Notes under the pieces: model-generated
Databases searched by the model: none
Told to the model about the DNA's origin: nothing
Seen by the model: only the letters and a program-made list of their open reading frames with translations
In this document: positions 1 to 52,649 of the stretch, in pieces
Layout of the letters: every line of letters begins with the position of its first letter
Position numbering within the stretch: the first letter of the stretch is position 1
Position numbers and translations under genes: made by a program
Source of the DNA: Deltaproteobacteria bacterium
GTDB lineage: Bacteria; Desulfobacterota; Desulfarculia; Adiutricales; JAFDHD01
Direction of reading: 5' to 3'
Length of the DNA: 52,649 nt
Assembly: GCA_019308995.1 (NCBI GenBank)
Contig: JAFDHD010000012.1
Coordinates: 1-52,649 of the forward strand

Positions 1-194
1 AACCGGTTTGCTATCGAAGTATTTCTTTTTCTCCAAAGCATAAATTGTCAGGACACGGGTTCATCAGGTTTTTCGGCTCGCTTTTGCACTTAAGAACTTG
101 TCATTTTATATCATTTTGATAAACTACTATTACTTAGGTTAGATCGAAACCAATTAGATGGCGCACCTTGAAACTTAACGGAGATACCGTAAAC
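1..194. other. Leading non-coding stretch
   Basis: This AT-rich stretch lies before the first gene. I see no complete gene, RNA or clear terminator in it. Only the last 15 bases matter: ACGGAG near 178-183 is a plausible ribosome binding site for the ATG at 195. Confidence 0.4.
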
Positions 195-1631
195 ATGAAC
201 CTGAGGTCCGAATCGGAGGCCCTGGTTGCTTCGTCAAGCCAAATCACAGGGGGCTGGCTGGTCTGCCCCAATTGCGGGGCCAGTTATAAAACGCCTCATC
301 ACTTCTGTTCACAGTGCCATTACTATACTTCAAGCTGGTGGGCGCCTGAGGGTTTAGCAAAAAAACGATCGCGCTGGAAGCTTCAACTCATTCTCGCGGT
401 CCTAGTCTTATTGTTAATTATATATCTGGCCTGGACTTCACCCTTTGTTCCCAACCCCTTTGTCCTGTTCCGACAGCCCGCCTCAGATTGGGCCTCTCTA
501 TCCAGTCCTGATGAGTGGACAGGTTATGCCAGAGACACAGCCCATACGCGTTATGTTCCTTTTCTCGTATCTCCCCTGCATGGTCGAATTCGTTGGTCAC
601 TCACCCTGGGTGAAGAACCCACGGAATCACTTCCAGCGGTAGCAGACGGCGTCCTCTATGTGGGCGGATATTTTAAAGTTTTGGCCTTGGAGGCTGCTAC
701 GGGTAAACAAATTTGGCAAACTGAAACTACCGGCCCGGTTCATTCTTCGCCCGTCATAGCCGACACTTTGCTCTTTATGGGCCTGCTAGACGGCCGCATC
801 ATGGCCCTGGAGCGCTCCACCGGTCAGCTCAAATGGGAATACCAGACAGGTAATTTTATTTTCAGTTCGCCGGCGGTCGTTAATAACATCCTTTATATCG
901 GGTCGGGTGACCAGGCGATTTATGCGCTGAGCGCCCAAACCGGTGAGCTGATATGGAAGACCATGACTGAAGGCCGCGTTCAATTTGCTCCAGCCCTTCG
1001 AGATGGTGTGCTTTACGTTTCCTCCAGCGACCGAAGTCTTTACAGCCTTGGGGCAAAGACCGGGGCACAGCGGCTTCGATTCCGAACTTATCGTGACCTC
1101 GTTGACGCCCCGGTTGTGGCAAATAAACTTGTTTATTTTGTAACCAGAGAAGGTCGGCTCTATACCATAAAACATGAAGCCCGTGAAGTGCCAGGGCAGT
1201 ATCCTTTCAAATGGATATGGATGCAGCTCTGGTTGTGGCGGCTGCCAGTGCCGCCTCCGCCGCCCCAGGCTGGGGCCATGTGGCGTACACTGCCGAAACA
1301 TGCCTGGTTCGGTTTCACTTCGTCACCGGCTGTGACACCCGAGGCCCTGTATCTTGGGGACAGGCGCGGGTGGTTTTACGCGCGTGACGCCTTGAAAGGA
1401 GAACCTCTTTGGGAATTCAGAGCCCGCAGTCGTATCCCGGCCGCGCCGCTGGTTCTGGGCGATACAGTTTATTTTGGCTCAGTGGATGGCAAACTGTATG
1501 CTTTAGACCGGCATAAAGGTAAGCTCCTCTGGAAGCTCTCCCTCGGCGCACCCATCAACACAAGCCCTGTATACGCCGCCGGACTCCTCTTTCAGCGTAC
1601 TGAAGATGGCAAGATTCATGCGATCGAATAA
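195..1631 (+). CDS. Zinc-ribbon, membrane-anchored PQQ-like beta-propeller protein
   Basis: The protein has about 478 residues. It starts with a zinc-ribbon (CPNCGASY followed by FCSQCHYY), then one hydrophobic segment (LQLILAVLVLLLIIYLAW), then a long repeat region. The repeats follow the PQQ-like or BamB-like propeller pattern, with units such as GVLYVGGYFKVLALEAATGK, NILYIGSGDQAIYALSAQTG and TVYFGSVDGKLYALDRHKGK. The family folds into a beta-propeller, so this one probably hangs outside the membrane and binds proteins or an unknown ligand. Residues for binding PQQ itself cannot be confirmed. A TTG at 168 would add nine residues, but the ATG at 195 has GGAG about 11 bases upstream and is preferred. 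A proline-rich loop (VPPPPPQ) interrupts the repeats. The zinc ribbon on the cytoplasmic side is unusual for BamB-like proteins. No pathway is suggested by its neighbours. Confidence 0.8.
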   Translation: MNLRSESEALVASSSQITGGWLVCPNCGASYKTPHHFCSQCHYYTSSWWAPEGLAKKRSRWKLQLILAVLVLLLIIYLAWTSPFVPNPFVLFRQPASDWASLSSPDEWTGYARDTAHTRYVPFLVSPLHGRIRWSLTLGEEPTESLPAVADGVLYVGGYFKVLALEAATGKQIWQTETTGPVHSSPVIADTLLFMGLLDGRIMALERSTGQLKWEYQTGNFIFSSPAVVNNILYIGSGDQAIYALSAQTGELIWKTMTEGRVQFAPALRDGVLYVSSSDRSLYSLGAKTGAQRLRFRTYRDLVDAPVVANKLVYFVTREGRLYTIKHEAREVPGQYPFKWIWMQLWLWRLPVPPPPPQAGAMWRTLPKHAWFGFTSSPAVTPEALYLGDRRGWFYARDALKGEPLWEFRARSRIPAAPLVLGDTVYFGSVDGKLYALDRHKGKLLWKLSLGAPINTSPVYAAGLLFQRTEDGKIHAIE

Positions 1632-1693
1632 ACCAGTGAAACCTTATATCACTCACTGGATTTTAACTTTAACTTTCGATAAAGAGAAAAACT

Positions 1694-2218
1694 ATGCCTC
1701 CATACCTGCCGCTTCCAAAAGATGATGACCTTCCCTCTGATATTAGAGAAACGCTTTCAACTCTCCCGCCCTTGAACGTCTTTCGTATGACTGCCAACGC
1801 GCCTGCCAGCTTTAAAGGCTTTCTCGAACTGGCGACTTCCATCCTGCTTAGGAGCGAATTTGATGTGCGTAAGCGCGAAATCGCCGTGCTCCGGGTGGCG
1901 CATGTTACACGATCCAATTATGTGTGGACCCAGCATGTCCGCGTCGCTAAAACGGCCGGCGTTACTGAAGATGAGATTACAATGATTGCCAAGGAGGACC
2001 CTGTTGTATCCCTGGATGCGGAAGGTAATCTGCTTTGCCGCGTTGCTGATGAAATCAGCCGCGATATTCGACTTAGTGATGAGGCCTTGGCCCAGATTCT
2101 CGATTCTTACGGTGTTCGCGGCGCTGCGGAGCTCATCCTCTGCTTGAGCTATTTCAACATGCTCAGCCGCTTTGTCGAATCTACTCGTGTGGAACTCGAA
2201 AAAAAGAAGGCCTTTTAG
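1694..2218 (+). CDS. Carboxymuconolactone decarboxylase (CMD/AhpD-like) family protein without redox cysteines
   Basis: The 174-residue protein has the all-helical CMD fold signature: an N-terminal PPLNVFRMTANAPASFKGFL segment, then LRSEFDVRKREIAVLRVAHV, then SNYVWTQHVRVAKTAGVTEDE. In AhpD-type alkylhydroperoxidases this last segment carries a CxxC pair, E-x-C-x-x-C-x-x-x-H. Here the cysteines are replaced (NYVWTQH), so a peroxidase role with a redox disulfide is unlikely. Family members without cysteines include gamma-carboxymuconolactone decarboxylase and many proteins of unknown role. It sits alone, 60 bases after the propeller gene, with a weak AAAGAGAAAA leader. The function remains open. 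Confidence 0.8.
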   Translation: MPPYLPLPKDDDLPSDIRETLSTLPPLNVFRMTANAPASFKGFLELATSILLRSEFDVRKREIAVLRVAHVTRSNYVWTQHVRVAKTAGVTEDEITMIAKEDPVVSLDAEGNLLCRVADEISRDIRLSDEALAQILDSYGVRGAAELILCLSYFNMLSRFVESTRVELEKKKAF

Positions 2219-2355
2219 ACAGCTATGCGTTTAAGCGTTTTTTTCCAAGGCCTGTTGGAGTGAGGCAGGGAGAGGTGTCGGTCTGCAAGAGATTCTATTT
2301 ATTTCTTTAAGACGACCGGCTGCTCGTTTTTCTGGTTGATAAAAGGAGGAAAAGT

Positions 2356-3666
2356 ATGAAACGTCTTACACCGGCTCTTTGGACAGCATTGATACTTACC
2401 GCGGCAATCCACTGCCTTGTGGCGGCCTCGAAGGCAAATGCGGCGGAAGCTATGTTGAAAGGGAACGCGCTTTACAAAGACGTGGTGGTATATGCAAAAC
2501 TCGGCCCTCATATGACTGGCGTCAAAGGCGATATCGCTACGTCTAAATGGATCGCCGGTGAGTTAAAAATAGCAGGCTTGGAGAGCAGGCTACAGACCTG
2601 GAAGCTGCGCCAGTTTTTCATCCATTCATGTGCGCTCACCGTGGGCGGTCATGAGGTGGAAACCTTCCCTTTCTGGTACCCCAAGACTACGGGACCGGCG
2701 CCGGTCAGAGCGCCTCTGGCCGTTATGACCAGGGATACCGGTGCTGGTGAACTTAAAGGTCGCATCGCTTTTGTTTCGAGCCGGAATTCGGCCAGGGCGG
2801 CTGTGTATTCACGGGGTATTAACAGCATCGCCGTTCAGGCCGCCAAGGCTGGCGCGGTGGGGTTGGTGGTCGCAGTGGGGAGCCTGTCAGGCGATCTACC
2901 TGCCATTAACGCCCGTCAGCCATTTCACCAGACACCGCTTCCTCTGCCAAGCGTGATCATCGCCATAAAAGATGAAGCAAGGGCTGCAAAGGCGGCCAAA
3001 GCAGGCCTGGCGGCGTCACTTCTCATTGACGGGGAGGAAAAACCTGACGCTCAAGCGCACAATCTGGTTGGAACTCTCAGGCGGGGTGACAGATGGATCG
3101 TTGTTACTACACCGACGAGTGGCTGGTTCGAATGTGCAGGTGAGCGAGGTCCGGGCGTGGCTTTATTTTTGGCACTGGCACGCTGGGCAGGACAAAGCCA
3201 ATCACAATTCAGCTACCTCTTTCTGGGCAACTCAGGGCATGAACTCGACAATATCGGCGCACATCACACCCTCGATAAGTATGCTCCCAGCGTGGAGGAG
3301 GTCGCCTGCTGGATACATCTGGGCGCCTCGATTTCAACGCGCGCTTGGGAAAAAACGCCAAGCGGCCTTAAACCTCTACCAAAGGTTTATGGACACCTCA
3401 ACCTAGTGGGCACTGAAGACTTGATGCCCATACTGAAACCCGCCTTTGAAAACGTTCCGGGATTTGTCCCGCGCAGCAGGGGACGTGTCGCCGGTGAGTT
3501 GAGGCACTTTATGGCTGCCGGTTATCGAGCTTTTGGTTTCTTCGGTGGGCACCCGTTTTTCCATACCCGTTATGATACGCCTGCCACGACGGAACCTGCC
3601 TTTCTGGAACCGGTTGGCATCGCTCTGATTGATGTGATTCAGAAACTGGAAGAGAAACAGCGCTAG
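2356..3666 (+). CDS. Secreted M28-like peptidase homologue with altered metal site
   Basis: The 436-residue protein has a signal peptide (basic start MKRL, hydrophobic core, cleavage near KANAAEA) and a strong AAAGGAGG site before ATG 2356. The middle part (about residues 110-225) looks like a protease-associated (PA) domain, and the rest resembles the M28 aminopeptidase fold. The C-terminal FFHTRYDTPATTEPAF matches the M28 H-T-x-x-D-T signature. FLGNSGHELDNIGAHH occupies the place of the catalytic E-E segment. The two usual N-terminal metal-ligand motifs are not intact: the H-x-D strand reads TTPTSGWFEC and the A-D-D-N-A-S-G loop reads AGERGPGVAL. It may therefore be a non-peptidase binding protein or a divergent hydrolase. 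It stands alone between genes of unrelated role. Confidence 0.6.
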   Translation: MKRLTPALWTALILTAAIHCLVAASKANAAEAMLKGNALYKDVVVYAKLGPHMTGVKGDIATSKWIAGELKIAGLESRLQTWKLRQFFIHSCALTVGGHEVETFPFWYPKTTGPAPVRAPLAVMTRDTGAGELKGRIAFVSSRNSARAAVYSRGINSIAVQAAKAGAVGLVVAVGSLSGDLPAINARQPFHQTPLPLPSVIIAIKDEARAAKAAKAGLAASLLIDGEEKPDAQAHNLVGTLRRGDRWIVVTTPTSGWFECAGERGPGVALFLALARWAGQSQSQFSYLFLGNSGHELDNIGAHHTLDKYAPSVEEVACWIHLGASISTRAWEKTPSGLKPLPKVYGHLNLVGTEDLMPILKPAFENVPGFVPRSRGRVAGELRHFMAAGYRAFGFFGGHPFFHTRYDTPATTEPAFLEPVGIALIDVIQKLEEKQR

Positions 3667-3784
3667 GAATGGGTTACAGCCACCTGAGAGTGGTTCTTAG
3701 ATACATCTTCCTTTACGGATTCCCTTTTTACCTGAATTTAAACCTCGCTTCTGTGAGGCTTGTAATAAGGATCATCCATAATAT

Positions 3785-4447
3785 TTATGTTTTCCGCCAG
3801 CAGCCGCAGTAAACATCCCACCACCTTGGGTCAGTAGTAATTCTTTCGATGGAACAAAAATTACCTGTCTGGTGGCTGAAGAATTTTTCAGTTACCCGTT
3901 CCAGGTCAACGCAAAAACTTTTTATCATCTTGTAGTTGTATATTCGGTGGGCGTTAAAGGCAATCGCTGGAGGGGCATTGTGGATCGTGGTCGTAAAAAT
4001 CAAAACTCCCTCAGGCTTTAAAACCCTGACCATTTCATGCATCGCCTTTTTATCCCCGTCCAAATCTATGGGATCGCCGTACCGTCCCAGGCCAACATGT
4101 TCCAAGGTACACATCGAAAGAACCGCCTCAAATGAATCATCTGGAAAATCCAGCCTGGTGGCGTCACAGGTGACCACGGTTTCATTGTTTAAACTTGATT
4201 CCCTGTCCCTCACGTCAATGGTCGTTACCTGGTAGTGAGCCATGAGTCCCATCAGAAAATGCCTGTATGATCCGATATCAAGGATATTTTCAGGATCAAA
4301 CTTGCTTATCTGATCGGTTGCAAATTGACATTCAAAATCTAAAAAGTTTTCAGGATGACGGCCTCTGTCATCTCGATACTCTTGAAAAACAAAGAACTCT
4401 TTTGGGTTTTCAAGCAACCTGGCCAAAGCCTCTTCGTATGTTTTCAT
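3785..4447 (-). CDS. DUF268-like class I SAM-dependent methyltransferase
   Basis: The 220-residue protein shows the class I methyltransferase order. There is a glycine motif (NILDIGSYRHFLMG), an acidic end of strand 2 (VTTIDVRDRES), a strand 4 segment (AVLSMCTLEHVGLGRYGD) and MVRVLKPEGVLIFTTT. The phrase LEHVGLGRYGDPIDLDGDKK is typical of the DUF268 group, which acts in polysaccharide or surface-glycan contexts in some bacteria. The substrate is not visible here. Glycine motif I is reduced to DIGS, with a leucine-rich continuation. The gene is on the minus strand, upstream of trmO in genome order but separated by about 146 bases, and has only a weak ribosome site. Confidence 0.75.
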   Translation of the reverse strand: MKTYEEALARLLENPKEFFVFQEYRDDRGRHPENFLDFECQFATDQISKFDPENILDIGSYRHFLMGLMAHYQVTTIDVRDRESSLNNETVVTCDATRLDFPDDSFEAVLSMCTLEHVGLGRYGDPIDLDGDKKAMHEMVRVLKPEGVLIFTTTIHNAPPAIAFNAHRIYNYKMIKSFCVDLERVTEKFFSHQTGNFCSIERITTDPRWWDVYCGCWRKT

Positions 4448-4593
4448 TTTATTTTAACCTTTGAGACTCTTGCAAAATCTAGAAAAATTTGCATTAGATT
4501 TACAGGCAGTCAATAAGATAGACCTTGAGTATAACGGATAGGCAGAACTGATCGCAACCCTTATATATCTTTCTGAAAATTTCAGCAGCTAAG

Positions 4594-5031
4594 TCAGGGC
4601 GTGGTTGGCCGCCGTTTACCCTCAAAGCTTGGACAGCTATATTTATCCTCGATATAGGGCTTAATATCCAGAACAGGCGAACCGTCAATCATATCCAACC
4701 CCTTTACAGATATGACGCAGCCTTTGACCTCAAGGACTTCTAAAACCGACATGCCAATGGGATTAGGCCTAAAGGGAGAACAGATACTGAAAACACCCAA
4801 TTTTTCTGTTTGGTGTGGAGGCTTTTGGGTTAGAAACTGGGTATTAAATTCAGGGCTCCGATGAAAATGAAAAATGACAACAATCCGCTGGCCTGGCTCA
4901 ATATTCCTAAGCCCTTCCCGGTATATTTCATCAATAACTAAGGTTCCCTCTGTATCCGAGAGAGACCAATGCCGGGGGATCATTTTGGCGTCAGTGCGCA
5001 CGTAGCCAATGGGTTCCATCACAATGCTCAT
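4594..5031 (-). CDS. trmO: tRNA (N6-threonylcarbamoyladenosine(37)-N6)-methyltransferase TrmO
   Basis: This 145-residue protein is a short member of the TrmO (YaeB/VirR-like) family. That family uses S-adenosylmethionine to methylate N6 of t6A at position 37 of some tRNAs. Recognisable parts are MEPIGYVRTDAKMIPRHW at the start, GQRIVVIFHFHRSPEF, the highly conserved FSICSPFRPNPIGMSVLEVL, and DMIDGSPVLDIKPYIEDKY near the end. The C-terminal domain found in E. coli TrmO is absent, which is normal for the short form. An ATG eight codons upstream is open, but the ATG at 5031 has AAAGGAAGG about seven bases before it and is the better start. Confidence 0.88.
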   Translation of the reverse strand: MSIVMEPIGYVRTDAKMIPRHWSLSDTEGTLVIDEIYREGLRNIEPGQRIVVIFHFHRSPEFNTQFLTQKPPHQTEKLGVFSICSPFRPNPIGMSVLEVLEVKGCVISVKGLDMIDGSPVLDIKPYIEDKYSCPSFEGKRRPTTP

Positions 5032-5076
5032 CTTAAAGCCTTCCTTTAATTTCAATCAGGCATTTTGATAAAGGGG

Positions 5077-5823
5077 CTAGTTCATTTTACTAATCTGCCT
5101 TAAACGACGCAAGGCAATCGGATTTTTTGGGTCCTCCTTCAAGACGATCTCGTAGCACTGCCGTGCTACATCGAGTTGTCCCAGGCGAAACGATGCGGAC
5201 CCCAGGTTGTTGTATGTCTCATAGTAATAACCCCGGCTCTCCTTGACGGCTTCTGTAAAGTGCGCATGGGCCTTTGGCCACTCGCGGCGGAAGTAGTGAA
5301 ACAGCCCGAACATATGGTGGTGCGTTGGGAAGGCCTGTTTTTCGAAAAAACCGGATAGAAAACGTTTGAATGAATTCGGACGCTGGTTGCCAAAGAGCCC
5401 GGGTAAAGTTCTCAATGGAGATGGGATGGACGGTTTTAGTAATCGCTTAAGGTTCGGGTCTATATACCTCTCGATTTCGGGGCCGTTGCGCACAAAGATG
5501 ACGGCCTTATGATCTACATAAGCTAAGCGCCAGGCTGAATTGCGGCTCAACAAGTTCAACAGCCCCGGATTGACGTCGTAAGGAAAGATTATCCATTGAA
5601 TATTCCAGCGAGTCACGCCTTGCTCTAACGCCTGCCGCCACTGTCTCTTGTCCTGTCGCGGGCTAAAATAACGTTCATATTCCGCATAAAATTTTTCCCT
5701 AACGACTTCAAGGCGACCGTCAATGAATGTCTTTTGGCCGGTGGCCCACATCAGGTAGCCGCCAAAATTGAGATGATTCAGTTCATGGCTTCCACCGGCA
5801 GAGCGGTGCGGTTCCAGTCCCAT
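5077..5823 (-). CDS. TPR-containing C-terminal part of a split membrane protein
   Basis: This 248-codon frame overlaps the end of the upstream membrane gene by 46 bases in another reading frame. It opens with residues that look out of frame, then runs into HLNFGGYLMWATGQKTFIDG. In a family of polytopic membrane proteins this segment follows directly after the last membrane helix and the L-P-V-x-A motif. Later parts show TPR-like helices (YYETYNNLGSASFRLGQLDV, ARQCYEIVLKEDPKNPIALR). The N-terminal part has no signal and no ribosome site at the ATG. I infer that this is the soluble tail of the protein encoded at 5778-7055, detached by a frameshift or small deletion near 5778-5800. Confidence 0.65.
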   Translation of the reverse strand: MGLEPHRSAGGSHELNHLNFGGYLMWATGQKTFIDGRLEVVREKFYAEYERYFSPRQDKRQWRQALEQGVTRWNIQWIIFPYDVNPGLLNLLSRNSAWRLAYVDHKAVIFVRNGPEIERYIDPNLKRLLKPSIPSPLRTLPGLFGNQRPNSFKRFLSGFFEKQAFPTHHHMFGLFHYFRREWPKAHAHFTEAVKESRGYYYETYNNLGSASFRLGQLDVARQCYEIVLKEDPKNPIALRRLRQISKMN

Positions 5824-7055
5824 CCAAACCGATCAACGCGGCGGGTTGATAAATAATAGGCATCGGTAACCACGTATGAAGCCATCCCGATTGTAAGCAG
5901 CATCAACACCAAAGCCGCAACCAGGGTAAACCGCCGGTACCGCCTGTCTCCCCACCTGAATAGCCGCCCGACATGGTCCAGGGGAAGCCCGTAAATCATA
6001 ACAGGCAGACACGCCACCACTAATAGCGGGATGCTTCGCATCATCTTGGCTGACAGATAAAGAAATGGCAGGAATAATAGCACGGCCCAGTACTTTTGCT
6101 TACGAAAGAGGCAAACCGCAGCCACGAGTGACGCCGCAAACAAGATGAAGTATGGCACGAGGATCGTATAAGGGTAGAAAGGTAACTGCACCGTGGTTTG
6201 ACCGCCAGAGGCAAACGGCGATACCAACTCACTGATGGCCTGGCCAAACAAACTTCCGGACCGAAAGGAACTTATTAACGTGAAAGGAAAAAGGACGCCA
6301 TGGATATGATAGGGATTGATAACGGTCACCAGCACGGAAGCTGAGCCCCATTTGAAAATCCGCTTGTCGAAACGGCGCTGCTTTATTGACAGTCCGACGA
6401 AAAAGCAGCCAACTGCCATCCAGCCGAGCACAAACCCGTTGTGACAATTGACCCAGATCAGCAGGATTATCGGGAGCAGCCAAAGCGGCGGGTTCCGCCC
6501 TTCGGTGTAACGGTGAAGGATGTACAAGACGCTCGCCAGAAATACCCATGACATCAGTTCCGGCCGAGCCATGAAACGAAATTCGGCAGCGGCTGCAGAA
6601 AGGAAAAACAGCAGCAGGAGAGTCACTGGATCAATCGGCATAAGCCTGGCCGTGCGATATAAAAGATAGAAGCAAACAAGCACCAGGGACGAGTGAAAAA
6701 AAATGAGAGCGGCAGAGCCGCCAATCTTCTCCATCAAGGCAAGAATGACCTGGTAGCCCCATTGCGAGTCAATATAAACATGGTGCGGAAAGGTATAAGA
6801 AAACGGATCGGTTCTCGGCCACCCGTTACCTTCCAGAATGTAGTTTCCGGTTCGCAGGTGAAATCCGACATCAAGGCTGGACACCTCTTTTAAAGTAAAA
6901 ATAAACAGCAGCCCGAAAATCAGTATCAGCCCTATGCGGAAAACGAGCGGCAGCGGTTCGTCGGGCATCACCAGCCCAGGCGGCCTGGCCTTTCCTGAAG
7001 TCCGGTCGCCGGTGTTGGAGTGTCCTTTTGCCTTTATGCTCTTTTTTTCAACCAT
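5778..7055 (-). CDS. Polytopic membrane protein, interrupted before its soluble domain
   Basis: The 425-residue protein has about ten hydrophobic segments from residue 35 on. An early loop, LDVGFHLRTGNYILEGNGWP, is typical of a bacterial membrane-protein family related to glycosyltransferases of the GT-C kind. That loop is followed by RTDPFSYTF and DSQWGYQVILALMEK. The D-x-G-F-H-L element and the acidic loop fit a sugar-lipid transferase, but the substrate is unknown. The frame stops soon after the last helix at WNRTALPVEAMN. Family members continue into a soluble region of the kind found in the overlapping frame at 5077-5823. ATG 7055 is used; a TTG three codons earlier is possible, and neither has a good ribosome site. 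It is probably inactive unless frameshifting rejoins the halves. Confidence 0.7.
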   Translation of the reverse strand: MVEKKSIKAKGHSNTGDRTSGKARPPGLVMPDEPLPLVFRIGLILIFGLLFIFTLKEVSSLDVGFHLRTGNYILEGNGWPRTDPFSYTFPHHVYIDSQWGYQVILALMEKIGGSAALIFFHSSLVLVCFYLLYRTARLMPIDPVTLLLLFFLSAAAAEFRFMARPELMSWVFLASVLYILHRYTEGRNPPLWLLPIILLIWVNCHNGFVLGWMAVGCFFVGLSIKQRRFDKRIFKWGSASVLVTVINPYHIHGVLFPFTLISSFRSGSLFGQAISELVSPFASGGQTTVQLPFYPYTILVPYFILFAASLVAAVCLFRKQKYWAVLLFLPFLYLSAKMMRSIPLLVVACLPVMIYGLPLDHVGRLFRWGDRRYRRFTLVAALVLMLLTIGMASYVVTDAYYLSTRRVDRFGWDWNRTALPVEAMN

Positions 7056-7064
7056 AATAAACAA

Positions 7065-7492
7065 TCAAACCTGTTTGTGATCAGGCGGGATGACCGCGGT
7101 TATAGGCGCCAAAAAGCACCACAAGCGCATGTAATTATATATCAATCCTGATAAGTCCTTTTTATCTCGATGGAATATAACCGAGATGTGGGTTAGATGT
7201 CAATTTGATAGAGGCAATAATACAGAACACCTTTATCTTATTACTGGTAAAAATTAGCGCAATAAAGACACATTATTCAAAAAGTAATACGAAAAAAGTA
7301 TTAGATAATACATCCCTTTTTAGTACTTTCTTCGTACTAAAAAAAGCTAAAAATTCATAATATCTTCGTATTGACCGCTGATTATCTTCGTGCGATTTTA
7401 AGGCAGTTTAATGCAACATATAAGCAGGATTACTAAAAGGAAAGCTGTAAAATATAACTTTAATGAATAATGCACCCGGGGGTTTGATCGTT
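7065..7492. other. AT-rich intergenic region with inverted repeats upstream of a PEP-CTERM gene
   Basis: This stretch separates the divergent membrane-protein and PEP-CTERM genes and should hold promoters for both. It contains several structured elements. A 10-bp stem TTTTTAGTAC/GTACTAAAAA with a seven-base loop lies at 7317-7343. A shorter TAATAC/GTATTA pair lies near 7285-7303. The word ATCTTCGT occurs twice, near 7361 and 7386. These could be operators. No sigma54 element with correct GG-N10-GC spacing was found. Confidence 0.5.
7317..7343. repeat. 10-bp inverted repeat (hairpin or operator)
   Basis: The arms TTTTTAGTAC and GTACTAAAAA are exact reverse complements separated by TTTCTTC. 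Because the structure lies about 150 bases upstream of the PEP-CTERM start, it may be an operator or a bidirectional transcription stop. The run of A on one side and T on the other would allow termination in either direction. Confidence 0.55.
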
Positions 7493-8077
7493 ATGAAAAA
7501 AGCCGTGATCTCATTTCTTGTTGGTTTCTGTATCTTGATGGGTTCGGTCGTATATGTGCATGCGACACTAATAGACTGGGGAATTAACTCAGAATATTTT
7601 AAAGACACAGATGCCGGCTTTTTCTGGTACGATCCAAACGAGTTCGCTGGATGGAGCTTAATAGCCATTGATGTCTTTGTCACCAGTAGTTCGATCTGGG
7701 AATGGGCCACGCCTATGGAAGTTTTTAGTTTGCTTTTTAAGGAAACCTCAGGCGTGGCGTTAGAGCAGGTTATAGGCCCCTCTAGCTATACTTGGACGTC
7801 GCCGATAAACGGGAAGGAAACCATGGAATGGCTCGGGTTTTACTCCCCAGCCTCACCAAATGCTGGAGTCGGCGTGGGCAGCGAAGAAAACGTATCACCA
7901 CTATTTAATAAAATAACATCATTGAGCTATGTCAGTGACATCGGCAGCTATACCAGTCGGCCTGGCGCCTGGTTACGCTCAAACTCAGATCCCACGGTTC
8001 CGGCGCCAGCGACCTTGATCCTTTTAGGCTCCGGCCTGATTGCCTTTGCCGGATTCAGAAGGAAGTTTGGAAAATAA
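7493..8077 (+). CDS. PEP-CTERM sorting domain protein
   Basis: The 194-residue protein begins with a signal peptide (MKKAVISFLVGFCILMGSVV, cleavage near VHATLID). It ends with the PEP-CTERM sorting signal: VPAPATLILLGSGLIAFAGF followed by the basic tail RRKFGK. Proteins with this tail are exported and then processed by an exosortase (EpsH), usually with surface polysaccharide. The central 130 residues (WYDPNEFAGWSL, TSPINGKETMEWLGFYSPAS) are not recognised. The ATG at 7493 is chosen over 7463 because the signal peptide then starts correctly and GGGGG lies about ten bases upstream. A terminator follows at 8119-8147. A second PEP-CTERM protein lies at 49896-50807. Confidence 0.8.
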   Translation: MKKAVISFLVGFCILMGSVVYVHATLIDWGINSEYFKDTDAGFFWYDPNEFAGWSLIAIDVFVTSSSIWEWATPMEVFSLLFKETSGVALEQVIGPSSYTWTSPINGKETMEWLGFYSPASPNAGVGVGSEENVSPLFNKITSLSYVSDIGSYTSRPGAWLRSNSDPTVPAPATLILLGSGLIAFAGFRRKFGK

Positions 8078-8118
8078 ACGTCCGCTATTGAGTGAAGCGC
8101 AATCTTATATGTTTGCAG

Positions 8119-8150
8119 AGCCGCCTTGATCATATATAAAGGCGGCTTAA
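8119..8150 (+). terminator. Rho-independent-like terminator after the PEP-CTERM gene
   Basis: AGCCGCCTT (8119-8127) pairs perfectly with AAGGCGGCT (8139-8147) across an 11-base AT-rich loop, followed by TAATTTC. It lies 42 bases after the stop codon. The T tract is weak. Confidence 0.65.
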
Positions 8151-8268
8151 TTTCTTGATCATTCCTGATAATAACTAGTTTACACTCCTCAAGATCAGAA
8201 GTATAATAAGTCTGGTTTAAGGGTTTCATATTGCCAAAATTCTGTCAGCTATTATCAGGAGTTTTGTC

Positions 8269-9612
8269 ATGAATAATTTGGACCTCGATCCGCGATTGCC
8301 TGTCCTCCAGAACGCTGATCTCAGGGACAAGATCGTCCTGGTTCGCGTGGACCACAACGTGGTTAAGAAAGGGGAAATTCGCGACCCCTATCGTATTGAC
8401 GCCACATTTGGTACACTTTACAACATCGTAGAACGCGGCGGCCGACTCATCCTCATGACTCACATCGGCCGAACGCGCGACAAAAAAACCGGCCGGATTA
8501 AGGTTGGAGATGAAACTGCGGTTCAGCCGGTTGTTGAGTATCTGGAGCGGAAGCTGCACACCAGGTTCACGATTCCTGAGTTTCCGGTTGATCCTGAAAG
8601 AGGCGTCAGAGAGATTGATGCTTCCATTAACTGGCATATCCGGGATCTGCGCGCCCACCGAATCGGAGGCATCTATCTGCCAAATACCCGCTGGTTTGAG
8701 GGCGAGGAAGCCACAGGCGAAAAGAGGCAGCGATTTGCCTCGCAGCTGGCCGCTCTAGCTGATGTCTATGTTAATGACGCCTTCGGCTCATGGCAATCCC
8801 ACGCTTCTACTTCTGATGTCGCTGAATATCTGCCCAGCTTTGCAGGCTTTCTCCTCCAAAAGGAACTCAGTAACCTCAAGCATATCCTGGAACCTGAACG
8901 GCCCTTCCTTGCCGTGGTTGCCGGAGCTAAATACGATACCAAGATCGGCCCCCTCAAAAAAATATACCAGAAGGTTGATAATCTCATCCTGGGCGGGGTT
9001 ATTTACAACACCTTTCTTTGCGCCAAATATGATCTCAAGATCGCCGGAGTGAACGAAGACGACATAAAGGCTGCCAGGGACCTGGTTGAACAGGACCGGG
9101 AGGCCAAAAAGCTGATCGAGCTGCCTCTGGTGATCGAATCGGATATAATTGAAGGGCGGATTGAAGGTAAGTATAGAACCCGCAGCATCAAGGATCTCAA
9201 GAAGGGAGAGGCGCCCGGTTACTTTCTGGACGTCGCGCCCGAATCTTTCGATTCCCCCGGTGTATCCGAAGTCATTAGATCCGCCAAAACTATATTCGTA
9301 AATGCGGTTATGGGGTTCACCCCCCACTTTTACGAGGGGTCTGCAAAACTGGACCAGGCCATTGATCAGAACATGCACGCTCAAAAATTCTACGGCGGGG
9401 GCGACACCCTTCAGGAGTTTAAAAATCTTTCCCCTGGGCTGTATCTCGCCGCCATGGACAGCGCTCAGTATTACTTCTTTACAGGGGGTGGGACGGTTCT
9501 TAAGGCCATCGAGGACGGCACACCATACGATCTCGCACCGGTCAAGGCCCTGATCGAAAATGCAGGGAAAAAGCTGGAACAATCAAAGCGGCATTACGAC
9601 CCAAACAACTAA
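8269..9612 (+). CDS. Divergent phosphoglycerate kinase family protein
   Basis: The 447-residue protein matches phosphoglycerate kinase along its length: IVLVRVDHNV, DPYRIDATFGTLYNIVERGG, THIGRTR, LPNTRWFEGEE, YVNDAFGSW, VVAGAKYDTKIGPL, and the C-terminal GGGDTLQEF and FFTGGGTVLKAIEDG. The enzyme family transfers phosphate between 1,3-bisphosphoglycerate and ADP in glycolysis. Several usual residues differ. The G-T-A-H-R-A loop, whose Arg binds 3-phosphoglycerate, is GSWQSHAS here. The nucleotide-binding W-N-G-P-x-G-V-F-E segment is VNAVMGFTPHF. The protein is about 50 residues longer than typical bacterial enzymes, and no other glycolysis gene is adjacent. AGGAG lies nine bases before ATG 8269. 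It could be the working enzyme of a divergent lineage or a paralogue with a new role. Confidence 0.8.
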   Translation: MNNLDLDPRLPVLQNADLRDKIVLVRVDHNVVKKGEIRDPYRIDATFGTLYNIVERGGRLILMTHIGRTRDKKTGRIKVGDETAVQPVVEYLERKLHTRFTIPEFPVDPERGVREIDASINWHIRDLRAHRIGGIYLPNTRWFEGEEATGEKRQRFASQLAALADVYVNDAFGSWQSHASTSDVAEYLPSFAGFLLQKELSNLKHILEPERPFLAVVAGAKYDTKIGPLKKIYQKVDNLILGGVIYNTFLCAKYDLKIAGVNEDDIKAARDLVEQDREAKKLIELPLVIESDIIEGRIEGKYRTRSIKDLKKGEAPGYFLDVAPESFDSPGVSEVIRSAKTIFVNAVMGFTPHFYEGSAKLDQAIDQNMHAQKFYGGGDTLQEFKNLSPGLYLAAMDSAQYYFFTGGGTVLKAIEDGTPYDLAPVKALIENAGKKLEQSKRHYDPNN

Positions 9613-10535
9613 TCACTCTCAGCCATTACTGTTTTCCACCGTCCGTCTTTCATGACGATGCGTGACGGCTCATCGGGCCGGGGCGGCTGTTTGGAGCCTG
9701 AAATGGAGTATTCCGGGTCGTGTGGCAGCTTGACCCCAAATCCATCCGGCGTAGAAAAAGCCTGAGGTAAAATCGGTTGGATCTTGCGGGAGGCGGCCGC
9801 GGTTAAAAGCTGACCAGTAGTCGAAAACTCCGAGAGCTCCTCCATGGTTTTCAATGTAGGCGGCATAAGCAGTATTTTGCCAGCCTCCTGCTGTTTAAGT
9901 GCATCCGCTGGAGTTATCCAGAGTGATTCGGTCATCTCAACAGAATCATGAATGGGCGCCTGATTTCGCGGCATTCGCGCCAGCAGGAAACGGGTATTAA
10001 ATCGTTTGAATTCATTTTCCGGAGTGATCCAGTGGGCGTAAGGTTCAAGGAGATCAAGGCTGTAGCGGATGTCTTCCTTTTGAGCTAACTCTTTTAACGA
10101 TATCTCCTGATTGTGCAGTTTTGACCGATACGCATTATAGCGGCTGTTGATTTCGTGTTCGCTAAAATCTATCTTCCCTCCAGAGGTGTGAGCGGCCAAC
10201 AAAACACCGGCCTCCTCAAATGTCTCACGCACCGCAGCGAAAAACAGGCCAAAGGTCTTCTCTTTCGAAAGACCCGGCTCGTTCAGCTTCAGCTTCGCCT
10301 CTTCGGCTGAAAGACCCTGACCGTATGCGGCCAGGCTAGAATCGCAGTCCGCCTCATCCAGCCGGCCGCCCGGGAACACAAAAGCGCTTCCCATAAAAGA
10401 CTGCTTCTGGTGGCGCTGCATTAGAAAAAGTTCAAAAGGTGCACCGTCTTTATCCCGCGTCAGGATCACGGTCGCCGCATCGAACAACCTTGATTCTTTT
10501 GAAGTATCGCTTTCCTTGCTATAAAAAGGCTGCAT
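9609..10535 (-). CDS. Nudix hydrolase, NUDT19-like (long-insert Nudix box)
   Basis: The 308-residue protein carries a Nudix box split by an insertion. FVFPGGRLDEAD is followed about 40 residues later by FFAAVRETFEEAGVLL, giving the R-E-x-x-E-E-x-G core that binds the divalent metal. This layout is found in the NUDT19 / coenzyme A diphosphatase-like group, so CoA or acyl-CoA hydrolysis is a reasonable guess in this CoA-rich region. The last 80 residues are poorly conserved and include KQPPRPDEPSR. An upstream extension to 10706 is open but rich in basic residues and lacks similarity, so ATG 10535 (or the adjacent ATG 10538) is preferred; neither has a clear ribosome site. It overlaps the end of the kinase gene by four bases, tail to tail. 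Confidence 0.75.
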   Translation of the reverse strand: MQPFYSKESDTSKESRLFDAATVILTRDKDGAPFELFLMQRHQKQSFMGSAFVFPGGRLDEADCDSSLAAYGQGLSAEEAKLKLNEPGLSKEKTFGLFFAAVRETFEEAGVLLAAHTSGGKIDFSEHEINSRYNAYRSKLHNQEISLKELAQKEDIRYSLDLLEPYAHWITPENEFKRFNTRFLLARMPRNQAPIHDSVEMTESLWITPADALKQQEAGKILLMPPTLKTMEELSEFSTTGQLLTAAASRKIQPILPQAFSTPDGFGVKLPHDPEYSISGSKQPPRPDEPSRIVMKDGRWKTVMAESD

Positions 10536-10538
10536 CAT

Positions 10539-11011
10539 AACTGTTAGTATTTCATATCTTGCAAGATAAATTTTCTTACGGCGATAAATATTAGACAGCC
10601 TGTTTGGAATAATCAAGGGTTTTCTATGCCACATACAGGTATCGTCAATTTTTATAAGAATATCGTATTTTTTTTTGCGCCTAAAGTTACTTCTTTGCGT
10701 TTTCACTAATCGATCGTTTTTTCAAAGCAATAAAGGCCTTCTTCTGATACAGGGTTACCCTCATGGCCCTCAATTAAAATCGGCACCTGGAACTTTACTA
10801 TGCCGTTCCTTGCTCCGGGGCCGTCTTGCATCCGATCAGCGAGAGGTTTTCTTTGGATTATATCGCTTACACAATCGAGCTAGAGTATGGGAGTAACCTT
10901 AAAATATCAGCTAACCCCAAAATCACTAACCCAAAATCAGTTGCACGAAAAATTATTACATGCTAACCTCCCTGCACAATTTGATTTTTTTTCTAAAAAA
11001 AGGAGCTAGGC
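10539..11011. other. Intergenic region, divergent promoters expected
   Basis: This 470-base stretch separates the divergent Nudix and crotonase genes. Short open frames exist in it but look random. AAAAAAGGAG just before 11012 is the ribosome site of the next gene. No hairpin with a T run and no RNA gene was recognised. Confidence 0.4.
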
Positions 11012-11845
11012 ATGGCGATTGAACCACGGTTTTACAAGATCGAAAGAGACGGACCGGTCATTGTTTGGAAGTTTTCGAATCCTCCCCAGAACCTGGCGAC
11101 AATCGAGTCGGGTCAGGAGTTAGTGGAGCTTGTACAGGAGTTTGATAAGGATCCTGAGCTGCGCGTGGGCATTATCACCAGTGCCACGCCCGGGATGTTC
11201 ATTCAGCATTTTGATGTTTCTTCGATCCTGGATTGGGCTGAGAACTTAAGCAAGGCCTCAGAAGAAGAGGTAGCGCAGCAGATGTCCATGCTTCCTCCAC
11301 CACAAGGTATTGGATCGCATACCTCTAAGCCGCTCATCTGCGCCATTAACGGTCCGGTGGAGGGCGGCGGCTGTGAAATGGCCCTGGGCTGCGATATCCG
11401 CTTCATTGCCCGGGACGCCTTCATGGGCCAGCCAGAAGTCAATGCCGGTTTCCCTCCGGGTGGTGGAGGGACCCAGCGTCTGGCTCGTCTGCTAGGGGTG
11501 GGTAAGGCGCTGGAACTCTGCCTGACCGGCCGCCGGATTTACGCGGATGAAGCCGAGCGCCTTGGCCTGGTCACCAAGGCTTGCGATCCGGAAGAACTCA
11601 TGCCCACGGTCATGGCCTTTGCTCAAGCCCTCGCGGCCAGGCCGCCGGTAGGGGTTTCAATTATCAAGAAAGCTATTTATGAGGGTGTGGACATGACCTT
11701 ACAGGAAGGCCTTATTCTTGAGAGGAAGCTGTTTTTTGAGGCCATCCGGAGTAAGGAAGCGGTCGAATTGATGCGTTTGTATGTCTCGACCGGGCAGGAC
11801 CGTGAAAAGCTGGCCGCCATGCTCGAGGATCAACAACAAGATTAA
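11012..11845 (+). CDS. Enoyl-CoA hydratase/isomerase (crotonase) family protein
   Basis: The 277-residue protein has the crotonase core. It keeps both catalytic glutamates of true hydratases: Glu122 in [19 protein letters not shown] and Glu142 in [20 protein letters not shown]. It should therefore add water to an enoyl-CoA double bond, although the isomerase and dehydrogenase variants of the superfamily cannot be excluded. The oxyanion-hole segment around residues 60-70 ([12 protein letters not shown]) departs from the usual A-G-A-D-I/L, which may reflect an unusual acyl group. AAAAAAGGAG precedes ATG 11012. It is the first gene of a plus-strand group with the DUF35 protein, a thiolase and an epimerase-like protein, so it probably acts in one beta-oxidation-like route. 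Confidence 0.85.
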
Positions 11846-11890
11846 GGTTCAACAGGCTACTTAAAAATCATTATCAAATGGAGTTCAAGC

Positions 11891-12322
11891 ATGAGTGAAG
11901 AAAAGACTGGGAAAAAACAAGTACCCTTGAAGCCGGGTATATTCAGGATCCCTGACAAACCTGGCGAGAAGCCCTATCTGATTGCATCCCGGTGCAAGGA
12001 ATGCGGGAAGTATTTCTTTCCCCAGCGGACGATCTGCCTAAATTGCGGTCAGACGTCCCTGGAGGAAGCGCCTTTAAAAGGGCGAGGTAAGGTTTATACT
12101 TACACGGTGGCCCAGCAGCAGCTTCCGGGCGCGCTGGTGCAGGTGCCTTATGCCATTGCCATTGTATTGATGGAGGAGGGCTGCCAGATTCACACCGTGG
12201 TGACCGAGGACTGGGAGAATCTCGAAGTTGATATGGACGTGGAGGTTTACTTCGAGAAGATGAGTGAAGATCAGGAAGGCAACGACCAGCTCGCATACAA
12301 GTTCAGAGCTGTGAAGGCCTAG
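11891..12322 (+). CDS. DUF35 (Zn-ribbon / OB-fold) acyl-CoA-binding partner protein
   Basis: The 143-residue protein has the DUF35 layout. An N-terminal helix is followed by a rubredoxin-like zinc ribbon (CKECGKYFFPQRTICLNCGQ) and an OB-fold (GRGKVYTYTVAQQQLPGAL). Members of this family form complexes with thiolases. Examples are BbsA with BbsB in anaerobic toluene degradation, and the archaeal acetoacetyl-CoA thiolase/HMG-CoA synthase complex, where the protein helps pass acyl-CoA between sites. The adjacent gene at 12356 encodes a thiolase, and I infer that the two work together. A hydratase gene lies 45 bases upstream. Confidence 0.85.
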   Translation: MSEEKTGKKQVPLKPGIFRIPDKPGEKPYLIASRCKECGKYFFPQRTICLNCGQTSLEEAPLKGRGKVYTYTVAQQQLPGALVQVPYAIAIVLMEEGCQIHTVVTEDWENLEVDMDVEVYFEKMSEDQEGNDQLAYKFRAVKA

Positions 12323-12355
12323 TCGGGAAGTTATTTTCCGTGAAGGAGGAGAAGC

Positions 12356-13513
12356 GTGCCTAATGTAAAAGCTTGGAAAAAGATGAGGGAGGTTTGCATC
12401 GTCGGTATTGGCCTGCACAAGTTCGGACGCTGGCCGGACAAGGGAGTGGGAGATTTGGGCCGCGAGGCCATCCAGGCCGCGCTCGAAGACGCCGGCGCCG
12501 AGTTTAAGGATATTGAGGCCGGGTTCAGCGGCCGGGTGCAGAGCGTTACAGGGACCGGCCAGCAAGTCTTTGGCGAAATGGGCCAGCCTGGTATCCTGAT
12601 TGACAATGTTGAGAAGGCCTGCGCCAGTTCTTCGACCGCGGTCAGGATCGCCACCTGGGCCGTTGGAGCCGGTCTTTATGATGTCGTTCTTTGCACCGGT
12701 GTGGAGAAGATGCGTCGGGGTCTGGTAACAGCCGGCGGTGGCGGGCCAGGGGCGCCTTATTCATATCTGATGGGCATGTTTTTGATGCCGGCTGAGTATG
12801 CCATGCGCGCCAGGCGGCACATAGCGGACTATGGCACCGCGCCGGAGATGTTCGGTCAGGTCTCGGTCAAGAATCATAAGAATGCGACCATGAATCCCAT
12901 GGCTCAGTATCAGCAGGCATTGAGCCTTGAGGAGGTCATGAACAGCCGTATGATCGCAGACCCCATCACTCTATATATGTGTTCTCCCACTACGGATGGG
13001 GCTTCGGCCGCGGTGATTTGCGCCAAGGAGGTGGCGCATCGTTTCAAAGGCAAGCCCATCACCATTGCCGGGTGGAGCAGCGGGACGCCCGAGTATAATC
13101 CCCGGAGTGTGGGCGGCGACGTGTCCGAAGGTTTTATTGCCCGGCTGGCTCGTGAGGCGTATGAGCTGGCCAGTGTTGGGCCTGAAGATATTGATGTGGC
13201 GCAAGTGCATGACGCCTTTGCGCCTGGTGAGGTTTTCGCCATTGAGGAGTGTGGGTTTTGCCCTTCAGGCGAAGGCGGTAAATTCGTCTGGGAGGGAAAG
13301 GCGAATATTGACGGCGAGGTCCCGGTCAATACCGACGGCGGATTAGAGAGCCGGGGGCATCCCATGGGAGCGACGGGTATTGCCCAGATGGCTGAGATCG
13401 TCTCTCAGCTCAGGGGCGAAGCCGGCCCAAGGCAGGTGCCTGGCAACCCCAAAGTGGGATTGACCCACAACGTCGGCCTGGGCGGCTGCAATGTTTTTAT
13501 TTTAAAGAAATAA
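12356..13513 (+). CDS. Thiolase-family protein (SCP-x/acetyl-CoA acetyltransferase-like), DUF35 partner
   Basis: The 385-residue protein belongs to the thiolase branch that includes SCP-x and BbsB. The nucleophilic cysteine lies in DNVEKACASSSTAVRIA. The C-terminal half carries VAQVHDAFAPGEVFAIE, NTDGGLESRGHPMGATG (catalytic His) and THNVGLGGCNVFILKK. Such enzymes cleave or form 3-oxoacyl-CoA. The start is GTG 12356, fixed by AAGGAGGA five bases upstream. The gene follows the DUF35 gene by 33 bases, the arrangement of bbsA-bbsB, so a heteromeric thiolase is likely. The acyl substrate, for example a benzoylsuccinyl-like or branched 3-oxoacyl-CoA, is not determined by the sequence. Confidence 0.87.
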   Translation: MPNVKAWKKMREVCIVGIGLHKFGRWPDKGVGDLGREAIQAALEDAGAEFKDIEAGFSGRVQSVTGTGQQVFGEMGQPGILIDNVEKACASSSTAVRIATWAVGAGLYDVVLCTGVEKMRRGLVTAGGGGPGAPYSYLMGMFLMPAEYAMRARRHIADYGTAPEMFGQVSVKNHKNATMNPMAQYQQALSLEEVMNSRMIADPITLYMCSPTTDGASAAVICAKEVAHRFKGKPITIAGWSSGTPEYNPRSVGGDVSEGFIARLAREAYELASVGPEDIDVAQVHDAFAPGEVFAIEECGFCPSGEGGKFVWEGKANIDGEVPVNTDGGLESRGHPMGATGIAQMAEIVSQLRGEAGPRQVPGNPKVGLTHNVGLGGCNVFILKK

Positions 13514-13626
13514 AAAAGTCGCAGTGGCCTCCTGCGAGCCCTGTACAAGCTCCTCATCAGGGGTCAATGTTTTGAAAAGATTAACCTTCAGCACTTCGGG
13601 TCATGAAGAAACTTGGAGGAGGACAT

Positions 13627-14001
13627 ATGAAAAAAGGCATTCATCATGTGGGGCTCGCTGTCCGGAGCGTGGACGAAGTAGCCCGCTTCCTGAATGAGCT
13701 TTTTGGGGCTGAGCTTACCGATTATTCGATGGAAACAAATGAATTTTTTTCCCGCATGGTTCAAGTGGGAGAGGGGTTTTTCGAGCTGTTAGAACCCAGA
13801 GGCGCGAATGGCCTGATCGAAAGGTTCCTCAAGTCCAATGGAGAGGGGATTCATCACGTTTCAATGCTTGTCGAGGATCTGGAGGAAGTGCTGAAGGTCT
13901 GTGAAAAAAAAGGCATGACTGTCCTTGGCCGCCGTTTTATACATCCCCAAAGCGCCCATGGAATCCTGATCGAGCTTCTTCCAGCAGACGAATTAAAATA
14001 A
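13627..14001 (+). CDS. VOC-family protein, methylmalonyl-CoA epimerase-like
   Basis: The 124-residue protein is a single glyoxalase-fold (VOC) unit. Its motif set GIHHVGLAV, EGFFELLEP, GIHHVSMLV and GILIELLP supplies the His and Glu/Gln metal ligands found in methylmalonyl-CoA epimerase. That enzyme moves a proton at C2 of an acyl-CoA. The start is ATG 13627, because GGAGGAGG lies just upstream; an ATG eight codons earlier lacks a ribosome site. It is about ten residues shorter than typical epimerases and may act on another 2-methyl-branched acyl-CoA. It lies 113 bases after the thiolase gene and is probably part of the same transcription unit. Confidence 0.78.
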   Translation: MKKGIHHVGLAVRSVDEVARFLNELFGAELTDYSMETNEFFSRMVQVGEGFFELLEPRGANGLIERFLKSNGEGIHHVSMLVEDLEEVLKVCEKKGMTVLGRRFIHPQSAHGILIELLPADELK

Positions 14002-14087
14002 ATATTCTTTTTTGATAACGGCCTCGAAAAATTTCTGATCTAAGTCACAGTTCCGGTTGCTTAGGAGGGGTGGAGCTTTTTGTTGAG

Positions 14088-14112
14088 GTCATTCCTGCGA
14101 AGGCAGAAACCA
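14088..14112. repeat. REP-like intergenic palindrome
   Basis: The stretch GTCATTCCTGCGAAGGCAGA resembles the common short palindromic repeat GTCATTCC(T/C)GCGAA-GC-GGAA found in many proteobacterial chromosomes. TCCTGC pairs imperfectly with GGCAGA. Only one copy was seen in the window. Confidence 0.4.
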
Positions 14113-14220
14113 TATACTAAAAAAAAATAAGGACAGAATAGATATTATTATGATAACCGTCCAAGTTTTATTTTAAGCCCCTTTTAAAAAACAAGATAAC
14201 AAGGTTTTAGAGATTCTAAA

Positions 14221-14454
14221 ATGAATGACACGCCGCAACTGAGATTCATGTCCGATCTCATTGAAGATAATGGGAAGGTTTTAGGAGAAAACCCATACAT
14301 TTTATATGACGAGAAAGAAGTCAGTTATGCAGAATTCGACCGGGCGACCTGTGGCGCGGCAAATTTCCTGGTGGCTCAGGGCGCAAAGCCTGGGGATGGT
14401 CTGGCCATTCTCATGGGCAACTGCCCGGAGTTTTTAACAGGCGAAAACGGTTAG
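14221..14454 (+). pseudogene. N-terminal remnant of an AMP-forming acyl-CoA ligase
   Basis: The 77 codons match the start of AMP-dependent acyl-CoA ligases: a leader, then NPYILYDEKEVSYAEFDRAT and GAKPGDGLAILMGNCPEFL. Functional ligases are 500-600 residues long and have the nucleotide-binding and hinge motifs. Here the frame ends six residues after PEFL, and no other ligase motif follows before the next gene at 14507. I conclude that all but the first 70 or so residues have been lost, with a VOC gene now directly downstream. A complete ligase remains at 38689-40413. The short peptide may or may not be translated, since no good ribosome site is present. Confidence 0.65.
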
Positions 14455-14506
14455 CTGTTTATCAGGTCTCACAGAAGCACCCCATAAAAACACAAGGAGG
14501 TTTCGC

Positions 14507-15487
14507 ATGGCTGTTAACGTATCACCTCTGGTTCACATAGAAATCGCGGTACATGAAGCGGAAGAGGCATGTCAATTCCTGCACAACGTCTTTGGCGCGG
14601 AAAAGGTGCAGGAGGAGTTCGCCAGCTTTCTGGATGGACCCAACGCTAGGGTTATCCACGTCGGACTTGGCGATGTGGTGCTCCAATTCATCCAGCCCAT
14701 TGCCACACAGGGTTCCTGGTACGAGCAGTTGAAGACCAAGGGCCCGGGGGTGCATAATCTCACCTTCGTGGTGGACAGCATGGAAGAAACACTAAAGGCC
14801 TTGGAAGAAGAGGACGCTTCTCCTCTCTTTTCATTTCCCCTGGACTGGAGCAAGCTTATTGATCCCGCAAACCTCAAACCGAACGTGCCGCCGGTATATA
14901 TGATGAACACCATGGAGAAGATCGGTTTCCATTTGGAACTGAGTGAATCGCCAGCAGTGCAGGCGCCGGAAGCAGCAAAATATGCCACCGGGGCCGACGA
15001 ACTCATAGGTAACGTCTCGCCCATGCTGCACATCGAACTTGTCGTTCATGACGTGGAAGAAACATACCAATTCCTTCATAAGGTCTTTGGCTCGGAAATG
15101 GTGGAACAGGATTTTGCCCGGTTTTTAGACAGCCCGTTCATGAAAATACTGCATGTCAATCTGGGCGATGTGGTCCTGCAATACTGTCAGCCGCTTGTGG
15201 AGCAGGGTTCCTGGTATGAGCAATTAAGAGACAAGGGGCCTGGAGTGCACAACATTACCTTTATAGTTAATAATATGGATGAAACAATAAAAGCTATAGA
15301 GAGCCAGGGAGCTCAGGACCTTTTTACGTTTCCGCTTGACTGGGGTCAGCTTGTGGGTTCCGAAAATGTCAAGCCGAACGTCCCTCCGGTGCATATGGTC
15401 AACACCATGGAAAAGCTTGGGTTCCATCTGGAACTGGGCGAAAGGCCGACCGATAAAGAAATAAACTTTTTATATAAACAAGTCTGA
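14507..15487 (+). CDS. Tandem-duplicated VOC (glyoxalase-fold) protein
   Basis: The 326-residue protein consists of two homologous halves, about residues 3-150 and 168-318. Each half has the same series of motifs: HIEIAVHEAEEACQFLHNVF versus HIELVVHDVEETYQFLHKVF, LGDVVLQFIQP versus LGDVVLQYCQP, GPGVHNLTFVV versus GPGVHNITFIV, and GFHLEL in both. The His, Gln, His and Glu in these motifs match the metal ligands of methylmalonyl-CoA epimerase. Each half therefore appears complete, and the protein may hold two active sites or form a pseudo-dimer. AAGGAGG precedes ATG 14507. It directly follows the broken acyl-CoA ligase gene. Function beyond metal-dependent acyl-CoA or small-molecule chemistry is not clear. 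Confidence 0.8.
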   Translation: MAVNVSPLVHIEIAVHEAEEACQFLHNVFGAEKVQEEFASFLDGPNARVIHVGLGDVVLQFIQPIATQGSWYEQLKTKGPGVHNLTFVVDSMEETLKALEEEDASPLFSFPLDWSKLIDPANLKPNVPPVYMMNTMEKIGFHLELSESPAVQAPEAAKYATGADELIGNVSPMLHIELVVHDVEETYQFLHKVFGSEMVEQDFARFLDSPFMKILHVNLGDVVLQYCQPLVEQGSWYEQLRDKGPGVHNITFIVNNMDETIKAIESQGAQDLFTFPLDWGQLVGSENVKPNVPPVHMVNTMEKLGFHLELGERPTDKEINFLYKQV

Positions 15488-15704
15488 GAGGGCGCAGATA
15501 CAGCGGATTTTATGCGGTGGGGCTGCTGCATAAGGTCGGGCTTAAACTATTTTCAAAATTTTTCCGAACGCATCTAGGTGCTGGCGCCTGAGCAGAAGCT
15601 TGAGTGCCAGGGGAAGGCTTGTTTATTTTCTTGATTTTTTTTAGGCCTTTCCTTAACGTAAGAACAAGATTCCCAAAAGATATACAGGTTTACAGTCGGT
15701 AAAA

Positions 15705-16292
15705 ATGACATTGCTTGGCTGGAATAAGCTGATATTATTAATTGTTTTTCTATTGCTGCCTTCCCAGCTCGAAGGATTCAAGCGTTTTAATCACATCAGG
15801 GATTTTGATCCGTACTTCAAGAAATACTCAAAAAGGTTTTTCGGACCAGGTTTTAATTGGCGCTATTTCAAATCCCAGGCTATTGCAGAATCCGGCCTCA
15901 GACCCGGTGCCCGATCCAGGGTTGGCGCGGTCGGGCTCATGCAGATTATGCCAGCGACTTACAAAGAGATTGCCAGGAAATATCCATATATAAAAGGCAG
16001 CCGGGAACATCCACGCTGGAACGTTGCGGCGGGTATCTATTATGACCGGCAGTTATGGAAGACCTGGAAGGCCAAGCGTCCTTTTGAAGATCGTCTGGCC
16101 TTCATGTTTGGGTCTTTCAACGCCGGGAAAGGCAACATTTTAAAGGCTCAAAGAATGGCCACCCGGAAGGGGCTCAATCCCAACCTCTGGCAATCTATGG
16201 CATCAACCCTGCCAAACGTCACAGGCAAACGAAGCAGAGAGACCATCGCTTATGTCGAAAAAATTATCCATGTCAAGGAGGTCTTGAGGTAA
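15705..16292 (+). CDS. Lytic transglycosylase (SLT domain)
   Basis: The 195-residue protein has an N-terminal signal or anchor (MTLLGWNKLILLIVFLLLPS). It then shows the goose-lysozyme-like SLT fold: SQAIAESGLRPGARSRVGAV with the catalytic Glu in AESGL, then GLMQIMPATYKEIA, then AFMFGSFNAGKGNILKAQ. Such enzymes cut the glycan strands of peptidoglycan and release anhydromuropeptides. It resembles the MltF/Slt type catalytic domain without extra binding domains. Its stop codon overlaps the start of the next gene (TAATG), so translation is coupled to the DUF350 gene. Confidence 0.85.
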   Translation: MTLLGWNKLILLIVFLLLPSQLEGFKRFNHIRDFDPYFKKYSKRFFGPGFNWRYFKSQAIAESGLRPGARSRVGAVGLMQIMPATYKEIARKYPYIKGSREHPRWNVAAGIYYDRQLWKTWKAKRPFEDRLAFMFGSFNAGKGNILKAQRMATRKGLNPNLWQSMASTLPNVTGKRSRETIAYVEKIIHVKEVLR

Positions 16293-16516
16293 TGGAATTC
16301 ACAATTACCTTGCTTAATTTCTTCTATGCTCTTGGTGGAGCCGTACTGGCGTTGATTTTTATGATCATCGGCTACAGGTTGTTTGACCGGATCACCCCTT
16401 TCGACACCTCCACTGAACTGGCTGGGGGGAATGTGGCGGTTGGTATCGTTATTGGTTCGATATTCATCGGTTTAGGCGTCGCCATAGGCCTGGTAGTCGG
16501 TTTAGGCCTCAATTAA
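16292..16516 (+). CDS. DUF350 family small membrane protein
   Basis: The 74-residue protein has two hydrophobic segments separated by DRITPFDTSTELAGGNVAVG. The charged loop followed by G-N-x-A-V-G-I-V-x-G is the DUF350 signature. DUF350 proteins are small inner-membrane proteins of unknown role and often sit beside membrane-stress or spermidine-related genes. This one is half the usual length, since many members have two such units. It overlaps the lytic transglycosylase stop by one base, suggesting a joint envelope role. Confidence 0.75.
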   Translation: MEFTITLLNFFYALGGAVLALIFMIIGYRLFDRITPFDTSTELAGGNVAVGIVIGSIFIGLGVAIGLVVGLGLN

Positions 16517-16567
16517 TAAAGGCTAAATTGATTTAAAACCGCCCTTTCCTTGAGGAGACAGCACAAT

Positions 16568-16849
16568 TTGGATGAGAAAGCCATCCTTGACCAGCTCGAA
16601 GAGCTGGCTCAGACCCTGAGTATACAGGTTCGGTACGAATCCATTGAAATCGAAGGTTCATTTTATGCCGGGGATCTTTGCCGGTTAAAAGGGGAAAATA
16701 TTTTAATTATCAACCCCGAGGCCACGATAAAGGACAAGATTCAAATTTTTGCCAGAGCGGTCAAACGTTTTGACCTCAATCAGGTCTATATCCGTCCGGC
16801 CTTAAGGGAATTTTTAAGCAAGAAAGGCCAAGAAGAAAAGGAAAGATAG
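16568..16849 (+). CDS. Small soluble protein of unknown function
   Basis: The 93-residue protein begins (D)EKAILDQLEELAQTLSIQ and continues with VRYESIEIEGSFYAGDLCRL, then ENILIINPEATIKDKIQIFA. It ends in a lysine-rich tail. I do not recognise the family. No membrane segment or metal motif is seen. No ATG exists; GAGGAG at 16552-16557 lies about ten bases before a TTG at 16568, so that TTG is preferred over the TTG at 16550, which would lie ahead of the ribosome site. The gene follows DUF350 by about 50 bases and probably belongs to the same unit. Confidence 0.6.
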   Translation: MDEKAILDQLEELAQTLSIQVRYESIEIEGSFYAGDLCRLKGENILIINPEATIKDKIQIFARAVKRFDLNQVYIRPALREFLSKKGQEEKER

Positions 16850-17547
16850 CGATTGGTAAAAGAATTTTCCGTTTATGCTTTTTTAGAATAAATAAAAGGA
16901 GAGATTGTTTCACTACGCTTTTAAGAAACTGTTTTTTTATTTCAGGATTTACTAGTATGAAATCCATTGTATTTGCACGTTTTTTTATTAACATATGAAA
17001 GACCGGAAATATACGGGCGGGGATAAACCCCGCCCCTACAATACCGATTTAGAGTTTTAGAGTAGGGGCGGGGTTTATCCCCGCCCTCTTTAAAAAACTT
17101 GAAAACAGTTTCTTTGTCAAATAACCCTGCGGCTTCGGCCAGAGGGCCGGGGGGGCTTGCAATGACATTTCCTGGTATGGCTATAAGCTGTGATTGCGAG
17201 GAAAATTAACCACGAAGTACCCATTAAGAAGCAATCCTTGAATTTTCAATCGGAATGTATTTTTAACATACTCTCTAAACATCAAAGTATAGATGTGAAT
17301 AGTCTTGAATAGGCGTTCCTTCAGCCTGTTGGGTCGAACCCTTCCGCCGGTTGTCCCTATAAAGTAAAATTGAAAAATTGCCAGCCATTGTCAATGTTTC
17401 TTCTATAATCGCTGCCTTGACTTTTAAAAGGAAAAAGTGGAAAATAGAATCATCAAAAAATGATTTTAAACCATGAGTTCTTTTTCGTCAGAAAAGATTG
17501 AAACATGAAATATCAGGATAAATGGTAAAGAAGGAGAATTTATAACC
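16850..17547. other. Long intergenic region with palindromic repeats
   Basis: About 700 bases carry no convincing gene. The main element is a large inverted repeat at 17015-17086. Near 17110-17165 the sequence GGCTTGCAATGACA and a later GATTGCGAGGA resemble degenerate copies of a widespread short intergenic repeat. The 3' end contains AAGAAGGAG, the ribosome site of the thiolase gene at 17548. Confidence 0.5.
17015..17086. repeat. 25-bp perfect inverted repeat of self-complementary arms
   Basis: Positions 17015-17039 and 17062-17086 are exact reverse complements separated by 22 AT-rich bases. Each arm is itself a hairpin: GGGCGGGG-ATAAA-CCCCGCCC in the first, with GTAGG at the outer end. The pattern fits a REP/BIME-like pair rather than a simple terminator. 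Confidence 0.85.
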
Positions 17548-18792
17548 ATGCGTACAGTTAAAATTATTGGCGCCGCAATGACAAAATTTGGAAAACACCT
17601 GGATCGTAATCTGAAGTCTCTTGTGGGTGAGAGCGTTGAAGGCGCGCTCCAGGATGCCGATGTAACAAGGGAACAACTCGAAGGCGCCTGGGTTGGCAAT
17701 GCGTCCCAAGGCGTGCTGCAGGGGCAGGAAAGCATTCGCGGACAGGTCGTGCTCAGGGAAATAGGGATCGGCGGTATCCCGGTTGTCAACGTGGAGAATG
17801 CCTGTGCTTCCTCGGCTACCGCCCTGAACGGCGCCTGGGCCATGGTAGCTTTAGGCGAAATGGAACTCGCGCTGGTGGTGGGCATGGAGAAGATGTATTT
17901 TGAAGACCGCAGCCGCGTTTTTCCAGCCTTTACAGGGTGCATGGACGTTGAACTGCTGGCTCAGACCATGGCTTCGTTCAAAAAAGCGGAAGAACGAATC
18001 GAGCAGGAAAGGAAGGTTAAAGGAGAAGCCGAAAAAAAGAAGTCCGGACAGCGTACCGTGTTCATGGACGTATATGCCATGGCTGCCCGTTATCATATGG
18101 AACGATATGGCACCACCCAAAGACAGCTGGCAGTGATATCCTCTAAAAACCACTTTCACTCCTCCATGAACCCTTTGGCCCAGTATCAAACCAAGTTCAC
18201 CGTGGAGGAGGTTCTCGCGGCGCCTGAAGTGGCTTGGCCTTTGACCCGTCCGATGTGTTCTCCCATCGGGGACGGCGCTGCTGCTGCGATTGTTTGTTCT
18301 GAAGAGTTTGCCAAAAAAATCGGGGCGCAGCACACAGTGGATGTCGCGGCCTGTGTTATAGCCAGCGGTGCTGATCCAAAGGAGGGAGAGGAAAGGAGCC
18401 TGACGAAACTGGCTAAAAAGGCTTATGAAAAGGCAGGTATCGGCCCCGAAGACTTAGATGTGGCTGAAGTTCACGACGCCACTGCCATTGGTGAACTTAC
18501 ATCCACCGAGTCCTTGCTGTTCTGTCCAGAGGGTGAGGGCGGTCCCTTTGCCGAGGCCGGACACACCACCCTGGGAGGGAAACTGCCAGTTAACGTCTCA
18601 GGCGGCCTGGAATCCCAGGGACATCCCATCGGCGCCACCGGAATCCGGCAGGTGGTTGAACTCTACTGGCACCTGACCAACCGTGCCGGGAAAAGGCAGG
18701 TCCAAGGCGCCAGAGTCGGGTTGGCTCAAAATGCCGGTGGGACCGTGCGAGGCTCTGAAGGCGCCATGTCCGTGACTATCTTGAAAACGTAA
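17548..18792 (+). CDS. Thiolase-family acetyl-CoA acetyltransferase (SCP-x-like)
   Basis: The 414-residue protein is a second thiolase paralogue, longer than the one at 12356. The active cysteine is in VENACASSATALNGAW. The C-terminal catalytic His lies in SGGLESQGHPIGATGIRQ, and the last segment is GLAQNAGGTVRGSEG with a cysteine-poor ending. About 30 extra lysine/glutamate-rich residues (FKKAEERIEQERKVKGEAEK) are inserted after the first domain. Two features differ from the DUF35-partner thiolase: no DUF35 gene is adjacent, and the last catalytic Cys of the G-G-C-N type is replaced by NAGG. It may form or cleave a 3-oxoacyl-CoA. AAGAAGGAG is upstream of ATG 17548. Confidence 0.82.
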   Translation: MRTVKIIGAAMTKFGKHLDRNLKSLVGESVEGALQDADVTREQLEGAWVGNASQGVLQGQESIRGQVVLREIGIGGIPVVNVENACASSATALNGAWAMVALGEMELALVVGMEKMYFEDRSRVFPAFTGCMDVELLAQTMASFKKAEERIEQERKVKGEAEKKKSGQRTVFMDVYAMAARYHMERYGTTQRQLAVISSKNHFHSSMNPLAQYQTKFTVEEVLAAPEVAWPLTRPMCSPIGDGAAAAIVCSEEFAKKIGAQHTVDVAACVIASGADPKEGEERSLTKLAKKAYEKAGIGPEDLDVAEVHDATAIGELTSTESLLFCPEGEGGPFAEAGHTTLGGKLPVNVSGGLESQGHPIGATGIRQVVELYWHLTNRAGKRQVQGARVGLAQNAGGTVRGSEGAMSVTILKT

Positions 18793-18918
18793 AAAAGAGC
18801 CTGGCTTCAAAAAGACATGGCCTGTTTTTTTTGAAACTGGAGTGAAATTGGCCACAAAGCCTGCCAGAAAAGGGTTACGCTTTTTTTGTTTTCAGCCCTG
18901 CCGCACGAGGGAGTAGCG

Positions 18919-19440
18919 ATGTTCCAAGGCGTTTTTCTGGCACTGGCAATTATTATCGCGATAGTTTTCGCCGGGTTTATATTTTTAAGCCTTGTTTCTT
19001 ACCCAATATTTGCAATTCTTTATGTGCTGTGTGCGTCTGGGATCTTAATTGCTGCTCTTTCTCTTTCAGGTAAGATCAGCGGATCCTTTATAGATGGGAT
19101 ATTAGGCGCGAGCCGCAGAAAAAGGAGCTTTCGTGAACAGCTTTCCGGCGATCTGGAAAGAACAAAGGAGTGCAAAAGGAAGGAGGACTTCGGCCAGGCC
19201 CTTTGCATGATAAATGAATATCTCGATCAAGACCCGGACTACCCCGAGGCTCTTTATCTGAAAGCTCAGATTTTATCGGAAGGATTTGGAAGGTTCGCGG
19301 AAGCGCGGAGGTATCTTAAACAGATAATTCAAATGATTCCAGACGACCAAACCTTCCATCGCTGGGCTTTAAGTTATTATGATGAAGTGAAAGAGATGGA
19401 GAAGAGAGAGGAGACGCAATTAACATCAAATGAAAAATAA
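18919..19440 (+). CDS. Membrane-anchored TPR-like protein
   Basis: The 173-residue protein has two hydrophobic segments (ALAIIIAIVFAGFIFLSLVS and the next, FAILYVLCASGILIAALSL). These are followed by a soluble region with two TPR-like helices: FGQALCMINEYLDQDPDYPE, then ALYLKAQILSEGFGRFAEAR. TPR repeats mediate protein contacts. ATG 18919 is preferred because GAGGGAG lies nine bases upstream; a TTG at 18886 would add eleven residues. The role is unknown. It lies between a thiolase gene and a minus-strand cluster, so it may be a single-gene unit. Confidence 0.65.
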   Translation: MFQGVFLALAIIIAIVFAGFIFLSLVSYPIFAILYVLCASGILIAALSLSGKISGSFIDGILGASRRKRSFREQLSGDLERTKECKRKEDFGQALCMINEYLDQDPDYPEALYLKAQILSEGFGRFAEARRYLKQIIQMIPDDQTFHRWALSYYDEVKEMEKREETQLTSNEK

Positions 19441-19555
19441 ACAGGCTTCTTTGCGGGTCTTTGGACATAGATTTTTCCGAAACTCCTCAATTGCTTGATT
19501 TCATTAGCTAGACGGAGGAAAAGAACTCGAGACGCTCAATTATCATGGAGCGGGA

Positions 19556-19771
19556 TCACTCTTCTATCGGCATGACCCAGATAATATTATCTTTGTTTAC
19601 GATAATGACTTTGTCTGCCTCACCTTCCACGACAGCGTTAAATACAGTGATAAACTGATCTTTATTTAAATAAAACCAATCGGAAAGTCGACTCGATTTC
19701 GGACCAATATTGATTTTACCTTTCATCGTTGTTCCATCTGTGCATCTGACTATCACCTCTTGGACGTTCAT
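19556..19771 (-). CDS. Small conserved protein of unknown function
   Basis: The 71-residue protein begins MNVQEVIVRCTDGTTMKGKI and continues NIGPKSSRLSDWFYLNKDQF. The phrase R-L-S-D followed by N and F-I recurs in a group of small bacterial proteins of unknown role (a DUF6812-like pattern, from memory and not checked). GAGGGAGAG lies seven bases before ATG 19771, which fixes the start. No membrane segment is present. It lies downstream of the sirtuin gene in the same direction, 64 bases away. Confidence 0.6.
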   Translation of the reverse strand: MNVQEVIVRCTDGTTMKGKINIGPKSSRLSDWFYLNKDQFITVFNAVVEGEADKVIIVNKDNIIWVMPIEE

Positions 19772-19834
19772 TTTTAATCTCTCCCTCGTTCCTTTTAAAG
19801 ACAAGCCTGAATGGAAACAGGTTGAAATATAGCC

Positions 19835-20545
19835 TCAGTTCGCTATCTTCTCCTTGAGTAGCTGAATCGCCTTCGGAAGCACATCTGTTATCCCTTCCTC
19901 AAACCGAAGGTGGCATACGCGGTCAAAAGGTGTTTCGCCCTGATTGATAATAATCAACTTGGCGCCAGCCTCCATCGCCACTCTAGGCATGGTAGCCGCT
20001 GGAGTGACCACGAGGCTGGACCCCACGACGATGAACAGATCGCACTTCTGAGAATGCTCAAACGATTCCATGAGGTCTTTCGAGGGTAGAGAATCACCAA
20101 AGTCCACCACACTCGACTTTAAATCACCCCCACACTCACATTTTTCAACACCTTCTGATTTCGGGTAGGTCTTTTCGCAGCGCACACACCTGAGCCGCGC
20201 GAGGTTTCCGTGAAGTTCGGCCAGCATATCAAAAGGGATGCCGGATTTGAGGTGTAAGTTGTCTATGTTTTGAGAGATCAAAAAGGCGAGCTTCCCCATG
20301 TTCATCAGATCAACAATAGCCATATGGCCTTCATTGGGTTCAGTAGCAGTCCAATCCCGATCACGTGGTCTCGGCGCCAGCCCTTTGTCCCTGCGGGTCC
20401 AGACGCCGTCAGGCCCTCGAAAATCAGGAAGTCCTGAGTCTGTGCTGATTCCAGCGCCAGTGAAGATAACGAGTCTCTCGGCCTCGGCTATCCACTGGGC
20501 CAGAGTTTGAATCCGGTCCTCGAGATCCTGATCAGTAGTCGTCAT
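19835..20545 (-). CDS. Sir2-family NAD-dependent protein deacylase (SIRT6/7-like)
   Basis: The 236-residue protein has all core sirtuin motifs: TGAGISTDSGLPDFRGPDGV for NAD binding, SQNIDNLHLKSG, catalytic His112 in AELHGNL, and a zinc module with Cys120, Cys123, Cys136 and Cys138 (CVRC and CECGG). The enzyme removes acyl groups from lysines with use of NAD. The G-P-D-G-V-W-T and LAELHGN phrases resemble the SIRT6/SIRT7 branch more than E. coli CobB. In a bacterium with much acyl-CoA flux, a role in keeping acyl-CoA synthetases active is plausible but not shown. It is the first gene of a minus-strand pair. Confidence 0.88.
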   Translation of the reverse strand: MTTTDQDLEDRIQTLAQWIAEAERLVIFTGAGISTDSGLPDFRGPDGVWTRRDKGLAPRPRDRDWTATEPNEGHMAIVDLMNMGKLAFLISQNIDNLHLKSGIPFDMLAELHGNLARLRCVRCEKTYPKSEGVEKCECGGDLKSSVVDFGDSLPSKDLMESFEHSQKCDLFIVVGSSLVVTPAATMPRVAMEAGAKLIIINQGETPFDRVCHLRFEEGITDVLPKAIQLLKEKIAN

Positions 20546-20814
20546 CTTTAGCCTCCTTATGCGATCTGCCAGCTAACTAATGATTTTATTACAAAATGCC
20601 TCTGGATATTGTTTGTATCACTATTTATTATAATATTAAGGGAATATGGAAATATTCCCAGCCTCTTGTAAGACATCAGAAAGCAACTGCTTTTTTTCTT
20701 TTACACAGTGGCAGGATAACATTTAAATGAGCGGGGTCAAGAAAAAATAAATAGAACAAGGCCATGCATCCCTTGAATCAATAAAATCCAATCATAGGTT
20801 AAAAGTATGAGCGA

Positions 20815-22053
20815 TCAGCCTTCTATGGCCGATTTGAGAAGAGCGTGCAAGAGAACATTCGCCCCGGCCTCGCAGTCTTCCCAGGTTGTATTTTCCAATT
20901 CCACATGGCTTCGGCCGCCGATGCTTGGAACAAAAATCATGGCTGTCGGGGCGACCATCGCCATATAGCTGGCGTCATGTCCGGCCCCACTGACCATGGG
21001 GTGGGTTGAATACCCTAGGTGTTTGGCCGTCTTTATGATCTTTTCCACCAGACGCTCATTAAAAGGTGTGTGTTTCACCTTCCAGGTCTCCTCCAGCCGA
21101 AGAGAGCAGCCTCGCTCTGAGGCAATATTCTTAAAATCCTGTTTAACATCCTCCCAGGCTCTGGCGACCAGATCGTCATCCCACGATCTGATGTCTATTG
21201 TAATATGCACCTGATCCGGAATAATGTTTCGAGAATTGGGGTGATTGTGTATTTCACCCACCGTAGCGACCATGCTGCCTCCCATTCTGGCAGGGAGATC
21301 GTTGACCTTGAGAATCATCTCTGCCGCGGCACATAAGGCATCGCTGCGGCCTTCCATGGGGGTGGGGCCGACCTGATTCGCCGTGCCACTCACATACACG
21401 TCAGACCAGTGGAGGCAGAAGATGCCTTTGGGGACGCCAATGGTTTTGCCTTCTTTTTCTAAAATTGGACCCTGCTCGATGTGATATTCGTAGTAGGCAT
21501 GTATTGGCCAGCTTTTAGCAGGGGTATTTGTTTTATATCCTATTCTTTGCAGTTCATCCTCAAACCTTTTTCCATGAATGTCTGTCCTGCCATAAACCCA
21601 ACCAATATCCAGTTCGCCGGACCAGACACCAGAACCGACCATGGCAGGAGAAAAACGGGAGCCCTCCTCGTTCGTCCAGTCAACCACGACAACAGGCCTC
21701 CTGGTCTCAATGTTGTTGTCATTCAAGGTTTTTAGAACCTCAAGGCCTGCCATAACCCCGAGAACCCCGTCAAATCGGCCTCCTTTGGGTTGAGAATCGA
21801 GGTGTGAGCCGGTCATGACAGGGGAAAGGTCTTCCCTGCCAGGCCTCGTCCCGAAAATATTTCCCATCTCATCAATAACAACCTCTAGCTTCATTTCTTT
21901 AAGCCACTCGATCAACAGGTCCCTGGCTTTTTTGTCTTCATCCGACAGGGCCAGGCGGTGAACACCACCCCCGGAAGTTGCCCCAATTTTAGCCATGGCT
22001 TCCAAAGATTTTCGAAGGCGCGCCCCATTAACCCTCAGTGTGTCTGGTTCCAT
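20815..22053 (-). CDS. M20-family amidohydrolase (N-carbamoyl-L-amino acid hydrolase / allantoate amidohydrolase-like)
   Basis: The 412-residue protein has the M20/AmaB motifs. GSHLDSQPKGGRFDGVLGVM supplies His and Asp metal ligands, WTNEEGSRF supplies the catalytic and ligand Glu, and SGAGHDASYMAMVAPTAMIF is the distal His-Asp motif. Enzymes of this group hydrolyse N-carbamoyl amino acids, allantoate or ureidoglycine-type substrates. The substrate cannot be told from the sequence. ATG 22053 is favoured: AAAGGAG lies nine bases upstream, and an ATG eleven codons earlier has no ribosome site. Its length is normal for the family. It stands alone. Confidence 0.85.
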   Translation of the reverse strand: MEPDTLRVNGARLRKSLEAMAKIGATSGGGVHRLALSDEDKKARDLLIEWLKEMKLEVVIDEMGNIFGTRPGREDLSPVMTGSHLDSQPKGGRFDGVLGVMAGLEVLKTLNDNNIETRRPVVVVDWTNEEGSRFSPAMVGSGVWSGELDIGWVYGRTDIHGKRFEDELQRIGYKTNTPAKSWPIHAYYEYHIEQGPILEKEGKTIGVPKGIFCLHWSDVYVSGTANQVGPTPMEGRSDALCAAAEMILKVNDLPARMGGSMVATVGEIHNHPNSRNIIPDQVHITIDIRSWDDDLVARAWEDVKQDFKNIASERGCSLRLEETWKVKHTPFNERLVEKIIKTAKHLGYSTHPMVSGAGHDASYMAMVAPTAMIFVPSIGGRSHVELENTTWEDCEAGANVLLHALLKSAIEG

Positions 22054-22257
22054 CGAATAGCTCCTTTCATCTTTCTCCATGCCCAAACTAAGCCTTATAG
22101 CATATCTTCTCTTAGTTGATTACAATTAAAAATCGCCTTTAAAGGGTTGGGTTTTCAGTGTATAAAATATTTGCAGTAATGTTGATATTTATGGTAAAAA
22201 TTAAAAGGCTTTCAGGCTTACATTTCTAATTGAATCAGATTGCTCTGAGCATTACCC

Positions 22258-23055
22258 ATGGATATTTTCGACGACACCATAAAACAGATTAAACAATGGT
22301 TTAATCAAAAAGGAAACGAAGGGAACGTTTGGCAATATTTTACGCCCACATCGGCTCAAAAAATCAGGACTCATTCTCAGAATATCAATCAGGCCGGAAC
22401 GAATCCGCCTCTGATTTTAAAAGAGGACACCTGCCTCGAACTTGGCCATCCCTCAGTGGGTTCCTGCAACATGACCCTCGCAACCCACAATCCCTCGCTT
22501 GTTGAAAACGGCCGCATTACGCTGGTCGGTCCTGAGATTTCTGCAATGAAAACGCCAAAAGTCCCATTTGCACAGCTTGTGATCGTCTGCTGCCAAGGCG
22601 ATATAGGAGATACCTCTTCAAAGATGGACAGAGAGTTGCATCTATTCGTTCAATCCGATGGATACATGATCCGAAGTATGCCCAATCTGATCTGGGCCCG
22701 GGTGAGCAAGGATGCGGTCCGGTCAGGCTTTTCCATAAAAGAGCTTGGCTCAAGGATTTTAGATTCACTGAGCTTTGAATTTCAGGATATCACAAAGGCT
22801 GAGGTTTTTTTCGTCACCAGCAGCCGGGAGGACGTTTCCGCTCTGAATGACATCGTTGAGGCTGCACGCGGCAGGTTGCGAAAATTACTAGCATTTAATG
22901 TTGCTGATGATGGCACATATGAGTGTACGTTAGCGCTCGACTGTAACGAATGTCCGGAGCAGCCGGTATGTGACAGCATACGCGAAGTGATAAAGATTCG
23001 CAAAGGTGACCGCATCATCACGTTCGGCCAAGACGCTGTAAGCGAAACGAATTGA
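22258..23055 (+). CDS. Acetyl-CoA synthase beta-subunit (CdhC/AcsB)-like protein without the C-G-C nickel motif
   Basis: The 265-residue protein aligns from about residue 52 with CdhC/AcsB (acetyl-CoA synthase) as I recall it. Matching phrases are CLELGHPSVG for V-E-L-G-G-P, NPSLVENGRITLVGPEISAM for the D-G-K-x-T-V-I-G-P-E-L-S-x-M segment, RELHLF for R-R-V-H-D-F, and LIWARVSKDAV for I-W-x-R-V-S-K-D-A. The following region has four cysteines, Cys223, 229, 232 and 238 (YECTLALDCNECPEQPVC), near where the A-cluster [4Fe-4S] ligands lie in CdhC. The later C-G-C that binds the distal nickel is missing. It may be a truncated ACS-like scaffold or electron carrier. A CooC-type ATPase gene follows 63 bases later. 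No CO dehydrogenase is present. Confidence 0.65.
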   Translation: MDIFDDTIKQIKQWFNQKGNEGNVWQYFTPTSAQKIRTHSQNINQAGTNPPLILKEDTCLELGHPSVGSCNMTLATHNPSLVENGRITLVGPEISAMKTPKVPFAQLVIVCCQGDIGDTSSKMDRELHLFVQSDGYMIRSMPNLIWARVSKDAVRSGFSIKELGSRILDSLSFEFQDITKAEVFFVTSSREDVSALNDIVEAARGRLRKLLAFNVADDGTYECTLALDCNECPEQPVCDSIREVIKIRKGDRIITFGQDAVSETN

Positions 23056-23118
23056 TTCTGTCAATGCCCGACGCCAAGGCGTGCAGGCGAACTTGATCAG
23101 ATTTTTTTTAGGGATTTT

Positions 23119-23907
23119 ATGACCGCGTTAGCGTCACAAAAAAGGCTAGTCGCCGTCTGCGGCAAGGGCGGCAGCGGCAAGACCGCTCTGGTCGTTCTTA
23201 TAACCAAGTATCTCTTGCAAATCAGCCAGAGGAGGCTGCTGGTCATTGATGCGGACCCGACCATGAACCTTGCCCCGGTCCTGGGGGTGGAGGCCGAAAA
23301 AACAGTTAACGATATTCGCGAGAAGATTATTAAGGAGGCGCGGAGAGCCAGAGCCGCGGAACAATATCACCTGGCCCGCTCACTTGACTACATGCTGCTC
23401 GAAGCGCTCATAGAAACTAAAGAATTCAGCCTGCTCGTGATGGGCCGTCCGGATTCGCTTGGCTGCTACTGCCCGGTGAACGACCTGCTCAGGGAAGGCA
23501 TCGAGACCCTGACCAAGCATTTCGATGCAATCCTCATTGACGGTGAGGCAGGGGTAGAGCAAATAAGCCGGCAGGTGATCCGAAGCGTGGACACCACGAT
23601 CATCGTCTCTGACGTTTCCGGGCGCGGTTTTCAAACGGCAGCGCTTATCAAAAAAGTCATTGAATCTCATAAGATCATCAAATATAAAAAGATGGGCCTG
23701 GTTCTCAACCGGGTGCGCGGTGATGATTCAGCACTGCAGGAATACATCGCCCAAACAGGCCTCGAACTGTTCGGCTGCATCCCGGAGGATGAAAATATCA
23801 TGCGCTTCGACATGCAGGCCAGGCCCCTGCTTCAGGTACCGGATGATTCACCCGCCTTTATCGCTGTAAAGCAAATCCTTGCGCGGCTGGAATTATTAGG
23901 CCGTTAA
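23119..23907 (+). CDS. CooC/AcsF-type nickel-insertion ATPase homologue
   Basis: The 262-residue protein has a deviant Walker A (CGKGGSGKTA, residues 14-23), VIDADPTMNLAPVLGVE, and the diagnostic CooC segment GRPDSLGCYCPVNDLLREGI, with Cys116 and Cys118. In CooC the C-x-C pair binds nickel or zinc between two subunits, and ATP-dependent dimer changes drive metal insertion into CO dehydrogenase. AILIDGEAGVEQISRQVIRS and IIVSDVSGRGFQTA also fit the family. Here the client is not CO dehydrogenase, since none is nearby. It may serve the ACS-like protein upstream or another metal protein. The ribosome site is weak (TTTAGGG). Confidence 0.85.
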   Translation: MTALASQKRLVAVCGKGGSGKTALVVLITKYLLQISQRRLLVIDADPTMNLAPVLGVEAEKTVNDIREKIIKEARRARAAEQYHLARSLDYMLLEALIETKEFSLLVMGRPDSLGCYCPVNDLLREGIETLTKHFDAILIDGEAGVEQISRQVIRSVDTTIIVSDVSGRGFQTAALIKKVIESHKIIKYKKMGLVLNRVRGDDSALQEYIAQTGLELFGCIPEDENIMRFDMQARPLLQVPDDSPAFIAVKQILARLELLGR

Positions 23908-23971
23908 TCAGCTTAGAATTCACTGCCGCCTGTTCTCTATATAGGTACACGGAGAGAGGAGGGCTGTATTT

Positions 23972-24757
23972 TCAGTTTGAGGGGTTGTGTCTTTCTTTGG
24001 CCAGGAGCGCCGCGCCAAGGGCGCCCAGAATCTGGGGATCGGGTTCGATTTTTGTCAGTTTCAGCCCTAATTCTTCTTCAACATATTTAACTACGCCGCT
24101 GTTTTTGGCCACGCCGCCCACCAGGGCCACCTGCTCGATTAAACTGATCCGCCTCACCAGCGAAGACACCTTGCCAGCCACGGAGCGGTTGATCCCGGCG
24201 ATAATGTCGGCTCTATCTTTGCCTTCATTGACGTAAGTGATGACTTCACTCTCGGCAAAGACGCCGCATTGACTGGTGATGGAAACAGGGTCTTTGGCGT
24301 CGAAAGAAAGCTGACTTATCTGATCGAGCGGCAGCTCCAGGGCCTTGGCCATGACCTCGACAAATTTACCCGTTCCGGCGGCGCATTTCTCATTGGTCGT
24401 GGAATCCGTTATCTTGCCGTTATCGCCGATATTAAAGGCCCGAATACTCTGTCCGCCTGCGTCAATGACCGTACGCACCTCTGGATGAAGCCATTGAATG
24501 GCGCGGTTGAGGCAAATAACCTCTGGGGCGTCTCCATCACTAAAGGGAATCGTCTTTCTCCCAAAACCGGTGGCTATCGTATGTTCTATCTGGTCCTGAG
24601 AGAGGCTGGCCCTGGAGAGAGCCTTTTCCATGACTTCAACGGCAGCCTGCTTTGGAAGGTTTTTATAGGCCAGAGTTTCAAAGTCCAAGATGGTGTCATT
24701 TTCAAGAAGGACCATCTTTGCCGTAACCGTACCCAGATCGCAGCCCGCATATACCAA
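23972..24757 (-). CDS. BCR / 2-hydroxyacyl-CoA dehydratase activator ATPase (BcrA/BcrD/HgdC type), paralogue 1
   Basis: The 261-residue protein belongs to the BadF/BadG/BcrA/BcrD ATPase group (acetate-kinase/actin fold). The motifs are VYAGCDLGTVTAKMVLLEND, IATGFGRKTIPFSD, VIDAGGQSIRAFNI, EKCAAGTGKF with Cys125, and SQCGVFAESEVI with Cys164. The two cysteines of each subunit hold a [4Fe-4S] cluster at the dimer face, and ATP hydrolysis pushes an electron to the partner reductase or dehydratase. I choose TTG 24757 because AAGGAG lies nine bases upstream and gives the family length; a much longer open frame would overlap the next gene. It is the last gene of the four-gene operon. Confidence 0.87.
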   Translation of the reverse strand: MVYAGCDLGTVTAKMVLLENDTILDFETLAYKNLPKQAAVEVMEKALSRASLSQDQIEHTIATGFGRKTIPFSDGDAPEVICLNRAIQWLHPEVRTVIDAGGQSIRAFNIGDNGKITDSTTNEKCAAGTGKFVEVMAKALELPLDQISQLSFDAKDPVSITSQCGVFAESEVITYVNEGKDRADIIAGINRSVAGKVSSLVRRISLIEQVALVGGVAKNSGVVKYVEEELGLKLTKIEPDPQILGALGAALLAKERHNPSN

Positions 24758-24794
24758 TTTCAGTCGCTCCTTATTCTTACTGCCTGATGTCGCC

Positions 24795-25574
24795 TTATTG
24801 CTTCGCTCTTTCAGCGGCAAAAATAGCCGCGCCCAAGGCGCCGATAATTTGTGGATCTTCGGGGAATCTGATGAATTTTTTTCCGAGCATTCGTTCGAGG
24901 TTTTGCACCACGCCAATATTTTTAGAAACACCGCCTGTCACGCCAATATCTTCTTTTACGCCTATTTTGCCAGCTAGCAGTTTAACGCGGCGAGCCATGG
25001 CCTCATTAATGCCAGCCGCGATATCAGCGACGTTCTTCTCTTCGCAGAGATAATGCATGATCTCCATTTCCGCGAAGATGCTGCACTGATTGGTGATAAC
25101 AAGCGCTTCGGAGGCTTTGAGTGAGAGGGGGCCGAGTTGAGACACATCAGTGCCAAGGGCTTCGGACATGAGTTCTAACGATCTTCCCGTTCCTGCGGCG
25201 CATTTATCGTTCATGACAAAGTCTTCCAAAAGGCCGTCTTTATCCACTTTAATTGCCTTGCAGTCCTGCCCACCGACGTCAATCACGGTCCTGATGGTTG
25301 AGACAAGCCAGTGAGCCCCTTGACCATGGCATGATATCTCACTAATATTGTCGTCAGCAAAGGAGATGGTTTCCCGTCCGTAACCGGTACTAATACAGTA
25401 AACAATAGCTTCATAGGAAAGCTCCAACCTTTGGAGCAACTTATCCATGACATCCCTGGCTGACTGCTCGGGCCTCGGTCTGACGCGAATAATCTCGGAT
25501 CCCAAGATCGTTCCATTGTCCAGAATCACAGCTTCAGCGGTCAGGGAACCAACATCACATCCTGCAACAATCAT
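24795..25574 (-). CDS. BCR / 2-hydroxyacyl-CoA dehydratase activator ATPase, paralogue 2
   Basis: The 259-residue protein starts MIVAGCDVGSLTAEAVILDN and has the same motif set as its neighbour: STGYGRETISFAD, VIDVGGQDCKAIKV, DKCAAGTGRS with Cys124, and TNQCSIFAEMEI with Cys164. Each of the two adjacent activators keeps its own cluster ligands and ATP motifs, so each could work alone or the two could form a heterodimer like the A/D pair of class I benzoyl-CoA reductase. Unlike Thauera BcrA, neither has the extra 150 or so residues. It begins ten bases after the stop of the reductase subunit gene, with AAGG close to the ATG. Confidence 0.87.
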   Translation of the reverse strand: MIVAGCDVGSLTAEAVILDNGTILGSEIIRVRPRPEQSARDVMDKLLQRLELSYEAIVYCISTGYGRETISFADDNISEISCHGQGAHWLVSTIRTVIDVGGQDCKAIKVDKDGLLEDFVMNDKCAAGTGRSLELMSEALGTDVSQLGPLSLKASEALVITNQCSIFAEMEIMHYLCEEKNVADIAAGINEAMARRVKLLAGKIGVKEDIGVTGGVSKNIGVVQNLERMLGKKFIRFPEDPQIIGALGAAIFAAERAKQ

Positions 25575-25584
25575 TTTTACGGCC

Positions 25585-26949
25585 TTAAACTAGTGTTTCA
25601 AAAAATTCTTCAAGCTGTTCTTTGATGACTGACATGGGAGTTATTCGCGCGTCCCAGCCGTCTCCTTCCAATCGCAGGGTCGGTATGCCCAGCTCTTTTT
25701 TTATGGCGTCGCTGACCAGCCTGTAAACGCCCCAGGCCTGTTTGCACGCGAGATGACCTGAAAAAACAGCGCAGTCAGCCTTATAGGTTTTTCCATAATA
25801 AAGCATATCCCAGAGCCAGTTGGCGTGCATGTCCCAGCTTCCGGCCAGCTGGCGGGTCATGGGCAGGTTAAACATCTCTTCCGCCAGCCCGTAGAGCATA
25901 CTGTCCACACTCGATGTATCTATATACGGATTGAAATCAAAGGCTGAAAGCACATCCATGAGATATGAAACGCCTATTTCGTCTTGAAACCACGAATAGA
26001 TGGAGCTGTCGAAATAAAAAAAGGTATAAATGAAAAAGACGCGAATCCTTTCTTCAGGCAGGACGTGTTTCCCCTTTTTCAGGCGGTCTTTGGATACCTC
26101 GAGGGCTTTTTTATAGTAGTCCACGGCTTCAGGGGTGCCGACCATCATAAATTTCGTACCGACGTGCTGCATGTTATAGTAGTTGGGCACCGGATTGGGC
26201 ACGTTTTTTTTCAGCTCGTTTATTTCAAAGAAGAGTTCAGTAGCTTGGTTCGTATAGTCCACGACCTCATGGAGGCGATCCGGGTCGAGCTTATGGCCCG
26301 TCATTTCCTCGATCGCCTTAACCGCGTTTTTAAACCCCCGCGCATAATAATCAAGCGCCCGTTTATCATGGTAATATGGAATATCAAGGTAAAGGGCCGG
26401 GATGTCGAATTTTTCAGCCATGTATTCAAAGGCCTTGGAATTAGGATCGCAGGAACCAAGGGCGCCGTTGATGATGAGATCGGGCTTCTCTAAGATTCCC
26501 GCCTCAAACAGGCCGATGACCCCCCTCTGAGTGGAACACATCGTGTCGGGCAGCCCGCGTTCAACAGCCAGGTCAAGGTATTCTTCAACCCCTTCCTCCA
26601 GGTTCTGCGCCATCGTGGTCAGGACTTCCACACATACCGGCACCATATTCAAGGCATGAAAGATTTCAGGAGCGAAATTGAAAGGCACGAACACGATTTT
26701 CTTTCCTTCATCCCTCGCGGTCAGCAGACTCCTCCAGTACTTTCCTGAGCTGCGGTTGAATATCGTAGATATCTCTCTAACGTCCGGATCCTTAAACATG
26801 GCCAGGAAGGTGGCTCTTCTGGATTCAGGCATCGCGTCAATGACAGCCTTCATCGCAGGGGATTCCAGGTCCAGATCATCGGGCAGGGCGGAAGCCAGCT
26901 CAAAGTTGGTTACTATCCTTTCAAGTGCGCTATTATTTTGAGTACCCAT
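25585..26949 (-). CDS. 2-hydroxyacyl-CoA dehydratase / benzoyl-CoA reductase family subunit (BcrB/HgdA-like)
   Basis: The 454-residue protein belongs to the HgdB/BcrBC family (two repeated flavodoxin-like halves around a [4Fe-4S] cluster). KKIVFVPFNFAPEIFHALNM, DTMCSTQRGVIGLFEAG with Cys138, NGALGSCDPNSKAF with Cys167, and HLACKQAWGVYRLVSDAI are in the places of the three cluster cysteines. The C-terminal TLRLEGDGWDAR matches the end of the second half. The family accepts the low-potential electron from the activator and reduces an aromatic ring or dehydrates a 2-hydroxyacyl-CoA. It is the larger of two subunits and starts two bases after the stop of the smaller one, with its ribosome site inside that gene. 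The substrate is unknown. Confidence 0.83.
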   Translation of the reverse strand: MGTQNNSALERIVTNFELASALPDDLDLESPAMKAVIDAMPESRRATFLAMFKDPDVREISTIFNRSSGKYWRSLLTARDEGKKIVFVPFNFAPEIFHALNMVPVCVEVLTTMAQNLEEGVEEYLDLAVERGLPDTMCSTQRGVIGLFEAGILEKPDLIINGALGSCDPNSKAFEYMAEKFDIPALYLDIPYYHDKRALDYYARGFKNAVKAIEEMTGHKLDPDRLHEVVDYTNQATELFFEINELKKNVPNPVPNYYNMQHVGTKFMMVGTPEAVDYYKKALEVSKDRLKKGKHVLPEERIRVFFIYTFFYFDSSIYSWFQDEIGVSYLMDVLSAFDFNPYIDTSSVDSMLYGLAEEMFNLPMTRQLAGSWDMHANWLWDMLYYGKTYKADCAVFSGHLACKQAWGVYRLVSDAIKKELGIPTLRLEGDGWDARITPMSVIKEQLEEFFETLV

Positions 26950-26951
26950 TT

Positions 26952-28079
26952 TTATCTCCTGATTCTTTCAAGAAATGCCTGAGCGCGCGTGCGGAGGCGG
27001 CCGGCGTCGGCTAAAGGTCCATACTGCCTCTCCAGCTCAATGGTCGGAATGCCCGCCTTCTCGAGGTCCATTTTTAAAAGGGCGTTATCCGCGCCATGCG
27101 TGTCGCAGAATTTTATATGTTCCAGAATGACCCCGTCAACCCGAGCGCGCTCGGCCTGTTCTTTCACAAAACCCAATCTTTCTGAATACTGCCCGGCCAT
27201 GCGCGGACAAGGCGCATGATAAAAATACCGATCAATAAGGGATTCAAAGACATCGCCGCTTTCGTCCGTCAGGTCCCAGAAATTCTTTGCCCCAAAGCAG
27301 AGCGCGTCAGAGACCACGATTGCGCCTAGGTCTTCCACGTTTTCAATAAATTCAGGATCATCCATCAGGCTGCCTGCAATGAGCAGCCGAATTTTTTTAC
27401 TAGACTCATTCTGGCTTGTTTCGGCCTCCTGAAGCAGCCGGTTCAATAACTTATTGAATTCACTCTTGGGCATGGCAGCGCTTGCCGATAAAATAGTGAG
27501 CACGTCGGCGCCAGAAAATGGAGTCTCATCACTTGCCCTTAAGTCATATAACTTTTTTAACAGACTTCTGGTCTCATTGTAAGTAGCCACCGCCGCGGCC
27601 AGCTTTTCTGGTGTAACCTCTACATGGAAATACTTCTCAACCTCTTCCTTGAGCTTTATGACTTCTTCTTTATACCACTGTCTTGCTTCAGGATTTATAA
27701 GGTGCGGAACAGGGAGCAGATACATAAAAGGGAGGGCGCTGGGATGAGCCTTCCAGTTATCAAAGGTTCGGCGGATGTGATCGCAGCCGTTTATAAACAC
27801 CACGCCGTCCAGGAAATCGAACCCACCGCTAAAACCCAGCTCAAGACAGCAGCGAGCAAAGGTGCAATTCACCCTGGTAAGATAAGAATCCGCCTGCGAT
27901 GTATCTTTTACTCCTTTGCCTGTAATCCTGTAAGGCAGGATATCCACAGCGTAGAGGATTTCTTCTGGGAGGTAAGAGCAGACAAACCCGACGACCTTTT
28001 TCCCTTGATCTTTCCAGTCACTGACGTATTTATTCTGATGAACCTCAGAAACTTCTGCCAGCTCTTCAAAAGCGCCCAT
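26952..28079 (-). CDS. 2-hydroxyacyl-CoA dehydratase / benzoyl-CoA reductase family subunit (BcrC/HgdB-like)
   Basis: The 375-residue protein has the length and layout of BcrC. There is GFVCSYLPEEILYAVDILPY, then CTFARCCLELGFSGGFDFLD with Cys72, 77 and 78, and GVVFINGCDHIRRTFDNW with Cys99. Later come VVSDALCFGAKNFW, HAPCPRMAGQ and HIKFCDTHGADNALL, followed by GIPTIELERQYGPL. These phrases are typical of class I benzoyl-CoA reductase subunit C rather than of the simple dehydratases, although the two groups share most motifs. It is the first gene of the four-gene minus-strand operon, preceded by TAAGGGG. The whole set resembles bcrCBAD in content. Confidence 0.84.
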   Translation of the reverse strand: MGAFEELAEVSEVHQNKYVSDWKDQGKKVVGFVCSYLPEEILYAVDILPYRITGKGVKDTSQADSYLTRVNCTFARCCLELGFSGGFDFLDGVVFINGCDHIRRTFDNWKAHPSALPFMYLLPVPHLINPEARQWYKEEVIKLKEEVEKYFHVEVTPEKLAAAVATYNETRSLLKKLYDLRASDETPFSGADVLTILSASAAMPKSEFNKLLNRLLQEAETSQNESSKKIRLLIAGSLMDDPEFIENVEDLGAIVVSDALCFGAKNFWDLTDESGDVFESLIDRYFYHAPCPRMAGQYSERLGFVKEQAERARVDGVILEHIKFCDTHGADNALLKMDLEKAGIPTIELERQYGPLADAGRLRTRAQAFLERIRR

Positions 28080-28438
28080 TGTGAAACCCCTTATTTAGCT
28101 TTAATAAACTGTTGCGGCCGTTCACCCCTAGGCCTCATAAATCATGATCTCAATCACTTTCAAAGGAAGGCAAAGGGCTTTGGCTGCTTTTGGTTTTAAA
28201 TTTTTAAAAAAAATAGAACAAGATAACCCTGGCCATCACCACGATGTAGAAATTATTTCTTGCTTGAAATACAATTACTTGAAAAAATAATCCGGCCCGG
28301 AGCTTTTTAATAGGCTATTTGGAATGATCATGTCAAGCTAAAATAAATAAAATATGGAAAAGTTAAATAGGAAATTCAGCTCGTGTTATGGTATGATGAG
28401 CTGAAATCACAACAGGCCTGAAACGGTCATTTTGAAGC

Positions 28439-28460
28439 TCCCTGCTGCAAGCAGCAGGGA
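28439..28460. repeat. REP-like hairpin 1
   Basis: TCCCTGCTGC and GCAGCAGGGA are exact reverse complements separated by AA, so about eight base pairs can form around a CAAG loop. The next hairpin has the same CAAG loop centre, which suggests a common origin. Confidence 0.7.
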
Positions 28461-28509
28461 ATCTTCCAAATGTAAGGAAGTTGGGCCATTTTAATTTCGC
28501 TCGCTAACT

Positions 28510-28525
28510 CCGCAGCAAGCTGCGG
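28510..28525. repeat. REP-like hairpin 2
   Basis: CCGCAGC pairs with GCTGCGG around AA. The flanking GGGAATGCGCTCGC completes a repeat-like block. The two hairpins lie 70 bases apart in a non-coding stretch. Confidence 0.65.
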
Positions 28526-28598
28526 GGAATGCGCTCGCAGGCATTTTCAAGACACCAGCTACTATTTTCATCATAGCCTAAAAAAAGGAGGAAATGAA

Positions 28599-29819
28599 AT
28601 GGATTATTTTCCATTGATCGTGACGGAACAGGATAAAATGATCGCACAGGTTATTCGCAAATTCGTTGATCAGGAGATCATGCCTGTTCGGGACAAGATT
28701 GATGACGACACCGACCATGTTCTGATCAATGAAATTCTCTCCAAACTTGACGCCCTGGGTTTATTCCAGGCCGGATCACGAAGTGACGAGGGAGGGGATG
28801 CGCCGAGGCCCACGTTTGTTACGAATTGCATCGTGATCGAGGAAATGTCGCGGGGTGACGCCGGGATTGGAATGGTAGCGGTCATCAGCGGATGGGCCAT
28901 GGCCCCGGCTATCACCGTCAGAAACAGGGAAGTCATGGAGCTGTTTCAATCCATGGCGCAAAAAAAGTCGCCCTGCCTGGCCTGTTTTGCCATGACCGAG
29001 CCTGCAAGCGGATGCGATGTCGAGAATCTGCCTGAGCTTCACGGGCGCACCATCGCAACCCGCGCTGTCCAGGACGGAGACTACTGGGTCATTAATGGCG
29101 CCAAGAGATTTCCCAGCAGCGCTGGCGTATCCTCCCTTTACTGCGTCGCCTGCCAGGCTGATCCGGAAAAAGGTGAAGAAGGCATCGCCCTTATTTACGT
29201 GCCTGCTGATGTAAAAGGGCTCAGCTTTGGCAAGTTCGAGATGAAGGCCGGATTGCAGGCGGACCGTAACGCCGATATTTTTTTTGATGACGTCCGAGTG
29301 CCTTTATCCTACCGGGCCAGCGGACCGGGCCGGGATGCGGAGCTGCTTAAGAGCAACCTCACCAACGGCCGGGTCGGGACCGCGGCCGCGGCTATCGGAG
29401 TCGCTAAAGCAACTTTCGAGGAAGTCCTGAAATACACGGGCGAACGAGTCGTGGCAGGCAAACCGATTCGAGAGCATTCGATCGCTGCGGGCATACTGGC
29501 AGAGATGGCTATGGGCATTGAGATCGCCCAGGCGCATTGTCTCCAGGCGGCTTACATGCTCAGCCACCCTGAAGAGTTCGGGCCTCCCCATTCAGACGCC
29601 ATGCTTTGCCAGGCAAGCATTACCAAGAACTATGCCACGGAAATGGCTATCATGGTCACGAATAAGGCCATGGAGCTGATGGGCTCATACGGCTATATCC
29701 GTGATTACCATGTCGAAAAGTACTGGCGCGACGTGAAAGAGCTTCAGCTCTGGCTGGGCGGCGCGCAATTAGGACGCTTTGATGTCGTGCGCGGCTACTA
29801 CCCATACAAAAAAACCTGA
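28599..29819 (+). CDS. Acyl-CoA dehydrogenase-like flavoprotein lacking the usual catalytic glutamate
   Basis: The 406-residue protein has the acyl-CoA dehydrogenase fold: an N-terminal helical domain, CFAMTEPASGCDVENLPEL in the flavin-binding middle domain, WVINGAKRFPSSAGV, and the C-terminal helices. In ordinary members the C-terminal catalytic Glu lies in I-Y-E-G-T. Here the matching stretch is RDVKELQLWLGGAQLGRFDV, with Leu386 in place of Glu. The alternative Glu position of isovaleryl-CoA dehydrogenase is also not Glu (NLTNGRVGTAAAAIG). A different base or a different reaction is likely. It is followed 80 bases later by a second, conventional dehydrogenase. AAAGGAGG precedes ATG 28599. 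Confidence 0.85.
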   Translation: MDYFPLIVTEQDKMIAQVIRKFVDQEIMPVRDKIDDDTDHVLINEILSKLDALGLFQAGSRSDEGGDAPRPTFVTNCIVIEEMSRGDAGIGMVAVISGWAMAPAITVRNREVMELFQSMAQKKSPCLACFAMTEPASGCDVENLPELHGRTIATRAVQDGDYWVINGAKRFPSSAGVSSLYCVACQADPEKGEEGIALIYVPADVKGLSFGKFEMKAGLQADRNADIFFDDVRVPLSYRASGPGRDAELLKSNLTNGRVGTAAAAIGVAKATFEEVLKYTGERVVAGKPIREHSIAAGILAEMAMGIEIAQAHCLQAAYMLSHPEEFGPPHSDAMLCQASITKNYATEMAIMVTNKAMELMGSYGYIRDYHVEKYWRDVKELQLWLGGAQLGRFDVVRGYYPYKKT

Positions 29820-29899
29820 AGATGCTGCCACGGGTTGATGTCTATTTAAAAGCAACCTGAATTCGAGCGCCGCTCACTTCTCGTCAAGGAAGGAGAGTT

Positions 29900-31090
29900 A
29901 TGATTGATTTCGAAATAGCGCCATTGACCAAAGAAAGCCAAAGGCTAACGCGTGAGTTTAATCTAAATACGGTTAGAAGGGTTTCCCGTTATTATGATGA
30001 GCATGAGCATGAGGAGATAAAGGAAGTAGAGGAGATCACGGAAAAATCAGAGGCTATTTCCAGAAAGTTAGCTTCACTGGCAGGAGAAAAACAGGGTGAA
30101 GGGTTTAGCATGGCCAGTGTCATCATAGGCGAGGAGAGATGCTGGGGCGATGCCGCCCTGAACATAAGCATCTCCAACGCCTTTGTCGGAAACATGGTTG
30201 TAGGCGCTATCGGCTCTCCTGAACAAAAGGCTCGTACGGCCGGTAAATTTGTGGCCTTTGCCATCACCGAGCCGGGTTGCGGTTCAGACACCTCGGCCAT
30301 TCAAACCACGGCTCAGCTCGACCCTGAAACTAATGAATGGGTCATAAACGGCGAGAAAATCTTCATCACCGGGGGGCGTCTTTGTGAGTTCGCTGTGGTC
30401 TGGGCCACGCTCGACCGAAGCCTGGGCCGGGCCGCTATAAAAAGTTTTTTAATAGAAAATAATAATCCGGGCATGACCGTAACCAAGCTCGAAAACAAGC
30501 TCGGATTCCGGGCCTCGGATACAGTAACACTGGTCTTTGAAGACTGCCGTATTCCTTACGACGATATCTTAGGCAGCCCGGAGATTAAACCGAAAACGAC
30601 TTCCAAGACAGGGTTTAAAAGCGTTATGGCGACCTTTGACGCCAGCCGGCCTGCCGTGGCCGCTTTGGCGGTGGGTATCGGCCAGGCTGCGCTGGACTTC
30701 ACCAAAGAGAAGCTGGAACAAGAAGGATTCACCTTCCCTTATGACCGGGGCCAGCATGCGCTTCAGGCCATTCAGGCCTCAATCCTGGACATGGAAGCAA
30801 ATATCGAGGCGGCGCGTCTCCTGACCTGGCGATCAGCATCCATGCTTGAAACCGGGCAGCGAAACAGTCTCGAAGCCTCTATGGCCAAGAGCAAGGCCGG
30901 ACGGACCGCCACCCTGGTCACGGAAAAATGCGTGGAACTCCTTGGGCCGCTGGGATATTCACGTAATTGGCTGGTCGAGAAGTGGATGCGGGATTGCAAG
31001 GTTACTGACATCTTCGAAGGTACAGGTCAAATTAATTCCTTAATTATTGCCCGCAACATTTTAGGCTTCTCTCGCGACCAGCTGAAATAA
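29900..31090 (+). CDS. Acyl-CoA dehydrogenase
   Basis: The 396-residue protein has complete dehydrogenase motifs: AFAITEPGCGSDTSAIQTTA, WVINGEKIFITGG, FRASDTVTLVFEDCRIPYDD and the catalytic Glu373 in DIFEGTGQINSLIIARNIL. It uses FAD to introduce an alpha,beta double bond into an acyl-CoA and passes the electrons to Etf. An EtfBA pair lies 4 kb downstream. The N-terminal 60 residues are rich in Glu and Lys (EHEHEEIKEVEEITEKSEAI), more than usual. AAGGAAGGAGAG precedes ATG 29900. The gene is probably co-transcribed with the preceding dehydrogenase and ends before a strong hairpin at 31144. Confidence 0.88.
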   Translation: MIDFEIAPLTKESQRLTREFNLNTVRRVSRYYDEHEHEEIKEVEEITEKSEAISRKLASLAGEKQGEGFSMASVIIGEERCWGDAALNISISNAFVGNMVVGAIGSPEQKARTAGKFVAFAITEPGCGSDTSAIQTTAQLDPETNEWVINGEKIFITGGRLCEFAVVWATLDRSLGRAAIKSFLIENNNPGMTVTKLENKLGFRASDTVTLVFEDCRIPYDDILGSPEIKPKTTSKTGFKSVMATFDASRPAVAALAVGIGQAALDFTKEKLEQEGFTFPYDRGQHALQAIQASILDMEANIEAARLLTWRSASMLETGQRNSLEASMAKSKAGRTATLVTEKCVELLGPLGYSRNWLVEKWMRDCKVTDIFEGTGQINSLIIARNILGFSRDQLK

Positions 31091-31143
31091 CCCGAATCAG
31101 AAGAAATTAAAAATAACGACAGGAAAAGGCGTAAATGGAATAA

Positions 31144-31189
31144 AAAGCCTCCCGAGGGACGACCTGCTAGGCAACCCTCTGGAGGCTTT
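31144..31189. terminator. Long hairpin between convergent genes (terminator-like, repeat family)
   Basis: AAAGCCTCC (31144-31152) pairs with GGAGGCTTT (31181-31189), and GAGGG pairs with CCCTC inside, with one mismatch and a 16-base loop. It lies between the end of the dehydrogenase gene and the end of the minus-strand 3-hydroxyacyl-CoA dehydrogenase, so it could stop transcription in both directions. A related hairpin is at 40557-40593. Confidence 0.6.
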
Positions 31190-31235
31190 GAAAGTAATAG
31201 CTTGAAGATATTTCCTTATAAGTGAGCCTGTTTTT

Positions 31236-32009
31236 TTATTGCCAGCCGCTTCTGGCGCCTGGCCCTCCGAGTGGAAGGGGGCCGGCCGGCCAGTTGAATC
31301 CCAGCCTCATGGCCGTATTGACGTCCTCAGCCGTGGCGATTCCTTGCTCAACAATCTTCAGGGCCTCTCGCCTGGCGGCAAACATGACACGATTGCCAAT
31401 GAACCCCGTATCTCCAGGCACATCCTTCACCCGAACCGGGGTCTTGTTCCAACTCTTGGTCAGGTCTTCGAGCAGCTTTATTACATCTTCAGAAACATCC
31501 GGAGTATAGGTCACTTCGACCAGTTTCATGATGTTGGCCGGGCTGAAGAGATGCATCCCGATGAACCGATCCTTGCGTTCAGTGGCCACTGCCAGGTCGG
31601 CAATGGTAAACATGGAGGTATTGCTGGCAAAAATAGCTTCCTTCTTTACAATCTTGTCCAACTCGGCAAAAACCTTAAGCTTCATGTCCTTGTTCTCAAT
31701 GGCGCCGTCCGCGCCGCCTCCGATGGCCTCAATGATCAGATCGCAGTCCTTCAAGTCCTCAACTTTTGTCGTGAAGGTAAGTCTTGCCAGGGCCTGGTCC
31801 ATCTCCTCCTGGGTGTGTTTACCTCGTTCGACACCACTTTTTATTCCAAACCGACCGTTAATGATTGTGTCTTTAGCCTTTTCGCAAATTTCGTCTGTTA
31901 GATCGCGGACAATGACATTGTAGCCAGCGAGAATGGCCGACTGGGCAATACCACCTCCCATCACACCGGCGCCCAAAATTCCAATTTGTTTAATGTCCTC
32001 CAGGTTCAT
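31236..32009 (-). CDS. 3-hydroxyacyl-CoA dehydrogenase, C-terminally truncated
   Basis: The 257-residue protein has the Rossmann start IGILGAGVMGGGIAQSAILA, the catalytic His in GMHLFSPANIMKLVEVTYT, the PF00725 start GDTGFIGNRVMFAARREALK, and DVNTAMRLGFNWPAGPL. Whole enzymes of the PaaH/HBD type continue for about 55 residues after M-G-P-L. Here the frame turns into PLGGPGARSGWQ and stops. The lost part contributes to the dimer face and CoA pocket, so activity is uncertain. I could not find the missing tail in the next bases in any frame. GAAAGGAGG precedes ATG 32009. If active, it would oxidise a 3-hydroxyacyl-CoA with NAD. Confidence 0.8.
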   Translation of the reverse strand: MNLEDIKQIGILGAGVMGGGIAQSAILAGYNVIVRDLTDEICEKAKDTIINGRFGIKSGVERGKHTQEEMDQALARLTFTTKVEDLKDCDLIIEAIGGGADGAIENKDMKLKVFAELDKIVKKEAIFASNTSMFTIADLAVATERKDRFIGMHLFSPANIMKLVEVTYTPDVSEDVIKLLEDLTKSWNKTPVRVKDVPGDTGFIGNRVMFAARREALKIVEQGIATAEDVNTAMRLGFNWPAGPLPLGGPGARSGWQ

Positions 32010-32348
32010 AACCGCCTCCTTTCTTCAAATTACTTTCATGAAAAGTTTGAGTTTTTTAAATTTTACTATTGGTTTTGCTCTTTTAACGAATGTGGTGTAA
32101 TCCCGCATCAGTTTCATGGCGCCAATTTGAGTCAGGCAGCAGGGAAATGCCTCGTCTGTCTTGAATCACTAGCATATAAAGCGCATCTTTGCAACTATAA
32201 TATCATTCAGGATTTTGCCTCACTAAAAAAAACGAATCAATTGCTGATTGAAAGAACAAGGTCAGAAGATATCTACTCCTGTTTTTTCTGAGGTCGGAAA
32301 GACCTTTAAAGAATACTGATGTTTGTAATGGCTGTACCCATGCTTCAT
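32010..32348. other. Intergenic stretch without recognised gene
   Basis: This AT-rich region lies between two minus-strand genes. I see no terminator with a T run and no RNA gene. Short open frames show no recognisable motif. Confidence 0.35.
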
Positions 32349-33146
32349 TTATTTTCCTTTGAAACGCGGGGAGCGTTTTTGCCAGAAGGCTTCGACCCCT
32401 TCACGATAATCTTCGCTCTGGCTGGCTTCACCTTGCAGCATACTTTCAAGGTGAAGTTGTTGCTCATAGGTATTATCCGGGCTTTCCCAAAATGCTTTAC
32501 GAATGAGGCCAAAAACGATGGTCGGTCCGGTAGCCAAATCCCTGGCAAGGTTCAGCGCCTCGGTCATGAGGCAGTCGTCATCATGTACCTGGTTAATCAG
32601 CCCCCACGCTAAGGCCTTTTCCGCCGGAAGTCTTTCAGCCAGCAGTGATAATTCCATTGCGCGAGCCATGCCGATAAGGCGAGGGAGGAGAAAGGTGGAC
32701 CCACCATCCGGGATGAGGCCGATCCTGCGAAACGCTTGCAGGAAATAAGCGGAGCGAGCCGCCAGGACGATGTCCCCCATGAGCGCCAGGCTCATACCGA
32801 TACCGGCCGCCGGTCCATTAACCGCCGTGATGAGAGGCATCCTGAGATCTCGCAGTTGCAAGAAAAACGGATTATAGGTCTCATCCAGCGGTCTCCTGGC
32901 AGGTGATTCTTGATTCACCTCTGTGTTTTTTTTTGAACGAGAGATATTAGCGCCGGCGCAGAAGCCGCGTCCCGAGCCCGTTATCACCAGACAGCGCACA
33001 CCTGTAGCCGGAGTATTGACCTGCGCCAGGGCGTGCTTTAATTCGTCAAGCATTTGAGGTGAGATAGCATTCAGGACTTCCGGGTGGTTTAAAGTCAGAA
33101 CTGCAATGTTATCTTCGATATTGAGCTTAATACGCTCGTAATTCAT
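32349..33146 (-). CDS. Enoyl-CoA hydratase/isomerase family protein (PaaG-like)
   Basis: The 265-residue protein is a crotonase-fold enzyme. NGPAAGIGMSLALMGDIVLA and LQAFRRIGLIPDGGSTFLLP lack both hydratase glutamates. The second phrase has Asp in P-D-G-G-S-T, as in PaaG-type isomerases, which move double bonds or rearrange ring acyl-CoAs. The oxyanion loop is GFCAGANIS. A double-bond isomerase role is therefore more likely than hydration. It is the first of two minus-strand genes that include the truncated 3-hydroxyacyl-CoA dehydrogenase. Only a weak GAGAG-like ribosome site precedes ATG 33146. Confidence 0.84.
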   Translation of the reverse strand: MNYERIKLNIEDNIAVLTLNHPEVLNAISPQMLDELKHALAQVNTPATGVRCLVITGSGRGFCAGANISRSKKNTEVNQESPARRPLDETYNPFFLQLRDLRMPLITAVNGPAAGIGMSLALMGDIVLAARSAYFLQAFRRIGLIPDGGSTFLLPRLIGMARAMELSLLAERLPAEKALAWGLINQVHDDDCLMTEALNLARDLATGPTIVFGLIRKAFWESPDNTYEQQLHLESMLQGEASQSEDYREGVEAFWQKRSPRFKGK

Positions 33147-33518
33147 CTGGAATCTCTCACTCTCTGTCGAGTTTTTTATGGACTTGAGGGTTGAACCCTC
33201 CGGGGAGACGTATAAATCGTCAGGATTATCTACCTTTAAAACTTGTTAGCATAATAGGGCCAAACTCTCAACCTTATCTTGAAACCAGGTCTCTTGAGAA
33301 AAATTCGACGGCTTCACTCAATGAATGCCGCCATGCTCCCGCCATTATTCATTCATCCTTTTCAGGCAAGTTAATTTTAATATGGCGTCATCAAGATTGC
33401 ACTTACTTTTTTGATGATTATTTGATATTAAAATCCTTAGTAGTTACCTTAATCAGCTTTTGGTCAAAGAACAAATTTCGGTGCAACTTTAGCAGAACGA
33501 TTTGCAAGGAGGGGTCCA
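33147..33518. other. Intergenic region between divergent genes
   Basis: About 370 bases, no gene recognised. AAGGAGGGG before 33519 is the ribosome site of the enolase-superfamily gene. No clear promoter with canonical boxes was found. Confidence 0.35.
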
Positions 33519-34664
33519 ATGAAAATCACTGACGTCACACTCTATCACGTCTCGATACCACTGAAAGAAACCTTCTGGCCGACCTGGGTTCCTGGACGTC
33601 CCCAGGAGCACAACGACTTCACTTTAATAAAAATCTCAACAGACGAGGGGATTGAAGGATATTCAGCCGGTGTGATCTTTGGGGAAAGCGAAGCTCTGGG
33701 AGCCATACTAGCAGCGTATTTAAGGGGCACAGATCCCTTTGATATCGAAAGAATTCAGAGCCTCCTCGGGCAAGCAGCAATTACTGGATGGAGAAACTTC
33801 TGGGTTGAACCGGCATGCTGGGACATCATTGGTAAGAAAGAAGGCAAGCCCGTGTATGAACTGCTCGGCGGCCGGGCACGGCCGATTCCGGTGTACCTTT
33901 CAACCGGCGAAATGCACGAGCCGGAAAAACGGGTGGATGAATTGCTGGCCATGAAAGAGCGAGGCTTTAAGACAGTGAAACTCCGGGTAAAGAACGTGGA
34001 CCTGAAAGACGATATACGCCATGTTGAGATGGTGCGCAAGGGTGTTGGCGATGATATGGTTTTAGGCGTTGATGCGAACCAGGGCTGGCTGATCACCATT
34101 TTTCAACAGATTCCCGCATGGAGTCTGGAACGGGCCAAAGAGTTTGCGAGCGCCTGTTATGATAATAACTTCGAGTGGCTCGAAGAACCTTTGGATTCTC
34201 GCGACTACGACGGAAATGCGGAGTTAAAGAAAGTATCAAAAGTAAAAATTTCAGGCGCGGAGCTCAATTACGGCTGGGATGAAATCAAGATCATGCTTGA
34301 AAAGGACTGTTTTGATATTTATCAGCCGGATGCTACTTTTGCCGGTGGCATCGCCCAGGTGAAGCAGGTCATTGATACGTGCCATGAGAGGCAGCGGTTG
34401 TTCTCGCCTCACACCTGGACGAACGGTATCGGATTTTATATCAACTGGAACATGGCTCTGGCCGATGTAAAAAGCAATCTGCCTTTAGAGTATCCACTGG
34501 AAGAACCATCGTGGATCCCTGAGATTCGGGATGGTATCATCGAACCCATAATACCGGATGAAAATGGTATGCTGCAACCTTTTAATAAATCAGGGCTTGG
34601 CTTTGAAATAGACAATGATTTACTGCGTAGATATGGAGTACAATTCTTCAGTTCACAGGCTTAA
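33519..34664 (+). CDS. Enolase-superfamily (mandelate racemase/muconate lactonizing enzyme) protein
   Basis: The 381-residue protein has a capping domain followed by the barrel. Expected ligands are present: Asp in VLGVDANQGW, Glu in WLEEPLDSRD and Glu in ISGAELNYGWDE. A likely catalytic His is in FSPHTWTNGIG. The usual K-x-K pair at the end of strand 2 reads TVKLRVKN, so its second residue is Arg, as in some sugar-acid dehydratases. The reaction would start by taking a proton next to a carboxylate. A dehydratase, racemase or epimerase cannot be separated from the sequence. AAGGAGGGG gives ATG 33519. It is single in its strand group, followed by a long stem-loop at 34668. Confidence 0.83.
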   Translation: MKITDVTLYHVSIPLKETFWPTWVPGRPQEHNDFTLIKISTDEGIEGYSAGVIFGESEALGAILAAYLRGTDPFDIERIQSLLGQAAITGWRNFWVEPACWDIIGKKEGKPVYELLGGRARPIPVYLSTGEMHEPEKRVDELLAMKERGFKTVKLRVKNVDLKDDIRHVEMVRKGVGDDMVLGVDANQGWLITIFQQIPAWSLERAKEFASACYDNNFEWLEEPLDSRDYDGNAELKKVSKVKISGAELNYGWDEIKIMLEKDCFDIYQPDATFAGGIAQVKQVIDTCHERQRLFSPHTWTNGIGFYINWNMALADVKSNLPLEYPLEEPSWIPEIRDGIIEPIIPDENGMLQPFNKSGLGFEIDNDLLRRYGVQFFSSQA

Positions 34665-34667
34665 GGT

Positions 34668-34725
34668 TGTTGGTGACGATCATGCCTAGGAAAAATTAAG
34701 CCGCACCCTGAGCCCGTCACCAACA
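34668..34725. terminator. Eleven-base-pair stem-loop after the enolase-superfamily gene
   Basis: TGTTGGTGACG (34668-34678) and CGTCACCAACA (34715-34725) are exact reverse complements separated by 36 bases, directly after the stop codon at 34664. There is no T run after it on the plus strand, so it may be a processing or weak termination structure. Confidence 0.5.
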
Positions 34726-35146
34726 CATAAAAAAATACATTTTTATCCCCCAAGGCATGGTCATTCTAGGCCCTGCTTTCTTTGAGCTGAACTCTTTGTG
34801 GGGGTCATTCAATTTGCTATTTAAGGATGCCCATCTTTGAACCAATTGAGGTGAGTATGGCGATAATTTTCTCCTCTCTTTCAGGCAAGATGGAGGACAT
34901 TGTCCGAAGTCTTGCCGCATCCAAAAGCCGCCGACAAGGCCGGTGATAGTTTACTTTAATTGATTTATCAGAATTCAAGTCCGATATCAAACTATGGATT
35001 TTTACAATACAAACTCAATCGCGAAATAATTCAAACTTTATCTTTGACTTCCAGGGATGGGTTAATTAATATAACCACCTGGTTCCTGCTTACTTAGATA
35101 TAAGCATTTAAAGAAATTTGCAGTACTGATTAAGGGGGGTAACAAG
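34726..35146. other. Intergenic region with an Etf operon promoter
   Basis: About 420 bases before the etfB gene. A short minus-strand open frame is present but not convincing. The last 100 bases contain a probable promoter and the GGGGGG ribosome site of etfB. Confidence 0.4.
35044..35072 (+). promoter_or_regulatory. Candidate sigma70-type promoter for etfBA-glcD-like operon
   Basis: TTGACT (35044-35049) and TAATAT (35067-35072) are separated by 17 bases, in good agreement with sigma70 spacing. The start of translation is 75 bases downstream. Confidence 0.45.
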
Positions 35147-35953
35147 TTGAAAATAATTGTTTTGGTAAAACAGGTCCCGGCTACTGATAAAATTAAAATG
35201 GATGAAGAAACCGGAACCATGATTAGAGACGGCATTGAGTCTGAACTGAATCCCCTTGATCTTTACGCCGTGGAAGAGGCGGTCAGGATTAAAGAAAGGT
35301 TGGATAACAGCGTTGAAATCAGCGTTATTTCGATGGGCCCCAAAAAGGCGGTTGAAGCGATTAAGAGCGCTCTAGCTCTCGGTTGCGACCAGGGGTATCT
35401 GCTTTCAGACAAGAAATTCGCCGGGTCAGATACCTGGGCCACGGCCTATGCTTTATCCGCGGCGATTAAAAAATTGGCAGGAGACTTTGATATCATCCTC
35501 TGTGGAGAGAGGGCCACTGATGGAGAAACAGGGCAGGTGGGTCCGGAAGTTGGAACCTACCTGGGCCTTCCAGTCCTTACTTACGTTAGTGAGATCGAAG
35601 AAATTGGCAACACAAGGATCATTGCCTACCGGGCTGTCGAAGGCGGACACGAGAAAGTTGAAGCTAGCACCCCGGTGCTTATCAGTGTGGTCAAGGAAAT
35701 CAATGATCCGAGAATGCCCAACTTTGCAGGCAAGATGAAGGCAAAAAAAGCTGAAATTCCCGTGCTTACGGCAAATGATATCGGTGCTGATGACGAGAGA
35801 ATCGGGCTCAAGGGTTCGGCTACCAGGGTGGTGAAGATCTTTCGACCTCAAGTAGCAAGAAGCGGAACGGTTGTCTCCGGGATTGAGGATTTAGAAGGTG
35901 CTGTGGATGGATTAGTTAATATTTTACGCGAAAATCAATTAGTTAAGAGATAG
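35147..35953 (+). CDS. etfB: Electron transfer flavoprotein beta subunit
   Basis: The 268-residue protein shows the EtfB fold, with an MKIIVLVKQVPATDKI start, LNPLDLYAVEEAVRIKERL, LCGERATDGETGQVGPEVGT and the late GIEDLEGAVDGLVNILREN. EtfAB carries electrons from acyl-CoA dehydrogenases and related flavoenzymes. In bifurcating Etf types the beta subunit holds a flavin, with D-G-x-T-x-Q-V-G-P in this loop. The related phrase here allows that type, although it is not diagnostic. The start is TTG 35147 with GGGGGG six bases upstream. The etfA gene follows five bases after the stop. Confidence 0.92.
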   Translation: MKIIVLVKQVPATDKIKMDEETGTMIRDGIESELNPLDLYAVEEAVRIKERLDNSVEISVISMGPKKAVEAIKSALALGCDQGYLLSDKKFAGSDTWATAYALSAAIKKLAGDFDIILCGERATDGETGQVGPEVGTYLGLPVLTYVSEIEEIGNTRIIAYRAVEGGHEKVEASTPVLISVVKEINDPRMPNFAGKMKAKKAEIPVLTANDIGADDERIGLKGSATRVVKIFRPQVARSGTVVSGIEDLEGAVDGLVNILRENQLVKR

Positions 35954-35957
35954 AACC

Positions 35958-36977
35958 ATGGAAAAGACATTAGCAGATTACAAAGGCGTCTGGGCTCTCG
36001 GTGAGGTGAGAGAGGGTGAAATACATCCTGTTTCCTATGAACTTCTGGCCTGGGGTAGAGGCCTGGCCGATGATTTGGGGGTTGAACTCGCAAGCGTTGT
36101 CATCGGCCATGAGGTTAAGGCTAAGGTGAAGGACCTGATTTTCAGGGGGGCGGATAAAGTCTATGTGGTTGACTATCCGGCCTTAGAGAATTTCAGGGCC
36201 GATCCGTATTCTGAAATAATTACCTCTTTGATCAATGAATATAAACCTGAAATTTTAATCGCCTCTGCCACGACCATGGGAAGAACCGTAATGCCTATCT
36301 GCGCGGTTAAAATTGGGGCTGGACTTACTGCAGATTGTACCGGGCTCGAAATTGACCCGGACGAAAGGCTCCTTGTCCAGACCCGACCGGCAGTGGGTGG
36401 GAATATTATGGCCACCATCAAAACCCCTTCCTTGCGGCCGCAGATGGCCACGGTACGTCCGAAATCGAAAAGGCCCCTTCCCATTGATGATTCAAGAAGT
36501 GGCGAGGTTATCGTCAAGGAATTTGACGGCGCATCTTTAAGTTCACGGGTTAAAAGAATTGACTTCATCAAGGAGGAAACCATAGGGGTTCCTATTCAGG
36601 ATGCTGAAATTATTATTGCCTTTGGCAAGGGTTTACAGGACCCAAAGAATATAGGGCTTATAAATGAGCTGGCCGAATTGTTGGGTGGATCCATCGGCGC
36701 TTCAAGACGGGCCATAGATTTCGGCTGGATCTCTTATTCCCACCAGGTAGGTCTCAGCGGGAAAACAGTCAGCCCGAAGTTATATCTCGCCTGCGGTATA
36801 TCCGGCGCCGTCCAGCATCTCGCAGGCATGTCCTCTGCTGAAATTATTATTGCTGTAAATTCTGATCCTGATGCGGAAATATTTAGCGTCGCAGATTATG
36901 GGATCGTTGGAGATCTTTTTGAAGTTCTTCCTCTTTTAATACAAAAATTAAAAGAAAGGGTTAAGGAGGGCCAGTAA
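35958..36977 (+). CDS. etfA: Electron transfer flavoprotein alpha subunit
   Basis: The 339-residue protein has the EtfA C-terminal flavin domain: GSIGASRRAIDFGWISYSHQ, VGLSGKTVSPKLYLACGIS and GAVQHLAGMSSAEIIIAVN with bound FAD contacts. The N-terminal half has SATTMGRTVMPICAVKIGAG and TRPAVGGNIMAT. There is no N-terminal ferredoxin domain. It forms a heterodimer with EtfB. A GlcD-like oxidase gene starts one base after the stop codon, so the three proteins are probably made together. Confidence 0.92.
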   Translation: MEKTLADYKGVWALGEVREGEIHPVSYELLAWGRGLADDLGVELASVVIGHEVKAKVKDLIFRGADKVYVVDYPALENFRADPYSEIITSLINEYKPEILIASATTMGRTVMPICAVKIGAGLTADCTGLEIDPDERLLVQTRPAVGGNIMATIKTPSLRPQMATVRPKSKRPLPIDDSRSGEVIVKEFDGASLSSRVKRIDFIKEETIGVPIQDAEIIIAFGKGLQDPKNIGLINELAELLGGSIGASRRAIDFGWISYSHQVGLSGKTVSPKLYLACGISGAVQHLAGMSSAEIIIAVNSDPDAEIFSVADYGIVGDLFEVLPLLIQKLKERVKEGQ

Positions 36978-36978
36978 G

Positions 36979-38412
36979 ATGGAACAAGAATATGGCGCAG
37001 TGACTAAGGAGATCATTGGGGGACTCCAAGAGATAGTCGGAGAGAAAAACATTATCCATGAAGACGAAGAGAAATTAAAAGAGTATGGCCGGGACGTTCT
37101 GGCTATTATTTTACGGGCCGATTATCCAGCAGACGTGGTCGTGAAACCTGAATCCACGGAACAGGTGTCCAAAATCATGAAGCTGGCTAATGAAAATAAG
37201 ATTCCGGTTACACCCAGAGGCGCCGGCACCGGGCTGGCTGGCGCAGCCGTCCCTATCCATGGAGGGATAATCCTTTCGGTGGAGAGGATGAATAAGATTC
37301 TCGAAATAGATGAGGTAAATAGGGTGGCCGTTGTGGAACCGGGTGTTATCACCAACGAACTTTGTAAGAAGGTTGATGAAGAGGGTTTAATGTACGCCGG
37401 TTATCCCATGAGTACGGAGAGCAGTTATATCGGCGGTAATGTGGCCACTAACGCCGGCGGAGGCAAAGTAATAAAATATGGGAATACCATGAGCCATATT
37501 CTGGGGCTGGAGGTGGTTCTGTCTAATGGGGAAGTGATTGAGCTTGGCGGCCGATACAGAAAGAGCACCTGGGGTTATAATCTGCTTCATCTCATGATTG
37601 GCTCAGAGGGAACGCTGGGCATCATTACCAAGGTAATTGTCAATTTAATATCAGCTACAGGCAAGACGATAGACCTTATTGTTCCCTTTGCTGACACGGA
37701 AACAGCCGTGGAAGCCGTGTCAAAGGTGATTGTATCTGGCGGTGTGCTCCCGGAGGCGGTTGAGTTTATGGATAGAATTTGTCTCGATCAATCCGCCAAA
37801 CACCATGAAGTTAAGATGCCTTTTCAGGACAGGGAAGATGTTGAGGCTTATCTCATTATCCAGCTATCCGGCCAATCACAGGAAGAGCTTGAGACCCTCT
37901 ATGAGAAAGCCGGGGAAGTGTGCCTTGAAAACGGCGCCCTGGATGTGTTTGTGGCCGAGAGCCGGAGGGATTCTGAAAATATCTGGAAGGTAAGAGAGGA
38001 GTTTGGTGAAGCTTTACGTGAACTTGATCCCTATACCTTCTTCACCAGTGACGCCGTGGTTCCATTTTCCAAGATACCTGAGATGATAAAAGAAATAAAA
38101 AGGCTTGAAGAAAAATATAAAACCAGGATTCCCACGGTCGGACATATTGCTGATGGCAACCTTCATTCGGCATTGTTTAAGCCCGAAGACGTGTCTGTCG
38201 AAGAATGGCCGGATATTGCTGAGGGAATTTTCGATGAGATGATAGAAACTGCTGTGAGTTTAGGCGGCGTCGGCAGCGGCGAGCATGGTGTCGGCCTCTT
38301 AAAAAAAGAAACTTTTGCAAAGACTAAACCGGAAGCAGAACTTAATTTGATGCGGGGAATTAAGAAGGTATTCGATCCTAATAATATTTTGAATCCTGGG
38401 AAAATAATATAA
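36979..38412 (+). CDS. FAD-linked oxidase, GlcD/lactate dehydrogenase-type, Etf-coupled
   Basis: The 477-residue protein has the PCMH-type FAD domain (PVTPRGAGTGLAGAAVPIHG and ESSYIGGNVATNAGGGKVIK) and the C-terminal FAD-oxidase domain (PTVGHIADGNLHSALF and GSGEHGVGLLKKET). Such enzymes oxidise 2-hydroxy acids to 2-oxo acids. With EtfB and EtfA encoded directly before it, the set matches the electron-confurcating lactate dehydrogenase of acetogens, in which NAD is reduced by lactate at the cost of reduced ferredoxin. The substrate here could be lactate, glycolate or a longer 2-hydroxy acid. A [4Fe-4S] domain is not part of this protein. Confidence 0.87.
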   Translation: MEQEYGAVTKEIIGGLQEIVGEKNIIHEDEEKLKEYGRDVLAIILRADYPADVVVKPESTEQVSKIMKLANENKIPVTPRGAGTGLAGAAVPIHGGIILSVERMNKILEIDEVNRVAVVEPGVITNELCKKVDEEGLMYAGYPMSTESSYIGGNVATNAGGGKVIKYGNTMSHILGLEVVLSNGEVIELGGRYRKSTWGYNLLHLMIGSEGTLGIITKVIVNLISATGKTIDLIVPFADTETAVEAVSKVIVSGGVLPEAVEFMDRICLDQSAKHHEVKMPFQDREDVEAYLIIQLSGQSQEELETLYEKAGEVCLENGALDVFVAESRRDSENIWKVREEFGEALRELDPYTFFTSDAVVPFSKIPEMIKEIKRLEEKYKTRIPTVGHIADGNLHSALFKPEDVSVEEWPDIAEGIFDEMIETAVSLGGVGSGEHGVGLLKKETFAKTKPEAELNLMRGIKKVFDPNNILNPGKII

Positions 38413-38688
38413 TACATTGCCTTGATTGAGGGCAAAGCGTTTTTCTTGCGATCAAATCATCCATTTTCCGAACCGAAGCACCAGGATTATTGTAGTTGAG
38501 TTTGACCGGCCTCTTTAATTAACCGAAATGACCGGCTGGCTTATGTCAAGGGGACATTCATACCATTTTTCATGCCCTGGGATAACTTAACCTCAGCAGT
38601 AGGCAAACTGTCAAATCAAGTCTGATTCAGGACACATAAAAGCCTAAGCTTTTTTTACAAGAGCCGGAGCATATTTTTAAAGGCCGCT

Positions 38689-40413
38689 TTAATTCATTTT
38701 CTTGGCCTTGGCTAGGAAATCTTCTAAATTCTGTTTGATCGCGATTTTATTGAATTTTCCAACGCTGGTTTTTGGGATTTCATTGATAATGGTAATGAAG
38801 TCCGGGAGCATCCATTTGGTTATTTTCCCTTTTTCCACACCTTCGGTTTTGAGGTACTCGAGTATGTCTTCCTCGGTTTCAGTCATGCCAGGCGCAAGCG
38901 TGATAATGCCCATGGGCCTTTCTCCCCATATAGCGTCCGGCACGCCTATATAGGCGGCCTCCAGGATAAATTCAGCTGTGGCCGTCAGGTTTTCAAGCAA
39001 TACGGTCGGGACCATCTCAGCACCGCTTCTGATCATATCGGTCATCCTGTCCACGATGGTCACGTACCCCTCCTCATCAACTTTAGCCACATCTCCGGTA
39101 TGGAACCAGCCGTCATACCAGACTTCCGCAGTCTTTTCCGGCTCTTTATGATACTGCTCCATTATCCACGGCCCGCGAATAACGATCTGCCCGATGGTCT
39201 CGTTATCTCTGGGAACCGGCTTCCCATGTTCATCCATGACGCGCACTTCCAGCCCTGGAACAGGCAGACCTGTTTTTACTCTAACCTCGTCCAGTTTCTC
39301 CTCGGGCCAGTCCTTCATGTACTTCTTCACAAAAGCGCCAATGGCAGAGGGAGCCGTTTCTGTCATGCCATAGCCAGACGTGGCGGTAAACCCGGGAATC
39401 GTCTCTTCGGCCTTTTTTTTCAGGCCTAAGGGTAAGGCGCCGCCGCCGACATTGAGATTCTTCAAACTGCTTAGATCATATTTGTGCAGATCTTCGTATT
39501 CAATGATCATCGCCAGGATGGTTGGCACCACAGCTGCACTTGTAACCTTTTCCTTCTGAACCAGCTCGCAGAAGCCCTCGACTGTGAAGGTGCCTGGCAG
39601 CACCAGTTTATTTGCCCCAAAGACGAACATAAAAGGCGCGCCCCAACCATGAGCATGAAAGAATGGGGTGATGAGCATGGGGACACTAGCCTCCCCAAGC
39701 ATTATGTTTGCAGGGTCAGTACTAAAAGAATAGGCAGCTATGACATGCAAGGCCTGCAGGTAGAGCTGGCGATGCGTGAACATAACGCCCTTTGGAAGAC
39801 CGGTCGTACCGGTGGTGTAACAAAGGGTCGCATAATTATCTTCATCCAGAAAGGGCCATTCGAATTCTGAGGATTGCTCCTCAAGCAACTTCTCGTATTC
39901 ATAAAGGGGTTCGATTTTAGTTTCAGGCAATCCCGGCTTGTCTGACATGTATATGAATTTCTCAACTGTGTTTTTAATTTGATCGTAGATTCTTTCCAGC
40001 AGAGGCAGAACCAGGTCGTCCACGAATAGAATCCTATCTTCAGAGTGAATTATGGTATGAACGATATGATCCAAAGAAAGCCTCATATTGATCGGATGTA
40101 AGACCGCTCCCGTACAAGGTACTGCGTAGTAAAGCTCCAGGTGCCGGTGATGATTGAGTGCCAGAGTCGCCACGCTGTCCCCGGGCTGGCCAGCCTTTCC
40201 AGGTTTTACTTCCAGAGGACCGCTCAAGGCATCAGCCAGACAGCATGTTCGTTCATACCACTCACGCCAGGTAAATCGAAAATATTGACCGGTAACCTGG
40301 TTTCGATAAACGACGCCTATTTCGTCTGGATACAATTCCACTGGCCTTTTCATGAAGGTTGTCAGCAGTAAGGGATAGTGAACAGTGAATTCGGGATAAG
40401 TCCGAGCTTCCAT
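38689..40413 (-). CDS. AMP-forming acyl-CoA ligase (fatty-acyl-CoA synthetase-like)
   Basis: The 574-residue protein carries the ANL-family motifs: CYTTGTTGLPKGVMFTHRQL, TSGYGMTETAPS, WYDGWFHTGDVAKVDEEGYV and the catalytic Lys in IPKTSVGKFNK. It activates a carboxylic acid via an acyl-AMP to an acyl-CoA. The A8 hinge reads DRMTDMIRSGAEMVP, with Met-Thr in place of the usual Lys-x pair. Medium-chain, aromatic or alicyclic acids are all possible substrates. The first ATG is at 40416; the second ATG, at 40413, has better spacing to AAGGAGG. No neighbour on the same strand is within 600 bases. Confidence 0.88.
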   Translation of the reverse strand: MEARTYPEFTVHYPLLLTTFMKRPVELYPDEIGVVYRNQVTGQYFRFTWREWYERTCCLADALSGPLEVKPGKAGQPGDSVATLALNHHRHLELYYAVPCTGAVLHPINMRLSLDHIVHTIIHSEDRILFVDDLVLPLLERIYDQIKNTVEKFIYMSDKPGLPETKIEPLYEYEKLLEEQSSEFEWPFLDEDNYATLCYTTGTTGLPKGVMFTHRQLYLQALHVIAAYSFSTDPANIMLGEASVPMLITPFFHAHGWGAPFMFVFGANKLVLPGTFTVEGFCELVQKEKVTSAAVVPTILAMIIEYEDLHKYDLSSLKNLNVGGGALPLGLKKKAEETIPGFTATSGYGMTETAPSAIGAFVKKYMKDWPEEKLDEVRVKTGLPVPGLEVRVMDEHGKPVPRDNETIGQIVIRGPWIMEQYHKEPEKTAEVWYDGWFHTGDVAKVDEEGYVTIVDRMTDMIRSGAEMVPTVLLENLTATAEFILEAAYIGVPDAIWGERPMGIITLAPGMTETEEDILEYLKTEGVEKGKITKWMLPDFITIINEIPKTSVGKFNKIAIKQNLEDFLAKAKKMN

Positions 40414-40556
40414 CATCTCCTCCTTTTATTTAATTTAAGAATGATTGAAAGTGAAGGTATTTCTACTAAAGGCAGCTCCTTCTGGAAAGAAAATCTACCG
40501 AAACTTCAACAGGCTCCACCATCATGAAACAGTAGAGGAGGACGTGTTGATTTGAC

Positions 40557-40593
40557 GCCTCCAAAGGGATAAAGTCTTCCTCCTGGAGGCTTT
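40557..40593. repeat. Hairpin repeat, second copy
   Basis: GCCTCCA (40557-40563) pairs with TGGAGGC (40584-40590), followed by TTT. The sequence GCCTCC..AGGGA and CTCCTGGAGGCTTT is close to the hairpin at 31144-31189, so both are probably members of one intergenic repeat family. Confidence 0.55.
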
Positions 40594-40609
40594 ATAGACC
40601 AGCCTTTAG

Positions 40610-40873
40610 ATCCATTCCCTCCAAAACCATCTCCTGATAGTTGATATTGATCGAACTGGTGAATTATTATTTGAGTGGCTAAAAAATAATCTGCTTGATT
40701 GCCATTGTCAAGATAATTTCAATTCCGAATTTGGCTCTGTGTTAATGATTCGCCGGCCAAGAGAGAAGATACAAGTTTTACAGACATGGTCGGAATCGAA
40801 GAAACCGAAACAGAGAAAGAGTATCCAGGAAGGTGTATTTAGGCTTGAAGCGAAGCTGGAAAAATATGCTTAA
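40610..40873 (+). pseudogene. Possible C-terminal gene remnant
   Basis: An open frame of 87 codons runs from just after TAG at 40607 to the stop at 40871-40873, without a start codon. The reading IVDIDRTGELLFEWLKNNLL followed by EFGSVLMIRRPREKIQVLQ and a Lys/Arg-rich end looks like protein-coding sequence rather than chance, but I cannot name the family. It could be the tail of a deleted gene, perhaps left by a mobile element. Confidence 0.3.
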
Positions 40874-41066
40874 CAGGAGTCATTAGGGGAATAATACGAT
40901 ACCTTCTAATGAATCATTATTTACAAGGAGGTATGATCTAATTCTGTTTTGGAAATTTTCCGAACCTGCTTGGAGCTTTAGGCTCAGGAGGATCGAAAAT
41001 GACAAATCGCCAGGATGTCCCGGATAATAAGGCCGTAACGCCGCGGCAACGAATGATGTTTCTTAG

Positions 41067-41909
41067 TTATAATTTGATCTGAAAGGTACCTCCACAGCCA
41101 ATCTCGACAAAGTCCTCTTTCCAGGCTCGCCTGAACAATTCGATGGGTCTGTCTCCGGTGCAATGAGAAGGCCCGACCTTTTTCACCCCAAGGTCTTTCA
41201 GTTCCTTTATGATTTTTTGGACTTCTCGATCGGAGTACCCCATTAAATGAAATCCGCCCATAACGAGATAAACATCCCCGGTGCAGACTTCTTTAGCTTT
41301 TCTGACCAGGTTCACCACACCAGGATGGGCGCAGCCGGTAATGACAACCAGGCCTTTAGAAGTGTTTAGGATCAAAGCCTGCTCTTTTATCCCGTCACCC
41401 ATCTCACCGGTTGAATAAACATCCTTGGCTATCTGAACAGGCTTGCCAATCATCGTGGTTGTATGGCCGAGCTCCTCAGCCTGCTTTCGAAATCCATCAG
41501 GAAATGACTTTGGGATATATAGTTCGACGTTACCGGCTGTTTGCAAAAATTCGGATAGACCACCTGTATGATCGCCATGGATGTGGGAAAGAGCCACGGC
41601 CTCAACCTTCGCCGGATCCTTGCCCAGCTTTCTCATGTTTGAGAGCAGGATTCGGCCGTCACCTCCGGTATCGAAGAGAATGGTTTTTTCCATGCCTTCT
41701 ATCAGGCAGGACATTCCCCAGGCCGGAGTGAGTCGCTGGTCTTGGGCTACATTATTGTAAAGAACCGTAATTTCGATCACAGAGGGAACCATCTTCTTAA
41801 CCTCAGCTTGTGCTAATGAGCTGTGCATGGTTGGCTTGTATGAAAACACGAGCGTAATCGCAAATATAAAGGCCGCGAGCCTCATTGCTGCTGGCATTTT
41901 CAAAATCAT
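41067..41909 (-). CDS. Exported MBL-fold metallo-hydrolase
   Basis: The 280-residue protein has the metallo-beta-lactamase motif ALSHIHGDHTGGLSEF, then VITGCAHPGVVNLV, VMGGFHLMGY and GPSHCTGDRPIELF, with His and Asp ligands in the usual order. A signal or anchor segment (MRLAAFIFAITLVFSYK) is at the N terminus. Close relatives are annotated as dihydropterin-aminobenzene-phosphate synthase-like or as flavin-free MBL proteins found beside DUF5320 and MTH1175 genes. ATG 41909 follows AAAGGTGG. It is the last gene of the cofactor-like operon. The substrate is unknown, and export would separate it from cytoplasmic partners. Confidence 0.77.
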   Translation of the reverse strand: MILKMPAAMRLAAFIFAITLVFSYKPTMHSSLAQAEVKKMVPSVIEITVLYNNVAQDQRLTPAWGMSCLIEGMEKTILFDTGGDGRILLSNMRKLGKDPAKVEAVALSHIHGDHTGGLSEFLQTAGNVELYIPKSFPDGFRKQAEELGHTTTMIGKPVQIAKDVYSTGEMGDGIKEQALILNTSKGLVVITGCAHPGVVNLVRKAKEVCTGDVYLVMGGFHLMGYSDREVQKIIKELKDLGVKKVGPSHCTGDRPIELFRRAWKEDFVEIGCGGTFQIKL

Positions 41910-41937
41910 GGCCACCTTTAAATTGATGGCTGTAAGG

Positions 41938-42417
41938 TCAGACCTGCTGCAAAGAAATAGCGCCCTCGGGACAAGCTTCGACGCAGCTGCCACAAGCTAG
42001 GCAGGTGATTTGATTCACCGTGGCAAACCGGTCTATGAATATAGAAGCTGTAGGGCAGACCTCAGCACATATGCCGCATCCCTGGCAGATGCTTGAATTC
42101 ACCACAGCAGCGAGGGCCGTACTTTCGCCCTGCTCTATCTGAGCGAGCCGGGCCCTTATAGCCTGCGCTTGAGCTTGGAGCAGTTGGGTTTCCTGCTCTT
42201 GACTCATAGGTTTTTGCTGTTGCAAAGGCATACCGGGATTTGATGCGGATGGATCAGGAGGAGCAAGACTTGGGTTCATCAGACCTGCTGTCCCCGACCT
42301 GCGGCCAGGGCCGCGTGATCGTCCCATGCCACCCCCCTGCCTCATGCCTCTTCCCATACCGCGCCCGCGGCCTGTACCCTGGCCCATGCCCCGGCTCTTT
42401 TTAAAGTTGTTAATCAC
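41938..42417 (-). CDS. Ferredoxin-like 2x[4Fe-4S] protein with Gly/Arg/Met-rich N terminus
   Basis: The 159-residue protein has two cysteine motifs at the C terminus, CQGCGICAEVCP and CLACGSCVEACP, each suited to one [4Fe-4S] cluster. The first 45 residues are nearly all Gly, Arg, Met and Gln (GMGQGTGRGRGMGRGMRQGG). A Pro-rich linker leads to a short coiled-coil-like helix (LLQAQAQAIRARLAQIEQGE). Similar low-complexity and helical pieces occur in the NifX-like and DUF5320 proteins of the operon. It should carry electrons within the cluster. The start is GTG 42417 with AAGGAG eight bases upstream. It precedes the MBL-fold gene. Confidence 0.8.
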   Translation of the reverse strand: MINNFKKSRGMGQGTGRGRGMGRGMRQGGGMGRSRGPGRRSGTAGLMNPSLAPPDPSASNPGMPLQQQKPMSQEQETQLLQAQAQAIRARLAQIEQGESTALAAVVNSSICQGCGICAEVCPTASIFIDRFATVNQITCLACGSCVEACPEGAISLQQV

Positions 42418-42456
42418 CCTATAACTCCTTATAAAGCGCAGGTTTCAATATGAAGT

Positions 42457-43398
42457 CTAGCGTTTGGCGCAAACATAGAAAAGTTTATCACCCGTCTTTG
42501 CGGTTGTGATGATCGTTTGCTCAATGAGGTTGTTTAAGTGCTTTACCGCTTCGTTGCGGTGTATACCAAGCGATATTGAAACATCATCCAAAGTGCATGG
42601 CCGCCGTTCGAGAAGGTCTAAGACATCCTCCCTTTGTACCGAGAAATCCTTTTCTTCATGAACGCCTCCAAAATCCGCAACCACCTCGGCGTTTTCTCCA
42701 AACAGCTTCACCAAACGCCTCATCTGAGCCTCGGAAACCGCCAAGGCATAATCATACGCCGGCGGTCGAGCTACCGTGTTGAGTTGAATCCGATCCGGCT
42801 GGATCTTTTGGACGTGCCCAGCGATCTTTATCACCTCATCCTCTTTGGCTGTTTTTTTTCCCAATAAAAAAACCTCCAGCCATAGCTTGCCGCTGAAGGC
42901 CTTGCTGAATTCAATCAGGCCATTAATCATTTGATCAAAAGTGATACCTTGAGCAGGCTGATTGACTTCTTTGAACATCAAGGCGTCGCCGGCATCAAAA
43001 GAGGGAACAACCAGGTCCGCGGATAACAATTCCTCGCGAACCGAAGGATCCCAAAGCAAGGCCCCATTCGTCAGGACGGCCACCGGTATTTGGGTTATTT
43101 TTTTTATGCCTTGGATGATTTTGCCGCAGCCTGAATGAAGCGTCGGTTCGCCTGAACCTGAAAGCGTGATAAAGTCCGCATGAACGTTAGCCTCAAGTTT
43201 TCGCGCCACTTCCTGTAATACCTCGTCCGTGGGAACATATTCCTTTCGTTCGACTGTTTTATGGGTTGTCCGACCGAGCTGGCAATAGATGCAGTCGTAA
43301 CAACATGTCTTGTAAGGGACGAGGTCAACACCAAGCGATCGGCCCAATCGGCGTGAAGGTACTGGCCCGAATACATGTGAAAATCCCTTTGAAGGCAT
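42457..43398 (-). CDS. Radical SAM protein with C-terminal winged helix
   Basis: The 313-residue protein has the radical SAM motif in KTCCYDCIYCQLGRTTHKTV, with Cys ligands C-x3-C-x2-C, then SGSGEPTLHSGCGKIIQGI for S-adenosylmethionine binding. The last 80 residues resemble a winged-helix segment (LLERRPCTLDDVSISLGIHR then NEAVKHLNNLIEQT). Related proteins are labelled radical SAM/wHTH in clusters with MTH1175-like proteins. It may modify a cofactor or protein, and the helix-turn-helix part could sense it. Its ATG directly follows the TAA of the scaffold gene, so translation is coupled. Confidence 0.8.
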   Translation of the reverse strand: MPSKGFSHVFGPVPSRRLGRSLGVDLVPYKTCCYDCIYCQLGRTTHKTVERKEYVPTDEVLQEVARKLEANVHADFITLSGSGEPTLHSGCGKIIQGIKKITQIPVAVLTNGALLWDPSVREELLSADLVVPSFDAGDALMFKEVNQPAQGITFDQMINGLIEFSKAFSGKLWLEVFLLGKKTAKEDEVIKIAGHVQKIQPDRIQLNTVARPPAYDYALAVSEAQMRRLVKLFGENAEVVADFGGVHEEKDFSVQREDVLDLLERRPCTLDDVSISLGIHRNEAVKHLNNLIEQTIITTAKTGDKLFYVCAKR

Positions 43399-43884
43399 TT
43401 AATGACTCCTCAAACCTTCAGGTTGCCTCTCGTCTTCTTTTCGACGGTCTTTTTGACGCTGCTTTATCATGTAGTCTTTCAAAGCATCTGCAAGGGTCTC
43501 GCTGGCAAGAAAGGCGCAGTGTTCGTCCTCTTCGGGCAGGCCTCCTAATTTCTGTAAAATGGCCTCCCCACTGACTTCCAGGAGTTCATTGGGGTTTTTG
43601 CCATGAGCCATTTCCGCAGCAAATGAGCCGCACACTGCGCTCGATCCGCAGCCATCCGTCAAAAATGAGGCCTCTTTGACCCGGTCATTTTCAAAATTTA
43701 AAAATATTTGTATGGTATCGCCACAGGAACCGGTCACCGCGGCGTACGCGTCAGGGTTGTCAATTTTGCCCATGTAGCGTAAATGACGCCATCGCTCGAA
43801 GAAGACATCACCGTACGCGGCTTTTGTTTCATTAAATATCTCTTCCTGCAATGCTTCAATAAAATTGTCAAATTCGTCACTCAT
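43399..43884 (-). CDS. NifU/IscU-like iron-sulfur scaffold protein
   Basis: The 161-residue protein contains the three cysteine phrases of U-type scaffolds: GSCGDTIQIFL, LTDGCGSSAVCGSFAAEMA and EEDEHCAFLASETLADALKD. These hold a transient iron-sulfur cluster. The Lys/Arg/Glu-rich tail (MIKQRQKDRRKEDERQPEGL) is longer than in IscU. The protein probably supplies clusters to the ferredoxin, radical SAM and NifX-like products of its operon. No cysteine desulfurase is encoded in the window. Confidence 0.8.
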   Translation of the reverse strand: MSDEFDNFIEALQEEIFNETKAAYGDVFFERWRHLRYMGKIDNPDAYAAVTGSCGDTIQIFLNFENDRVKEASFLTDGCGSSAVCGSFAAEMAHGKNPNELLEVSGEAILQKLGGLPEEDEHCAFLASETLADALKDYMIKQRQKDRRKEDERQPEGLRSH

Positions 43885-43926
43885 AAGGCTGGCTCTTATT
43901 TCTCAAAGCGCTTTGCAGAGCCTTGC

Positions 43927-44565
43927 TCATTTTTTATCTAATTTCTTAATTCTATCTTCGATAGCTTCAAGCTGTTTTCGTAGTTGATCTGCCTGGTCCT
44001 TCAGGCTTGTTAACTCCTGCCCCTTGGGTAAAGGGGTGGGTCCAGGTTGATTGGAAGGGGGCAATCCTGGCACGCTTGTCCGGCCCATGCCTCTGCCCAT
44101 ACCTCGACCCATGCCCCGGCCCATGCCCCGGCCCATGCCTCCACCCATGCCAGGACCGCCCGCGGGTCCAAAGCTCTCATCCCGGCCTATGGGAGGCTCG
44201 GCGCTTATTCCGTAATGGTCGGCTACATTAGGCTCACTCGTGCTTTTAAGTTTACCTTTTTGATAATTTTCAATGGCACTTCTGACTGTCCCCGTCTGGC
44301 CCACGATCACCTCGATGCCCGCGCCCGAGAAAGCCATCATTGCCTTAGGCCCACAGTTGCCGGTTATGACCAGTTTAGCTCCTTTCGAGGCGACAAACTC
44401 AGCCGATTGAATCCCTGCGCCGCTGCCAAGAACAAGGCTTTCATTCTCAAAGGCCTCGAAATTCATATTTTCAGTATCCACCACAATAAAGTTGGCGCAA
44501 CGCCCAAAGCGCGGGTCAATCGGCGCATCTAAGTCTTTTCCGCTGGCACTCACCACTATCTTCAT
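43927..44565 (-). CDS. NifX/MTH1175-like cofactor-binding protein with Gly/Met/Arg repeat and helical tail
   Basis: The 212-residue protein begins MKIVVSASGKDLDAPIDPRF and continues with GRCANFIVVDTENM, which fits the dinitrogenase iron-molybdenum cofactor (NifX/NafY/MTH1175) fold. Homologues bind FeMo-like or other metal clusters. After about residue 105 the chain turns into a low-complexity region with repeated Gly-Met-Gly-Arg. It ends in SLKDQADQLRKQLEAIEDRI, a short coiled coil. No nitrogenase gene is present, so another metal cofactor is more likely. AGAGGAAG precedes ATG 44565. Confidence 0.8.
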   Translation of the reverse strand: MKIVVSASGKDLDAPIDPRFGRCANFIVVDTENMNFEAFENESLVLGSGAGIQSAEFVASKGAKLVITGNCGPKAMMAFSGAGIEVIVGQTGTVRSAIENYQKGKLKSTSEPNVADHYGISAEPPIGRDESFGPAGGPGMGGGMGRGMGRGMGRGMGRGMGRTSVPGLPPSNQPGPTPLPKGQELTSLKDQADQLRKQLEAIEDRIKKLDKK

Positions 44566-44730
44566 TTTTAACTTCCTCTAGCTTGGATTTCTAGCGCTTT
44601 TTCCTGAATCGGCCTTCTAAGCCGTTTTAATTACTTCTATGCCTTTTTTTATTTCATCCGTCAAGACGTGAGTCAAAAACCCCAAATTAAAAAAGAGTCT
44701 TTCATCTGCATGGCCACTTTGGCGCTATAA

Positions 44731-44973
44731 CTAACCTCGCCTGCAGGACCCTCCAGTGGAGCAGGGTGGGCTGTCACATCTTTCTTCGCGCCCACAGCAG
44801 GTCTGGCCGGGTATTCTTTCTGTGGTATCACCTAAGAAAGACGCCACCGACATTATTTTCTCCATGTCATGGCTGTCACAGTGCGAGCAGAAGACTGCAA
44901 TCTCTTCATCAGGACTCACCAAGAATTCCGTGACATTCCCACAGGCCTTGCAGCGATACTCATATATTGGCAT
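44731..44973 (-). CDS. FmdB-type zinc-ribbon protein with Cys-rich tail
   Basis: The 80-residue protein starts MPIYEYRCKACGNVTEFLVS, typical of the FmdB family, and has a second CSHCDSH pair to complete the zinc site. The last 23 residues are unusually Cys-rich (CCGREERCDSPPCSTGGSC), giving six further cysteines that may bind metal. FmdB-like proteins are small regulators or metal-binding proteins of unknown role. AGGAG is ten bases before ATG 44973. It lies between the NifX-like and DUF5320 genes. Confidence 0.78.
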   Translation of the reverse strand: MPIYEYRCKACGNVTEFLVSPDEEIAVFCSHCDSHDMEKIMSVASFLGDTTERIPGQTCCGREERCDSPPCSTGGSCRRG

Positions 44974-45042
44974 CGTAAATCAGCTCCTAATGATAAGGGT
45001 GAGGATAGTCCTCTCCCTTAAGCTTCCTTTTTATACTACAAG

Positions 45043-45390
45043 CTACTCCTCTGGAGTGCTTTTTTCCAGTCCGGCTAAACGCTCTTCTATGGCGTTAAGT
45101 TCAGCGCGGAGGTCTTCAGCTTGGGCTTTGAGAAACTCGCTTTCCGAACCCCACGTTTCCTGTGGGGCTGGTGAGTAATATCCCCCACCAAACTGGGGAT
45201 TGTAATAACCAGCGCGCCGCCAAGCACCTCCGTAAGCAAAACCTCGGCCGCCGCCCCAGGGCCTGCCACCGCGACCAGCGCCATATACGAGGCCGCGGCC
45301 GTAATATGGGCGCGCCCCGGTGCAATACCCAAAACCACCTCCAGTAAGAGGACCCTGTCCCATAGGACCAGTACCATCCATGCCAGGCAT
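45043..45390 (-). CDS. DUF5320 protein with C-terminal coiled coil
   Basis: The 115-residue protein begins MPGMDGTGPMGQGPLTGGGF and continues with Gly/Tyr/Arg-rich repeats (GYCTGARPYYGRGLVYGAG). It ends with FLKAQAEDLRAELNAIEERL, a helix able to form a coiled coil. DUF5320 proteins are common in anaerobes beside MTH1175 and MBL genes, and their function is unknown. GGAGGG precedes ATG 45390. The gene follows the other DUF5320 gene by 41 bases, and the two share nearly the same first 24 residues. Confidence 0.78.
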   Translation of the reverse strand: MPGMDGTGPMGQGPLTGGGFGYCTGARPYYGRGLVYGAGRGGRPWGGGRGFAYGGAWRRAGYYNPQFGGGYYSPAPQETWGSESEFLKAQAEDLRAELNAIEERLAGLEKSTPEE

Positions 45391-45431
45391 ATCTATCCCT
45401 CCTTTTTTCTTTGTTTAATTATTGGAAAAAT

Positions 45432-45680
45432 TTAAAACCAAGCTCGCATCCCTCGACCAAATCGGGAGCCATAAAAGGCCGAGCGCCGCCTAAAGCCGCC
45501 ATAGGCAAAGCCTCGACCCCCATACCCGAATCCTCTGCTTCCGCCCCACAGTCTAGCTCGACCGCCAAGACCCCATATCGGGGATCGGCCGTAATAAGGC
45601 TGTGTACCAATACAATACCCAAAACCACCTCCGGTTAAGGGACCTTGTCCCATAGGACCAGTACCATCAAAGCGTGGCAT
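45432..45680 (-). CDS. Short DUF5320 protein without coiled coil
   Basis: The 82-residue protein has the same start pattern (MPRFDGTGPMGQGPLTGGGF then YCIGTQPYYGRSPIWG) and a Gly/Arg/Tyr-rich body, but ends at RGMRAWF without the helical tail. It is the first gene of the operon. The leader AAAGGAGGGGTAGATATG is nearly the same as that of the second copy. This suggests a local duplication followed by loss of the C terminus. Confidence 0.72.
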   Translation of the reverse strand: MPRFDGTGPMGQGPLTGGGFGYCIGTQPYYGRSPIWGLGGRARLWGGSRGFGYGGRGFAYGGFRRRSAFYGSRFGRGMRAWF

Positions 45681-45829
45681 ATCTACCCCTCCTTTTCTTT
45701 TAAAGTTTAATAAAGTTTCCTTTGTCAGGGTCAGAAGTTCCTGCTGTTCCCGCCCTGAGTCTTGAAGTCCACTCGGGCCGGCTTTGATTTTTTCTGTAAT
45801 TTTGATACCGCATTTTCGTCTGCCTTTAT

Positions 45830-45841
45830 GAACGTCTGTTC
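45830..45841. promoter_or_regulatory. GAAC-N4-GTTC palindrome downstream of the -10 box
   Basis: GAACGTCTGTTC lies where the transcript of the minus-strand promoter would start, three bases after the -10 box. With the flanking bases it reads TGAAC-N4-GTTCA. A repressor bound here would block initiation. Confidence 0.5.
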
Positions 45842-45843
45842 AA

Positions 45844-45872
45844 AATATATATGCTTAAGTTAAATATGTCAA
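45844..45872 (-). promoter_or_regulatory. Strong sigma70-like promoter of the DUF5320-NifX-radical SAM operon
   Basis: On the minus strand TTGACA (45867-45872) and TATATT (45844-45849) are separated by exactly 17 bases. This is a near-consensus promoter about 165 bases before the first gene, with GAAC-N4-GTTC palindromes on both sides. Confidence 0.7.
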
Positions 45873-45893
45873 GAGTTTTTTGAGTTTTTTTTT

Positions 45894-45905
45894 GAACATA
45901 TGTTC
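45894..45905. promoter_or_regulatory. GAAC-N4-GTTC palindrome upstream of the -35 box
   Basis: GAACATATGTTC is a perfect 12-bp palindrome, 64 bp (centre to centre) from the related site at 45830-45841, that is about six helical turns. The pair suggests one dimeric regulator, or DNA looping. Confidence 0.55.
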
Positions 45906-45956
45906 TTATCAGGATCAGGAGGACGAGGATCTAACAAATATTAAACGATAAGAACA
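45901..45956. repeat. Perfect 10-bp inverted repeat beside the upstream operator
   Basis: TGTTCTTATC (45901-45910) and GATAAGAACA (45947-45956) are exact reverse complements 36 bases apart. The left arm overlaps the end of the GAAC palindrome, so the outer arm may be a third half-site for the same regulator. Confidence 0.5.
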
Positions 45957-46087
45957 ACTTGGCAATAAATGGGAGACGGGGTCGTATTCAAAAGAAGGAG
46001 AGGGCGGGCAAATGTGATCTCTGCATGCCATTTGGCTTTTTGATGGTTTGTTTTTGGCTAATCTTGATAATTGATCTCAGGTTTCAT

Positions 46088-46279
46088 CTACATGATGATC
46101 TCTTTCTGGCGAAGGTTTGTTATTTCTTCATCACTAAGCCCGAGAAGTTCCCCAAGCACATATTGATTATGTTCTCCTAACATCGGGACATGGACCCTGG
46201 GCGTCATACAACCGCTCATCTTCCAGCGAGGTCCTACCAGTTCTAATTGACCGAGTTTAACGGGAAGAGCCTTCCGCAT
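46088..46279 (-). pseudogene. C-terminal remnant of a class III (CaiB/BaiF) CoA-transferase
   Basis: The last 45 residues of this frame, PRVHVPMLGEHNQYVLGELL followed by GLSDEEITNLRQKEI, match the very end of CaiB/BaiF CoA-transferases (P-x-x-G-E-H-N-x-x-V-L-x-E-L-L-G-x-S-x-x-E-I). These enzymes are 400 residues long. The rest is missing, and the frame is fused to the end of the aldo/keto reductase gene at its 5' side. The deletion probably joined the two genes. Confidence 0.65.
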
Positions 46280-47234
46280 AGACCGATCTCAGGCGCTCAA
46301 GGCCGTCTTCGGGAAGCGGACCTTTGATTTGCGCCGCAACCGCCTCTTCGAGATGGTCAAGCTCGGCCAGCCCGAAAATGACACAAGCCAGCTTCTTTTG
46401 GGCAAGTGCGAAGCGTATCGCCGTTTGAGCCCTTGTCCCGTAATCGGTACCGATTGAACTAAAGACAGCTTTCGCTTTTGCCTCTTCACTTTCAACCGTG
46501 TCTCCCCTTGTGATTGGCATTTCGCGGCCCGTCCTTATGTCGGTCGCGATGACGCCCGCTGAAAAGACCCGTATATCCATCGCGGCCACGCTCTGCTTTT
46601 CACAAGCATCGAGAATTCCGGAGAAGTCATAAACCTGCCAGGCCTGGGGCACCCTAAGACCGGCACTCGGATTGAGAAGATTATAATAGACTTGAGCGGA
46701 TGCAATCCGTCCGCTCTCAATCACTTCGATGATACTTGGCGTCTCGCCCAACGCCGTGATGCCGTAATTCTGGATTATCCCCTGATCCTTCATCTGCTGG
46801 AGAACGTCAAGGACCCCGCCTTTGCGTAAAATTTCGGCTACAGCGATCACACGGCCTTGAGTCTCCGCTCCAATCCTATTATGCAGCTGAAGAAGCGTCA
46901 CAGAATCGCGCTCGAGGCGGCTAAGGCTAGCCTCGATGCTGCGTTCAATCTGCCCCGGAATATCGCTCAGGTCTCTAGTGTCGATATTAAACTTTGTAGA
47001 AACATGGGGATTATCTTCGATTTCCTTGAGAAGCCACCCCAATGCCTTTTCCGACCGCCCCTGACCATAGCTAGGGGCGGTGTCAATCCAATTAATTCCA
47101 GCGTCCATGGCCCGCCGGATGGCCGCCCGCTTTGTCTCATCATCTTGATTGATCAACAGACCACCAACCGCGCCACCGCCGAAGACAAGTTCTGAGACCT
47201 TAATGCCTGTCGCGCCAAATTCACGATATTTCAA
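46257..47234 (-). CDS. Aldo/keto reductase
   Basis: The 325-residue protein has the aldo/keto reductase tetrad: Asp in AGINWIDTAPSYGQGRSEKA, Tyr in the same phrase (SYG), Lys in VSTKFNID and His in LLQLHNRIG. It probably uses NADPH to reduce a carbonyl, or oxidises a sugar-type alcohol. Its C-terminal ACVIFGLAELDHLEEAV fits the family. The start is TTG 47234, with AAAGGAG six bases upstream. Its downstream end touches the remnant of a CoA-transferase gene. The natural substrate is unknown. Confidence 0.88.
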   Translation of the reverse strand: MKYREFGATGIKVSELVFGGGAVGGLLINQDDETKRAAIRRAMDAGINWIDTAPSYGQGRSEKALGWLLKEIEDNPHVSTKFNIDTRDLSDIPGQIERSIEASLSRLERDSVTLLQLHNRIGAETQGRVIAVAEILRKGGVLDVLQQMKDQGIIQNYGITALGETPSIIEVIESGRIASAQVYYNLLNPSAGLRVPQAWQVYDFSGILDACEKQSVAAMDIRVFSAGVIATDIRTGREMPITRGDTVESEEAKAKAVFSSIGTDYGTRAQTAIRFALAQKKLACVIFGLAELDHLEEAVAAQIKGPLPEDGLERLRSVYAEGSSR

Positions 47235-47333
47235 ATTTTTCTCCTTTTAATCATATACTATCCACGTGAACAAGCTTGTTCAGAATTTCATAAAACCAAT
47301 ACTAAACTAATTAGCGCTCAGATTAATTAATAC

Positions 47334-48308
47334 TCACCTTTGTGCCGCTTTCTCCAATAATTGCCGATAGTAGACATAGTTCTGAAATGGCACATCAGTA
47401 CGAACCCGACCATCAGCCAGAGGCACGTAGCCGCCATCAGCGATTAGTGATGGTACCTTCTTCTCAATCTCTCGCCGGATTGATTCCCGATCACTTCTGA
47501 GGACATCCAAATCTATACCCCCAATAAGTCGGAGATCGCGACCGAACTCCCGGCGGATATTGCGATAATCCATTGTCTCTTGATTGACCTCACCGGCCCA
47601 CAAGCAGTTGAAACCGTACTTCATGATGCTGGGTATTAGCGCTCTAGTATTTGCATAGGTCAAAAGGATGATGGTTTCTACCTTGTATTGGCGCAGCACA
47701 CTGAGTATCGGCTCATAGCTTGTTAACACAAATTCTTCATACATTTTCGGCGAGATCAAAGGACGGTCATTCCCTCCAATAGGTTCACCGAACACGGCCG
47801 CATCTATTTCAACATGCTTCAACAGTAATTCCGTCAGTTTGGCCGCGAACTCACCCTGAATGGTCATGGCCTCACGAATAAAGACCGGATCATCTGACAG
47901 AAGATAGATCACCTCACGGAATCTTCGCCAATCCTGCACTCCCATTGTCAGAAAGAAACCTCGATGAATCCTTAACATGAGTACGTGGTCGCGATTTCGC
48001 CAAGCATGAACCCTCTCAGTCCAGTCTTTGGGTATCCGGCCTTGATCGAACGGATCAAGTCTTTGTCGAAAGGTGTCCAATTCAGATCTTGAACTAGGAT
48101 ATTTTTCAAGTTTAGGGCGAGGATCCAGATCCACGACGATCTCTTCCCTCCGATCGAAGTGGAATAGCTGTGAGAGGCTCATATCAGCACGCAAACCCTG
48201 TTTGCGCCATGTGTCAAGGACTCCCTCACGAATTCCCTCTTCAAAACAGGGTACACGATCAGGCGCGCCATAACTCATTGTTTCTTTGAATCGTTGGCGG
48301 CTATTCAT
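47334..48308 (-). CDS. Uroporphyrinogen decarboxylase-fold protein (MtaA/UroD family)
   Basis: The 324-residue protein begins MNSRQRFKETMSYGAPDRVP, the usual opening of the UroD/MtaA family, and has ISPKMYEEFVLTSYEPILSV and LIGGIDLDVLRSDRESIRRE near its end. MtaA-type members bind zinc through H-x-C and transfer methyl groups to coenzyme M or similar thiols. The equivalent segment here is IILLTYANTRALIPS, with no His or Cys, so zinc binding of that kind is not likely. It may be a methyl-group carrier handler or a demethylase partner with another metal site. No corrinoid protein is encoded next to it. Confidence 0.8.
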   Translation of the reverse strand: MNSRQRFKETMSYGAPDRVPCFEEGIREGVLDTWRKQGLRADMSLSQLFHFDRREEIVVDLDPRPKLEKYPSSRSELDTFRQRLDPFDQGRIPKDWTERVHAWRNRDHVLMLRIHRGFFLTMGVQDWRRFREVIYLLSDDPVFIREAMTIQGEFAAKLTELLLKHVEIDAAVFGEPIGGNDRPLISPKMYEEFVLTSYEPILSVLRQYKVETIILLTYANTRALIPSIMKYGFNCLWAGEVNQETMDYRNIRREFGRDLRLIGGIDLDVLRSDRESIRREIEKKVPSLIADGGYVPLADGRVRTDVPFQNYVYYRQLLEKAAQR

Positions 48309-48767
48309 ATTTTAAGCAGTGAAGTCAATTATACACCTCACCTTTGCGATTACTTCCTATTACTCTCAAATGAATTCATTTCGCGGTACGAGGTGCAGAG
48401 AGAATACAAACGATCCGCCGACCCCTCTAGGAACGGCTCTATCTAGTCCTTGTGAGGTCATGGAATCACCTCCCTTACAGCTTAAAAGCTGAAATAACAG
48501 AGGCTTAAGCTTCCAGTAAAGAAACCTGGGTTAGGTTGATAGTTATTTATTACTTAATTTATGGAACTAATAGAAAAACTTATCTTTTTTCCAAAATTTT
48601 GTCAAAATATATTTTTAAATCATATTGGGAAAGGGAACATACATCGTATCCCTCTGGTCAAGCTTTGGATATTGGGTCGGGGTGGTATGAAAGAGCTCCG
48701 TGCTTGGCTGGAGCAATGGTCGAGGACGGCGTAGAGCCTTCACCGAGCATGGTTTACACGATAGATA

Positions 48768-48836
48768 GCGGGTGGCCCCGACAACTTTTGTTGTCGGGGT
48801 GCGTCAGCACAAGAGGTCTGCTTATGGCGCTCATCC
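48768..48836. repeat. 69-bp hairpin-bearing repeat, copy 1
   Basis: This segment is about 96% identical (66 of 69 bases, counted by eye) to 52080-52148. It contains CCCCGACAAC-TTTT-GTTGTCGGGG (48776-48799), a perfect 10-bp stem, followed by a conserved tail GCGTCAGCACAAGAGGTCTG. The second copy adjoins a decayed Y1 transposase, so this is probably a REP-type element. Confidence 0.85.
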
Positions 48837-48876
48837 TAAGGTGGTCGGATTTGTCTAGACAAATCCGACTACCTTA
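48837..48876. repeat. 40-base near-perfect palindrome
   Basis: The sequence is symmetric around TCTAGA (centre between 48856 and 48857), with a single mismatched pair. It begins directly after repeat copy 1. As RNA it would form a stem of almost 20 pairs with no useful loop, so as DNA it may be a cruciform-prone or recombination-linked site. Confidence 0.8.
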
Positions 48877-49083
48877 ACCTTTTCCCTTTAACCATTTTGG
48901 GTCATATGCTATCCTGGCGGTAAATCAAATCATCATACAGATTACCGAAACGGGGTGTTCACTCTGGGTATCCAGCAATTCATGATTGAAACAGTGGAGG
49001 CTAAGCTAAAAAGGTTTAATACCAGGGAAGAACTTGATTTATGTGGAATCAGTTTGCTAACCAGAATAGCAGAAAGGTGGACC

Positions 49084-49776
49084 ATGAATTGGATTAGGAT
49101 TTGTGTAGCATTCCTTTTCTTTGCTGTAGGGCCTCCTGTTTATGCAGGCAGTTATGAGGACGGCGTTACAGCTTATGATAAAGGTGACTATGCCACAGCG
49201 GCTCGTGAGTACCGCAAGGCCGCTGAGCAGGGTCATGCTGATGCCCAGTATATACTCGGGGTAATGTATAATTTCGGGAAGGGTGTTCCTGAAAACTACA
49301 CAGAAGCGATCAAATGGTATCGTAAGGCCGCTGAGCAGGGTCATGCTGATGCCCAGCATAACGTCGGTATAATGTACTATCTTGGTCTTGGTGTTCCTCA
49401 AGATGATGCTAAAGCCATTAAGTGGTTTCGTAAAGCGGCAGTACAAGGAGCGGCCTCTGGTCAGTTTTTTCTTGGGTCGATGTATGCATCGGGTAAAGGT
49501 GTCTTTAAAAGCGATACCGAGGCCATCAAATGGTACCGAAAGGCCGCTGAGCAGGGGCACACGGACGCTCAATATTGCCTTGGATATATGTATTATCATG
49601 GTCAGAGGGTACCCCAAAACTATGTTCAGGCTCATTTGTGGTTTAACTTGGCGGCATCTCAAGGACACAATCATGCCAAAAAAGGACGAGATTTAGTAGT
49701 GGTAAAAATGACTCCTGCCCAGATTGCGGAGGCCCAGGAGCTCGCCCAGAAATGGTTCAAGGAGCATAATAACTAG
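49084..49776 (+). CDS. Exported Sel1-repeat protein
   Basis: The 230-residue protein has a signal peptide (MNWIRICVAFLFFAVGPPVY, cleavage near AGSYED) and then five Sel1-like TPR repeats. Units such as AREYRKAAEQGHADAQYILG, VMYNFGKGVPENYTEAIKWY and MYASGKGVFKSDTEAIKW repeat at about 36 residues. Sel1 proteins are solenoids that bind other proteins, often outside the membrane. ATG 49084 follows AAAGGTGG; the 43 additional codons upstream are open but would bury the signal peptide. The last 45 residues leave the repeat pattern (LVVVKMTPAQIAEAQELAQK). Confidence 0.83.
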   Translation: MNWIRICVAFLFFAVGPPVYAGSYEDGVTAYDKGDYATAAREYRKAAEQGHADAQYILGVMYNFGKGVPENYTEAIKWYRKAAEQGHADAQHNVGIMYYLGLGVPQDDAKAIKWFRKAAVQGAASGQFFLGSMYASGKGVFKSDTEAIKWYRKAAEQGHTDAQYCLGYMYYHGQRVPQNYVQAHLWFNLAASQGHNHAKKGRDLVVVKMTPAQIAEAQELAQKWFKEHNN

Positions 49777-49839
49777 CTCCATTCCTGAAGACTGAATATG
49801 CCCAATAAGCCCCGTAGCCTAGGGGCTTCCGAAGGTAGT

Positions 49840-49869
49840 AAAAAGAAGGCAGAGCCACGGAGCCCTGCC
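49840..49869 (-). terminator. Terminator after the PEP-CTERM propeller gene (with plus-strand hairpin nearby)
   Basis: On the minus strand GGCAGGGC pairs with GCTCTGCC (one G-U pair, six-base loop), then a run TTCTTTTT follows, 27 bases after the stop of the PEP-CTERM gene. Nearby, AAGCCCC (49807-49813) pairs with GGGGCTT (49822-49828) and could serve the Sel1 gene. Confidence 0.6.
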
Positions 49870-49895
49870 CTGAAAGCTTTCAATATAAGGTCTTG

Positions 49896-50807
49896 TTAAT
49901 TTTCAAGCTTCCTCCTGATTCCAGCCAGGCCGATTAATCCGCTTCCGAGAAGGAGGATGGTGGCGGGTACGGGTACGGCGGGGGATGTAGTAAAAATACC
50001 ATCGGCATCATAGCTGGCGTCATAAAGCAGAAGTCGGCTGGGGCCGTCGACTGGGAAATCTAATAGAACCAAATCGCCATATGGTGTAAAGGCCATCCCA
50101 TAGATTATCCCAACACCAGGGTCAAAGACCGTTGTCAGTCCAGTTCCATCTGGAGCAATTTCCTTTATAACTCCACCAGAGTCAGCAAAGAATAAATTTC
50201 CGGAATTAGGATTAAATCCTAAGGCCCAGGCCGCTCCACCCATATTAATTTGGCTGAGAATCGTGCCATTAGCAGGATCGATTTCAGTAATACCTCCAGG
50301 GCTGGTAACTGCTGACACCCAGATTCGGTCGGTAACTGGGTCAACTGTCAGACTATTAGGATCTTCAGAATTATCGCCCGGACCGAATAGGTCAAATGGT
50401 CCCATCGTTACATGACCGTTGATGTCAGTTTCAAAAAAAGCGTCATAGGTGATGAGGGTTCCTCCAGCATCATCATCGCTGACGTGGAGAATGCGACCAG
50501 TGGCGGGATTGTATTCTGAACCGTGGTTGTCTATACGAATACCGTTACCTAAAGCAAACGAACCAAGGAGGGTGGAGGTTATTGGGTCAATGCGATGGTA
50601 TTGTTCATCAACATAGTTGGCGAGGTAGAGTTCATCGCCCACTACATCAACCTCAATAGTTGCAGGATTTCCAATTAAAGGGGTTAAATCTATGATCTTT
50701 ACCAAAGAAAAACTGGCTGCATGAGTTTGCGCTGAAATGGTGAATATGATTGCGAATGAGATCAAAAGCACTCCAAAACTTCTGATGATTTTATCTATCT
50801 TTTTCAT
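49896..50807 (-). CDS. PEP-CTERM protein with beta-propeller (NHL/SMP-like) repeats
   Basis: The 303-residue protein begins with a signal peptide (MKKIDKIIRSFGVLLISFAI, cleavage near THAASF). It has repeats of the kind NPATIEVDVVGDELYLANYV, DPVTDRIWVSAVTSPGGITE and NSGNLFFADSGGVIKEIAPD, which resemble a six-bladed propeller. It ends with the sorting signal VPVPATILLLGSGLIGLAGI and RRKLEN. It should be exported and handled by an exosortase. The propeller may bind a ligand or polysaccharide. ATG 50807 has GAGGAGGGG upstream; a longer frame to 50861 would disrupt the signal peptide. A second PEP-CTERM protein is at 7493-8077. Confidence 0.83.
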   Translation of the reverse strand: MKKIDKIIRSFGVLLISFAIIFTISAQTHAASFSLVKIIDLTPLIGNPATIEVDVVGDELYLANYVDEQYHRIDPITSTLLGSFALGNGIRIDNHGSEYNPATGRILHVSDDDAGGTLITYDAFFETDINGHVTMGPFDLFGPGDNSEDPNSLTVDPVTDRIWVSAVTSPGGITEIDPANGTILSQINMGGAAWALGFNPNSGNLFFADSGGVIKEIAPDGTGLTTVFDPGVGIIYGMAFTPYGDLVLLDFPVDGPSRLLLYDASYDADGIFTTSPAVPVPATILLLGSGLIGLAGIRRKLEN

Positions 50808-51092
50808 TACGTTTCCCCTCCTCAGAGCACTTGGCTTGCGCCATTTAATTTTTAATTTCATCCATTAAACCAAAAACGTGTAAAACTGTCAATCAGGCAA
50901 GAATATGAATTTCCTTGATTCTTTTACTCAGGGCCGTAAGCCTCTGGGCCATAAAAAAACCACCATAATTCAAGGATTTTTCTGAAATTAGAAAAATAGC
51001 CGTTTTCCGCCAGTTAAAGAGATTTTAAAGAGTTAGGGTGTTGAATCGTTTTAAATCATGGCGAATCATAAAAAAGGCCGCACCCTGGCTGC

Positions 51093-51114
51093 ACCCCGCA
51101 CCCGCGGGGTTTTT
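51093..51114 (+). terminator. Orphan rho-independent terminator
   Basis: CCCCGC (51094-51099) pairs with GCGGGG (51104-51109) around ACCC, with A-T extending the stem by one pair, and is followed by five T. The nearest plus-strand gene upstream ends 1.3 kb away, so this may end an unrecognised small RNA. Confidence 0.65.
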
Positions 51115-51363
51115 ATTGGCTTCCAGGAGGCATTTTAGAGTATAATAGACACATTTACGAGTACGGTTGGCTGTTAAAGGTAAATTCGCTTCGTGGTGGG
51201 CGAAAATATAATTTTTAAACACCTGAGAATTTACGCATGAAAGAGCAACTACAATCTTGGGTGCTTGACCTCTACGCCTGGGCTTCCACTGCTCCAGTAT
51301 TTATACAGGTCGCTCTTATTGATTAGATAAGTATCTGAAATCATTTATAAGAAAAAATAATAC

Positions 51364-51416
51364 TTGACATTTTTCATTAAAGATGTATGCTTTGTACAGA
51401 AAGGATAGTTTGTACA
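51364..51416 (+). promoter_or_regulatory. Toxin-antitoxin promoter with two TGTACA operator cores
   Basis: TTGACA (51364-51369) and TATGCT (51386-51391) are 16 bases apart. TGTACA occurs at 51393-51398 and 51411-51416, 18 bases apart. The same TGTACA core is known in the yefM-yoeB operator of E. coli, which suggests self-repression here. Confidence 0.6.
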
Positions 51417-51444
51417 AATAGCGAACGATGAAAGGAGCGGTACA

Positions 51445-51690
51445 ATGGCTAGTTATCCTCTAGGGGCGGCTAGGAGTAATTTTACGGAAATAATTAACAA
51501 GGTTACTTATGGTGGCGAAAGAATAACAATAACTAAATATGGTAAAGATGCGGCTGCTATTGTATCGTTGGATGATTTGAATCTGTTGGAAGCCATCGAA
51601 ACACAAATTGATATTAAGGAAGCTTTGGAAGCATTAAAAGAACCAGGTTCTACACCCTGGGAGCAAGTGAAAAAGGATTTGAATTTATAG
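51445..51690 (+). CDS. Phd/YefM-type antitoxin
   Basis: The 81-residue protein begins MASYPLGAARSNFTEIINKV and continues with GGERITITKYGKDAAAIVSL, the DNA-binding N-terminal domain of Phd/YefM antitoxins. The C-terminal part (AIETQIDIKEALEALKEPGS) should wrap around the toxin. GGAGCGG precedes ATG 51445. The toxin gene follows three bases after the stop codon, and the operators upstream have the family core TGTACA. The pair probably stabilises this stretch of the chromosome or responds to stress. Confidence 0.85.
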   Translation: MASYPLGAARSNFTEIINKVTYGGERITITKYGKDAAAIVSLDDLNLLEAIETQIDIKEALEALKEPGSTPWEQVKKDLNL

Positions 51691-51693
51691 TTT

Positions 51694-51972
51694 GTGTCAT
51701 ACAAGATTAAATTAAAACCCGTAGCCGTTAAGCAGTTATTGAAACTTGAACCGAGGTTCCAGGCTCAAATAAGCAGAAAAATAGATGCATTAGCCGAAGA
51801 GCCTCGGCCAGCAGGCGTTGAGAAATTAGCTGAAGCTGAGCGTCTTTATCGCATACGTTCTGGCAATTATCGAATTATTTATCAACTCAATGATGACGAG
51901 TCTCTTGTGTTGGTTGTTAGAATAGGCGATAGAAAAGAAATATATAAGAAATTAGCTGTTCTGATAGATTAA
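51694..51972 (+). CDS. RelE/ParE-family toxin
   Basis: The 92-residue protein (GTG start at 51694) has the RelE/ParE fold with YKIKLKPVAVKQLLKLEPRF at the start and RLYRIRSGNYRIIYQL near the middle. IGDRKEIYKKL ends it. RelE-type toxins cut mRNA on the ribosome, while ParE-type toxins attack gyrase. The R-x-R-x-G-x-Y-R-I-I-Y phrase is typical of the RelE side. It is coupled to the antitoxin gene by a three-base gap and ends with a strong terminator. Confidence 0.85.
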   Translation: MSYKIKLKPVAVKQLLKLEPRFQAQISRKIDALAEEPRPAGVEKLAEAERLYRIRSGNYRIIYQLNDDESLVLVVRIGDRKEIYKKLAVLID

Positions 51973-51991
51973 TCAAACCCCACCCCTACTT

Positions 51992-52018
51992 ATCCCCGGC
52001 TCTGTCCGGGGATTTTTA
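51992..52018 (+). terminator. Rho-independent terminator after the toxin gene
   Basis: ATCCCCGG (51992-51999) pairs exactly with CCGGGGAT (52006-52013) around CTCTGT, followed by TTTTATT. It lies 19 bases after the toxin stop codon. Confidence 0.85.
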
Positions 52019-52041
52019 TTTAAGTCTATAAAAAATATTCC

Positions 52042-52441
52042 CTACCATGCTTCCATGATAGGTTGATATTTTCCCCTTGGCGGGTGGCCCCGACAACTAT
52101 TATTGTCGGGGTGCGTCAGCACAGGAGGTCTGCTTATGGCGCTCATCCAATCTCCTTTCCAACTAATACCCCGATAGGCTTGATCTCGCCTGAGATTGCG
52201 CTTGATAAGCACAGAGCTTCGCTGTTTCCATTGTTTCATAAAAAAGCTTCAGCTCTCCTTCCCCGGGGAACCATACCAAGGCATGGACATGATCAGGCAT
52301 GACCAAAAAATCAAGACAGCGCCCGTTTTGTTTTGCCAGATGTGATAAAATACGCAGGACCTTCAAGATCATGGATAAGCCGTTTTTCCATGGGTTCATC
52401 ACATCCGGCCAGCCTGTTTCGATCAACCTCTTGTCAACCAT
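52042..52441 (-). pseudogene. Decayed REP-associated tyrosine (Y1/IS200-like) transposase
   Basis: The minus strand shows a frame with CLDFLVMPDHVHALVWFPGE, whose HVH is the metal-binding HUH motif of Y1 transposases. The expected N-terminal part is short (MVDKRLIETGWPDVMNPWKN). Near 52236, after GELKLF, the family continuation (KQWKQRSSVLIKRNL) lies in the next frame, so one base was lost or gained in a run of six T. The second frame then runs into the 69-bp repeat at 52080-52148 and ends. RAYT proteins act on REP hairpins, which fits the repeat copy here. The catalytic Tyr was not located. Confidence 0.7.
52080..52148. repeat. 69-bp hairpin-bearing repeat, copy 2
   Basis: This copy differs from 48768-48836 at three positions. 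It has CCCCGACAA pairing with TTGTCGGGG (52088-52111) around a six-base loop. It overlaps the 3' end of the decayed Y1 transposase frame, as expected for a REP element flanking its transposase. Confidence 0.85.
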
Positions 52442-52649
52442 TCAATAATAAGGACATCGGTGGCTATAAAAACTATTTTGAAGTGAAGGGTTCAATTTGT
52501 AAAATGATCATTTAAATGATAAATAACCGCTGCCTGCCCTCTCTGCCTATAATGATTGGACACTCACCCCTTGATAAATTAATGTAGAAAGAAGGGGGCG
52601 AGAGAGGAAGACAGAGGTGATAGATGCGAGAGAGGGAGAAGCGACTGTG
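52442..52649. other. Trailing non-coding stretch
   Basis: The last 208 bases carry no recognised gene. The end is purine-rich (GAAAGAAGGGGGCGAGAGAG) and may belong to a neighbouring region outside the window. Confidence 0.35.

Follow-up and report, generated by a model that had tools for sequence, protein, structure and literature searches.

Among the most strongly reducing reactions known in biology are those of the double-cubane reductases. Nickel enzymes are few, with a 2018 review reportedly counting nine. In the class I benzoyl-CoA reductase BzdNOPQ, the [8Fe-9S] double cubane of BzdN is ligated by Cys36/73/100/263/293/327 and the [4Fe-4S]-OH2 cluster of BzdO by Cys95/128/380 (PMC11971306). 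The HadBC and HgdAB dehydratases and the double-cubane protein DCCP share the PF06050 fold and activation by ATPases, and partners resembling CooC or acetyl-CoA synthase (ACS) are not described for these known systems. CooC-type ATPases, including AcsF, insert nickel and serve CO dehydrogenase (CODH) and ACS. CooC-1 has a metal site at its dimer interface, where Cys112 and Cys114 take up Zn, or a single Ni for each dimer; tight Ni binding is not common to all CooCs (PMC6006190). In ACS, the middle domain contacts CoA (PMC12289521).

Here we analyze a locus in a 52,649-nucleotide stretch of DNA, the whole of which we call the window, where genes for a short ACS-like protein and a CooC-type ATPase lie beside those of a reductase resembling BzdNO. 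Such a coupling of a predicted double-cubane reductase with an ACS domain and an ATPase of the nickel type occurs in several bacterial phyla, one Asgard lineage, and a cultured sulfate reducer. We found no description of such a module in the open-licence papers searched; an earlier description may exist.

A Short ACS-like Protein

The first gene of the pair (22258–23055, plus strand) encodes 265 residues that a first-pass annotation, made from the sequence alone, had likened to AcsB/CdhC. The motifs behind that assignment are all present: ELGHPSVG (from E61), ENGRITLVGPEISAM, IWARVSKDAV, and Cys223, Cys229, Cys232, and Cys238. The protein continues for 27 residues beyond Cys238 and, as the annotation had also stated, stops short of a C-G-C motif. 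It scores 56.9 bits against the Pfam CdhC profile PF03598 (cut-off 24, E = 3e-15), which is likewise matched individually by 78 of 78 members of the short family. In a sequence search of the PDB, the significant matches are ACS chains only (E about 1e-9), and a profile built from 12 family members improves the ACS match to E = 7e-21.

The structure-prediction comparison with ACS that the annotation had proposed gave a significant match to the ACS beta family. AlphaFold (AF2) models reached a pLDDT of 76 with 12 sequences and 85.5 with 78 sequences, and the best 23 Foldseek matches of these models are all ACS, with E values down to 8e-13 and an rmsd of about 2.8 Å over 170 columns. The matched region comprises the middle domain, A2, and the start of A3; A1 and the part of A3 that carries C-G-C are absent.

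The protein shares with AcsB/CdhC (PF03598, TIGR00316, NF040764) the A2 domain, a conserved W-x-R segment, and the Cys positions that open the A-cluster region, whereas the short family has no A1, nearly no A3, no C-G-C, and no fourth A-cluster Cys. Its members span 240–280 residues, compared to 460–740 for AcsB/CdhC. The 265-residue protein falls well below the cut-offs of the NCBIfam ACS equivalogs (59.5 vs 800 bits and 39.6 vs 356 bits), and in a tree of 78 short members and 19 full-length ACS sequences the two groups are split by one long, fully supported branch.

The in-gene TGA codons reported for two relatives (L007 and L008), considered as selenocysteine codons, are sited at the ordinary gene end. 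A second short PF03598 match in one genome (L199, G135:C1 near 210244–210690) is not a family member; it comes from an ACS that is split into frames of 307 and 143 residues. This split ACS adjoins genes for a TetR-like regulator and an ABC binding protein and looks like a decayed ACS.

The Cys-rich tail was compared in an alignment of 79 family members. Its codons lie at 22924–22971 (+) and encode Cys223-x5-Cys229-x2-Cys232-x5-Cys238. The CX2CX5C portion (Cys229, Cys232, and Cys238) does not vary among the 78 members whose tail is complete, and Cys223 is facultative (31 of 75). This pattern differs from the CX2CX8CX9C spacing of the four Cys residues that bind the A-cluster [4Fe-4S] in ACS, and the C-G-C domain for the distal Ni was not found anywhere in the short-family alignment. 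An alignment with 14 full ACS sequences sets Cys223, Cys229, and Cys238 against the first three Cys positions of the A-cluster, and Cys232 against the position of Phe512 of M. thermoacetica ACS, an alcove residue close to the proximal Ni (PMC11321310). This register is only suggestive, because gap placement decides it and the model is weaker in this region (pLDDT 58–79). On the strength of its invariance across the alignment, the CX2CX5C motif points to probable metal binding by the ACS-like protein.

A CooC-type ATPase with an Intact CXC Motif

The next gene (23119–23907, +) encodes a 262-residue ATPase in which the CooC motifs reported earlier are readily found: a deviant Walker A, GKGGSGKT, and an intact CXC within GCYC. 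Of the PDB entries, CooC1 (3kje) matches it best, along the full length (E = 5.9e-12), and GCYC aligns to CYC of that protein. The predicted metal motif, Cys116-Tyr-Cys118 (23464–23472, +), thus stands where CooC-1 has Cys112 and Cys114, and the deviant Walker A (GKGGxGKT) is likewise shared with CooC/AcsF. An alignment of the partner CooCs shows CXC kept in 61 of 61.

The differences from CooC/AcsF lie in the setting. CooC/AcsF is associated with CODH/ACS, whereas the CooC described here keeps company with a BzdNO-like reductase and an ACS-like fragment and also occurs in genomes without CODH. In the four CODH-less genomes checked with a CooC profile, CooC and ACS-like copies are equal in number (2/2, 1/1, 1/1, and 1/1). 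Five genomes (G063, G104, G442, G111, and G073) have no CooC beside the ACS-like gene and encode a CooC of the module type elsewhere (E < 1e-80).

A BzdNO-like Reductase Converges on the Pair

Four minus-strand genes arranged as an operon, HGD2-HGD1-activator-activator (28079–23972), converge on the ACS-like/CooC pair. In the window, these are two convergent transcription units rather than a single operon. HGD2 (26952–28079, −; PF06050) is a BzdN-like subunit whose best PDB match is BzdN (8s02_B, E = 8e-55). Its Cys 34/72/99/261/291/325 match the six double-cubane ligands of BzdN and are kept in 74 of 74 module sequences, predicting an [8Fe-9S] double cubane. HGD1 (25585–26949, −; PF06050, 191.9 bits) is a BzdO/HadB-like subunit with PDB matches to HadB (E = 1e-11) and BzdO (E = 4e-8). 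Its Cys 138/167/402 correspond to the three BzdO cluster ligands, are conserved in 100%, 100%, and 87% of 93 sequences, and form a predicted catalytic [4Fe-4S] site. Most module BzdO-like subunits carry a fourth Cys at the position equivalent to window residue 91 or 416, which the HGD1 of the window lacks; this extra Cys might be a fourth protein ligand of the catalytic cluster.

Both activator ATPases are of the BcrAD/BadFG type and score above the TIGR00241 cut-off. The first, which is BzdP/Q-like (23972–24931, −; PF01869, 155.9 bits), probably has its true start downstream of the listed GTG. The second occupies 24795–25574 (−; PF01869, 180.9 bits).

The module therefore shares with BzdNOPQ a six-Cys BzdN-like subunit, a three-Cys BzdO-like subunit, and BcrAD-type activators. 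The NCBIfam Bzd equivalog scores are far under their cut-offs (N, 180.7 of 453.8; O, 42.2 of 448.6; Q, 199.5 of 380.2), and the module reductase therefore represents a different subfamily. It forms a clade separate from BzdNOPQ, has the added ACS-like and CooC genes, and near the second catalytic-cluster Cys reads CD in place of the Cys-Ser-His stretch of the Bzd type.

Stretches of the window on both sides of the locus (11012–13513, 17548–18792, 28599–32009, and 35147–40416) make up a region of CoA-ester catabolism, with genes for two acyl-CoA dehydrogenases, thiolases, an enoyl-CoA hydratase, electron-transfer flavoproteins, a GlcD-like oxidase, and an acyl-CoA ligase. These genes offer a hint of the substrate class of the reductase. 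Upstream of the pair on the opposite strand, 19835–22086 (−) encodes a Sir2-type deacylase and an amidohydrolase of the hydantoinase/carbamoylase family, in which we saw no sign of a connection with the module.

The Pair and the Reductase Form a Conserved Module

The first-pass annotation had called the ACS-like gene an orphan while suspecting a link of the pair to the reductase operon. The former description does not survive a wider search; the link is real and conserved across phyla, both in gene neighborhood and in the clade of the reductase. A scan of GTDB genomes with a single degenerate pattern, which undersamples relatives, returned 59, from Desulfobacterota, Chloroflexota, Actinomycetota, Ignavibacteriota, Binatota, and Jordarchaeia. 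Most genomes carrying the module are metagenome-assembled, and an isolate, the cultured sulfate reducer Desulfatibacillum alkenivorans DSM 16219, is among them. The contig scan of genomes used a six-row alignment. The plasmid records searched contain no relative.

We pooled 80 distinct loci from all searches and counted neighbors in the 45 with 5 kb or more of flanking sequence on each side, a count that the annotation had suggested. PF06050 genes (BzdN/BzdO-like) lie no more than 6 kb from the ACS-like gene at 40 of these 45 loci; the same holds for activators at 40 and for CooC at 39. Genomes carry 5–16 PF06050 genes each, and we therefore estimate that about 3% of random positions would have such a neighbor. 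Even with many loci truncated, CooC lies within 250 bp of the ACS-like gene at 59 of the 80. A typical order is HGD2-HGD1-ACT-ACT-ACS-like-CooC, where ACT denotes an activator, and the genes often overlap. In D. alkenivorans (L051), the operon reads ACS-like (9818–10816), CooC (10813–11568), HGD2 (11574–12716), HGD1 (12461–14131), and activator (14157–14948).

A maximum-likelihood tree of the BzdN-like subunit places 74 of 74 module sequences in one clade with support of 97/90 (midpoint-rooted, the root being for drawing only). Of 21 paralogues taken from these genomes, just four join this HGD2 clade, each in a genome that has the pair elsewhere, and nine other six-Cys paralogues of these genomes sit outside it.

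Presence and absence across genomes agree with this picture. Among 394 Desulfobacterota genomes of 90% completeness or more, with HGD2 clade membership set at 400 bits or more, 26 have both the short ACS-like protein and an HGD2 of the clade, 1 has the short protein only, and 6 have the HGD2 clade only (Fisher p = 7e-34, uncorrected for relatedness). In G073, the one genome with the short protein only, that protein lies beside an acyl-CoA dehydrogenase; this is not a real exception, because the reductase, activator, and CooC are present on another contig (HGD2, 402 bits locally). Two of the six HGD2-only genomes (G258 and G440) have contigs broken at the locus. The association of the pair with the reductase is strong, and as a pattern of gene neighborhood it is no proof of physical interaction.

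A Possible Role in Metallocofactor Assembly

We judge it roughly an even call that the two genes are devoted to the metallocofactor of an undescribed clade of acyl-CoA reductases, ATP-dependent enzymes with an [8Fe-9S] double cubane. In such a system, the ATP-driven activators would push electrons into the double-cubane subunit, from which they would move on to the catalytic [4Fe-4S] subunit that reduces the CoA ester; this sequence of events is established for the Bzd family and is extended here by analogy. CooC, at the expense of ATP, would supply the reductase system with a metal, for which nickel is the most plausible candidate. The ACS-like protein could act between CooC and the reductase as a metal- or cluster-carrying adaptor or extra subunit, using its A2 domain and Cys tail. 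The regular companionship of the pair with this benzoyl-CoA-reductase-related branch in many anaerobic microbes suggests that the branch needs a metal, perhaps nickel, that has so far not been looked for.

A more specific version, which we put forward only tentatively, is that the clade consists of nickel or heterometal enzymes into which CooC loads the metal via the trimmed ACS domain, yielding an ATP-driven Ni/[8Fe-9S] acyl-CoA reductase. If true, this would be a nickel enzyme type not described so far.

Modules without the ACS-like gene bear on which protein CooC serves. Five loci (G135, G140, G379, G211, and G051) have HGD2-HGD1-activator-CooC and no adjacent ACS-like gene, and the CooCs of all five keep CXC. 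Neither a short nor a full ACS was found genome-wide in G051 and G211, and G211 also lacks CODH. The ACS-like gene is therefore dispensable in some lineages, and CooC, being kept in its absence, is the more constant partner. The reductase system, and not the ACS-like protein alone, is a likely client of CooC.

These loci also weigh against a scheme in which CooC serves no protein but the ACS-like one and the reductase works as an ordinary Fe-S enzyme. The ACS-like protein would then be a small Ni/Fe-S protein, with a trimmed A-cluster, that acts as an electron carrier or as a CoA-ester-binding subunit. The known service of CooC-type ATPases to CODH/ACS, the alignment of the tail with the first three A-cluster Cys positions, the close spacing of the two genes, and their equal copy numbers in the checked CODH-less genomes are all consistent with this scheme. 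Against it stand the retention of CXC at the five loci, the two genomes without any ACS-like gene, and the missing C-G-C that holds the distal Ni, and we regard it as somewhat unlikely.

Another possibility is that the pair serves Fe-S maturation of the double cubane, with CooC acting like NifH or ApbC and the ACS-like protein as a scaffold, without nickel. CooC does belong to the MinD/NifH ATPase superfamily, and the pair goes with a single clade of six-Cys subunits. However, BzdNO, which has the same two cluster types, is obtained from E. coli complete with its clusters, the [8Fe-9S] cluster of BzdN forming there without such helpers (PMC11971306). The chemistry itself can thus do without the pair. 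Nine six-Cys paralogues of the module genomes also fall outside the HGD2 clade. On both grounds we reject a general requirement of double cubanes for the pair and find a pure Fe-S maturation role quite improbable.

The dedicated metallocofactor reading also has to be set against one in which CooC loads the reductase only and the ACS-like protein is a metal-free structural or regulatory sensor of CoA esters. The contact of A2 with CoA in ACS (PMC12289521) and the persistence of CooC where the ACS-like gene is absent would suit such a division of labor, but the invariance of CX2CX5C in 78 of 78 members speaks for a bound metal and makes a metal-free sensor very hard to credit.

Relation to CODH/ACS

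The annotation's remark that there is no CO dehydrogenase is correct for the window and fails genome-wide: contig C140 of the same genome encodes CODH, a full-length AcsB (737 residues), and AcsC, and this AcsB carries CGCC and the full set of A-cluster Cys residues. The acs genes and the pair lie apart, so that the pair is not an ordinary part of an acs cluster. The earlier proposal of a pared-down ACS-like protein with its own CooC ATPase outside the acs cluster is thus upheld by the homology and by the conserved pairing.

The short protein occurs in 27 of the Desulfobacterota genomes: 12 of these have a CODH above the TIGR01702 cut-off, 1 (G109) has only a CODH fragment, and 14 have none over the cut-off. 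We called CODH with TIGR01702 because PF03063 could not tell CODH from hybrid cluster protein. The 14 genomes are 94–100% complete and have no full ACS, and their CODH matches are weak (hybrid cluster protein-like) or absent. That the pair might be an accessory or decaying part of the CODH/ACS machinery, placed beside the reductase by chance, fits the CODH, AcsB, and AcsC of its own genome but is contradicted by these 14 genomes, by the neighborhood conserved across phyla, and by the long branch separating the short family from ACS, and can be dismissed as barely conceivable. Since 14 of 27 short-protein genomes have no detectable CODH or full ACS, small PF03598 matches and CooC genes in metagenomes should not be taken as evidence for the Wood-Ljungdahl pathway.

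Other Genes near the Module

Several further genes recur around the module. A 224-residue family with no Pfam or NCBIfam match is encoded directly 3' of the ACS-like gene at four loci (L045, L046, L047, and L052), at three of which no CooC was found nearby. A 492-residue protein, also with no match in Pfam or NCBIfam, lies near the module at 12 loci (e.g., L080:1776–3254), and a 395-residue protein with a C-terminal 4Fe-4S dicluster domain at 12 loci as well (L091:6848–8035), in both cases mostly in Desulfobacterota. A GMC-type flavin oxidoreductase recurs near the module at 15 loci, again mostly in Desulfobacterota (e.g., L088:1204–2499).
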